64,000 nucleotides of DNA, taken from the NCBI RefSeq assembly GCF_036711975.1, contig NC_091968.1, forward strand, positions 25,963,001 to 26,027,000. Reading direction: 5' to 3'. Made by a program: the position numbers and the translations under genes. Source of the DNA: Onthophagus taurus (Eukaryota > Arthropoda > Insecta > Coleoptera > Scarabaeidae). Of the stretch, positions 1 through 64,000 are shown piece after piece (position 1 is the first letter of the stretch; each line of letters begins with the position of its first letter). Under the pieces are notes generated by a model, which did not search any database, had not been told where the DNA came from, and saw only the letters and a program-made list of their open reading frames with translations.

Positions 1-30
1 TATGTTGAAATTTTCCTTTCTTTTTGATAG

Positions 31-3000
31 AAACGAATGGCACGGCTTAGATGGCATGGTTACCCCTAAAAATCCTGACGAAAATGTAAACCATCTTCCT
101 TCTATAGCGGAAGCAACCGAACTTGACGAAAATTTGAGGTTATTTTGTTATTTAAAAAAAAAATAATTAATAATAAATCTAAAAATTGTTTCTTTTTTGT
201 GTATTCGAATTAATATTGAGTATTTATTATCTATTTAATAGAGCAACAACAATCACAAAAACGCGAAGAAGTCTTCCTGACATTCCATCGGAAAACCGTA
301 CGGAAGCCCACAACCAATGGACTGAACAATCTGGTGATAACACTTCAGATTTATACGCGACTGTTGAGCATTATTCTAATACAGCAGGTTAAAAAAAAAT
401 TTAAAAAAATTAATTTATAAAAATATAACCTCATTTTTTTGTGTAGCTAAAAGACATACGCTTCCAAATGGAATCGATTCAAGACCAAGTATATCGCAAC
501 ATAGCTCGATAAGTCAAGCTGATGAAGCCCCATATGCTCGAGTAAACTACGATAAAGTGAAAAAAGAGAATCCTTACGCTAGGGTACAAAATAATCACGC
601 CGAAATGGATGAGAACAGTTCCGATGACACCGGTTTGTTGAGGCCGTCGACGTCCCAAGCACACGATCCAATCGCGCCGCCAAGATCTCGACGAACCTCG
701 GCTAATAGCACAAATGGAATTGAAATTCCGGCAGCTACGGCGGTTGCGGGTGGAATTGCAGCTAATGTTGAGTTACCATATATGACCCCACCGATTAGTC
801 AAGCAAATTTTAGCGGGGATTCACAAGATTCATCAAGTAAAAAAATTATTTTTTAATTAAAAAGCAATTTTTTATGATTCTTTTTTAGAGGGTTATACAA
901 GTATTAGTGTCCGAGAACCTTTAGAGAAAATTCGAGCCCAAACTAAGCAAGTTACAAAGTTGAGAGATTTCGATCCGCATTATTCTACGGTTTCCGACGA
1001 TTCAGGTAATAGTATATTAAAAAACTAGTTTCGTAAAACACGCTAGAAATGCAAAAACGAGTGGCGAAGCCAGCCAGTGTCTTATGAAACGTCTTTTTTA
1101 AGCTATTTTTTGTAATTCGCGGTTTTATCCTTACAAAAATTAAAAAAAAAAATAAATAAATTTTGACAATGTAGGGAAATAGGTATGCTGCAGTTGGTAA
1201 CACTTGAAAATAGAAATTTGAATTGACACTTGACTAAGCGACATTGACATTTTATCGTTTTTGGTATAATAAAATTGTGGTGATGGATAAGCAAGAGAAA
1301 GTAAAAAGATCAAAATCAAAAAAACTTGCTGATAGATTTGGCAAACAAATATAAAAATGTTATAGAAAATAAATAATGATCTAATAATTAAAAAAAATAA
1401 TAATATAATCTAATATACAGGTGTTTCTAAATTGATGCGAAAGATTTTAAGGGGTGATTTTTCAGCGAAAATTAAGTTACAAAATTCTCCTCCAAGTTAC
1501 AGCCCTCTAAAATTAGGGGAAAAAATTCTTTTTCTTTAATAAATCCCACTATGGAGGAATTTGAAAAAATCAACCCCATAATACTTTGCATTAGAACTTT
1601 TTAATACGTCTACATTTTTCTATTTAAAAACTTGATTTAAATAGTACTATTCAATACGCAACTTTTTTGTCTCTTGACGTTTTCGCCTAAAATTGTTAGT
1701 TTGATCACAAAAAAATAAAATAATACACAGGCTCAGGTGAATTAATTCAGAGATTGGTTATTACTCCTATTAGTCAAAGAAATGAAGTTATGTCAAATTA
1801 ATCTCAGCATTATTTTATTTTTTGTGATCAAAATAACAATTTGTTAGTTGCAAAATATCAAGAGATAAGAAAGTTGCAGATTTTTACCCTTAAATTTAGA
1901 GAGTTATAACTTGGAGGAGGAGGGGTGTTGACCAAAAAGTTATATTAATTTTCGTTGAAAAATCATCCCATAAAATCTTTCGCTGTAGAACGAGAACTAT
2001 AAACATTCGGGTTTAGTCGTGAAAAAAACTTTCAGTTGTCAATGTCAACTTTAATTTTATTATTATATTCGTAATCGTCATAAAAAATCCTTTAAAATGA
2101 GTCTAAACTCGACATATTTAACTTTAATATTAATGGAGATACAATCACTTCCAGTTTGAAACGTCAACGTCAATTTTGACATATTTGTCATCTTCATTAA
2201 AAAACCTTTAAAATGAGTCCAAACAAGACGCACTTATCTCAAAAAACAAAAAAGTTAGAATAAAAAACATTAAACCCGAAGTTAGCAACAATGAAGATAG
2301 CAATTTAATTTTTAAATATTAATACCAACCTTAATTTTTTATTATATTTTTGATTTTGTGACAAATATTAAGACATTTTATAAAAATTAAGAATATGTCA
2401 AAATGACGTTGACATTTCAAACCGGAAGTTGCTTATATCTCGAGTAATATTGGAATTAAACGTATCATGTTTGGACTCATTTTAAAGGATTTTTCACGAC
2501 GATTACAAATATGTCAAAATTGACGTTGACATTCTTAACCGGAAGTTGACCATAACTTCATTAATATTAAAGATAAATATATCGTGTTTGTACTCATTTT
2601 AAAGGATTTTTAATGAAGATTCTAAATATGTCAAAATTGAGGTTGACATTTTAAACCTGAAGTTGGTTATCATATAATAGATGTATTATAACTGAAGTTA
2701 ATCTAGTGTTAGTCACTTTTCCGCACTTTCAGTGTTAGTCATCTTTTTTAACAAAAGAAAAATTAAAAAACTTGTTTGTAAAATGGATAAGATGAGAGTT
2801 GTTAATCTATTTATAGAGTCTCTAAAGATTTCCGAGGGCCTAAACTAGTTAGACTTAAATTCTATATAAAATAAAAACCAGTTTAAAAATACTAAATCAA
2901 ACTTTAAATTATTTTCTTCAAAAATTTTTACACGAATCATCATTTTGACTCTAGTATTTGTGGTTAAATTTATGCTACGACTTACAGAAACACCTGTATA

Positions 3001-5587
3001 ATCGTAAAACATACCAAGCGGCTTCTGTGCTTGTGATAGCTGTCATCAGTGTTCTGCGATAAAAATAGGCAGGCACCAAACGATTTTCAATAGTTTGAAC
3101 CTGTCTATTCTGAGAAGTCTTATATTTTTAGAGAGAGATGAAAACGAAAATCTTGTTTTTCTCAACATTTTTCATTTGTCCCTTAGTCAAGTGATGCATA
3201 ACGCGATCCAATTGATCTCGTTTTTCAGAAACTGTGCAACAAGTGCAATTATCTTTGTTATTATTATAGGTGGAGTATTATAACTGAGACATTATATGGA
3301 CACTTTTACAGAGAATTTGATGACGTAGTCAAAAAAAAATTTTTGGTTTTAGATTTTGAGATATTATGACAAAAATATGGGGTTAGATAGGTCTATTTCT
3401 TATTGTTTTAGAATAAAGCTAAAAATAAACTTTTTTTAGTGTCGTCAAAGAAATTAAATTTACAGTTTCCTGTAAATTACGGTACTATAACTAAAAATTA
3501 TACTACTAAAAATTTATATAAAATTTCCTTTTTTTCTAACATGTTAAACTTTTCGTAATTTTCGTAATCCATCTTAAAAAACAGGATTTTTAATTTGACA
3601 CTTCAGAAAAATTTTGAATACATACAAATGTTGCTATGTTTATTTGAATTTAAAAAATATATATATGAGCGCCATCTATCAATGATTTATTAAGTCATTT
3701 AATAATAATATTAATAAAAAATGTGAAATAATGCAAACTATTTCAACTTTTGTTTAAAACAAATACAAATTAAATAGTTCAACAAATGTATTTGTTTCAA
3801 ATATCAGAAATATGCTTTTTTAATTTTTAGTTATAATTTACAGGAAACTGTAAATTTAATTTCTTTGACGGCACTAAAAAAAAGTTTATTTTTAGCTTTA
3901 TTCTAAAACAATAAGAACTAGACTTGTCAAACCCTATATTTACGAATTTAATAAGCGAATAATCGTTGGTTGTTTCCATTTAAAAAAACGAAAATTGTCA
4001 TGATATCTGAAAATCTAAAACCGAAAAATTTTTTTTGACTACGTCATGAAATTCTCTATAAAAAAGTGTCCATATAATGTCTGAGTTGTAATACTCCACC
4101 TATAATAATAACCAAGATAATTGCACTTGTTGGTTTTACGATATTTTCAATTTTGGCCTCTAGGGGAAAAACAATAGACGATAGCGCTTTGAGGTTTTCG
4201 GCATTAGCAGTTTCTCGAAAAACGAGATCATGACATGTAAGCTACTTTTTTTCTAACTCTTATAGTTTCCGAGTTAGACAAACTGTCACATTGACAACTA
4301 GAAAAATTAATGACCCAATGTCGCCAACTTGAACTGGTTCCATAAAATGTTACTAAAACCTCAGTACAGCATCGGATGCTGTAAGGAGTCTTATTACTTT
4401 ATTATTACTTATTGCTTTCATTACCGTCGCGAATTACAAAAAAAATAATTTAACAAGGAAAATTTATTTTAATTTATGTTTAAACAGATGAAATGTATAC
4501 AACAATTCAAGACCCAAACAACGAATTATACATGAGTACAAGCGAAACTTACGCCCAAATAATGCCGTTACCAGTTCAAAATTCAACAGAAATCAATTCT
4601 AACCTCACCCAACAAAATCCACAACCTTCAACAAGTTCTGAAAATCACGTAGATTCTTCATCTTTACCCCATTTACCAACTGTGGATGGTTTAAAACAAA
4701 CCCATTCAAGACAAGCATCCTCATCTAGTTCTGTGGGGCTATTAAGTTCTCCAAAACCAGAAAAACGTCAAGCAAACTCACCGTTACCACCTCCACCATC
4801 AACCGGAAGTCCCGATTCGCAACGTTCCCCGGTTATAAAAAACTTAGACGATATGTACGCGAAAGTACATAAAAACAGGAAACCGGAAGCTGAGGAAAAT
4901 TTGGTTAGAAGGAAATTGTCAATGGGAAACGGCGAAAAAGTAGGATTTTTCGAAGAAGAAAACGGTAAAAAATCACCAGATCTTCCCGAACACGATTACG
5001 AAACATTAAAAAAAGAAAAAGATCCCGATTACGAAAAAGTTAAAGGTGAAGAACCCGGATATGCAAGTATAAATGGTCCGGATAGTTTAGATCCGGGTTA
5101 TGAGGAATTAAAAAATGCTTGCGATAGCAATAATTACCCAAATTATGAAACTTTGAAGCATCGTCCAGATCAAATTGACGGATACTCGGTAGTTAATAAA
5201 AAGAAAAAACCGACCATTAAAACGGAAGCAGAAGATCCCAACTACGAGAGTATGTCAAGTGATCATTACGCAGGCGTGAAATCAACGGATAGCGAGAGTG
5301 ACCCAAATTATGAAAGTGTTAAATATTTAGATGTCGACGAGCCACCTTACGAGAAATTAAGCGATGAAAAAACCGATGAGACCATTTCAAAGGGTTCGAG
5401 AGGGAGTAATAACGATTTATTACCGTATGAGAGGTTAGGTGATGATGGAAAAACGGATTCGGAGTCTTCTGGATATGAAAATATAAAATATGCCGATGGG
5501 TATGAGACTATTAAATGCAAAAAAGAAGATCCACCTTATGATACAGTTAATGATACTCGTATTGACGGTGATATTTTTGAGGTGTGA
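31..5587 (+). CDS. Tyrosine-motif-rich adaptor-like protein, 3' part of gene
   Basis: Five in-frame exons join cleanly: 31-138, 242-387, 447-836, 889-1005 and 4488-5587 (stop TGA). The gene continues upstream of the window. The visible product is hydrophilic, rich in Ser, Pro and acidic residues, with no membrane segment or folded domain. It carries about 23 copies of Y-x-x-[V/I/L/M], for example YATV, YARV, YSTV, YAQI, YETL, YEKV, YASI, YEEL, YERL and YDTV, usually preceded by an acidic residue or Pro. Such sites, once phosphorylated, bind SH2 domains (established for the motif class). I infer a cytoplasmic tail or scaffold read by Src- or Syk-type kinases. I do not recognise the family. Intron 4 (1006-4487) is enlarged by mobile elements. 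Exon joins are strongly supported by phase; function is inference. Confidence 0.75.
1221..3213. mobile_element. T1: AATTGG-type TIR element in intron 4 of the tyrosine-motif gene
   Basis: The left end reads CACTTGACTAAGCGACAT and is followed by TTTATCGTTTT. The right end carries the inverted CTTAGTCAAGTGATGCATAA and finishes in CCAATT. The same termini bound T2 (9504-12364) and T3 (38643-40597). No transposase is visible, so it is nonautonomous. The left end has lost several bases compared with T2 and T3. No clear target duplication was seen. Confidence 0.7.
1418..2996. mobile_element. Foldback element nested in T1
   Basis: It begins CAGGTGTTTCT and ends in GAAACACCTG, with TA on both sides (1416-1417, 2997-2998). 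The middle (about 2030-2665) is palindromic, built from repeated units containing TCAATTTTGACATATTTG in both orientations, and related to cores in T2 and T3. No coding capacity was seen. Confidence 0.65.
3214..4285. mobile_element. Foldback element with shortened left arm
   Basis: Inverted arms meet around 3500-3800. GGTGGAGTATTATAACTGAG near 3270 is mirrored near 4090-4100. The right arm reaches the segment containing AAAACGAGATCATGACATG near 4217 that also ends the foldback at 55553-56938. The left arm lacks most of that outer part and abuts the right terminus of T1. Confidence 0.6.
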
Positions 5588-6237
5588 ATTTTTAACGATT
5601 TTTAAGAAACATCGAATCTGAGAGAAGAGATGGTGCTATAATGAAATGTATTTTGACCCTTTTACGAAAATTTATATTAAAAATTATTCGTTAAAGGGTT
5701 AAATGTAGTAGGAGAAATAATTCATTAATATTCGAAGCTTTACTAACTAAAAAATGACTTTATAAATGAGTTTGCAGTATTTGTTGAAGTATTTCTTTTT
5801 TTTATATATACATATATACAGAGTTTAAACGCCCTGTATGTTCTGAAGTATTTTTTTTGTATGTTACAACACTAAAAGACTTTTGCTACTTTTTTATATA
5901 CAACAATCTCTAGTTTTTTTTTATTTGTTTTTCTAATAAAGAAATTTGTGTAATAAGGTTAATTTTTTTTGTACATATAACGGTTTATTTATGTATACGC
6001 ATTTAAATTTGTTGAAAAAAAATTATTAATACTGTATACACTTATTTATTTAATGTAATATACGCATTATGAAAAAATAAATATTTTTATTACTTAAATA
6101 ATAAGGTTTAATTTTCCTAAATGTCATTTTAAAGTGCTTTAACAATGTATGGGTCGTTTCATGGACTTAAATTGAGTTGGTTATTTAATTATTAAATTAA
6201 AATTAATCAGTCTTAAATGTAAATAAAATAAATTCGA
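5588..6237. other. Intergenic stretch between two convergent genes
   Basis: This is 3' flank for the tyrosine-motif gene (+) and the TMEM39-like gene (-). AATAAA hexamers occur near 5935 and 6077 and could serve as poly(A) signals. No coding region or repeat was recognised. Confidence 0.5.
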
Positions 6238-7850
6238 TTAATGCGTAACTTTTTCATGCAAATTTCTTTCAGTTTTATAAACTTTCATACTAACCAAATA
6301 ATCCCTGGCTATTTTAAACAAAGTATAATAATTAAAAAACAATAAAAATACCAACGAAACGATACAATACCAATAAATGGAGCGTACCAATAAGGCCAAT
6401 TGATAACAAATCAACGAAACTTGCAAAATTAGTAACCAACCCAGAGGAGCTGAAGGATCTTTAAATATAAACTTTAAAAAAAAATTGGTTTAATCCCAAT
6501 TCGAAAAAATAAAAAAATACTTACATAAAACCTCGTAAACGTAGTATTTCCAGGCTCAGCCGCATTTGACTCCCCATACGCTCGATACATTTCTTTCCCA
6601 TGTCTCACAAGAGCCCCATTAGGCCATAAATAATCTTCCTGCCACGAATAGGCAACCGGTAACACAGATCTTGATTCAATACGATCCCAAAAACCCAAAT
6701 GCAAAGCCGATCGATGAAGAACGTCGCAATAACGTAACGTTAAAACGTGGATTGTATAAGACATAAAACAACCCAAATAAATAAAAAGAACGTGTTGAGT
6801 CACCCAATAAACATCGTAATAAACATAACTCTAAAAAAAAAAATTTTAGGTTATGTCAAATTTTTTAGGTTGTCAAATTTTTATGGTTATGTCAAATTTT
6901 AAAGTTATCTTTTTACCTGAACGAAACAACAAGGAACTAAACCCGCATAATGCGCGTTAAAAATAGAACTAAATAAGATTTGTTTTAGGCGATTATTAAA
7001 GTTGGTTTTTAAATTTTCAACTTCGTTTCGAATGTCGGTTGCGTTTGTTGTGCATGCGTGTAATGGGGGTTGCTCGTCCGGGTTCCAACTGATTAATTCG
7101 AAGAATGGGACGATTTTAAATCCGAATAATATCACATAAACTACGATCCTGTGAATTAAATTTAAAGTTATTTTTTAAGAAATAAATGTGCTTACATACG
7201 GATAACATAAATAACAAATATACATGATGTGATTTGTTAACATTATCTTGTAAGTGCACCAAGATAACAAAGAAAACATTCCTATAAATAATAATAACCT
7301 AAAACAAACAAAGAATTATAACTTTGTAGAATTAGAACGTTAATTTTTACCTAAAAATGTTATAAGAAACGTTAACAAACTTCCCAGGAATAATTCTATC
7401 GATTAATTTACACCCCAAAACATACAATAATCTTCTTGCCAAAACAACTCCAATAAACAACACCAAATTTATATCAATCAAATAAAAATTCTATAAATTA
7501 AACTTTAATTAGTCTCTTTAACCACATTTTTCTCTATTACTTACAACACTTTGATTTGTATATGAATTCGGTAACCACCAAACGCTTCTATATAAATGAA
7601 CAAATTGTAATCCGCTAGCCCCCAAAGTAAAAAAATACATCAAACATTCGAAAAGGATGTCGCTTGATATCGGGGTGTTCGGAAATGGAAAATGTTTCGG
7701 CGAAACGGGGTGCTCTAAACCTGGTAAAGTAGGAACGGCGCCCCCCAAAGGTGAATATCTACTACTCGCTAAATCACCGGGTAAAAGTTGCAATGATGGT
7801 GTGATTGAGGACCTTACGGTCCTCGGGATTCTTCTACCACCACCCGGCAT
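6238..7850 (-). CDS. TMEM39A: TMEM39A/B-like multipass membrane protein
   Basis: Six exons on the minus strand: 7545-7850 (ATG at 7850), 7351-7490, 7200-7298, 6917-7148, 6525-6830 and 6238-6471 (TAA), giving about 438 residues against about 488 in human. The protein opens MPGG, as in vertebrate TMEM39A. It contains the conserved stretches NEVENLKTNFNNRLKQILF, YCDVLHRSALHLG and LFFNYYTLFK, with several hydrophobic segments. The family is an ER multipass protein linked to phosphoinositide transport, autophagy and collagen secretion (established for TMEM39). The exon 3 donor is GTATGT at 7199; the nearby GTAAGC would break frame. It is divergent from the ARHGAP19-like gene with 432 bp between start codons. 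Only one copy is visible, so A versus B cannot be decided. Confidence 0.9.
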
Positions 7851-8282
7851 TTGAAATTTATTCTTAAAATGAAATCAATTTGATAAATCTGTCAAAAATT
7901 TGAGGTTAGGTTCTTATAGTTGGGATTTTATCTTTTATGGGTTAAAAAAAAAATTTAATTGTTATAATATTAATTTTGGATTAAAATTATTTTTTAATCA
8001 AAATAAAAACGAATAATATTAACAAATTTATTTAAATAAAACAAATTTATTATTTAATTTAATGTTGGTAATTCTAATTTCACTAGTTTTAAATTCAAGA
8101 TGTCCTAACGAATCTGTCACGTTTGACAACCACATTTTTTAATTATAAGAAAACGTTATTTTTTAAATGAAATCGGTGCTGTGTTAAATCATTGGTTATC
8201 ATAAAACCATGGCAATGAAGCGGAAAAAGGATTCATCGTAATCTATTATAAACTTGGCCCACGTTAAAATACCAAAGAAATC
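7851..8282. promoter_or_regulatory. Shared 5' region of divergent TMEM39 and ARHGAP19-like genes
   Basis: 432 bp separate the two start codons. The stretch is AT-rich, without open reading frames or a recognised repeat. It should hold both promoters and 5' UTRs. I could not place a TATA box or initiator confidently. Confidence 0.45.
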
Positions 8283-11200
8283 ATGTCTCTTTCGAGTTTG
8301 GGGGATGACGAATTAGCCGAAAGACTTCGCACGGAAAACTGTGAGCAATTCAACACGTTAGTACGCATGCATTTATCGTTTGTATTAGATTTAAATACGG
8401 ATGAAAGTGATGGGTTAAACGAAAAGGGGAAATTAAAAAAATGGTTGTTGACTCCGTTTAAGAAGTCAAAACAAAGATTAGTACCCGAAGGAATTAATTT
8501 AACACAAAACGCCATCGATCAAATACGATATTTAATTGAATTTTTAAAAGAAGAGGCTAATATTTGTATTGAGGGGATTTTTCGGAGAACCGGGTCTTTA
8601 AATCGACAACAAGAATTAAGGACTTTATTAAATAGTGGGTTGGAAATTAATTTAGAAAATGGACATTATAACGTGCATGATTGTGCGTCTGTTTTAAAAG
8701 GTTTTTTATCGGATTTACCTGAACCTTTATTAACGGAAGCTCATTATCCGGTTTATTGCCAAATAGCCCATTTAAAAAGAAGTAACGATAAGTTTAAAGA
8801 GGGTACTCGTTTTATGGAGTCTTTACAATTATTGCTTTTGTTGTTACCCAAAGAAAATAGGATTTTATTAAAATATGTGTTGGATTTATTAAATTTAACT
8901 GCTTCGTACGAAAATTTAAACAAAATGTCAGTTGAAAATTTAGCTACGTTATATACCCCACATTTGTTGTGTCCGAGAACGATTTCTCCTGAAAATTTGC
9001 ACACAAATTCGCAAATTTTATCAGAAATCTTAGCTTTTATGATTACAAAGTCTCCGGATTTGTTTCAAGTGCCTAAAAAATTAGCTTTCGATATCCGAGC
9101 GTTTTTTGTTGAACAAGAAAAGGAACCGCAACGAAAAAATAATTTTAACGAATCAATTAGTGATAACGTGGCAGCTCATACAGTATTTAGTTTCGTCGAT
9201 CATGTTAGAACAGCAAAAGAAAACGAAGCGAACCCGACAGAACGAGAATTAGCCCAATTATACGCGTACATTCAAAGTTTACCCGAATCATCGAAGAAAA
9301 AGAAGTTGGTTAAACAATTTAACAAAGAAAACGGTTACGGAACACCGTTACAAGTCGTACGAAGTCGAAATCAAAAAAATAAAAGCTTTGGGGATTCTAT
9401 TAAGAAACATATCTTTCATAAAAGTTTGGTTAAATCCGTTAAAAAGGCGGGGTTTACTCAATTAAGGGCTTCAAATGAAAATAATATTAATGTAAGTAAA
9501 TATAATTGGATTATACATCACTTGACTAAGCGACAAATGAATAATATTGAGAAAAACGGGATTTATTATACAGGTACTTCAAGTTTAAAATGTCAACCTC
9601 AGCTTTGACATATTTGTAATCTTCATTAAAAATCCTTTAAAATGAGTACAAACACGACATATTTATCTTCAATATTAATGAAGTTATGGTCAACTTCCGG
9701 TTAAGAATGTCAACGTCAATTTTGACATATTTGTAATCGTCGTGAAAAATCCTTTAAAATGAGTCCAAACTTGATACGTTTAATTCCAATATTACTCGAG
9801 ATATAAGCAACTTCCGGTTTGAAATGTCAATGTCATTTTGACATATTCTTAATTTTTATAAAATGTCTTAATATTTGCCACAAAAACAAAAATATCATAA
9901 AAAAAAATCAAAAATTAAGGTTGGTATTAATATTTAAAAATTAAATTGTTATCTTCATTGTTGCTAACTTCAGGTTTAATGTTTTTATTCTAACTTTTTT
10001 GTTTTTTGAGATAAGTGCGTTTTGTTTGGACTCATTTTAAAGGTTTTTTTTAATAAATAATACATCATGAAAGAAAACCATGAAGTTGTCCATTTGTCTA
10101 ATATATGATAACTAACTTCAGGTTTAAAATGTCAACCTCAATTTTTAAATATTTGTAATCTTTTCATATTTTAAACATTTATCTTCAGAATTAGATATTT
10201 TTAAACATTTATATAAAAGGAATGGCTCATCCTGGAAACTTTAAATTTGGTATAAGTTAACCTCAAACTTTCCTTTATAACCTCAAAAAGTTTTATTTCT
10301 TCAATACCAAGCCGTTTAGAAGAAATTAATTTTTTTATATAACCTCACTTTCAATAAACGTCAATTTGAATTAGATATTTTTAAATGTTTATATAAAAGG
10401 AATGGCTCATCCTGGAAACTTTAAATTTGGTATAAGATAACCTCAAACTTTCCTTTATAACCTCAAAAAGTTTCATTTCTTAATTCCAAGCCGTTTAGGA
10501 GAAATTAATTTTTTTGTATAACCTCACTTTCAATAAACGTCAATTTGAATGAGCTATTTTTAAACGTTTATATAAAAGAAATGGCTCATCCTGTAAACTT
10601 TAAATTTGGTATAAGTTAACTTCAAACTTTCCTTTATAACCTCAAAAAGTTTCATTTCTTAATTCCAAGCCGTTTAGGAGAAATTAATTTTTTTGTATAA
10701 CCTCACTTTCAATAAACGTCAATTTAAATCAGATATTTTTAAAAAGTTATATAAAATGAAGGGCTCATCCTGGAAACTTTAAATTTGGTATAAGTTAACC
10801 TCAAATTTTTCTTTATAACCTCAAAAAGTTTCATTTCTTAATTCCAAGCCGTTTAGGAGAAATTATTTTTTTTGTATAACCTCACTTTCAATAAACGTCA
10901 ATTTGAATTAGATATTTTTAAACATTTATATAAAAGGAATGGCTCATCCTGGAAACTTTAAATTTGGTATAGGTTAACCTCAAACGTTCCTTTATAACCT
11001 CAAAAAGTTTCATTTCTTAATTCCAAGCCGTTTAGGAGAAATTAATTTTTTTTGTATAACCTCACTTTCAATAAACGTCAATTTGAATTAGATATTTTTA
11101 AACGTTTATATAAAAGCAATGGCTCATCCTGGAAACTTTAAATTTGGTATAAGTTAATCTCAAACATTCCTTTATAAGCTCAAAAAGTTTCATTTCTTAA

Positions 11201-13270
11201 TTCCAAGCCGTTTAGGAGAAATTATTTTTTTTGTATAACCCCACTTTCTATAAACGTCAATTTGAATTAGATATTTTTAAACATTTATATAAAAGGAATG
11301 GCTCATCCTGGAAACTTTAAATTTGGTATAAGTTAACCTCAAACTTTCCTTTATAACCTCAAAAAGTTTCATTTCTTAATTCCAAGCCGTTTAAGAGAAA
11401 TTAATTTTTTTGTATAACCTCACTTTCAATAAACGTCAATTTAAATCAGATAGTTTTAAAAAGTTATATAAAATGAAGGGCTCATCCTGGAAACTTTAAA
11501 TTTGGTATAAGTTAATCTCAAACTTTTCTTTATAACCTCAAAAAGTTTCATTTCTTAATTCCAAGCCGTTTAGGAGAAATTAATTTTTTTGTATAACCTC
11601 ACTTTCAATAAACGTCAATTTAAATCAGATATTTTTAAAAAGTTATATAAAATAAAGGGCTCACCCTGGAAACTTTAAATTTGGTATAAGTTAATCTCAA
11701 ACTTTTCTTTATAACCTCAAAAAGCTTCATTTCTTAATTCCAAGCCGTTTAGGAGAAATTAATTTTTTTGTATAACCCCACTTTCAATAAACGTCAATTT
11801 GAATTAGATATTTTTAAACATTTATATAAAAGGAATGGCTCATCCTGGAAACATTAAATTTGGTATAAGATAACCTCAAACTTTTCTTTATAACCTCAAA
11901 AAGTTTCATTTCTTAATTCCAAGCCGTTTAGGAGAAATTAATTTTTTTGTATAACCTCACTTTCAATAAACGTCAATTTGAATTAGATATTTTAAGCGCT
12001 TATATAAAAGGAATGGCTCATCTAGGAAACTTTAAATTTGGTATAAGTTAACCTCAAACTTTCCTTTATAACCTCAAAAAGCTTCATTTCTTAATTCCAA
12101 GCCGTTTAGGAGAAATGAATTTTTTTGTATAACCCCACTTTCAATAAACGTCAATTTGAATTAGATATTTTTAAACATTTATATAAAGGGAATGGCTCAT
12201 CCTGGAAACTTTAAATTTGGTATAAGTTAATCTCAAACTTTTCTTTATTACCTCAATGAGGTTCGTTCCTTAATTCCAAGCCGTTTAGAAGAAATTAATT
12301 TTTCTAAAATCTCTAAAAACGATAAAATGTCGCTTAGTCAAGTGATGTATAACGCGTTCCAATTTTGGTTTAATTTGCTTTAAATGTTGCTTTTGTGTTT
12401 ATTTTTTTTGCTACTAAAAAAGAATGAAATCGCTTTAATATCATCAACGACAAAAAGAGCTTTGTGTTGCACGAATTTTGAAGAATCAACCAGCGATTTA
12501 AGCGAAGCTGAGAGTTGTTCGTTGTTTAAACGGCGACGAAAAAGTAACGATGTTGATAACGATGAAAAAACGAAACTTTTGGGGTCAGATGAAAGCTTAT
12601 CCGGCGAAAATGGGAAACCTTTAAACTATTTAACGAGTACTCCGGCTTGTAGACAATTAAGAAATGATTTATTGTTTACCCCAGAGAATCAAGATCGAAA
12701 ATCAATGAGCCCCATCACAAAATCAACACAACATATGTCGAGAGCTATGCAGGTTTGTTTTGTTGCTTAATTAATGTTGCATTTTGTGTTATAATGCTTG
12801 CTCATTTGATTTTTAATTAAAACATTTATAATTATTTAAAATAAAACTTTATTTTATTAAATTAGGAAACAATGATGACGCCGAGAAGTCGTAAACCAGT
12901 TTTAGTAGTTTCTGGAACGAATCTTCATAACATCCCAAAGGCGCCTTCAAATTTAATGTCAAGTTTAGTCGAAGAACAAGAAACGGAAGAAAACGATTCT
13001 CTAACAGAAACGTTTAGAGAATATTTATGCTCCAGAAGTATGCTAACTGAATCTCCGAATGATGCTAGTTTTTCAAGTAGAACTGACGATTACAGTTCGA
13101 GTGATATCAAAGATTTATCCGCAAGTAAAATGAGTTCGTCCCTTTTACATTGTTTAGATGGAAACGATCCTGATGGTGAGAACGAAAATGCGGAAGAGAA
13201 AGAGTTGGTTTTAAAACCAAGGCAGTTCGATGAAAATGGAATGCCTGTTGTGTTTGAAACTTCATTTTAG
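8283..13270 (+). CDS. ARHGAP19: RhoGAP protein, ARHGAP19-like
   Basis: Exons 8283-9491, 12423-12752 and 12866-13270 join in phase 0 and encode about 647 residues. The RhoGAP domain spans roughly residues 60-265 and contains EGIFRRTG with the arginine-finger Arg. After it come LPESSKKKKLVKQFNKENGY, close to the ARHGAP19 segment PESAKKKQLIRQFNKQ, and a MTPRSR motif. That post-GAP signature is why I prefer ARHGAP19 over ARHGAP11. The family stimulates GTP hydrolysis by RhoA in cytokinesis (established). The C-terminal half is low complexity, Ser- and acid-rich. Intron 1 (9492-12422) is almost entirely transposon T2. The exact acceptor of exon 2 (12423) is inferred from frame. Confidence 0.85.
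9504..12364. mobile_element. T2: AATTGG-type TIR element filling ARHGAP19 intron 1
   Basis: The left end is AATTGGATTATACATCACTT followed by GACTAAGCGACA. The right end carries GTCGCTTAGTCAAGTGATGT, then AACGCGTTCCAATT. The left third holds the same palindromic core as T1 and T3; the rest is a tandem array of about 179-bp units. Only about 70 bp of the host intron lie outside it. No transposase was seen. Confidence 0.75.
10155..12290. repeat. Tandem array, unit about 179 bp, about 12 copies
   Basis: The unit carries GGCTCATCCTGGAAACTTTA at 10224, 10404, 10583, 10762, 10941 and onward, giving a 179-180 bp period. Each unit also has CCAAGCCGTTTAGGAGAAAT. Copies differ by scattered substitutions, and a minority variant has AAAAAGTTATATAAAATGAA. 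The array lies inside T2. Confidence 0.9.
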
Positions 13271-14335
13271 ATTGAATTAAATCATTTTTCGATTTTATTG
13301 ATGTAAATAGTTTTATACGATTAACTCTTCTTATATTTTAATAATTAAAATGAAGTTTTTTTTTAAATGATTAAGTCGTTTTTATTAAAATATACATCTC
13401 AAAAAAGTAAGGTTAGAATTAAAAATATACGTCAAAAAAATTTAATCTTCAAGTAAATAACTTAAAACTGAAATAGATCTCTTTATTAGATACATTATAT
13501 TAAAGAATAGTCTTTATATAAAAATAAGTTTCTTAGAAACTCAAACTCGTTTAATATTTCCATTTTAAAGCTTTCCGCGAGCATTTCAGCTTTGTCTCTT
13601 AATATTTTGAAAACTTTTTGTGATAAGAGATAATTCCCTTTGTAGAATAGCCTAAAAAGTAAACATAACCTAAAATTTCTTTTTAATTACAAATTTATAC
13701 TGTTTCTAACTGTAACAATAGTTATCTACTTTACCCACAATTCATCTTGTCACTGTGAACTTGAATTTAACCTCAATATCGAGACTTGATTTATAAAAAT
13801 TCAATGTTTAACAACAATTTTCTTTTAATAATATCAGGTTCATTCCAATTAACTAGTTAAGTTAATGTGAATATTGTATATGTTTTGCAAAGTTTTAATG
13901 TTGACGCGAGTTTAGTTTTTAAGTTTTTTATATACATTACTTTCAATGCTACTTTAACCTTAATTTTTTCTAATGTTACTATCTTATATTTTTGTACATT
14001 GTAGGGTCTAATCTACTGATGAAGGGCAAGGTCCGAAACCAGGTCTAAACGACAAATTAATAAATTTTCACCAAAGTATCATTACATAATTTTTCTTTTA
14101 AAATACTTTCATTTAAAAACTTAATGTGTTATTTTTTAATTTATTAATTATAAATTTAATGTAATTAATAAATTATTTACTTAATTTATTTAAAAATTAA
14201 TAATAACGTTTAATATGGCTAATTTGATTTGATCACTTTTAGGTTGGTCATAATGACCAACCTAAAAATGATTTGAGTTGTCAACAATAAACTGTCAAAA
14301 AAATTATGTCTTAACCTCACTTTTGGAATTAATAG
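13271..14335. other. Intergenic region, left copy of a local duplication
   Basis: No gene was recognised. Segments near 13610-13665 and 14100-14334 reappear near 14966-15020 and 15045-15252, just before TEX261, including TAGGTTGGTCATAATGACC and AAATTATGTCTTAACCTCAC. AATAAA-like hexamers near 13340 could end the ARHGAP19 transcript. Confidence 0.55.
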
Positions 14336-14612
14336 GTTTAGCCATACAATCCCTTTGATGTTAAACGCCGTAATTAATCCACAAGAAACCAAATCGTTAG
14401 TTAGTTCATTTAATAGTTGTTGGGGTTGGTTATTAGCGTTTGGTATAACAAAAAGTTTTTTGCTAATTCAAGAAGGAATTGGCCCAGAAGGTGCGTTTTT
14501 TATTTATGTGGGATTTATCTTTTTGGGCGCACTATTTATTCGGAGGTTTGTACCTGAAACTAAAGAAAAATCGAACGAAGAATTAATTACTCTTACCTAT
14601 TTATTGTTTTGA
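14336..14612 (+). pseudogene. Orphan last exon of an MFS sugar (trehalose-type) transporter
   Basis: After an AG at 14334-14335 the frame reads HTIPLMLNAV, NSCWGWLLAFGITKSF and, near the end, RRFVPETKEKSNEELI before a stop. The PETKxKSxEE ending is the classic C-terminus of SLC2/Tret1-type transporters, and the preceding segment matches the last two or three membrane helices. No upstream transporter exons exist between this point and the ARHGAP19 stop at 13270. It is therefore a gene fragment, probably carried in by a duplication or transposition. The frame itself is intact. It could be a live 3' exon only if an unusual upstream exon is spliced to it. Confidence 0.6.
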
Positions 14613-15273
14613 TGAGAAATTTGAGGTTATGTTTACTTAATTACTTAATTTCACCCAAGAATCGCAGCGTGCAAAATAATCAAGAATCATTATGTCGCTT
14701 AAAAATCAACGATTTTTTTTAATCGATTCGAAATGGCCCTAAAAACGTTAAAAATAAAAAAAAATTTAGAACATACCGAAAAATCACTTTAAAATTTCGA
14801 CGTGACGTCACAAGCAATGTTGCTATGCACTTTTGTATTAAACGTTAATTTCGTCGATTTTTAAGCCCTCAATTTACTTCAGAAGCTAATCGTGGAATAT
14901 AAACTGATAAACGGATCATATCGGAAAGATAATTTATAATAAAATACATATAATATAATAAAATAACTTTTTGTGATAATTTCCGTTGTAGAATAACCTA
15001 AAAAGTAAACATAACCTCAAAATTCTTTTAAATCAGTTTTTTATATAAAAACTTACTTGTGTTACAATTAATGTTATTTTTTTAATTTATTAATTATAAA
15101 TTTAATCTAATTAATAAATTATTTACTTAATTTATTTGAAAATTAATAAAATTAATTTGATTTGATCATTTTTAGGTTGGTCATAATGACCGTGAGTTGT
15201 CAACAATAAGCTGTCAAAAAAATTATGTCTTAACCTCACTTTTGGAATTAATATTTATTTAGAAACGTAAAAA
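14613..15273. other. Intergenic, right copy of local duplication and TEX261 5' flank
   Basis: 14640-14960 is unique non-coding sequence containing GACGTGACGTCACAAGCAAT near 14800. 14966-15252 duplicates parts of 13610-14334. The TEX261 promoter should lie in the duplicated part. Confidence 0.5.
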
Positions 15274-16072
<799 letters not shown>

Positions 16073-16204
16073 TTAAGAAAACTAAGTTATTTATTAAATT
16101 TTTCCTTTGTAAATAGTAGTTGTGGTTTGTACTGTTTATATAAATCAATAAAATTTGAAAAAAAATGGTTAAAAAAAAAAATCAAAGTTAACAAAGAAAT
16201 GAAA

Positions 16205-18077
<1,873 letters not shown>

Positions 18078-18414
18078 TTATTAATTCGAGGCAAGATTTC
18101 GATTTTGGTGGAGTTCGTTTCTTATTTCGTTTTTAATTTATTGCTATTTTTTTAAATTTACCCCAATTTCACACAAGTTGGCAGTTTTATCTTAACAACA
18201 AAATCCAAAAAAAGAATCGAGAACGAATTTACGATAAGAAAATAAACCTTAGTTTTTAAAAATGCTCGAATTTGTGTGAAAATTGTTGTTTTTTTTTGAT
18301 GATATACGTTTTTAGTTTTATAGTTTAATTTTTACTAAGAACGAATTGTATTAATAAACATGTTCGAGTTCAATACGATTTTTTATTTAAAAAAATTCTG
18401 TAAGGTTAATAAGT

Positions 18415-21400
18415 TTAACCCTTTGTGTCCGAAGGTACATTAAACTACCGGTAGTTTTAAACACATTTTAAAAAAAGCATTGAGTTTTAATTTAAAATAG
18501 GTCTCATTCCTCAATTTCAATAAATACGACTTCCAGGAATTTATAAATTAGCACCTTTTTTGACAATTTTAGGTTATACAAAAATCTAAGTTTTATTTCA
18601 ACATTTTTTTTCTCAATATTTTTCTAATCCAACCCAACAATTATTATACATCATTTTGAAAAGAAAGCTTTGAGCTTTAATTTAGAACAAGTTTTATTCC
18701 TTAATTTCAATAAACACGACTTCCAGGAATTTATAAATTAGCACCTTTTTTTGACAATTTTAGGTTATACAAAAATCTAAGTTTTATTTCAACATTTTTT
18801 TTCTCAATATTTTTCCAATCCAACCCAACAATTATTATACATCATCTTAAAGAGAAAGCTTTGAGCTTTAATTTAGAATAAATCTCATTCCTTAATTTCA
18901 ATAAATACGGATTCCAGGAAGTTTTAAATTAGCATCTTTTTTGACACTTTTAGGTTATACGAAAATGTAGGTTTTGTTTCAACATTTCTTTTCTCAATAT
19001 TTTTCCAATCCAACCCAACAATTATTATACATCACTTTAAAAAGAAAGCTTTGAGCTTTAATTTAGAACAAGTTTTATTCCTTAATTTCAATAAACACGG
19101 CTTCCAGGAATTTATAAATTAGCACCTTTTTTGACAATTTTAGGTTATACAAAAATCTAAGTTTTATTTCAACATTTTTTTTCTCAATATTTTTCTAATC
19201 CAACCCAACAATTATTATACATCATTTTGAAAAGAAAGCTTTGAGCTTTAATTTAGAACAAGTTTTATTCCTTAATTTCAATAAACACGACTTCCAGGAA
19301 TTTATAAATTAGCACCTTTTTTTGACAATTTTAGGTTATACAAAAATCTAAGTTTTATTTCAACATTTTTTTTCTCAATATTTTTCCAATCCAACCAAAC
19401 AATTATTATACATAATTTTGAAAAGAAAGCTTTGAGCTTTAATTTAGAACAAGTTTAATTCCTTAATTTCAATAAACACGGCTTCCAGGAATTTATAAAT
19501 TAGCACCTCTTTTGACACTTTTAGGTTATACCAAAATCTAAGTTTTATTTCAAAATTTTTTTTTTGAATATTTTTCCAATCCAACCCAACAATTATTATA
19601 CATCATCTTAAAGAGAAAGCTTTGAGCTTTACTTTAGAATAAATCTCATTCCTTAATTTCAATAAATACGGATTCCAGAAATTTTTAAATTAGCATCTTT
19701 TTTGACACTTTTAGGTTATACGAAAATGTAGGTTTTGTTTCAACATTTTTTTTCTCAATATTTTTCCAATCCAACCCAACAATTATTATACATCATTTTA
19801 AAAAGAAAGCTTTGAGCTTTAATTTAGAACAAGTTTAATTCCTTAATTTCAATAAACACGGCTTCCAGGAATTTATAAATTAGCACCTTTTTTGACAATT
19901 TTAGGTTATACAAAAATCTAAGTTTTATTTCAACATTTTTTTTCTCAATATTTTTCTAATCCAACCCAACAATTATTATACATAATTTTGAAAAGAAAGC
20001 TTTGAGCTTTAATTTAGAACAAGTTTAATTCCTTAATTTCAATAAACACGGCTTCCAGGAATTTATAAATTAGCACCTCTTTTGACACTTTTAGGTTATA
20101 CCAAAATCTAAGTTTTATTTCAAAATTTTTTTTTTGAATATTTTTCCAATCCAACCCAACAATTATTATACATCATCTTAAAGAGAAAGCTTTGAGCTTT
20201 ACTTTAGAATAAATCTCATTCCTTAATTTCAATAAATACGGATTCCAGAAATTTTTAAATTAGCATCTTTTTTGACACTTTTAGGTTATACGAAAATGTA
20301 GGTTTTGTTTCAACATTTTTTTTCTCAATATTTTTCCAATCCAACCCAACAATTATTATACATCATTTTAAAAAGAAAGCTTTGAGCTTTAATTTAGAAC
20401 AAGTTTTATTTCTTAATTTCAATAAACACGGCTTCCAGGAATTTATAAATTAGTACCTTTTTTGACACTTTTAGGTTATACCAAAATCTAAGTTTTATTT
20501 CAACATTTTTTTTCCCAATATTTTTCCAATCCAACCCAACAATTATTAGACATCATTTTGAAAAGAAAGCTTTGAGCTTTAATTTAGAATAAATCTCATT
20601 CCTTAATTTCAATAAACACGGCTTCCAGGAATTTATAAATTAGCACCTTTTTTTGACAATTTTAGGTTATACAAAAATCTAAGTTTTATTTCAACATTTT
20701 TTTTCTCAATATTTTTCCAATCCAACCCAACATTTATTATACATCATTTTAAAAAGAAAGCTTTGAGCTTTAATTTAGAACAAGTTTTATTCCTTAATTT
20801 CAATAAACACGGCTTCCAGGAATTTATAAATTAGCACCTTTTTTGACAATTTTAGGTTATACAAAAATCTAAGTTTTATTTCAACATTTTTTTTCTCAAT
20901 ATTTTTCCAATACAACCCAACAATTATTATACATCATCTTAAAGAGAAAGCTTTGAGCTTTAATTTAGAATAAATCTCATTCCTTAGTTTCAATAAATAC
21001 GGATTCCAGGAAGTTTTAAATTAGCATCTTTTTTGACACTTTTAGGTTATACGAAAATGTAGGTTTTGTTTCAACATTTTTTTTCTCAATATTTTTCCAA
21101 TCCAACCCAATAATTATTATACATAATTTTGAAAAGAAAGTTTTGAGCTTTAATTTAGAACAAGTTTTATTCCTAAATTTCAATAAACACGGCTTCCAGG
21201 AATTTATAAATTAGCACCTTTTTTGACACTTTTAGGTTATACCAAAATCTAAGTTTTATTTCAACATTTTTTTTCTCAATATTTTTCCAATCCAACGCAA
21301 CAATTATTATACATCATCCTAAAGAGAAAGCTTTGAGCTTTAATTTAGAATAAATCTCATTCCTTAATTTCAATAAATACGGATTCCAGAAATTTTTAAA

Positions 21401-24400
21401 TTAGCATCTTTTTTGACACTTTTAGGTTATACGAAAATGTAGGTTTTGTTTCAACATTTTTTTTCTCAATATTTTTCCAATCCAACCCAACAATTATTAT
21501 ACATCATCTTAAAGAGAAAGCTTTGAGCTTTAATTTAGAGTAAATCTCATTCCTTAATTTCAATAAATACGGATTCCAGGAATTTTTAAATTAGCATCTT
21601 TTTTGACACTTTTAGGTTATACGAAAATGTAGGTTTTGTTTCAACATTTTTTTTCTCAATATTTTTCCAAGCCAACCCAACAATTATTATACATCATTTT
21701 GAAAAGAAAGCTTTGAGCTTTAATTTAGAACAAGTTTTATTCCTTAATTTCAATAAACACGGCTTCCAGGAATTTATAAATTAGCACCTCTTTTGACACT
21801 TTTAGGTTATACCAAAATCTTAATTTTATTTCAACATTTTTTTTCTCAATATTTTTCCAATCCAACCTAACACTTATTATACATCATTTTGAAAAGAAAG
21901 CTTTGAGCTTTAATTTAGAACAAGTTTTATTCCTTAATATCAATAAACACGGCTTCCAGGAATTTATAAATTAGCACCTTTTTTGACACTTTTAGGTTAT
22001 ACCAAAATCTAAGTTTTATTTCAACATTTTTTTTCTCAATATTTTTCCAATCCAACCCAACAATTATTATACATCATCTTAAAGAGAAAGCTTTGAGCTT
22101 TAATTTAGAATAAATCTCATTCCTTAATTTCAACAAATACGGATTCCAGGAATTTTTAAATTAGCACCTTTTTTGACACTTTTAGGTTATACGAAAATGT
22201 AGGTTTTGTTTCAACATTTTTTTTCTCAATATTTTTCCAATCCAACCCAACAATTATTATACATCATTTTAAAAAGAAAGCTTTGAGCTTTAATTTAGAA
22301 CAAGTTTTATTCCTTAATTTCAATAAACACGGCTTCCAGGAATTTATAAATTAGCACCTTTTTTGACAATTTTAGGTTATACAAAAATCTAAGTTTTATT
22401 TCAACATTTTTTTTCTCAATATTTTTCCAATCCAACCCAACAATTATTATACATCATCTTAAAGAGAAAGCTTTGAGCTTTAATTTAGAGTAAATCTCAT
22501 TCCTTAATTTCAATAAATACGGATTCCAGGAATTTTTAAATTAGCATCTTTTTTGACACTTTTAGGTTATACGAAAATGTAGGTTTTGTTTCAACATTTT
22601 TTTTCTCAATATTTTTCCAATCCAACCCAACAATTATTATACATCATCTTAAAGAAAAAGCTTTGAGCTTTAATTTAGAGTAAATCTCATTCCTTAATTT
22701 CAATAAATACGGATTCCAGGAATTTTTAAATTAGCATCTTTTTTGACACTTTTAGGTTATACGAAAATGTAGGTTTTGTTTCAACATTTTTTTTCTCAAT
22801 ATTTTTCCAAGCCAACCCAACAATTATTATACATCATTTTGAAAAGAAAGCTTTGAGCTTTAATTTAGAACAAGTTTTATTCCTTAATTTCAATAAACAC
22901 GGCTTCCAGGAATTTATAAATTAGCACCTCTTTTGACACTTTTAGGTTATACCAAAATCTTAATTTTATTTCAACATTTTTTTTCTCAATATTTTTCCAA
23001 TCCAACCCAACAATTATTATACATCATCTTAAAGAGAAAGCTTTGAGCTTTAATTTAGAATAAATCTCATTCCTTAATTTCAATAAACACTGCTTCCAGG
23101 AATTTATAAATTAGCACTTTTTTTGACACTTTTAGGTTATATCAAAATCTAAGTTTTATTTCAACATTTTTTTTCTCAATATTTTTCCAATTCAACCCAA
23201 CAATTATTATACATCATCTTAAAGAGAAAGCTTTGAGCTTTAATTTAGAATAAATCTCATTCCTTAATTTCAATAAACACGGCTTCCAGGAATTTATAAA
23301 TTAGCACCTTTTTTGACAATTTTAGGTTATACAAAAATCTAAGTTTTATTTCAACATTTCTTTTCTCAATATTTTTCCAACCCAACAATTATTATACATC
23401 ATCTTAAAGAGAAAGCTTTGAGCTTTAATTTAAAATAAATCTCATTCCTTAATTTCAATAAATACGGATTCCAGGAATTTTTAAATTAGCATCTTTTTTG
23501 CCACTTTTAGGTTATACGAAAATGTAGGTTTTGTTTCAACATTTTTTTTCTCAATATTTTTCCAATCCAACCCAACAATTATTATACTTCATTTTAAAAA
23601 GAAAGCTTTGAGCTTTAATTTAGAACAAGTTTTATTCCTTAATTTCAATAAACACGGCTTCCAGGAATTTATAAATTAGCACCTTTCTTGACACTTTTAG
23701 GTTATACCAAAATATAAGTTTTATTTGAACATTTTTTTTCTCAATATTTTTCCAATCCAACCCAACAATTATTATACATCATCTTAAAGAGAAAGCTTTG
23801 AGCTTCAATTTAGAATAAATCTCATTCCTTAATTTCAATAAATACGGATTCCAGGAATTTTTAAATTAGCATCTTTTTTGACACTTTTAGGTTATACCAA
23901 AATCTAAGTTTTATTTCAACATTTTTTTTCTCAATATTTTTCCAATCCAACCCAACAATTATTATACATCATCTTAAAGAGAAAGCTTTGAGCTTTAATT
24001 TAGAATAAATCTCATTCCTTAATTTCAATAAACACGCCTTCCAGGAATTTTTAAATTAGCACCTTTTTTGACACTTTTAGGTTATACGAAAATGTAGGTT
24101 TTGTTTCAACATTTTTTTTCTCAATATTTTTCCAATCCAACCCAACAATTATTATACATCATTTTGAAAAGAAAGCTTTGAGCTTTAATTTAGAACAAGT
24201 TTTATTCCTTAATTTCAATAAACACGGCTTCCAGGAATTTATAAATTAGCACCTTTTTTGACAATTTTAGGTTATACAAAAATCTAAGTTTTATTTCAAC
24301 ATTTTTTTTCTCAACATTTTTCCAATCCAACCCAACAATTATTATACATCATCTTAAAGAGAAAGCTTTGAGCTTTAATTTAGAATAAATCTCATTCCTT

Positions 24401-25562
24401 AATTTCAATAAATACGGATTCCAGGAAGTTTTAAATTAGCATCTTTTTTGACACTTTTAGGTTATACGAAAATGTAGGTTTTGTTTCAACATTTTTTTTC
24501 TCAATATTTTTCCAATCCAACCCAACAATTATTATACATCATTTTAAAAAGAAAGCTTTGAGCTTTAATTTAGAACAAGTTTTATTCCTTAATTTCAATA
24601 AACACGGCTTCCAGGAATTTATAAATTAGCACCTCTTTTGACACTTTTAGGTTATACCAAAATATAAGTTTTATTTGAAAATTTTTTTTCTCAATATTTT
24701 CCAATCCAACCCAACAATTATTATACATCATTTTGAAAAGAAAGCTTTGAGCTTTAATTTAGAACAAGTTTTATTCCTTAATTTCAATAAACACGACTTC
24801 CAGGAATTTATAAAGTAGCACCTTTTTTAACAATTTTAGGTTATACAAAAATCTAAGTTTTATTTCAACATTTTTTTTCTCAATATTTTTCCAATCCAAC
24901 CCAACAATTATTATACATCATCTTAAAGAGAAAGCTTTCAGCTTTAATTTAGAATAAATCTCATTCCTTAATTTCAATAAATACGGATTCCAGGAATTTT
25001 TAAATTAGCATCTTTTTTGACACTTTTAGGTTATACAAAAATCTAAGTTTTATTTCAACATTTTTTTTCTCAATATTTTTTCAATCCAACCCAACAATTA
25101 TTATACATCATTTTGAAAAGAAAGCTTTGAGCTTTAATTTAGAACAAGTTTTATTCCTTAATTTCAATAAACACGGCTTCCAGGAATTTTTAAATTAGCA
25201 TTTTTTTGACACTTTTAGGTTATACGAACATGTAAGTTTTGTTTCAACATTTTTTTTCTCAATATTTTTCCAATCCAACCCAACAATTATTATACATCAT
25301 TTGAAAGAGAAAGCTTTGAGCTTTAATTTAGAATAAGTCTCATTTCTTAATTTCAATAAACACGGCTTCCAGGAATTTTTAAATTAACATCTTTTTTGAC
25401 ACTTGTGTTACTTATTTTCTAACGTAATAAAAAATGTATTATTTTTGTATTAACAATAAAAGTTTTTGTATACTGGATCATCACTAAAATATATCCCCCC
25501 TGAAACGGGGGATTGCATATTTTGCTAAAATTGATTTGACTTTTTGGGACACAAAGGGTTAA
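18415..25562. mobile_element. piggyBac-like nonautonomous element containing a satellite
   Basis: The left end is TTAACCCTTTGTGTCC (18415-18430) and the right end GGACACAAAGGGTTAA (25547-25562), a perfect 16-bp inverted pair. It includes the TTAA target duplication and CCC-type terminus diagnostic of the piggyBac superfamily. Almost all the 7.1-kb interior is a 190-bp tandem array. Unique end sequence is only about 40 bp at the left and about 150 bp at the right, the latter with CCCCCCTGAAACGGGGGATT. No transposase. It lies between the PABP gene and IFT46, ending 73 bp before the IFT46 ATG. Confidence 0.8.
18455..25400. repeat. Satellite array, unit about 190 bp, about 37 copies
   Basis: The marker AAAGCTTTGAGC occurs at 18664, 18855, 19045, 19235, 19426 and so on, a 190-191 bp period. 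Two main monomer types mix. Type A has ACAAGTTTTATTCC, CACGGCTTCC and ATAAATTAGCACC. Type B has TAAATCTCATTCC, TACGGATTCC and TTTAAATTAGCATC with GAAAATGTAGG. Larger blocks recur (for example about 19390-19780 resembles 19970-20340, and about 21480-21900 resembles 22430-23000), so copies arose by repeated block duplication. No open frame crosses a unit. Confidence 0.95.
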
Positions 25563-25584
25563 GGTTGGTAGTAAAAATCGATGT

Positions 25585-25598
25585 GTTGCTAAGATACC
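25585..25598 (+). promoter_or_regulatory. X-box-like RFX site upstream of IFT46
   Basis: GTTGCTAAGATACC matches the RFX X-box consensus RYYNYYWWRRNRAC at 13 of 14 positions (the penultimate A is C). It lies 38 bp upstream of the IFT46 ATG, inside the usual range for ciliary genes in nematodes and flies. Function is inferred from the motif and the gene it precedes. Confidence 0.5.
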
Positions 25599-25635
25599 AA
25601 AATCAAACATTTCAAACGTCAAATATAATAGCATC

Positions 25636-26727
25636 ATGCAAAGACAACATTCTTTTTCGATTTTAAACGATTCCAAAAAATCCTCAAAGAAAAATAACCA
25701 AAAAGAATCTTTAAGTGATTTTTTAAGTGACTCCGAAGAAGAAATTTCGATAGAAACTCCCGGAAAAGTACCCCAAATCCCCGACGTAACGGACGCTTTG
25801 AGCCATGTCAACGGAATACGGCAAAAAATTACAAGCGCCGGCCCCTCTTCCGATAGAAAAAGTTCAAATTTAAGCTCAGATAGTGATTCGGAATCGGACG
25901 AAAAGAAAAAGAACCTTCCCGGGGAGTATGACCCGAAAAATTTCGACGATTTAGACGTAAACGAGGAAGTTAGAGATTTATTTCAGTTTATTATTAAATA
26001 TACACCGCAAAATTTAAATTTGGATTTCAAATTTAAACCGTTTATACCCGATTATATCCCGGCCGTTGGAGATATCGATGCTTTTATTAAAGTGGTCCCA
26101 CCGCAACAAGGAATCGATGATGATGAGAAAAATGGAATTAAAACGGATCATTTGGGGTTAACAGTTTTAGATGAACCTTCAGCAGCACAAAGCGACCCAG
26201 CTTTGTTACATTTACAACTAAGAGCTTCTTCGGTTAATTCACAAACGGATCAAAAAGATATTGTTGTTAAATCAGTTGAGAACGTTGAAAAAAACGTTAA
26301 AGTTATTGATAAATGGATTAAAGATATGAACGATTTACATAAAAGTAAATCATCCCCTGTTGTTCGTTATTCAGAGTATTTATTAATTAATTAAACTTTT
26401 TTATTAAGTTTAAAATGATTTTTTTGTAGCCCAATGCCTGATTTGGATGATTTGATGGAACAATGGCCCGAAAACATCGACAATTTAATAAAAATCCAAG
26501 GAATACCCCACTTTTCAGCATTTGAAACATTAACTGAATACATCGACGTTATTTGTTGCATTTTTGATATCCCCGTTTATCAAAATCGATTGGGATCGCT
26601 ACATTTATTTTTTAGTTTATGCGCTGCCGTTAAAAACTCGCAAATATATCAAAGTTCCGTTTATAATGAAACTTTTTCTGATAATAAAACAATAAACGGG
26701 GAAAGTGACCAATTAGTTCTCGATTAA
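25636..26727 (+). CDS. IFT46: Intraflagellar transport protein 46
   Basis: Two exons, 25636-26375 and 26430-26727, give about 345 residues. The N-terminal 95 residues are Ser/acidic and disordered. The conserved core follows: GEYDPKNFDDLDVNEEV, IPDYIPAVGDIDAFIKV, LGLTVLDEPSAAQSDP, YSDPMPDLDDLMEQWPE and YIDVICCIFDIPVY with SLHLFFSL, all matching IFT46. IFT46 is part of the IFT-B core and carries outer dynein arm and other cargo into cilia (established). In insects such genes serve ciliated sensory neurons and sperm. The splice GA|GTATTT to TAG|C is inferred from the conserved PMPD join. The 5' flank is only 73 bp before the satellite-bearing element begins. Confidence 0.93.
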
Positions 26728-27160
26728 ATCAATAAATGAAGTTATAAAAAAACCTTGTTTGAGTTTTATTTATGGAAACTTTTTTAATAATAAAAATTAT
26801 TTTAATTTGCGGATAACGTTGTTGGCATTGATCCATGTTTTTGGCGCGATTAAAGGCCGTTCTAAAAATAATAATTTCGAAGGTGCGTTTATTTAGACGC
26901 GAAACGGCAAAAATCTTGTTGCTAAATCAGCTCTTTAATTTGATTCAGTTTAGGTGGTCTCCGAAAAAACCTCTAAATAATCAAATATTCCCCACCACGT
27001 TTTTGACGTTTTTCCCTTCTCCTTGCCGTCTTATTGGTTTTTGGGGCCGCGGTGCGCGTGTGATGACCGTTTATCGATCCGGTACCTTTAAATAATTTAA
27101 AGTAAAAAACCCCAACTTCACCAAAAGTGTCTTTTCAACTGAGAACAAAAAGTTTTCACC
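26728..27160. promoter_or_regulatory. Intergenic region, probable promoter of the next gene
   Basis: IFT46's poly(A) region (AATAAA near 26730) is followed by a locally GC-richer stretch near 27020-27080 with an inverted CCAAT-type TATTGGTTTTTGG and GCCGCGGTGCGCG. A frame open across 26835-27095 has no recognisable similarity. I read this as promoter and 5' UTR of the gene starting at 27161. Confidence 0.4.
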
Positions 27161-30100
27161 ATGAATTTGATGTTTAGAAAGAATTTTAAGGAACAAAAAG
27201 GTTTTGGGGGGAAGAGCGCCCTTTCAAAGAGTTCCAGTCGTCATACTAATAAAAGAAGCAATCGAGAATCAGGTTATACACCGATAGAGGAACACCATTA
27301 TAGGACCCACTTGTTTTTTAGCCCAAGATGCACGTATACATTAGATGAATCAGAAGGTAGACGCTTTTATTTGTAAAATTAACAATATTCACAAGAAATT
27401 AGACGCCAATTTGTAATAAACATATTTTGAGACCTCTCTAAAGACTGAAGGTCGTCTTAATCTGGCAATGACCACCACTGAATTTAAATAACACTATTTT
27501 TAACCACCCAACTAGTTTTAACCAAATCAAACTAATAAGAAAAAAATTACTAATCATTTCCTACAAGTATTAAGGGAATATCTCATTTTTAGAACCTCGT
27601 TGTGGACCAATGACTGGCCTTTCAGATCAAACAACCCCTTTACAAAGTTATAACTCCGGCTTAACAGGAACGGAATCAGATTATCATCAACCGTTGGTTG
27701 TACGAAGCCCTTCGGTTTCACTTATTAAGTGGCCATCACCAAAAAATACACCTACAAGACAAGTAAGTATCTTTAAAAGAGCCTAAAGTATGATTTTGAT
27801 TAAAAGAAAATAAAATAATATACTTACATTCAAAATTTTGAGGTTATGTCATCCAATCATTAATATTTTAATGTTATATGTACTAATTTTTATATTTTCT
27901 TGCAAATTACCAATAACAATCAATCAAATAACTTCCTTTAATCGTTTTAAATAAAAAGATCTTCAGTTAGAAAGAAAAGTTGCTTGGAAAACGATTTAAA
28001 CTTAATTTTCTCGATTCATATTCTTCTTAAGAGATGGCGCTATAATGCAACAATAATAAAGAAAATAAAAAAAAAATTAATATTTACATTTACACCAAAG
28101 AATTTTTATAGAATATAAATACAAAATTGATTCACACATAAAGTATAATTTTGATTTAAAAAATTAAAATAATATACTTACATTCAAAATTTTGAGGTTA
28201 TGTCATCCAATGATTAACATTTTAATGTTATATGTACTAATTTTTATATTTTCTTAAAAATTACCAATAACGTTCAATTAAATAACTTCCTTTAATCTTT
28301 TTAAGTAAAAAAATCTTTAGTTAGAAAGAAAAGTAGCGTGAAAAACGATTTAAACTTAATTTTCTCGATTCATGTTCTTCTTAAGAGATGGCGCTAAAAT
28401 GCAACAATAATAAATAAAATCAAAAAAAAAATTAATATTTGCATTTACACCAAAGAATTTTTATAAAATATAAATATAAAATTGATTCACACATAAAGTA
28501 TGATTTTGATTTAAAAAATTAAAATAATATACTTACATTCAAAATTTTGAAGTTATGACATCCAAAGATTAACATTTTAATATTATAAGTACTAATTTTT
28601 ATATTTTCTTAAAAATTACCAATAACGTTCAATTAAATAGCTTCCTTTAATCTTTTTAAGTAAAAAAATCTTTAGTTAGAAAGAAAAGTAGCTTAAAAAA
28701 CGATTTAAACTTAATTTTCTCGATTTATATTTTTCTTAAGAGATGGCGCTAAAATGCAACAATAATAAATAAACTCAAAAAAAAAATAATATTTGTATTT
28801 ACACCAAAGAATTTTTATAGAATATAAATACAAAATTGATTAACACATAAAGTATGATTTTGATTTAAAAAATTAAAATAATATACTTACATTCAAAATT
28901 TTGAGGTTATGTCATCCAATGATCAATATTTTAATGTTATATGTACTAATTTTTATATTTTCTTAAAAATTACCAATAACGTTCAATTAAATAACTTTCT
29001 TTAATCTTTTTAAGTAAAAAGATCTCCAATTAGAAAGAAAAGTAGCTTAAAAAACGATTTAAACTTAATTTTCTCGATTCATATTCTTCTTAAGAGATGG
29101 CGCTAAAATGCAACAATAATAAATAAAATAAAAAAAAAAATAATATTTGCATTTACACCAAAGAATTTTTATAGAATATAAATACAAAATTGATTCACAC
29201 ATAAAGTATGATTTTGATTTAAAAAAAATAAAATAATATACTTACATTCAAAATTTTGAGGTTATGTCATCCAATCATTAATACTTTAATGTTATATGTA
29301 CTAATTTTTATATTTTCTTGAAAATTACCAATAACGTTCAATTAAATAACTTCCTTTAATCTTTTTAAGTAAAAAGATCTTCAGTTAGAAAGAAAAGTAG
29401 CTTAAAAAACGATTTAAACTTAATTTCCTCGATTTATGTTCTTCTTAAGAGATGGCGCTAAAATGCAACAATAATAAATAAAATCAAAAAAAAAATTAAT
29501 ATTTGCATTTACACCAAAGAATTTTTATAAAATATAAATATAAAATTGATTCATACATAAAGTATGATTTTGATTTTAAAGTATAAAATAATATACTTAC
29601 ATTCAAAATTTTGAGGTTATGTCATCCAATGATCAATATTTTAATGTTATATGTACTAATTTTTATATTTTCTTAAAAATTACCAATAACGTTCAATTAA
29701 ATAACTCCCTTTAATCTTTTTAAGTAAAAAGATCTTCAGTTAGAAAGAAAAGTAGCTTGAAAAACGATTTAAACTTAATTTTCTCGATTCATATTCTTCT
29801 TAAGAGATGGCGCTATAATGCAACAATAATAAAGAAAATAAAAAAAAATTAATTTTTACATTTACACCAAAGAATTGTTATAGAATATAAATATAAAATT
29901 GATTCACACATAAAGTATAATTTTGATTTAAAAAATTAAAAGAATATACTTACATTCAAAATTTTGAGGTTGTGACATCCAATGATTAACATTTTAATAT
30001 TATATGTACTAATTTTTATATTTTCTTAAAAATTACCAATAACGTTCAATTAAATAACTTCCTTTAATCTTTTTAAGTAAAAAGATCTTCAGTTAGAAAG

Positions 30101-31241
30101 AAAAGTAGCTTAAAAAACGATTTAAACTTAATTTTCTCGATTCATGTCCTTCTTAAGAGATGGCGCTATAATGCAACAATAATAAATAACATAACCTCAA
30201 AATTTGTCAATTTTTTAGGTTAGCTTTAATTATTCCGAACAAAATAACAATAATGAACCATCAAGGAATTTATCGGGATTGGATCGAGATTGTTTCATCA
30301 TTCCAGTACACAGTTTGGAACGATTTTTACCCGCGGGAGTACCAATACCAGTAGGTAAAACCAAAAATTTGTTTGCATTTCCATAATTTTCACGAAATCT
30401 TTTTATTTTACAAAAAAAATAAAAATAGAAACCGAACGCAAATCAACGTGAAAGAAACTCGATTCATGTAATGGAAGTTCCAGATCCAAAATTGTGTGTC
30501 TTATGCCATTTAATGAGCCCCTTGGAACCGATCGACCCAATGATGGAGTCACCTTTATGTCAACCTTTATTGAAACAACGGGTTGCTGCCGGGGAATTAA
30601 TTAGCGAAATTGCACAAGCTAAAACTGCCGTTACCGGAATGTTGTTAGCTAATATGGAAAGAAATGGTAAAAAGTTATGATTTCGTGTGATTAATTTTAA
30701 TTTTATTGTTTTTGTTTTAGCTGAATTTCCTTTTATATCTTATTACGTCATAAATAGCGCGCAAACGAATCCAGTTTTATTTTATAATAATTTAAGATCG
30801 GCTAGTTTATCTAAATTTGATCCGAGACATACTAAATACACAGCGGCCCATACTTTGGATTTATATAGCGAGGTTGCTTCGATATGTCGACCCCCAATTA
30901 ACGAATCAGGCACAAATTTTACTCGAATTAATACTCCAAGTACCGGTTACGTCATCAGCGTTTATAAAGTATTTGAAGGCGACGATAGAGAAGTTTTTGA
31001 AAGAAATTGGTTGTATTGGACGGGGGCCCGGATGATTTACCGTTATTTACCACCCCACGCAGGGCTTAAAAAGATTTCTTTGCACAAATCGGTCAGCCCA
31101 AAAGGTGATAAAATGTATATTTTATTATGCGAGTGTTCGAACTTATTGAACGATGTTACAGTTTGTGCACTTTTATTACCCGCGCTTAGAGCAAGGTTAA
31201 CAGGTTATACCGGATTATTTAGACCCATACAAGCGTTTTGA
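27161..31241 (+). CDS. Conserved protein of unknown identity
   Basis: Five exons join in phase: 27161-27356, 27593-27762, 30219-30350, 30429-30666 and 30721-31241 (TGA), about 418 residues. The start has a good context (TCACCATGA). Residues 1-165 are polar and probably disordered. A compact region follows with FIIPVHSLERFLPAGVPIP, VMEVPDPKLCVLCHLMSPLE (a C-x-x-C pair) and ELISEIAQAKTAVTGMLLAN. The C-terminus is folded-looking and rich in aromatics: RNWLYWTGARMIYRYLPPHA, MYILLCECSNLL and ALRARLTGYTGLFRP. No signal peptide or membrane segment. I do not recognise the family; the regular codon structure and splice sites argue for a real gene. Intron 2 (27763-30218) is filled by a 354-bp tandem array. 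Confidence 0.75.
27787..30190. repeat. Tandem array, unit about 354 bp, about 7 copies
   Basis: ACTTACATTCAAAATTTTGA, TTTAAACTTAATTTTCTCGA and AAGAGATGGCGCT recur once per unit. AGATGGCGCT lies at 28032, 28386, 28741, 29095, 29450, 29805 and 30158, spacings of 353-355 bp. Copies are highly similar. The array occupies nearly all of intron 2 of the unknown gene; no terminal inverted repeats were found around it. Confidence 0.93.
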
Positions 31242-31676
31242 AGAGAATGAATTTAAAAAATAAAAAAACTGCCACAAAAAAGATAGATTTGCATATCCAC
31301 AAATTACACAAAAAAGAAAAATAGATTTAAATGTCAAAAAATTGAATTAAATGAAACCAAAACACACATTCACTGTGATATATTCAAAATTGAATGCCTT
31401 TTTACCTCATATGCCTTGTGAATAATACCTTTTAAAAAAATGTACCTTAAAAAGTGAATAAATATAGATAAATACCACGCTTTTGATTAAAAAAATCAAA
31501 AATAGCAATAAAGAAATAAGTCTTCCTCTAGAATTGTTATTAATTTTAATTTGGGTTAATTTATTAATAAAATTAAAACCCCTTTTTCAGTGTTAAATCA
31601 CTTTTCATTTTTAATTATAATTGCTAAAATGTAACAATAACTAATAAAATCTAGTTTAAATCTAAATATCGTAGGA
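31242..31676. other. 3' flanks of the unknown gene and COA5 (convergent)
   Basis: AT-rich, non-coding. AATAAA-type hexamers near 31458 suit the plus-strand gene. No repeat was recognised. Confidence 0.45.
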
Positions 31677-32053
31677 CTAATAACCTTTCCGTCCTCGAAA
31701 CCGTTGTCGGTTGTCTAGCTGTTAAGAAATTGTAAAAATAAATTGTGAAGAATACCCCCCAAGTTAAAAAAAATAAAGTTTAATAACCTTACCAAACTGC
31801 GTTTACATTCAAAAAACGTTGTCCTTAATGCTTGGCACTCAGGGACTTCTCTTAAACATTCCCTAGGTGTCTTTTTACCCTTTTAAAGAATCAAATATAA
31901 TTAAAATTTGGGTCATCTGAATTTATCAAATTTTTGTTGATTACTTACCATTTTTACACAGTCGCTTTTTAATAAACACATCTTTAAATCAGCTCGTACA
32001 CCTGCACACGCCGTTTTATCCACTAAACGTTCTCCTTCTTCCGAATATTCCAT
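31677..32053 (-). CDS. COA5: Cytochrome c oxidase assembly factor 5 (PET191 family)
   Basis: Three short minus-strand exons: 31949-32053 (ATG), 31793-31879 and 31677-31718 (TAG), giving 35+29+13 = 77 residues, the family's usual size. Visible matches are TACAGVRADLKMCLLKSDCV, GKKTPRECLREVPECQAL, FFECKRSLLDNRQRFRGRKG and the final Tyr. Two C-x9-C pairs (CAGVRADLKMC and CQALRTTFFEC) mark the twin-Cx9C fold imported into the mitochondrial intermembrane space. PET191/COA5 is needed for complex IV assembly (established). Donors are GTAAGT and GTAAGG; all phases are 0. Each exon is too short to stand out as an open frame. Confidence 0.95.
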
Positions 32054-32413
32054 TTTCTTCCCTGTTAAAAAGTAATTTTAGGATTAACATAACCTCAAAT
32101 TAATTTTTATCGAAAATATTATATTTAATATTATTTATATAAAAATTTATAGGTACCTCTACAGTTAAAATATGTTTCCGATTAATTCTTGTTTATTATT
32201 TAAATTAAAAAACATAAATTAGCAATTATATTGAAGGTGGATTAATATTTTTGAGGTTATGTTATTTCATTACCAATCACTGAAAAAAAAATTCAAATAA
32301 ATTCAAAATTTTTATTTACTTAAATATTAATAATTAATTAATTAAATTATTAATTCTTCTCTCTAAATTCAAGTTTAAAGTAGGTCTTCGTCAATCGTGG
32401 TTTGTCTAAAAGA
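32054..32413. other. Intergenic, nothing recognised
   Basis: AT-rich stretch between the COA5 start and the Toll-like stop, both on the minus strand. It should contain the COA5 promoter and the Toll 3' UTR. No motif or repeat was recognised. Confidence 0.4.
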
Positions 32414-34830
32414 TTATTTCAAATAAGTTTTTAGTTCTTTCCAAAAAGCTTTTTGACCACTTTTCAATATTAAACTAGCTTTCTTCAAGTAAAATCTCCA
32501 ATCGTCGTCTTGAATATCATCAACATTATCTTTATCCAACAAAATAACGATAATTAAATGTTCCCTGTTAATTCGAAATCGTTCGTAAGCCATAATAACC
32601 TCCGTTTTCCCCCAATCGCTTTTTAAAAACTCATTAGAAACTACAACAAGGGTTCTTCTCGAATTTTCGATTGAATATCCAATTTGTTTCGAAATGAATT
32701 CCCCAACAATCCAATCTCGGGCATGCACACATAACCTTAATTTATGTTCCTCTTCGAGTTTTTGAACCAAATTCAAGACGTAATCTTCGTTTCTATACGA
32801 ATAACATACAAAAGCGTCGTAAATAAACTCGGTTGAGTATCTCCTTATTTTATAATACGAATTAATTTGATTTTTAATTTTTTTGTAGGTTATGTAACAA
32901 ATTATGGTTAATACAAGCGAAGTTACGATTAAAAACGAGGTTAAATAATGATTTTGATCGATTTTGGGGCATAAATCTTCGGTTATCTCGAGAAATTTCT
33001 TTTTATTTCCACACAAAATCGTTTTGTTCGTTAAAATTAAATCGAATTCGGTTTTTAGTAATTTAGTGAGGTTAAGTGCGTTACAATCGCACGACCACGG
33101 ATTTAATTCTAGATTAAGTTTAGATAAATTTAATTTCTTTAAGATAGTGTAATCTAAGTATTCTAAATTATTATTATTTAATTCTAAAATTTGTAAATTG
33201 TTTGGTAACCAATTTATAACCTCCAAATTATTTTTTGAAAGCTTTAAACCGGTTACGTTTTTAAAACCGTCGGTTTCGATGAATTTTTTGATCAAATTTT
33301 CGCTTAAATCAACGTAGAAATTGTTATAAACAATATCGTCGAGTTTGAAAGGTTTGAAATTGGTGATATTTGGAGTTGAGGTTATGTTTAAATTTGAACA
33401 ATCCATCTCGAGGGTTGAATTAAACGGAAATAAGGAACAATTACAGTTTTTTAAGCACACATAATGCTGTTTGAGGGAAATTAATTTACATTTTAAGTGT
33501 TGGGGGTCGCAAAATTCGTTTTTGTTGTATTCAAAATGAAGATTTGCGCGATTTTGGGCGTTGAATATGGTGCAATCGTCGCATTTAAAGGGATTTCGGT
33601 TGATTTTTAGTTTTAAAACGATGTTGGTTTCAAGTAAAATCCCATGGATGTTGTTAGTTTCGATTCTTTTTAATTGATTGTTGGAGACATCGATAAATTT
33701 TTCAAATAATCTTGTTTTTTTCGGGAATCCAATTGAGTTAAGCTGTTTGATTAAAGAAATTAATTTTAAACGATTTCAATTTAATAAGAACTTACCGATA
33801 GTTGTTGTAAATTATTATTTTTTAATATAATCTCTTTTAACGAAACGATATGATCCAAATTGGGATATCTCGAAATGTTGTTGTAACTCAAATTAATCTT
33901 TTCAAGTTTAATTAAGTGGTCCAACCCGGAAATTTCGGTTAAATTATTTAATTTTAGGTTAAGTTCTTTTAAATTTCGCGTATTAAAGTAGGATTTAGGT
34001 GAAATTAATTTCATATTATTTTTTGATAGGTTCAAATCGATTAAGGATGGCAAATTAAAGTTTGAAGGGGACAAATTTATGATTTCATTCCCGGTTAGAT
34101 CTAAAAATTGCAAGTTTTGTAACCCCGCAAAATCATCCCAATTATTTAACCCAACATGAATTAAATTCAATTTCGTTAATTTTTTTAGTGGTAAAAAAAA
34201 TTCGTTGGGGATACGATCGATTTTGCAACTTTTCACAACTAAAGTTACCAAGTTATCCAGCGAAATTAAAGAGTCTTTATAAAAGATGCATTTTCCGCCG
34301 TAAATATTAATTTGGTTCAATAATTTATTGTTTTTAAACACGTCTGAAGTCAAATTTAAAACGCTCGTTACATTTAACATTAAATTATTCAAGTTAATTA
34401 AGGTTTGAAAGGATTTCGGGGGTAACCCGTTAATATCTAGCCTCAAACTTTTTAAATTTTCCAACTTTGAAAACACTTTTTCATTAAAATAATTAATATC
34501 GTTGTTATTTAAATGGAAAGTTGTTAAGTTTGTTAAATTAATGATTTCGGGGAGTTTTTTAATTTTATTATGGCTTAAATCGAGGCTTTTCACGTTAATT
34601 AAGTACTCAAAAACGTCATTAACATTTTCTAAATCATTAAAACTCACATCTAATATTTGCACGTCTTTAAATTTTTTATCGAAACTGATTTTATTAAGAG
34701 AACAATGTTTTAAATTAATAAAGGTACTCAAGATATCATTTACACCTAATAAATCGCACTTTTTATGGGAAAATAATGGTTTTAAAAGAATCATTAGAAA
34801 ATAAAGAGTTATTGAAAATTGAGTTTTCAT
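32414..34830 (-). CDS. Toll-like receptor with TIR domain
   Basis: Two minus-strand exons, 33796-34830 and 32414-33742, encode 787 residues. An N-terminal signal peptide (about 1-21) precedes about a dozen leucine-rich repeats. Then come a cysteine cluster (NPFKCDDC), a second N-cap (CLKNCNCSLFPFNSTLEMDC), a few more repeats and a C-cap (NPWSCDC). A membrane segment lies near 611-632 and a TIR domain at about 652-787. TIR boxes are YDAFVCYS, CVHARDWIVGEFI (Val where vertebrate TLRs have the BB-loop Pro, as in fly Toll) and AFW near the end. Two cysteine clusters make it a multiple-cluster, Drosophila-Toll-like receptor, expected to bind Spatzle-type ligands and signal through MyD88 (family knowledge). 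The ectodomain is shorter than in Toll-6/7/8 types. Confidence 0.92.
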
Positions 34831-35084
34831 TTTTGTGTTGCGTTTAAACTTAATGAGCGGTTACTGGGACGGATTAAATTTATGTAACGGAAACCGCAAA
34901 TGATAAAAAAATTAATAAAAGAAATTATTAAGATTTTTCACGTTTTGGAATTCGAAATTTCGTTCATATCATTTTTTCATCAGCCATGTTTCAGCTCTAT
35001 ATGTTAGGGTTGGTTCTCACTTCCTTCTTGCTTTTTGTATTTATTTTGTATTTCTCTGTCTCTTGTTCAATTTTCTCAAAACTT
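34831..35084. other. Toll 5' flank
   Basis: Short flank upstream of the Toll-like ATG. No clear promoter element was identified. Confidence 0.3.
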
Positions 35085-35590
35085 CAAATATTGTTTTCTC
35101 AAAAACTGAAATTTATTTTTCAAAACGGATTGGTTCATTGGAAAGAGGACACTTTTATTAACACTTTGGGAAATTTTCATACTCATATTCCAAGAAATGG
35201 ATTTTATACGAATTTTTAAAACTTAAACCGCGAAAATTGCAAAATTCGAATAAATTTTCAAACATTTATTTCTCAAAAACTAAAAGCGATTTTTCAAAAC
35301 GGCTTGTTGCATTAAAAAGAGGGTACTTTAATTAATAATTGGTAATATTTCCACAAGGATCCTTCAAGAAATTAATTTTATAGCGAATTTTGAAAGTTAT
35401 CGATGAAAATTGCAACATCGAAAATTTTTTCAAAACTTCAAATATTGTTTTCTCAAAAACTAAAAGTTATTTTTCAAAACGAGTTGGTTCATTGGAAAGA
35501 TGACACTTTTATTAATACTTTAGGAGATTTTCATACTCCTATTCCAAGAACTGGATTTTACACGAATTTTTAAAACTTAATCGGCACCTA
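35085..35590. repeat. Short tandem array, unit about 177 bp, about 3 copies
   Basis: TTTTCAAAACGG-type segments recur near 35117, 35291 and 35471, with GTTTTCTCAAAAACT before each and CAAGAA(A/C)TGGATTTTA after two of them. Copies are diverged. No coding sense. Confidence 0.75.
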
Positions 35591-35639
35591 AAAGAAATAC
35601 TAATTCCTGTGAATGCTGGAGTACTAAGTAATAGGTTTT

Positions 35640-36275
35640 TAATATCCTACACCACTAATATAGAGGCCAAAATTGAAAAAATTTCTTATTGTCTTAGAAT
35701 AAAGTTAGAAATAAACTTTTTTTTAGTGTCGTTAAAGAAATTAAATTTACAGTTTCCTGTAAATTATAACTAAAAATTTAAAAAAAAACATATTTCTGAT
35801 ATTTGAAACAAATACATCTGTTGAACTATTTAATTTATATTTGTTTTACACAAAAGTCGAAATAATTATTTCACATTTTTTATTAATATTTAATATTATA
35901 ATTAAATGACTTAATGAATTATTAATAGATGGCGCTCATTTGTTTGCATTCAAAAATTTTCTGAAGTGTCAAATTAAAAATCCTGTTTTTTAAGATGGAT
36001 TACGAAAAGTTTAACATGTTAGATATTAGAAAATAAAGTAAATTTTATATAAATTTTTAGTAGAATAATTTTCAGTTATAGTACCATAATTTACAGGAAA
36101 CTGTAAATTAAATAACCAAAATAATTGCACTTGCTGGTTTTACGATATTTTCAGTTTTTGCGGCATTTGCAGTTTCTCGAAAAACGATATCTTGACATGT
36201 AAGCTACTTTTTTTTCTAACTCTTATAGTTTCCGAGATAGCCCATTTGGATATCGAATTTGATCATCTTCCTTCA
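35640..36275. mobile_element. Foldback remnant related to 55553-56938
   Basis: GAGGCCAAAATTGAAAAAAT, the TTTACAGTTTCCTGTAAATT palindromic segment and TTGACATGTAAGCTACTTTT occur in the same order as in the foldback at 55553-56938. The outer left arm and both terminal CAGGGTG motifs are missing. Confidence 0.6.
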
Positions 36276-37321
36276 TTAGTAGCTCCTTAGCTATATTATC
36301 TATTTGTCGTTGTCGTTAGGGCCATTCCCTTCCTCATCTCAAATTGGGATTAAATGAATTAAAAATCTGTTAATTTTATGTTCAGATTTATTTTTATATC
36401 CACATTTATTTCAAATTTAAACATCTAATAATAATAATAATCATATTTTCAGTTTTACTTTTTTTTAACCAATAAAAATGCTCATTTCCTTAAGATTATT
36501 TCATAAATAAATTAGAAACAGGGTTTTTTCGTAGTAATAAAAATCAACCTACATTTTTTTTTTCATTTTCTTTTACCATTCACTAGCGCATTAGTTATAC
36601 AATTACAATAGTAATAATAATAATCATCATTACTATTAAGTACACAGTAGTTTTTTTTTATTTACTCTCGATAACTTATCTTTTTAGTTAATTTTAAATT
36701 TAATTTAACTTTACTTTTGTTTTCATTAAACTTTTAAACGTCTCCTTATACTTTTACAATAGAATTCGTAAAGAATAATAGTAAAAGTGTGATTTTACTT
36801 TATTTTTTATTTAAATTTCAACTTAACCTTCATCGTTTTCGTTTTTTTCTTGTGATTAACAGCTCTTTTTACTTCATTTATCATCATTAATCTTTCATCT
36901 AACTCTCTTTAATAATAAATAATTAAATGGATAATTAAATAACTAAATTAACGTCAATTTACTCATTTAATTTTTAATCATCATGTTTTCTTCTTTAATA
37001 TTATGGTAAGAGATAATCCGAAATCAAATAATAAAAAAAAATAATAATAATAATAAGTAATAGTAATAATAATTATAATAACACGTTAAAAAGTTTTTTT
37101 CACTTAGACGAGAGACCCGGCACGAAGAGACGCTGTCCCCGTAGAGAAAAAAAATAAAAGGACGAAGACGACCGCGACGACGCGAAGCTTTTTTTTAGTT
37201 GTTGTTGTTTATCAAACCGATGTAGTGGAGTAGTAAACACGACGACGACGGCGTGGTGCCGGGTGGAAACACGAAATAAGCAAAAACGACGCCGTTTTGA
37301 TGTCCCGCAAACGAAAACGGC
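36276..37321 (-). other. Probable calmodulin 3' UTR and downstream flank
   Basis: AT-rich with TAA-type microsatellites (around 36430, 36610 and 37040), then a GC-richer part at 37100-37320 containing CGACGACGACGG next to the calmodulin stop. Calmodulin genes usually have long 3' UTRs. No other gene was seen. Confidence 0.45.
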
Positions 37322-42415
<5,094 letters not shown>

Positions 42416-43333
42416 TGTGATGTTCACGGATGAAACTTTTCTAGTATTTGGATTATAACACGATTGTTACTTTAACCGAATTCTCTGTACAATAACACTT
42501 CAGTTTGGACTCCGGCGTCAGACTGACCGTATTCTGTGCGGAACCGAGAGGAAGAGGGTGGGAGGTTATGTTAGCTGCTATAGCGCGCTCGTGATGCGGC
42601 TATGACATGTACGAGTAATGTATTCCTACGCCAAATTTTGAATTTAACGAGTCACATCGAAAAAATTACATTATCACCCAATTTAAACCACAAGAAACCA
42701 ACGCGTTAACTCAAAATCGATCAAATTTGATTTAAACCTTTATAAGAAATTATTTCGAAAAAGTTTTTTAATGAAATTTCGTGTGGTACTACTTTTTATA
42801 TAATAGTAATTGGTCGGGTGCGGGTTGTTTACAAACGAACGAAACGCGAACGGAGCATTCTGATTGGACGAGGTTCGTCCGCAATGCGTCAAAGGCGACC
42901 GCGCCCCCCCGCGGTACGCGAACAAATGCCGCTAAACGGTTGCCGCGATGCGGGTGCGCCGCCACTGCGGCCCCACAACGACGACATCGACGACGACGAC
43001 GACGTAAACGGTGGCGACGGTGGTGGTGGGTGACCCCGGTGCGTGTAACCCTCCGATGGAACAAAATTCAATTAGAACTAACCTATTTATTAAATGGAAA
43101 AGGGGGTGATTTACAAAGGGAGCGATTCGGAAGAACAATCTATGATTAGAAATATTTTTATTAAAAAGAAAAAAAAAGTGTAGATTACCCAAAATAAGTT
43201 ACTCAAAAAGGAATTATTCATTTAATTATACGTAATTAATTAAGGTTATGTCAAAAAAAGATTTTCAATTAAATACTTTTTTATTTAATCATAATAAAGT
43301 AAACAAAGAATTTAATTTTTTCATTTTTATAAC
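42416..43333. promoter_or_regulatory. Calmodulin 5' region with GC-rich island
   Basis: Calmodulin's 5' UTR and promoter should lie here on the minus strand. TCAGTC (42526-42521, minus) resembles an insect initiator. From about 42820 to 43060 the base composition switches to strongly GC-rich with CpG runs (CGACGACGACGACG) and CTGATTGGACGAGG, an inverted CCAAT. Open frames on both strands here look like a by-product of the skewed composition. From 43150 on it is AT-rich with nothing recognised. Confidence 0.5.
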
Positions 43334-43540
43334 CATGAATCAATTAAAACTGTACTGGTTATAATAACAGACTTAAAAGATGAAAGTTTTATTCGTTTCG
43401 AAGATAAAGAAGCTCCAAATAAAGATATTTCAAAACTAAATGAGAAAGAAATTTATTTTGTTAAGTTTACTCAACAAACAACAACTCAAACAGTAAATAT
43501 ATTAATTAATAAATCCTTCTTCCTTGTTAAATTCATTTAA
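43334..43540 (+). other. Unrecognised coding-like open stretch
   Basis: 68 codons are open in one frame before TAA, without a start codon, reading TDLKDESFIRFEDKEAPNKD, then KEIYFVKFTQQTT and NILINKSFF. Mixed acidic, aromatic and basic composition looks more protein-like than random AT-rich DNA. No family was recognised. It may be a gene fragment between the divergently placed calmodulin promoter and the TTC7 3' end. Confidence 0.25.
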
Positions 43541-44005
43541 ACAATATTTAAAGCATTGTTATTAAATTTAGTTAGACAAAATAGCTGTATATAAAGCAAT
43601 TTTTACTTTGTTGTCAACAATATTAATTATTTCCATTGAGTTTTCGTCATAAATATTTGATTGTAAAGATTAAAATAAAAAATTAAGATTTAACCTAACC
43701 TATAAGATCGTTTTGGTTATGTTCCAACATAAAAGATAGGTTATATTTTAAAATTTTTTTATTTGTTAAATAATCTTTAATTCATCCTCCAAATTACATT
43801 ATACAATAAATAAAAAATAAAATAACCAAAAAATTAACAATATAATAACCTCTAATTCTAATCATTTACCCTAATAATACTAGGACTTCCGATCAATATC
43901 AATTATTAACAAATTCAAATCCAACATCTAATTTATTTTCATTAACCCGTATCTAATTCTTAATTTTCCTCTTTGTTATTTTTAGTTTTCCGTGTTTAAT
44001 TAAAT
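43541..44005. other. TTC7 3' flank
   Basis: AT-rich, non-coding; expected to hold the TTC7 3' UTR on the minus strand. Nothing else was recognised. Confidence 0.4.
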
Positions 44006-47000
44006 CTAATCGAAACACAACGGAACGGAAGAAAATGGAAGTATCGGACAAGTTGTTTCAACGGTTAAGGCGGTTGCCATCGAACTACTCGCGTTTTCAT
44101 GTTCGCCGAGAGCCTCTAAAACCTTCCCCAAATTATACCAAGTGATGTGATTCATCGGGTCGATTTTCGCCGCCTCTCGAAGAGTTGTTTCCGCCAAACC
44201 TTGTAAACTTAAATAGTGATAAACCAAACCCAATTGTTGTAGAGATTTTACGTGTTGTGGATTTATGGCAACGGCGTTTTGAAAGCACAGTTTAGCTTCT
44301 GACCATTCTTGTTTATGCATATGCAATAATCCTTTCTAAAAAGCAAATATGTTAATACTTTTATTAAAACTACATCTTTATTAGAGATGTTAACTTCAAA
44401 ATACTGGAGAACAGGTACAATATGTTGCTGTTTCTAAAAAGTATTAGTTCCAAATACTTGTTACAACTGTTCCTCTGTTCCTAGTGATGTAGTGTATAAT
44501 GTGAAAAATCAAGTATAGTGTTAGTATTATATCTGATGGAGAAAGACGTTATGAATAACAAATATTCCTAATGCATCAAGAATTTATAATCTAAATATAT
44601 TTATTTCATATTTATCTATCACCAATTTCTAGTAATATAGCATAAATCATAAAATGTCAAAACTGGACGATTACTTTTGATAAAATCAAGTATAATGTAA
44701 GTATTAAATCTGATGGAGAAAGACCTTATGAATAACAAATATTCCTACTGCATCAAGAAATCATAATCCATACTTATTTCATATTTATCTATCACCAGTT
44801 CCTAGTGATAAAGCATAAATCGCAAAATGTCAAAATTGGATGATTTTGCTTTATAAAATTAACTATAAAATAAGTACTACAAGTGATGGAGAAAGACGTT
44901 ATGAATAAAAAATGTTCCTAATGGATCAATCAATCATAATCTAGAATTATTTCATATTTATTTGTTACTAGTTTTTTGTGATTTATGCTATAATCATAAA
45001 ATGTCAAAATTGGACGATTTCTCTTCATAAAATCAAGTATAACGTAAGTACTAAATCTGATGGAGAAAGACGTTATGAATGAAAAATATTCTTAATGCAT
45101 CAAGAAATCATAATCCATACTTATTTCATATTTATCTATCACCAGTTTCTAGTGATAAAACATAAATCGCAAAATGTCAAAATTGGGTGATTTTGCTTAA
45201 TAAAATTAACTATAAAGTAAGTACTAAAAGCGATGGAGAAAGATGTTGTCAATAAAAAATGTTCCTAATGCATCAATCAATCATAATCTAGAATTATTTC
45301 ATGTTTATCTGTTAGCAATTTTTTGTGATTTATGCTATAATCATAAAATGTCAAAATTGGACGATTTCTCTTCATAAAATCAAGTATAACGTAAGTACTA
45401 AATCTGATGGAGAAAGACGTTATGAATAAAAAATATTCTTAATGCATCAAGAAATCATAATCCATACTTATTTCATATTTATCTATCACCAGTTTCTAGT
45501 GATAAAGCATAAATCGCAAAATGTCAAAGTTGGGTGATTTTGCTTAATAAAATTAACTATAAAGTAAGTATTAAAAGCGATGGAGAAAGATGTTACCAAT
45601 AAAAAATGTTCCTAATGCATCAATCAATCATAATCTAGAATTATTTCATGTTTATCTGTTACCAGTTTTTTGTGATTTATGCTATAATCATAAAATGTCA
45701 AAATTGGACGATTTCTCTTCATAAAATCAAATATAACGTAAGTACTAAATCTGATGGAGAAAGACGTTATGAATAAAAAATATTCTTAATGCATCAAGAA
45801 ATCATAATCCATACTTATTTCATATTTATCAATCACCAGTTTCTAGTGATATAGCATACATCGCGAAATGTCAAAATTGGGTGATTTTGCTTAATAAAAT
45901 TAACTATAAAATAAGTACTAAAAGCGATGGAGAAAGATGTTATCAATAAAAAGTGTTCCTAATGCATCAATCAATCATAATCTAGAATTATTTCATGTTT
46001 ATCTGTTACCATTTTTTTGTGATTTATGCTATAATCATAAAATGTCAAAATTGGACGATCTCTCTACATAAAATTAAGTATAACGTAAGTACTAAATCTG
46101 ATGGAGAAAGACGTTATGAATGAAAAATATTCTTAATGCATCAAGAAATCATAATCCATACTTATTTCATATTTATCTATCACCAGTTTCTAGTGATAAA
46201 GCATAAATCGCAAAATGTCAAAATTGGGTGATTTTGCTTAATAAAATTAACTATAAAATAAGTACTAAAAGCGATGGAGAAAGATGTTATCAATAAAAAG
46301 TGTTCCTAATGCATCAATCAATCATAATCTAGAATTATTTCATGTTTATCTGTTACCATTTTTTTGTGATTTATGCTATAATCATAAAATGTCAAAATTG
46401 GACGATTTCTTTTCATAAAATCAAGTATAACGTAAGTACTAAATCTGATGGAGAAAGACGTCATGAATGAAAAATATTCTTAATGCATCAAGAAATCATA
46501 ATCCATACTTATTTCATATTTATCTATCACCAGTTTCTAGTGATAAAACATAAATCGCAAAATGTCAAAATTGGGCGATTTTGCTTAATAAAATTAACTA
46601 TAAAGTAAGTACTAAAAGCGATGGAGAAAAATGTTATCAATAAAAAATGTTCCTAATGCATCAATTAATCATAATCTAGAATTATTTCATGTTTATCTGT
46701 TACCAACTTTTTGTGATTTATGCTATAATCAGAAAATGTCAAATTTAGACGATTTTTCTTAATGAAATGAACTATAACGAATGTACTAAAACTGGTGGAG
46801 AGAAACGTTATGAATAAAACATATTCCTAAAGCATCATTGCATTAAGAAGTGTTATACAATAGTATACCATGTATACTATACTTAACCTATATCTATACA
46901 GGTGTCTCAAATGTCTGGATAGCCAATAACTTCGCCATTTGTGGTTATAAAAGAAAAATGTTTCAAATACAAGTTTCTTTATTACTTGTGGCGTATATTT

Positions 47001-50000
47001 TTGGCGTTATTTACTTGTTTGTATTGTTTTCTGTTTCGTTGCTATGGCAACCAACATTGTTATTTTAAATAAGATGCATATATTTTTTTTTGCATACTTT
47101 GATAGGGGATAAATCTCTCTATACGATGAACATATCAAATCATATGATTTAAAATATTAAATCAGCAAATTACAATCAAAGTAGGCGCCGAAATAACGAC
47201 GATGACAGCTTTAAATGCCAAAAAAATGACAGTTTAAACAATTATGAATAATTAATAATGTATGGATACGATTTAATGTAGTTTCGTCATTGGTAGCTGT
47301 CTTCGGCCGTCCACTTTTTGGGAGGTTTTTAACAGTTTCGGTGTTAAAGAATTTTTTTTTAATATTTTCGATACTATGGGTCGTGTAATTTGTGTATCCG
47401 GGTAAATATTACTAAACAGTGTACAAACTTTACTTTGTCGTTCGCTTAATTGCATCATATTTGTTTAAACTGTCAATTTTTTGACATTTAAAGCTGTCAA
47501 CGGCGTTATTTTGGGTGCCTACTTTGATTGTAATTTGCTGATTTCATATTTTCATATAATTTGAGATATTCATCCCGTAGAGGGATTTATCCTCTATCAA
47601 AATATGCAAAAAAAAACATATGCTTGCCATAGCAACGAAACAAAAAACAATGTAAACAAGCAGATATGACCAAAAAATGCGAAACAATTAATAAAGAATT
47701 TTTTTATTTGGAACATTTTTCTTTAAAATCACACTTGGCGAAATTATTGGCTATATTCCAGACATTTGACACACCCTGTATGTATGTTAAGTACAGGGTG
47801 TCCAAATATCGATGGGTTTGCAGGGTATCTCAGTTATTACGAAAGATAGAAAGTTGTGACTTTCGCGAACCTAAGCTACTTTTTTGTGAAACTTACAACG
47901 GCGCAAACCAAATTTTCATAGCCCTCTTCGTTTTTGATATACAGGGAGTGTTTGATATTTACGATTTTCAGACACCTCCTGTATCTCGGCTATCCGGAAA
48001 CTTAGTAGAAAAGTAAAAACGGGTTCTAATAGATTTTTTCACGTGGAATCCAATGGTGCACGTAGAACTTTTCTAGTCATCACGGTTTTTGAGTTATAAA
48101 CAAAACTTAAGTTTTTTTAAATGGAACCACCTATTATATTTTATTTTTTTATTGAACTGGATTTTTTTCAAGCTTTTCAATGATATATAATACTCTATAC
48201 TTACCTTTATAATTAACCTCGAAATTGAATAAAATACATTATTTTATAAGTAGGCAATGATAAATAGACTGCCTAGCCTGACGTCACAGAGATGGGCGGA
48301 GCTTATATCGACTCCAAACAATTTCGTTGCTAACCACAGTTGCTAATGATAAACCGTAATAAAAATGACATTTGAAATGTCATAAAAACTCACTTAGTTT
48401 ATTTTATTTTAACACTAATGGAAAAATTGCATATGGTGATTTACCGTTAGCAACACACTTAGCTATGAAAATGTTTGGAGTCGATATAAGCTCCGCCCAT
48501 CTCTGTTACGTCAAGGCTTAGGTTGTCTATTAAGTGATCGCGTTGCTAGGATACCGGAATAAACAAAGTAAATATAGTTAATTACTGTCAAACTTAATTT
48601 TGAATTTTGTGCTAACAATAAGTCGTGTGTTACTTAATTACCTTTAATTAACTTAACTTAATTATCTTTTTCTTGAAATGGAGCGCAAATGTTAATCAAG
48701 CTGCTGAATTATACATAAATAGGTAGAATGCAACATTTATCAGCAATAACATTTTATTAGCAGATTGTTTCACTTCAGAAATCCAGAAAGAGCGCAACCA
48801 AATTCAAAAATTTTTTTGCGAATAAAGCCTAATTTGATCAATTATGGAAGTTTTTTGATGCCCAGGCCTAAAAAATATAATAAAGAAAATCGGAATAACA
48901 ATGAAATTACCGTGTTAGGATGTGTGGAAGCCGCGCCGAAAACATCATGTAGGGAAATTGAATGTCAAGTTGGAATTAAAAAATCGACAGCCTGTGCGAT
49001 TCTAAAAAAGTATAAATATAAACCCTACAAAGAACAAATAGTTCACCACTTACACCCGGGAGATGCCGAACGACGTTTGGAATTCTGTAACTGGTATTTG
49101 AACCATGCACAAAATAATATTGAATTTAGTTCCTCTATTATATGGTCTGATGAGGCATATTTTACCAGCACAGGAATCTATAATCGTCATAATAACAGGC
49201 ATTGGCATCACGAAAACCAACATATTGTAATTGAGCGGGAGCGTCAAGGAAAATTTGGTTTTAGCGTGGCTTGTTTTATTATTGGGCCACGAATTGTTTA
49301 CAAAATATTTGAAGGAAACCTTTGCGCTAATCGCTATTTGGCCATCTTGCAAGAGGCTTTGCCAGAGATTTTGGATGATATTTCTTTTATTCGGCTAAAT
49401 AATATTTATTTTCAGCAGGACGGAGCTCCCGCTCATAATGCACAGTTAGTGAGTCGCTACCTAACTGCAGAATTTCCTGGTAGGTGGATAGGCACACATG
49501 GTCCAACGCGATGGCCAGCAAGATCACCTGATTTATCTATTTTGGACTTCTTTTTATGGGGATATATCAAGAATCGGGTATATAGTACCCAGAATCGAAC
49601 AAAATTGGAATTGAAAATTGCTGTAACTGATGCTTTTTCACATCCCATAACTATTCTAAATGCAATTAAACGCATTACTAAACTTTGTGAACAATGTGTG
49701 CATCAAAAAGGTAACAACTTTGAACAATTCTTGTAACTTGAAGCCATATTTGCATAATGTTTAGTTTTTAATAATTTTTCGTTTTTAGCAAACAAAATTT
49801 AATAGATACATTTTTTTAATAAGTCAATAATTAATATTATAGTATTTTCAAAATTCTTTGTTTATTCTGGTATCCTAGCAACGCGATCACTTAATTTATC
49901 ATAGCCTACTTATAAAACAATGTGTTTTTTTTAATTTCGAGGTTCATTATAAAGGTAAGTATAGAGTATTATATATCATTGAAAAGCTTGAAAAAATTCT

Positions 50001-53000
50001 AGTTCAATAAAAAAATAAAATATACGTGGTTCCATTTAAAAAAACCTAAGTTGTGTTTATAACTCAAAAACCGTGATGTCTAGAAAAATTCTACGTGCAT
50101 CATTGGATTCTACGTGAAAAAATCTATTAGAACCCGTTTTTACTAAGTTTCCGGATAGCCGAGATACGGGGGATATCTGAAAATCGTAAATTTTGAAATA
50201 CTCCCTGTATATCAAAAACGAAGAGGTCTATGAAAATTTGGTTTGCGGCATTGTAAGTTTCACAAAAAAGTAGCTCAGGTTCGCGAAAACCGCAACTTTC
50301 TATCTTTCATAATAACTGAGATACCCTGCAAACCCATCGAAATTTGGACACCCTGTACAGGGTGGGCAAATTTGGGTGTTATTATAGGCTATCTCAGAAA
50401 CTATAAGAGATACAAAAAAAGTAGGTGCCATGTCCCGGTCTCTTTTTCCGAGACTAATCCAATCCTGTAAAGACCAAATCTCTATCTTCTTTTGTTTTTA
50501 AGTTATAGCCAAAAAGTCAAATTTTAGTGATTTCAAAAAATGCTCATATTTCGTTTATTTTTGAAATTAGAGAAATGGGGTTAATGCATTCTTAAGACAC
50601 TTTTTTGAGTAGAATATAATATAATATTGAAAATTTTTTAAAATAGCTGATCGTTTTTGAGATATAACATAAAGTTGTATTTTTTTAAATACAAACTATA
50701 CTTTATTATGATGTTACTGAAAAGAGTATATTTTTAGCTTTCCAATGATGTATCGCACGCATGATGTTTCTGCGGAAAATAAGCGTTATTTTTCAATTTT
50801 TAAAATATTAAAGATTTAAATTCAAATTTTTAATTATAGTAGGCGAGGAAAACGCTAAATACTACTTAGTTACTATAGCAACGTGAGTTTACTTGTCATT
50901 TCATTCATGAATTTTGCGAAACGAGTTTCCCGTTTAAGAAGTTCCGCATTATCTTTAAATAAAACGATAAAATTAAATATACAGGGTGATTCACATAAAA
51001 ACCGACACAAAGCAGGGACATGTAGAGGACACATTTATTTGAAGTATACTTTTCTCCATCACCTTTAATTTTTGAGTTATGATCTATTTTAATACCAAAA
51101 GTACTCAATTTTAACATTTTAGTGATTTTTTCTTTATCACTAGAAAATCATTATACCTAAACTAAATTTGCTTATGGATGATGTTTTTTTAGTTCATAAT
51201 AAACAATTTATTCATAAAAAACTTTTCTCTATCACCTTTCATCCTTGAGTTATGATCAATTTTAATACCAAAAGTACTCAATTTTGATATTTCGATGATT
51301 TTCCCTTTTTATCATTAGAAAATCATTATAACTAAACCAAATCTGTTTATGAGTATGGTCCTTTTAGTTCATAATAAACAATTTATTTCAAATAAACTTT
51401 TCTCCATCACCTTTAATTTTTGAGTTATGATCTATTTTAATACCAAAAGTACTCAATTTTGACATTTTGGTAATTTTTTCTTTATCACTAGAAAATCATT
51501 ATAACTAAACCAAATCTGTTTATGGATGATGTCTTTTTAGTTCATAATAAACAATTTATTTCAAAAAAACTTATCTCCATCACAATTAATTTTTGAGTAA
51601 TGATCGATTTTGATAACAAAAGTACTATACGTATTTTGACATTATGAGGATTTTCTCTTTATCACTAGAAAATCATTACATCTAAACAAAATCTGTTTAT
51701 CAATAATATCTTTTTAGTTCATAATAAACAATTTATTCCTAAAAAACTTTTCGTCATCACCTTTCATTCTTGAGTTATGATCGATTTTAAAACCAAAAGT
51801 ACTTAATTTTCACATTTTGGGGATTTTCTCTTTATCACTAGAAAATTATTATGCCTAAACTAAATTGGTTTATGGATGATGTCTTTTTAGCTCATAATAA
51901 ACAGTTTATTTCTCAAATTACGTACAATTTCACAGCCGACTACTGTATTTTCTATGATTTTAAGTAGCATTAACAAGATACGCGTCTTTAGTTTTTTGAG
52001 TTTTTTATGAAAACGACAATGTTTTTTAAAAAATAGTAAGAGTAAAAAAAGTTTTAGAATTAAATTCCACATGAAATGAGGTGATAATGTATTAAATCCA
52101 CAAAAAGATTAAAAAAATCTACCAAAATTTAGGAGACCATCACCCGTAATCAACCCTTTCAAATGCGTTAATTGGTCTCAACTTGCTACCAATTAATACC
52201 CTCGGTACACTCATAACGTATACCAAATTTGGTTTTTCTAACTTAATGTATTACGAAGATATTCGATGTTTTAAAAATTTAAGACCCAACTTTGAAGGCC
52301 TATAACTCCTCAGGGGTACAACTTAGTATAGAGATAAGTTGTGTTAAATCGTCTTAATTTATTGTTCTCTACATGTCCCTGTTCTGTGTCGGTTCTTATG
52401 TGAATCACCCTGTAGAATACATTGGAGTCCGCTTTGAAGATGATACATAAGTCTTCATATCCCCATTCAAACGGTGTTTCAATGGAAATTCCACTCCCAG
52501 TTTATGATTCCTAATTTTCCTCTATCTCACCCAATTTTAAAAGAAAAGATTGCTGATATCAAAAAACTTCTACATCTTATGTTTGGGGAAAATTGGGAAA
52601 ATACTACCGAAGATTTCATTCATTGATACCGAGCTGTTCTAATCTTACAACCAGTAAGTTGAGTAGAAAAAGATGACGGTTTATGACTCCTTAGTGCCTG
52701 AAGTTGTCCATATCTAAGTATTCATTAATTAATACATTTCTTGTATTTTTAATAAACAAACTTTAAATGCTAATCATTTTTTATTAGTGAACAAAGTCAG
52801 GGATAAGATGCTGAGAAATTTAAATTAACTATTCAAAGTTTTTATTCGTAGGTACAAAACCAACTTATCCTGAATAATGGTACAAAACCAACTTTATTCT
52901 GTCATATTCGTGCAAAACCATATATTATAGCCACTAGGTAGTATTTACTGTCCGGACACGCCTACTATAATCAAAATTTTGAACATTAGCGCTTACTATT

Positions 53001-56000
53001 TTCGAATTGAAAATTAACGCTTATTTTCTGCAAATACACCATACATGCGATACATCATTGGAAAGCTAAAAATATGCTCTTTCCTTTTACATCATAATCA
53101 AGTATAGTTTGTATTTAAAAAAACACAACTTTGTGTTGTATCTCAAAAATCATCAAGTATATTTAAAACTTTTCAACGGCAGTATATTCTACTTAAAAAA
53201 GTGTCTTAAGAACGTATCAACCCCATTTCTCTAATTTCAAAAATAAACGAAATATGAGCATTTTTTAAAATCACGAAAATTTGTCTTTTTGGCTATAACT
53301 TAAAAACAAAAGAAGATAGAGGTTTGGTGTTTGCGGGATTGGCTTAGTCTCGAAAAAAGAGACCGGGACATGGCACCTACTTTTTTCGTATCTCTTATAG
53401 TTTCTGAGATAGCCTATAATAACACCCAAATTTGCCCACCCTGTACAGGGTGTCCCAATTTCGATGTCCGCATAGACCATCTCCGAAACTAAAAGAGATA
53501 GAAAAAAAGTAGCTTACATGTCATGATCTCGTTTTTCGAGAAAATGCTAATGCCGATAACTCCGAACAGCTATCGTCTTTTGTTTTCGCCCTATCGGCAA
53601 AAACTGAAAATTTTGCAAAAACGACAATCGCGAATATCACACTTATTATCAAAGATGGAGTATTATAAATAAAACATTATATGGGCAATTTTTTACGAAG
53701 AATTCAGTGGCGTAGGTAGAATTTTTTTCCCATCTTTTATTTTCAAGATTTTAGACGTAACTTTATTTTTTTAAATGGAAACCATAGTTGGCTATGACTT
53801 AAAATAATTTGTTATTTTCTTCTGATAACAAATATATATAGTTTGTGGGGTATATTTCTTATAGTTATTGAATAATTAACAACAATTCATTTTGTTCCAT
53901 CTAAATCTAATGTATGTATTTAAAAGTTAATGTTGCTATGGTGATAACTAAGGCACGGAACTTTTGTGACAAAAGAATACGATTTCCCCCCTCCACTTGT
54001 TCTCAGTGGCTTCCTAGAAAACAAGCCAATGAGAACAAGTGGAGGGGGGAAATCGTATCGTTTTGTTACAAAAGTTTCGTGCCCTAGTGATAACCATACA
54101 TACTATGATGGAATATAATGTATCAATTTTTTTTGTTCTTTCTAAAACTATTGTATGTATTTAAAACTTAATGTTGTTATGGTGATAACCATACCATGAG
54201 GGAAAGTATTGTTTCCAATTATTGTCAAAGTTAGTAGCAAGGAGTTTGTAGTAGTATTTAAAAATTCACTAACAACTCTGGCATTATGTGCTGGTGCTCC
54301 GTCATATTGAAAATATATCATTTGAGACATATTTAGTGCCAAATTGTCGACCAAAGGCTCAAGTGCTGCCTTAATATATTGAGGTATTTCTCTGAGTTTA
54401 AGTTTTTATGGTAGATACTATATGGCAAAATTCTATTATCTAAAAGGGCACACCATACATTTGAACCCCAAGCTTCTTTGAACACTCAGAGACTTCTTCG
54501 GTCCAGATAACATTTTGAACAAACAGCAGACTATTTAATTTTTCTAAATATCATCTACAAAATTCTAATCTTCGATTGACATCTCCGGCACGTAAATAAG
54601 GAGTTAGCCCCGCTTTGTATGGTTTATACTTATGTTTCTTTCATATTCGGGAGCAACGGCTTTTGGGTCAGACGTCTTGTTGCAATTTCTCTTGCAGGTC
54701 ATTTTGGTATGTTTTTGTATGTGGTTTGGGGAAGGACCAAATATCTATTAAATTTTCTGTTAACCGGCTGAAGGTTCTTACGTGCGGTTGTCTTCTTTCT
54801 GGATATCTTGTGAAATAAAATTCCGCGGCTAACGTCGCATTCTTATCTGATAACATATAGCATTCCATCATGTTACATTTTTCATAATTTTCGAAATTCA
54901 TTGTAAAGTTTTATTCAGTTTTGTTATATTTTGACACTTAACATGCTGGTGCATCGAACCAGCACATAATGCCAGAGTTGTTATCGAATTTTTAAATACA
55001 AACTTTGGCAATTATTTGATACATTATGTTGCATCATAGTATGTATGGTTATCACCATAGCAACATTAACTTTTAAATACATACATTAGTTTTAGATAGA
55101 ACAAAATGAATTTTTGTTAATTATTCAATAACTATAAGAAATATACCCCACAAATTATATATATTTGTTATCAGAAGAAAATAACAAATTATTTTAAGCC
55201 ATAGCTAACTATGATTTCCATTTAAAAAAATAAAGTTACGTCTAAAATCTCGAAAATAAAAGATGGGAAAAAAATTCTACCTACGCCACTGAATTCTTCG
55301 TAAAAAGTTGCCCATATAATGTTTTATTTATAATACTCCATCTTTGATAATAAGTGGGATATTCGTGAATGTCGTTTTCGCAAAATTTTCAGTTTTTGCC
55401 GATAGGGCGAAAACAAAAGACGATAGCTGTTCGGAGTTTTCGGAATTAGCATTTTCTCAAAAAACGAGATCATGACATGTAAGCTACTTTTTTTCTATCT
55501 CTTTTAATTTCGGAGATAGCCTATGCGGACATCGAAATTGGGACACCCTGTACAGGGTGGTTCAAATTCGATGTCCGAATAGGCTAACTCGGAAACTATA
55601 AGAGTTAGAAAAAAAGTAGCTTACATGTCATGATCTCGTTTTTCGAGAAACTGCTAATGCCGAAAACCTCATAGCGCTATCGTCTTTTGTTTTTCCCCTA
55701 GAGGCCAAAATTGGAAATATCGTAAAACCAGCAAGTGCAATTATCTTCGTTATTATTATAGGTGGAGTATTATAACTAAGACATTATATGGACACTTTTT
55801 TATAGAGAATTGGATGACGTAGTCAAAAAAATTTTTTCGGTTTTAGATTTTGAGATATCATCACAATTTTCGTTTTTTTAAATGGAAACAACCACTGATT
55901 ATTCGCTTATTAAATTCGTTATTTTTTTCTGATTACAAAAATATAGGGTTCGACAGGTCTATTTCTTATTGTTTTAGAATAAAGCCAAAAATAAACTTTT

Positions 56001-58868
56001 TTTTTAAATTTCCATCTAGTGTCATCGACGAAATTAAATTTACAGTTTCCTGTAAATTTAATTGATGTTTGAAACAAATAAATTTGTTGAACTATTTAAT
56101 TTATATATGTTTTACACAAAAGTTGGAATAGATTGCATTATTTCACATTTTTTATTAATATTTAATATTATTATTAAATGACTTAATAAATTATTGATAG
56201 ATGGCGCTCATATATTTTTCTTTTGAATTCAAATAAACATAGCAACATTTGTTTGTATTCAAAAAGTGTCACTTTAAAAATCCTGTAATAATATTAAATA
56301 TTAATAAAAAATGTGAAATAATGCAATCTATTCCAACTTTTGTGTAAAACAAATATAAATTAAATAGTTCAACAAATTTATTTGTTTCAAACATCAGAAA
56401 TTTGTTTTTTTAATTTTTAGTTATAGTACCATAATATACAGGAAACTGTAAATTTAATTTCGTCGATGACACTAGATGGAAATTAAAAAAAAAAGTTTAT
56501 TTTTGGCTTTATTCTAAAACAATAAGAAATAGACCTGTCGAACCCTATATTTTTGTAATCAGAAAAAAATAACGAATTTAATAAGAGAATAATCAGTGGT
56601 TGTTTCCATTTAAAAAAACGAAAATTGTGATGATATCTCAAAATCTAAAACCGAAAAAATTTTTTTGACTACGTCATCCAATTCTCTATAAAAAAGTGTC
56701 CATATAATGTCTTAGTTATAATACTCCACCTATAATAATAACGAAGATAATTGCACTTGCTGGTTTTACGATATTTCCAATTTTGGCCTCTAGGGGAAAA
56801 ACAAAAGACGATAGCGCTATGAGGTTTTCGGCATTAGCAGTTTCTCGAAAAACGAGATCATGACATGTAAGCTACTTTTTTTCTAACTCTTATAGTTTCC
56901 GAGTTAGCCTATTCGGACATCGAATTTGAACCACCCTGTACAATATGATTCGATTCAACTTTTATCTGGGACATTTTTTGAAAAACTCAATCATAATTCG
57001 GCTATGGACCGAGACAACTTAGGTGGGACACCCTGTTATAGTAGAGTGATAGATTTTAAATTTTGTGAAAGTTTATAAAACTAGTATTTAGTACCTATTA
57101 TTTTTTAAATTTTAGTAACTGTTCCAAAGAATAACATACAAATATTTGTTCCAAAGTAACAGTTACAATAAGTATTGGTTAACATCTCTAATAGTTATTT
57201 ACCATATGCATTATGTGATGTGATAAAGGAAAAATTTGAGTTGCTTCTAGAATACATTTCATAACATCTGCAGGTTGATCTAAAGCCAGGTACAATTCAG
57301 CGAGTAATAACCAAATTTCGAGGAGTAACATCCAAGCTCTTTGTGGTCCCGGACGCGGGCTAAAACTACTCATAGAACTTGCAACTTCACTTAAAGCTTG
57401 CTCAACTCGAGATGCAGCAACACTATGAGCTTGTAAAGAACTTGTGTCTTTATCGGACATTTCCGATGTGTATAATTGGAAGACTGAACGAGTATCGCTT
57501 TTTCTATCACATTCTGGAACGTCTGAAATCGTTTGACCTTCATAAAGGGTTTTCCACATTTCCAACATTTGTTTAGCCGTAGTTAAAGCTCTCTAAAAAA
57601 ATCATTAATCAATTAATAATTATTTAAAATAAATTAAAAACGTACATCTCCACCATATTCATGTAGCTCTAAATGCGCTTTAACATACATTAAATTCAAA
57701 CAATCAGGATATTCTTGAAGTGCCGCCTCAACCACAACTAAAGCCTCTTCATGTTGTCGGTTAGCTGATAAAAGTAACGTTAAAAGATGTAAAGTTGAAG
57801 AACTTTCAGGTCGTAAATCTAAAGCTGTTTGTACGTGATGTAAAGCTTCGCGAATTTGACCCACCAACGCTAATTGTAAACCTAAATAATATTCGGCTAA
57901 ATTATCATTAGGTTCCAATTGAACAGCGCTTTGAAAATTATCCAAAGCAGTACTGTTTAAATTAATTTTTTCTTTTTTAATGTTATTTATTTGAGCTTGT
58001 AATTGATAACCTATCCCAATATAGAGATGACAACGACCCAATAGACCACTCAGATGGATTCTTTCCACTTCTAAAGCGGCTTCGCTTAATTTTGTTCCTT
58101 CAACGGGGTCGTTTAAATGTTCATAACAAAGTTTTGCGGCCAAAAGGTTGTTTATCGATTTCGTCGGTTCTAAACGAATCACTTCTTTTAAAACCGACAA
58201 AGCATGTTCGTTACGTCCCATTGAGATTAAACTTAAAGCGTGTTGTTTCCATAAATGCGGTTCGTCGAACGAAAATTTCATCGCTCGTTCCAAAGACTAA
58301 TAAAAGATTCATCAATTTTAAATTAAATAAATTAATATTTCATTAATACATTGTTTTGTTTACTTGATTACCTCTTGTAATAAACTAACTTGGCCCCATT
58401 TAACTGTTGCTAAAGTTAATAAATCATAAACTGCGGCCGCATCTTGAAACGCGCTCCTCCTAGCATCTTTAAACTCGGGACTTTGCGATAAAACCGCGTT
58501 TCGAACTGCAATAGCCTCAGCGATTAATAGAACCAAAATCGTTTCTTCGTACTTGTTTTTTGGGATAAACTGATTTAGGTTTGAGTACTGTTTTGGTTTC
58601 CACGCTGAATCTCGATTAAAAGCCCCCGGTTGCTTGTAATCTAAATCGTTAAAACCTTGTAGAAATAATTCGGCGAGATGACAAAGCAATTTTAAACGTG
58701 CTGTGTGTACTCCTTGGCTTTCAACTGCCATTAGAGAAGATCGGTAACGTTCTATAGCATCTAACGGGGTATTTTTACGAAGGAGTATTACTGGAGATTC
58801 TTGTAGAGCTTGTTCGAGTACTAAAGACATGGTTTTGTGGACTATTGGTGGTAATGGGGAATTGGTAC
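44006..58868 (-). CDS. TTC7: TTC7 (tetratricopeptide repeat protein 7), 3' part
   Basis: Four minus-strand exons: 58372-58868, 57646-58296, 57203-57592 and 44006-44335 (stop), about 621 residues. The first begins with two bases of a split codon, so 5' exons encoding roughly 200-250 residues lie beyond the window. TPR helices are clear: LEQALQESPVILL, ALSVLKEVIRLEPTKSINNL, AEYYLGLQLALVGQIREALH, CFQNAVAINPQHVKSLQQLG and LVYHYLSLQGLAETTLREAA, matching TTC7A/B in order. TTC7 with EFR3 and FAM126/hyccin anchors PI4KA at the plasma membrane (established). The last intron (44336-57202) is 12.9 kb of repeats: a 174-bp array, then a chain of foldback transposons. Exon phases all agree. Confidence 0.92.
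44390..46830. repeat. Tandem array, monomer about 174 bp, dimeric (about 348 bp)
   Basis: GATGGAGAAAGA recurs at 44535, 44712, 44884, 45058, 45232 and onward. Alternate monomers differ: one has GAATAAAAAATATTCTTAAT with CACCAGTTTCTAGTGATAAA, the other CAATAAAAAATGTTCCTAAT with TTTTTTGTGATTTATGCTAT. This makes a two-monomer higher-order unit, about 13 monomers in all. The outermost monomers are more diverged. It lies in the last TTC7 intron. Confidence 0.92.
46899..47778. mobile_element. E0: foldback element with transposase remnant in loop
   Basis: It begins CAGGTGTCTCAAATGTCTGG and ends CCAGACATTTGACACACCCTG with TA on both sides. Arms of about 300 bp are inverted copies (AAATTACAATCAAAGTAGGC mirrored near 47520). 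The loop encodes on the minus strand (47273-47458) a helix-turn-helix-like piece, MQLSERQSKVCTLFSNIYPD then ITRPIVSKILKK, resembling the N-terminus of mariner-type transposases. Confidence 0.75.
48533..49891 (+). mobile_element. Mariner/Tc1-superfamily transposon, apparently complete
   Basis: Inverted ends of about 36 bp start AGTGATCGCGTTGCTAGGAT and differ at one position between the two sides. The target duplication is TA (48531-48532 and 49892-49893). The interior has one long transposase frame in the plus direction. It is inserted in the right arm of foldback E1, so it is younger than E1. Confidence 0.85.
48765..49736 (+). CDS. Mariner/IS630-type transposase
   Basis: The frame is open for 323 codons to a TAA at 49736. 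N-terminal HTH region: RNPERAQPNSKIFLRI then GSFLMPRPKK and SCREIECQVGIKKSTACAIL. Catalytic core: IIWSDEAYF (first Asp), FQQDGAPAHNA (second Asp) and WPARSPDLSILDFFLWGYIK (third Asp), with 36 residues between the second and third Asp. This is the DDxD transposase type common in insects. The true start is unclear: the first in-frame ATG is 48858, but conserved HTH sequence begins earlier. AANTTATACATAAATAG-type sequence just upstream (about 48697-48722) could be a short first exon. No interrupting stop was seen. Confidence 0.85.
   Translation: MFHFRNPERAQPNSKIFLRIKPNLINYGSFLMPRPKKYNKENRNNNEITVLGCVEAAPKTSCREIECQVGIKKSTACAILKKYKYKPYKEQIVHHLHPGDAERRLEFCNWYLNHAQNNIEFSSSIIWSDEAYFTSTGIYNRHNNRHWHHENQHIVIERERQGKFGFSVACFIIGPRIVYKIFEGNLCANRYLAILQEALPEILDDISFIRLNNIYFQQDGAPAHNAQLVSRYLTAEFPGRWIGTHGPTRWPARSPDLSILDFFLWGYIKNRVYSTQNRTKLELKIAVTDAFSHPITILNAIKRITKLCEQCVHQKGNNFEQFL
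50982..52412. mobile_element. Foldback nested in E2 (CAGGGTGATTCACAT family)
   Basis: The ends CAGGGTGATTCACATAAAAA and TTCTTATGTGAATCACCCTG are inverted, with TA on each side. The subterminal GGGACATGTAGAGGACA is mirrored at the other end. A second member lies at 61367-62418. The left interior is a tandem array of about 174-bp units. Confidence 0.85.
51030..51905. repeat. Tandem array, unit about 174 bp, about 5 copies
   Basis: GAGT(T/A)ATGATC recurs at about 51076, 51249, 51424, 51597 and 51773. Each unit has ATCACTAGAAAATCATTA and AGTTCATAATAAACAATTTA. The array lies inside the nested foldback and is absent from its relative at 61367-62418. Confidence 0.88.
52420..52700 (+). pseudogene. 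Decayed coding-like fragment inside E2
   Basis: One frame reads IHKSSYPHSNGVSMEIPLPV (about 52440-52500). Another reads HPILKEKIADIKKLLHLMFG and ENWENTTEDFIH (about 52536-52620) before a stop. Frame changes and stops show it is not a working gene. The family was not recognised; it may be host sequence captured by the foldback. Confidence 0.3.
53446..55550. mobile_element. E3: foldback element with broken transposase in loop
   Basis: It begins CAGGGTGTCCCAATTTCGAT and ends ATCGAAATTGGGACACCCTG. A single TA separates it from E2 and E4. Arms of several hundred bp are near-perfect inverted copies (AGATGGAGTATTATAAATAA mirrored near 55330). A smaller hairpin (TGAGAACAAGTGGAGGGGGG and its inverse, 53990-54050) lies inside. 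The loop carries a degraded mariner-type transposase on the minus strand. Confidence 0.82.
54148..54901 (-). pseudogene. Broken mariner-type transposase in E3 loop
   Basis: Minus-strand pieces in order: an N-terminal YFTRYPERRQPHVRTFSRL (54668-54901), VIWTEE near 54515, and YFQYDGAPAHNARVVSEFL (54148-54354). They lie in different frames with stops between. Similarity in layout to the intact transposase at 48765-49736 identifies the family. Confidence 0.7.
55553..56938. mobile_element. E4: foldback element
   Basis: It begins CAGGGTGGTTCAAATTCGAT and ends ATCGAATTTGAACCACCCTG. TA joins it to E3 at 55551-55552 and follows at 56939-56940. Arms of about 650 bp are nearly identical and meet near 56240-56290. 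The palindrome includes TTTACAGTTTCCTGTAAATT. No coding sequence is visible in the short loop. It shares outer-arm segments such as AACGAGATCATGACATGTAA with E3, 3214-4285 and 35640-36275. Confidence 0.85.
56939..57040. mobile_element. Short remnant of another CAGGGTG-type element
   Basis: About 100 bp between E4 and TTC7 exon 57203-57592 end in GGTGGGACACCCTG, the terminus of the same family. The left end is degraded. Confidence 0.45.
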
Positions 58869-59172
58869 CTTAAAAAAGAAAGATTTTGAGGTTACAAACA
58901 ATACAAATTTATTATTATTTAATCAGTTCGGGGAACAAATTTAACCACATATACTAGAGTGAAAATGATGACGATTCATGTAAAAAAAATTAGTAAAAGT
59001 CCCCAAATTTCGAAGATCCAGGCCATCAAAGTTATGAAATTTTAACACATTTTTCTGAATATCTTAAACACTATTTATGGTAATGTGCTGAAATTTGGTA
59101 CAGTATAAACTAATATCACGTAAAACCATTGGGTAATTTATAAATTGGATCGGTCGCGGGAACAATGCTATA

Positions 59173-60521
59173 CAGGATGTTCCTAAAATTTGTTTGCTCA
59201 GAACTTTTTTATTCGATCGTAACCCTACATTTATTTTTACAGTTTCTAATAGAAAATTTATTTTAGAAACTTTTATTACTCTTAGATAATATTGATAAAA
59301 ATCACCGTTTTCGTGTTAAATGCAAAAATGTTAGGGTCCGATTTCAATAACACTAAAAAAAAAATCTAAGTCGGCCATGACAAGTGCAAATCGAGCTGAG
59401 CCGTCATAAATATTATGTATGTAACATTTCCAAGTGTAGATTAGGTAGATCCCTTTTTAATTTGTTTTAGTTGATTTAATAAAAGATAATACAAAACAAT
59501 AAATTTAATTTTAACGACAACGTTAACAGGAAAAATAAAACAAATACATAAAATAACAAGACAAGTAATAAAAAATACTATAGGAAATGTTCAAAAAGAC
59601 CACATGTCTCTTCTGGTATTTAACGGAACGTCACTAAGAACTTTATCCTTCCAAATGTTGATGGTATGTAGGGCCATCAAGTCTTGACGGCAAGAAAACG
59701 GGACCAACAATGACATCCCCCACAATCCCAGCCCAAACATTGAGAGAAAATCTTGAGATTTCCAAGTTTTTGAAAAAAGTAGATTCATCGGTGAAAAGTA
59801 TTTTTTCTAAAAACTGATTATCAATTTGTATTTTCTGTTGCATTTTCTGGCAATATTCCAATCTAATTGGATAATCGGTAAGCTGTACTTCCTGAACCTT
59901 ACAGCAGTGAAAAAGCTGCTGCTTTCGAAGAATACGTCGTTTTTGACGTCCCAAATCGCCTAGCCATGTCCGAAGTACTAGTGGTACTATTTTCTTCTGC
60001 ATGTTCTAAAATTAACTCTTCCAATTGAGGAGTTCGCACAGATCTAGGGTTGCCGTTGTTCAGAAAGATATGTTTTAGTGATCCATTTTCTCTTAATCGG
60101 GCTTCAATTCGAGAAAACGTTTTTCTGTTGGGGGTTCTACGATTCGGGAATTTTTGCCGATAACGGAATTTCCAAGACATTCACCCAATGTTAAAAGCAT
60201 ATCGGTTTGTTCTCCAAACGTGTAATTTTCCATTTCGAACACTACAAGGTTTTTAGTATTTGTTTAAACGACTAAGCGTGTTTACAACTGTTAATGAATT
60301 CGTTTGTTAATTGTCATGGCAGACTTAGACTTTTTTCTTAGTGTTATTGAAATGGGAGCCTACCATTTTTGCATTTAACACGAAAACGGTGATTTTTATG
60401 AATATTATCTAAGAGTGATAAAAGCTTCTAGAATAAATTTTCTATTAGAAACTGCAAAAATAAATGTAGGGTTACGATCGAACAAAAAAGTTCTGAGCAA
60501 ACAAATTTTAGGGACTCCCTG
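59173..60521. mobile_element. Long-TIR mariner-type element with broken transposase
   Basis: It begins CAGGATGTTCCTAAAATTTG and ends CAAATTTTAGGGACTCCCTG, TA on both sides, with inverted arms of about 230 bp (AACACGAAAACGGTGATTTT near 60378 is mirrored at 59302). A degraded transposase lies on the minus strand at 59591-60180. Ends, TA target and transposase type link the CAGGGTG foldbacks to a mariner/IS630-like source. Confidence 0.78.
59591..60180 (-). pseudogene. Broken mariner-type transposase
   Basis: Minus-strand pieces: RYRQKFPNRRTPNRKTFSRI then ARLRENGSL and TSTSDMARRFGTSKTT (59899-60180), ILFTDESTFF with WAGIVGDVIVGPVFL (59643-60002), and a third piece to 59591. The frame changes between them and the C-terminal catalytic part is missing. 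Confidence 0.7.
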
Positions 60522-60785
60522 TATAGCATGGTTGCCGCCGCCCGATCAAAGTCAAAATTGGTTCAATGATTTTGCTTGATATTTGTTTACCCTGTACCAA
60601 ATTTCAACACTCTACCATAAATGGTATTGAAAATGTTTAGAAAAATGTGTTAAAATTTTTGAACTTTAATGGCCCATAGCTTGGCCATTTGAAGACTTTT
60701 ATAATAAATTTTTATCACCAATCGTCATCATTTTTGCTCTAGTATATGAGGTTAATTTTATTCCCCGAGTCACCGGAACACCCTG

Positions 60786-61021
60786 TATATCGTTTATAGA
60801 TGATATAAATAATGTAAAATAGTGTGAACAGTTCAATATTTTTGATATTGATAATATAAACATATTAATAATATAAAATAAATCATACACGCGATTTATA
60901 ACAGTAAATACGAGTGTGAAGTTGGCCATAGATTTCAGCCATAGATTTTAAACTGAAAAAAATGCGTGATCGGGGTATTCAATCGATCTAATTTCAACCG
61001 CATCGTATTCATGGTGGCCTC
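60786..61021. other. AT-rich spacer between elements
   Basis: Contains short TATAATA-type runs. No gene was recognised. Confidence 0.3.
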
Positions 61022-61354
61022 TTGTTTCAGATTCGAAAAGAAAATTTTCCTAACCATTTCGTATATTTCGAGAAAATCGTTTTTCTTCAAACTTCGAATT
61101 GTGGTATTTATGTCATTTATTATTGCGACGTTTTAATAAACGAGTTAGAATGGGAAGAAATTAATCCAGATAAATATAGAATACAAATAAAAAATTATAT
61201 ATCTCAAAATTCTGACAATATTTCCAAGCTTTGTTTATACTGTGGCGATGCAGCAAAAGATATTTATTGTCAATTATGTCATAGATATTGTTGTAACGTT
61301 TGCGTAAATAATGATAAATACATAAATATATGTGAATTGTGTGAATGTAAATAA
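61022..61354 (+). pseudogene. Fragment resembling the C-terminus of a C48/Ulp1-like protease
   Basis: The frame reads VYFEKIVFLQTSNCGIYVIY, where the SNCGIYVIYYCDVLIN context resembles the Gln/Cys end of SUMO-protease-like enzymes found in some mobile elements. It is followed by a cysteine-rich tail (CLYCGDA, CQLCHRYCCNVC, CELCEC). Only this C-terminal piece is present between transposons; I treat it as a relic. Its parent element cannot be decided from the sequence. Confidence 0.35.
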
Positions 61355-61366
61355 ATGTTATGTATA

Positions 61367-62418
61367 CAGGGTGATTCACATAAGAACCGACACAGAGCAG
61401 GGACATGTAGAGGACAACAAAGTAAGACGATTTAACGCAACTTATCTCTATACTAAGTTGTACCCTTGAGAAGTTGTTAGGCCTTCAAAGTTGGCTCTTA
61501 AATTTTTAAAATATTGAATATCTTCGTAATACATTAAGCTAGAAAAACCAAATTTGGTATACGATATGAGTGTATCAAGGGTATTAATTGGTAGCAAGTT
61601 GAGACCAATTGAGGCATTTCAAAGGGTTGATTAAGGATGATGGTCTTTTAAATTTTGACAGATTTTTTTAATCTTTTGGTGGATTTAATACATTATTACC
61701 TCATTTTATGTGAAAATTAATTCTAAAACTTTTTTTACTCTTATTATTTATTAAAAAACATTCTCGTTTTCATAAAAAACTGAAATAACTAAAGACAGGT
61801 ATTTCGTTAATGCTACTTAAAATCATCGAAAAGTCAGTAGTCGGCTGTGAAATTGTATGTCAAACTTGACAAATAGGTTATAAAACCTTGTTGTCAAATA
61901 ACTTTATAACCTATTTGTCCAGTTTGACGTACAATTTCATAGCCGACTACTAAATTTTCGCTTCTTTTAAGTAAAATTACGAAATAAGTGTCTTTAGTTA
62001 TTTAAGTTTTTTATGAAAACGACAAAGTTTTTTAAAAAATAATAAGAGTAAGAAAAGTTTTAGAATTAAATTCTACATGAAATGAAGTAGTAATTTATTA
62101 AATCCGCCAAAAGGTTAAGAAAATCTGTCAAAATTTATGGTACCATCACCCTTAATCAACCCTTTGAAATGCCTCAATTGAGTTCAATTTGCTACCAATT
62201 AATATCCTTGGTACACTCATAACGTATACCAAATTTGGTTGTTCTAGCTTAATTTATTACGAAGATATTGAACTTTTTAAAGATTTAAGAACCAACTTTG
62301 AAGTCCTATAACTCTTCAGGTGTACAACTTAGTACAGAGGTAAGTTACTTTAAATCATCTTAATTTATTGTCGTCTACATGTCCCTGCTCTGTGTCGGTT
62401 CTTAAGTGAATCACCCTG
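61367..62418. mobile_element. Foldback element (CAGGGTGATTCACAT family)
   Basis: It begins CAGGGTGATTCACATAAGAA and ends TTCTTAAGTGAATCACCCTG, TA on each side. Arms of about 500 bp mirror each other (AGTAGTCGGCTGTGAAATTG near 61838 and its inverse near 61928). It is a relative of 50982-52412 without the tandem array. Confidence 0.85.
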
Positions 62419-62439
62419 TATAAACATATTAATAATATA

Positions 62440-63633
62440 CAGGTGTATCTGAATGACATGCCCAAACTTCAGGGGGTGATTCTTTAGGCAATTTTAAGGG
62501 TACTTTGATATATAAACCATGGGCGATTTGGGCTCCCCTAAGGAGCTACACCCCTCCAAAAATGGCGGAAAATTTTGGTTTAATTTTTTTTTCTCAAAAA
62601 CCATAAACGCTAGGACAACGAAATTTGGGGAATATATTTAACTGGTAGTAGGGCACGTTTTCACCCTATTTGTACTTTCAACCTATCCTTCTAAACTACT
62701 AAACGTAACCACCCCCTTTACATTTTTGCTAAAATTTTTTTATGCAGAGGGTAAATACATTAAAAAAAAATTACATAGGTAGATGAAAGTATCCTAAAAC
62801 TTTTTTGTCTCTCGAAAATTTTTCCAAAAACGACTAATTTTTGAGAAAAAAAATATTAATGCAAACACTGCCCGTTAAACAACGAGGTTGTTGATCAAAA
62901 GTTGGAATCAATTTTTATTGAAAAAATCTTAGTAGGCTTTGTAATCTTTGTCAGAAATATTTTTGACGTTTAAATGTCAGTGTTTTTCTTACTATTATCA
63001 TTGTTTTTCAAATAAAGTTCTATCGCAATTACGCTCGTTCACTCGACGTTTCACAATTTTAAATAAAACAATAATAATAGTAAGAAAACCACTGATATTT
63101 AAACGTCAAAAATATTTCTGACAAAGATTGCAAAGCTTACTAAGATTTTTTCATTAAAAATTCATTCCAACTTTCGATTAGCAACCCTACAGCTTAACAG
63201 TTAGTGTTTGCTTAATTAATTTTTTTCTCAGAAACTATTAACTTTTCGAAGAACATCAGAGAGGCAAAAAAGTTTTAGAATATTTTCATCTATTTAAATA
63301 AAATATTTCCAATGTATTTATCACCGTCATAAGAAAAATCTAGACAAAAATTGAACGGGGGTGGTTATGTTTAGTAACTTAGAAAAGTAGGTTGAAAGTA
63401 CAAATAGGGTCAAAACGTGCCCTATTATGAGTTAAACATATTCCCCAAATTTCATTTTCCTAGCATTTATGGTTTTTGAGAAAAAAAAGTGAAACCAAAA
63501 TTTTCCGCCATTTTTGGAGGGGTGTAGCTCCGTATGGGAGCCGAACTCGCCCATGGTTCATATATCAAAGTACCCTTAAAATTCACTAAAGAATCACCCT
63601 TGAAGTTTGTTGCAGTCATTCAGATAGACCCTG
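62440..63633. mobile_element. Foldback element (CAGGTGTATCTGAATGAC family)
   Basis: It begins CAGGTGTATCTGAATGACAT and ends CATTCAGATAGACCCTG, with TA on both sides. Inverted arms of about 500 bp include CTACACCCCTCCAAAAATGG (near 62550) and its inverse near 63520. No coding sequence. It lies 20 bp from the preceding foldback. Confidence 0.82.
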
Positions 63634-64000
63634 TATATAGAAGCAGTTGTAAACATTAAAACTTGAAGCCAACGCAACACGCGGTTTGTTTACTAACAAC
63701 CTTTGTCGAAACCAGTTGAAACAATGAACGTGCACAGATCAGACCATCGGCCGATTATCGCCGAACACTCCCGAATATTATTTTAGCCCCTAGAATAAGA
63801 CATACACTAAAATAACGAGTCCTATTTGCGAATCAATAAATCTTCAAAGTCGTTCTTCTTTCGATTCGTTTTTCTTCATTTTTATTTATATATATTTATA
63901 CGTTTAGTATACCACTACTTTTAGTTAGAAATAGAACTTATTAATCAAAATAGTACATACTTGTATCGTTTACCAAGTATGTATATTGTTTCTAGGTCTT
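63634..64000. other. Non-coding end of window (presumed TTC7 intron)
   Basis: No exon, repeat or motif was recognised. TTC7's 5' exons should lie further right on the minus strand. Confidence 0.35.

Follow-up and report, generated by a model that had tools for sequence, protein, structure and literature searches.

The closest described relatives of the elements reported here are the aphid LTIR-like DD40/41D transposons (Apismar5, Lsra), which have terminal inverted repeats (TIRs) of 460–466 bp, a length of 2.3–2.4 kb and MITE relatives (PMC5490172). They resemble element E1 of the present locus in the 41-residue catalytic spacing, the ∼470-bp TIRs, the size of 2.56 kb and the MITE relatives, whereas the Apismar5 tips, TCACCAATTT... 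and AATGTGTC..., are unlike those of the E1 clade (PMC5490172). A DD41D family called VS is named in a second paper (PMC8472432). GTAC, matched at word starts, is absent from the main text of both papers, and the accessible text of neither describes end-to-end chains (PMC5490172, PMC8472432). Such an arrangement has been described for SaTar multimers, linear arrays of MULEs in guayule and rice in which unrelated, non-nested elements lie end to end, which was attributed to targeting (PMC5907723). However, SaTar elements are Mu-like and lie at microsatellites, and recombination or circles were proposed for them, whereas the elements described here share a TA inside a palindrome rebuilt by their tips (PMC5907723).

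Foldback/Galileo elements, in the descriptions accessible to us, have very long inverted repeats like those found here, but Galileo belongs to the P superfamily and E1 is of Tc1/mariner type. Among transposons with palindromic targets, IS630, a bacterial element of a related superfamily, inserts at CTAG, a 4-bp palindrome around TA; the target reported here is likewise a 4-bp palindrome, but GTAC and not CTAG. piggyBac, which duplicates its 4-mer target TTAA, resembles our elements in keeping a fixed short palindromic target at both ends but belongs to a different superfamily. We take the family name VS to stand for Visitor. In the accessible parts of the surveyed literature, Tc1/mariner elements, long TIRs and DD41D are already known, as are end-to-end MULE arrays (PMC5907723), and a GTAC-type target in this clade, a rebuilt site that causes chains and the lack of like neighbors are absent. 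Titles and abstracts revealed no GTAC-targeting or chained mariner elements; most subscription journals lie outside this scope, and absence is unproven.

The window, by which we mean the whole 64-kb stretch of DNA that was analyzed (C3:25963001-26027000; 29% G+C), comes from a 290.8-Mb genome in 33 contigs, whose size, tandem arrays and transposon types mark it as eukaryotic and probably that of an insect. As listed in Table 1, copies of the junction palindrome CACCCTGTACAGGGTG at 50349, 53437 and 55544 split the segment 47794–56938 into four elements, E1–E4, each of the form CAGGGTG...CACCCTG with long inverted arms. Single TAs stand at 47792, 50356, 53444, 55551 and 56939, and nothing else lies between neighbors. 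By BLAST, the inverted arms are 90.9% identical over 473 aligned positions in E1 (2,562 bp long), 86.9% over 521 in E2, 96.2% over 503 in E3 and 94.3% over 653 in E4. A sequence-only reading of this DNA had given E1–E4 these same boundaries, had counted a single shared TA per junction, three in all, and had put another element, E0, 15 bp to the left of E1; both descriptions were reproduced. Comparison of the four elements upheld its statement that they are unlike internally and are not tandem copies of one. Rarity of the junction palindrome would have spoken against that reading, but it is common: it was found 59 times in the genome, compared with 0 for its reversed control. From both outer flanks of the chain, the target before any insertion was probably AAG-TA-CAA, that is, AAGTACAA.

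Table 1. Features of the element chain and its left neighbor (positions in the window)
Feature	Position	Strand
E0, a separate element from a different family; tips CAGGTGTC (left, lacking one G) and CACCCTG (right)	46899–47778	
TA at the left end of the chain, after a G (AAG-TA)	47792–47793	
E1, putative long-TIR DD41D element of Tc1/mariner type with transposase frame; arms of ∼470 bp, 90.9% alike	47794–50355	+
E1 transposase open frame, 328 aa	48750–49736	+
E1/E2 junction palindrome; shared TA 50356–50357	50349–50364	
E2, placed in the clade by its outer arms; transposase frame not seen; 86.9% arm identity over 521	50358–53443	
Element inside E2, of another CAGGGTG family; terminal repeats of 61 bp	50980–52414	
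E2/E3 junction palindrome; shared TA 53444–53445	53437–53452	
E3, placed in the clade by its outer arms; arms 96.2% alike over the outer 503 bp; remnant frames on the minus strand	53446–55550	
E3/E4 junction palindrome; shared TA 55551–55552	55544–55559	
E4, long-TIR, MITE-like; no transposase frame seen; outer 300 bp of arms identical	55553–56938	
TA at the right end of the chain, before CA (TA-CAATATG)	56939–56940	

The C-terminal part of the E1 frame matched the catalytic domain of Sleeping Beauty (E=5.7e-06) with all three acidic positions aligned. The predicted triad is D134, D224 and D266, the third D being placed by alignment to Sleeping Beauty, and 41 residues separate the last two (DD41D). 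The N-terminal part gave a weak match to PF01498 (HTH_Tnp_Tc3_2; E=2.9e-05, below the Pfam cut-off), and the first in-frame Met is residue 37; the N-terminus of the predicted transposase may be incomplete. Used as a query against the genome, the frame had 126 hits with E ≤ 1e-10 (of 7,600 candidates, 122 were scored), and four copies elsewhere cover residues 1–328 at 97–98% identity without a stop. By the relatedness of its predicted transposase, E1 is placed in Tc1/mariner (IS630-Tc1-mariner), a placement that applies to E1 only, and its 41-residue spacing, ∼460-bp TIRs and length above 2.3 kb are the marks of a putative DD41D long-TIR (LTIR) element. We also observed a transposase family 35% identical to that of E1, with 13 places at E=3.1e-59 (e.g. 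C1:8302420-8303403) and a 14th at 3.3e-59; all 14 copies have an open frame of 363 aa, and their near-equal E-values and open frames point to a very recent burst. At two loci of this family, four ends have the flank GGATATCATT in common, indicating that the true tip lies further out.

No stop-to-stop frame longer than 85 aa was found within E2–E4. In E3, one minus-strand remnant frame gave a DUF4817 match below the cut-off, and another carries, by eye, the DGAPAHNA motif of E1. The arms of E2, E3 and E4 are 71–80% alike across the outer ∼140–270 bp, and the likeness of the E1 arms to E2 and E3 is confined to the outer ∼20–60 bp; for E2–E4, which have no transposase frame, placement in the clade rests on these ends.

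The word “foldback,” used for these elements in the sequence-only reading, holds as a description of their long inverted arms but not as a family name, the E1 transposase being of Tc1/mariner type. TIRs of the Foldback (FB) family consist of short tandem subrepeats. This family was considered and rejected: the long TIRs are present, but Tandem Repeats Finder reported no short tandem subrepeats in the arms of E1–E4, its only rows inside the chain being 49754–49787 (inner E1), 51033–51912 (the element nested in E2) and 52852–52920 (inner E2). Within the nested element, a 173-bp unit is repeated in tandem ∼5 times; it is ∼65% like the array with 173/347-bp period at 44505–46837, in inverted orientation. 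This transposon thus holds a satellite-like array that, judged from the likeness, is related to the nearby satellite.

We next consider the target site. The tip TACAGGGTG occurs genome-wide 8,277 times forward and 8,197 times in reverse, compared with 392 and 382 for its reversed control, and belongs to many families. We listed 100 TACAGGGTG-type ends with the base before TA left free; the other fixed letters of the pattern excluded E1-type ends. Among these 100, all 18 clade ends were preceded by G (one was admitted with one differing letter), compared with only 2 of the 66 ends of other families that have the same 9-bp tip, 54 of which were preceded by TA; the other 16 were set apart as one larger repeat. 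These 16 are TACAGGGTGTTCCATTTAAA ends on C1 whose flank was TGTAAAAATA in 15 and TTGAAAAATA in 1, and such identical or near-identical flanks place the end within a larger repeated unit.

A 24-bp end pattern of the clade gave 920 + 979 matches and none in the control. In 100 of these ends that were listed, position −1 was G in 94, A in 5 and C in 1, and position −2 was T in 84; as a baseline, the 75 GTACs to the left of the chain in the window have the matching half-site letter in 39 of 150 cases. Among the 19 E1-type loci examined outside the window, all 11 copies with both ends found have G-TA and TA-C flanks. Duplication of TA within GTAC and duplication of the whole GTAC give identical letters, and all 11 copies fit either. 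From these flanks, the target of the clade is TA within GTAC, preferably TGTACA; the missing G in 6 of the 100 clade ends may reflect target slack or decay. Eight of the 100 listed clade ends have a flank like the tip of another element: two of these flank a single junction from either side, three show a tip of the CAGGGTCTGT type, and in the remaining three the tip is mutated.

Because the tips are CA...TG and the target is TGTACA, insertion would leave TGTACA at both ends. We consider it likely, with good confidence, that the locus holds four related DD41D long-TIR elements whose tips rebuild their TGTACA target, that later insertions chained them and that pairs of like elements were lost. 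As inferred from what is known of their family, E1–E4 would move by cut and paste. Read from the sequence, a TGTACA target would become TGTA[CAGGG...CCCTG]TACA, with a fresh TGTACA at each end, and a member of another family that later entered a rebuilt site would produce an end-to-end chain with one shared TA. Junctions within one family would be spacerless palindromes of ∼2x arm length that are lost or broken near the center, which would be why surviving chains join unlike families. The earlier proposal of stepwise insertion into the TA beside an existing copy is the best reading of the chain, but a bare shared TA is insufficient and the target has to be widened to TG-TA-CA. The tip-recreated target word offers a simple, countable cause for transposon chains, with the number of junctions following from the preference.

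We then asked how the families are paired at junctions. There are 56 junctions outside the window, of which 47 were listed, and all 47 were fetched as 611-base stretches. Together with the three of the window, these gave 50 junctions: both sides belong to E1–E4 in 31, one side in 17 and neither in 2. Only 1 of the 31 scored junctions joined like with like, compared with 8.2 expected from label shuffling (P=0.0006); the 31 are not strictly independent, since three come from the window and two may come from one C6 locus. Family labels came from whole arms. By the 15 end letters, no junction joined like with like; with whole arms in their place, some halves, such as one at L098, moved to a different family and several to “other.” Typing by hexamers, which covered 43 of the 59 junctions, gave one symmetric entry, C10:6767594 (L098), which is E3 beside E1 by whole arms. 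The sole like junction joins E4 to E4 at L076, where one side is without 13 bp next to the junction; gapped identities with free end gaps, which mislead for short overlaps, were used only to notice this locus. Facing arms of the E3/E4 type were located at nine loci, eight of them mixed and the ninth L076.

Spacerless near-perfect palindromes are unstable, and off-center deletion is one of their usual escapes. We infer that the depletion of like pairs reflects the loss of spacerless palindromes of ∼2x arm length. The same depletion would be seen if like junctions exist but long perfect palindromes assemble badly. E4, with 510-bp arms that are 99% complementary around a 374-nt spacer, was nevertheless assembled, although spacerless palindromes could still fail, and we regard loss in assembly as a possible but rather doubtful explanation. 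The depletion and the plentiful cross-family pairs would also be expected under target immunity, by which the transposase of a family shields its own ends and only other families can land. But the sole like pair has its deletion beside the center, as repair of a palindrome predicts, and one E1-type transposase only was examined, so that immunity appears unlikely. To our knowledge, target immunity is not established for Tc1/mariner. The fuller proposal, in which tips rebuild their own target and like neighbors are missing through family-specific immunity and not through palindrome instability, as a first case in Tc1/mariner, is to be held quite improbable. The near-absence of like neighbors makes both the speed of palindrome removal and target immunity in Tc1/mariner testable in long-read genomes.

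Besides loss of like pairs, the chain raises the question of whether it is a single composite transposon, mobilized as one unit via its outer ends, which are intact and TA-flanked. Among the 58 of 59 junction places that are known, intact junctions separated by no more than 10 kb occur only in the window and at C6:13137347/13138083, where the pairs are E4-E2 and E2-E1 by end labels, unlike those of the window. The sequence-only reading had held that finding the whole chain elsewhere as one unit would speak against stepwise insertion; no such unit was seen among these places, a comparison that covers intact consecutive junctions. The two sides of the E1–E2 junctions (11 loci; Mantel r −0.25, p 0.97) and of the E1–E4 junctions (7 loci; Mantel r −0.20, p 0.62) were not congruent, and E2–E4 gave Mantel r 0.91, p 0.13, with four loci only. 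The E1–E2 and E1–E4 junctions look to have arisen independently and not as copies of a composite. Elsewhere, four of the nine loci with facing E3/E4-type arms (L143, L144, L145 and L146) do share one junction, in which E4 adjoins an E3 variant with a tip lacking one G (CAGGTG); the outer left flanks differ at three of them, the fourth being partial, and this pair may have spread as a single composite. For the chain in the window, the lack of congruence and the different pairs at C6 make a single composite very unlikely. CAGGTG tips were also seen in E0 and in the E1-type copy L007.

The number of junctions can be compared with that expected from later insertion into rebuilt sites. GTACAGGGTG occurs 1,627 + 1,641 times in the genome (control, 72 + 46). 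We estimated ∼536,000 GTACs in the genome from 101 in the 54,831 window bases outside the chain. A plain-TA insertion model, in which any TA serves equally, was rejected, giving 0.09 shared-TA junctions versus 59 observed; GTAC taken flat gave 4.6, and with the TGTACA weight the expectation was 41 (95% range 22–76, which reflects sampling error alone, the GTAC and flank counts being small samples). With a second estimate of 0.68 million GTACs, from 55 fetched loci rich in element ends, the expected number drops from 41 to 32. Local clustering over all families is approximately threefold (22 outward pairs at 200–230 bp versus 7.2 if uniform), which would raise the expectation to about 120, and the loss of like pairs lowers it. 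The expected number is settled in order of magnitude and not within a factor of two. Target preference alone fits the number of junctions, and no special attraction is needed. Active drawing of insertions to existing ends, by the transposase or by end-bound factors, would account for the excess over the equal-TA figure, but the TGTACA preference already covers that excess, and like ends, expected to be the strongest attractors, are almost never joined; we consider such self-targeting highly improbable.

Close pairs also occur with separate targets. Outward G-type pairs with separate GTACs ≤30 bp apart number 8, compared with 0.26 if uniform, an excess that weighs against the preference-only reading, and only some of them are E1–E4 elements. 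CACCCTGTATACAGGGTG and similar patterns revealed 139 outward end pairs with spacers of 0–30, many of the spacers being pure TA among the 50 listed. By these counts, families that target TA and share this tip also accumulate next to one another. A short-spacer control for like pairing took 40 loci, 7 of the 8 G-type pairs and 33 of the 139 outward pairs, of which 39 were scored; too many families are mixed in them to serve as a comparison. Outside E1–E4, the close pair L103 joins like with like by typed ends, with a 7-bp spacer.

Joined-end circles or concatemers that reinsert, or tandem duplication, have a negligible claim as builders of the chains: a joined-end circle with one TA would, by reasoning only, show the same palindrome, but these routes predict junctions of like with like, which are 1 of 31, and the four elements of the window differ.

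Dating the elements by divergence between their arms, as the earlier reading had recommended, was tried and proved unreliable. Judged from the outer arms, E4 would be the youngest element, with 7 substitutions in 621 aligned positions, and E2, at 86.9%, the oldest; K2P figures for E1, E2 and E3 derived from over-extended arms and were left aside. Across 12 E1-type copies, the one in the window among them, the two arms of a copy were 0.91–0.975 alike, with one outlier at 0.61, whereas the left arms of different copies were on average 0.966 alike; 8 of 532 columns had distinct left and right majorities. Since the two arms of one copy resemble each other no more than left arms of separate copies do, the only order that we read is that E4 probably came late in the chain. 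Divergence between arms is a poor measure of age in long-TIR elements.

Two other features of the window were observed. Four long tandem arrays at 10188–12303, 18457–25404, 27784–30194 and 44505–46837, with periods of 179, 190, 355 and 173/347, together occupy about 13.8 kb. On the minus strand at 57188–58296, about 250 bp to the right of the chain, there are open frames with TPR repeats (TPR_2 match, E=7.5e-11 for 57634–58293), which are presumably exons of a TTC7-type gene.
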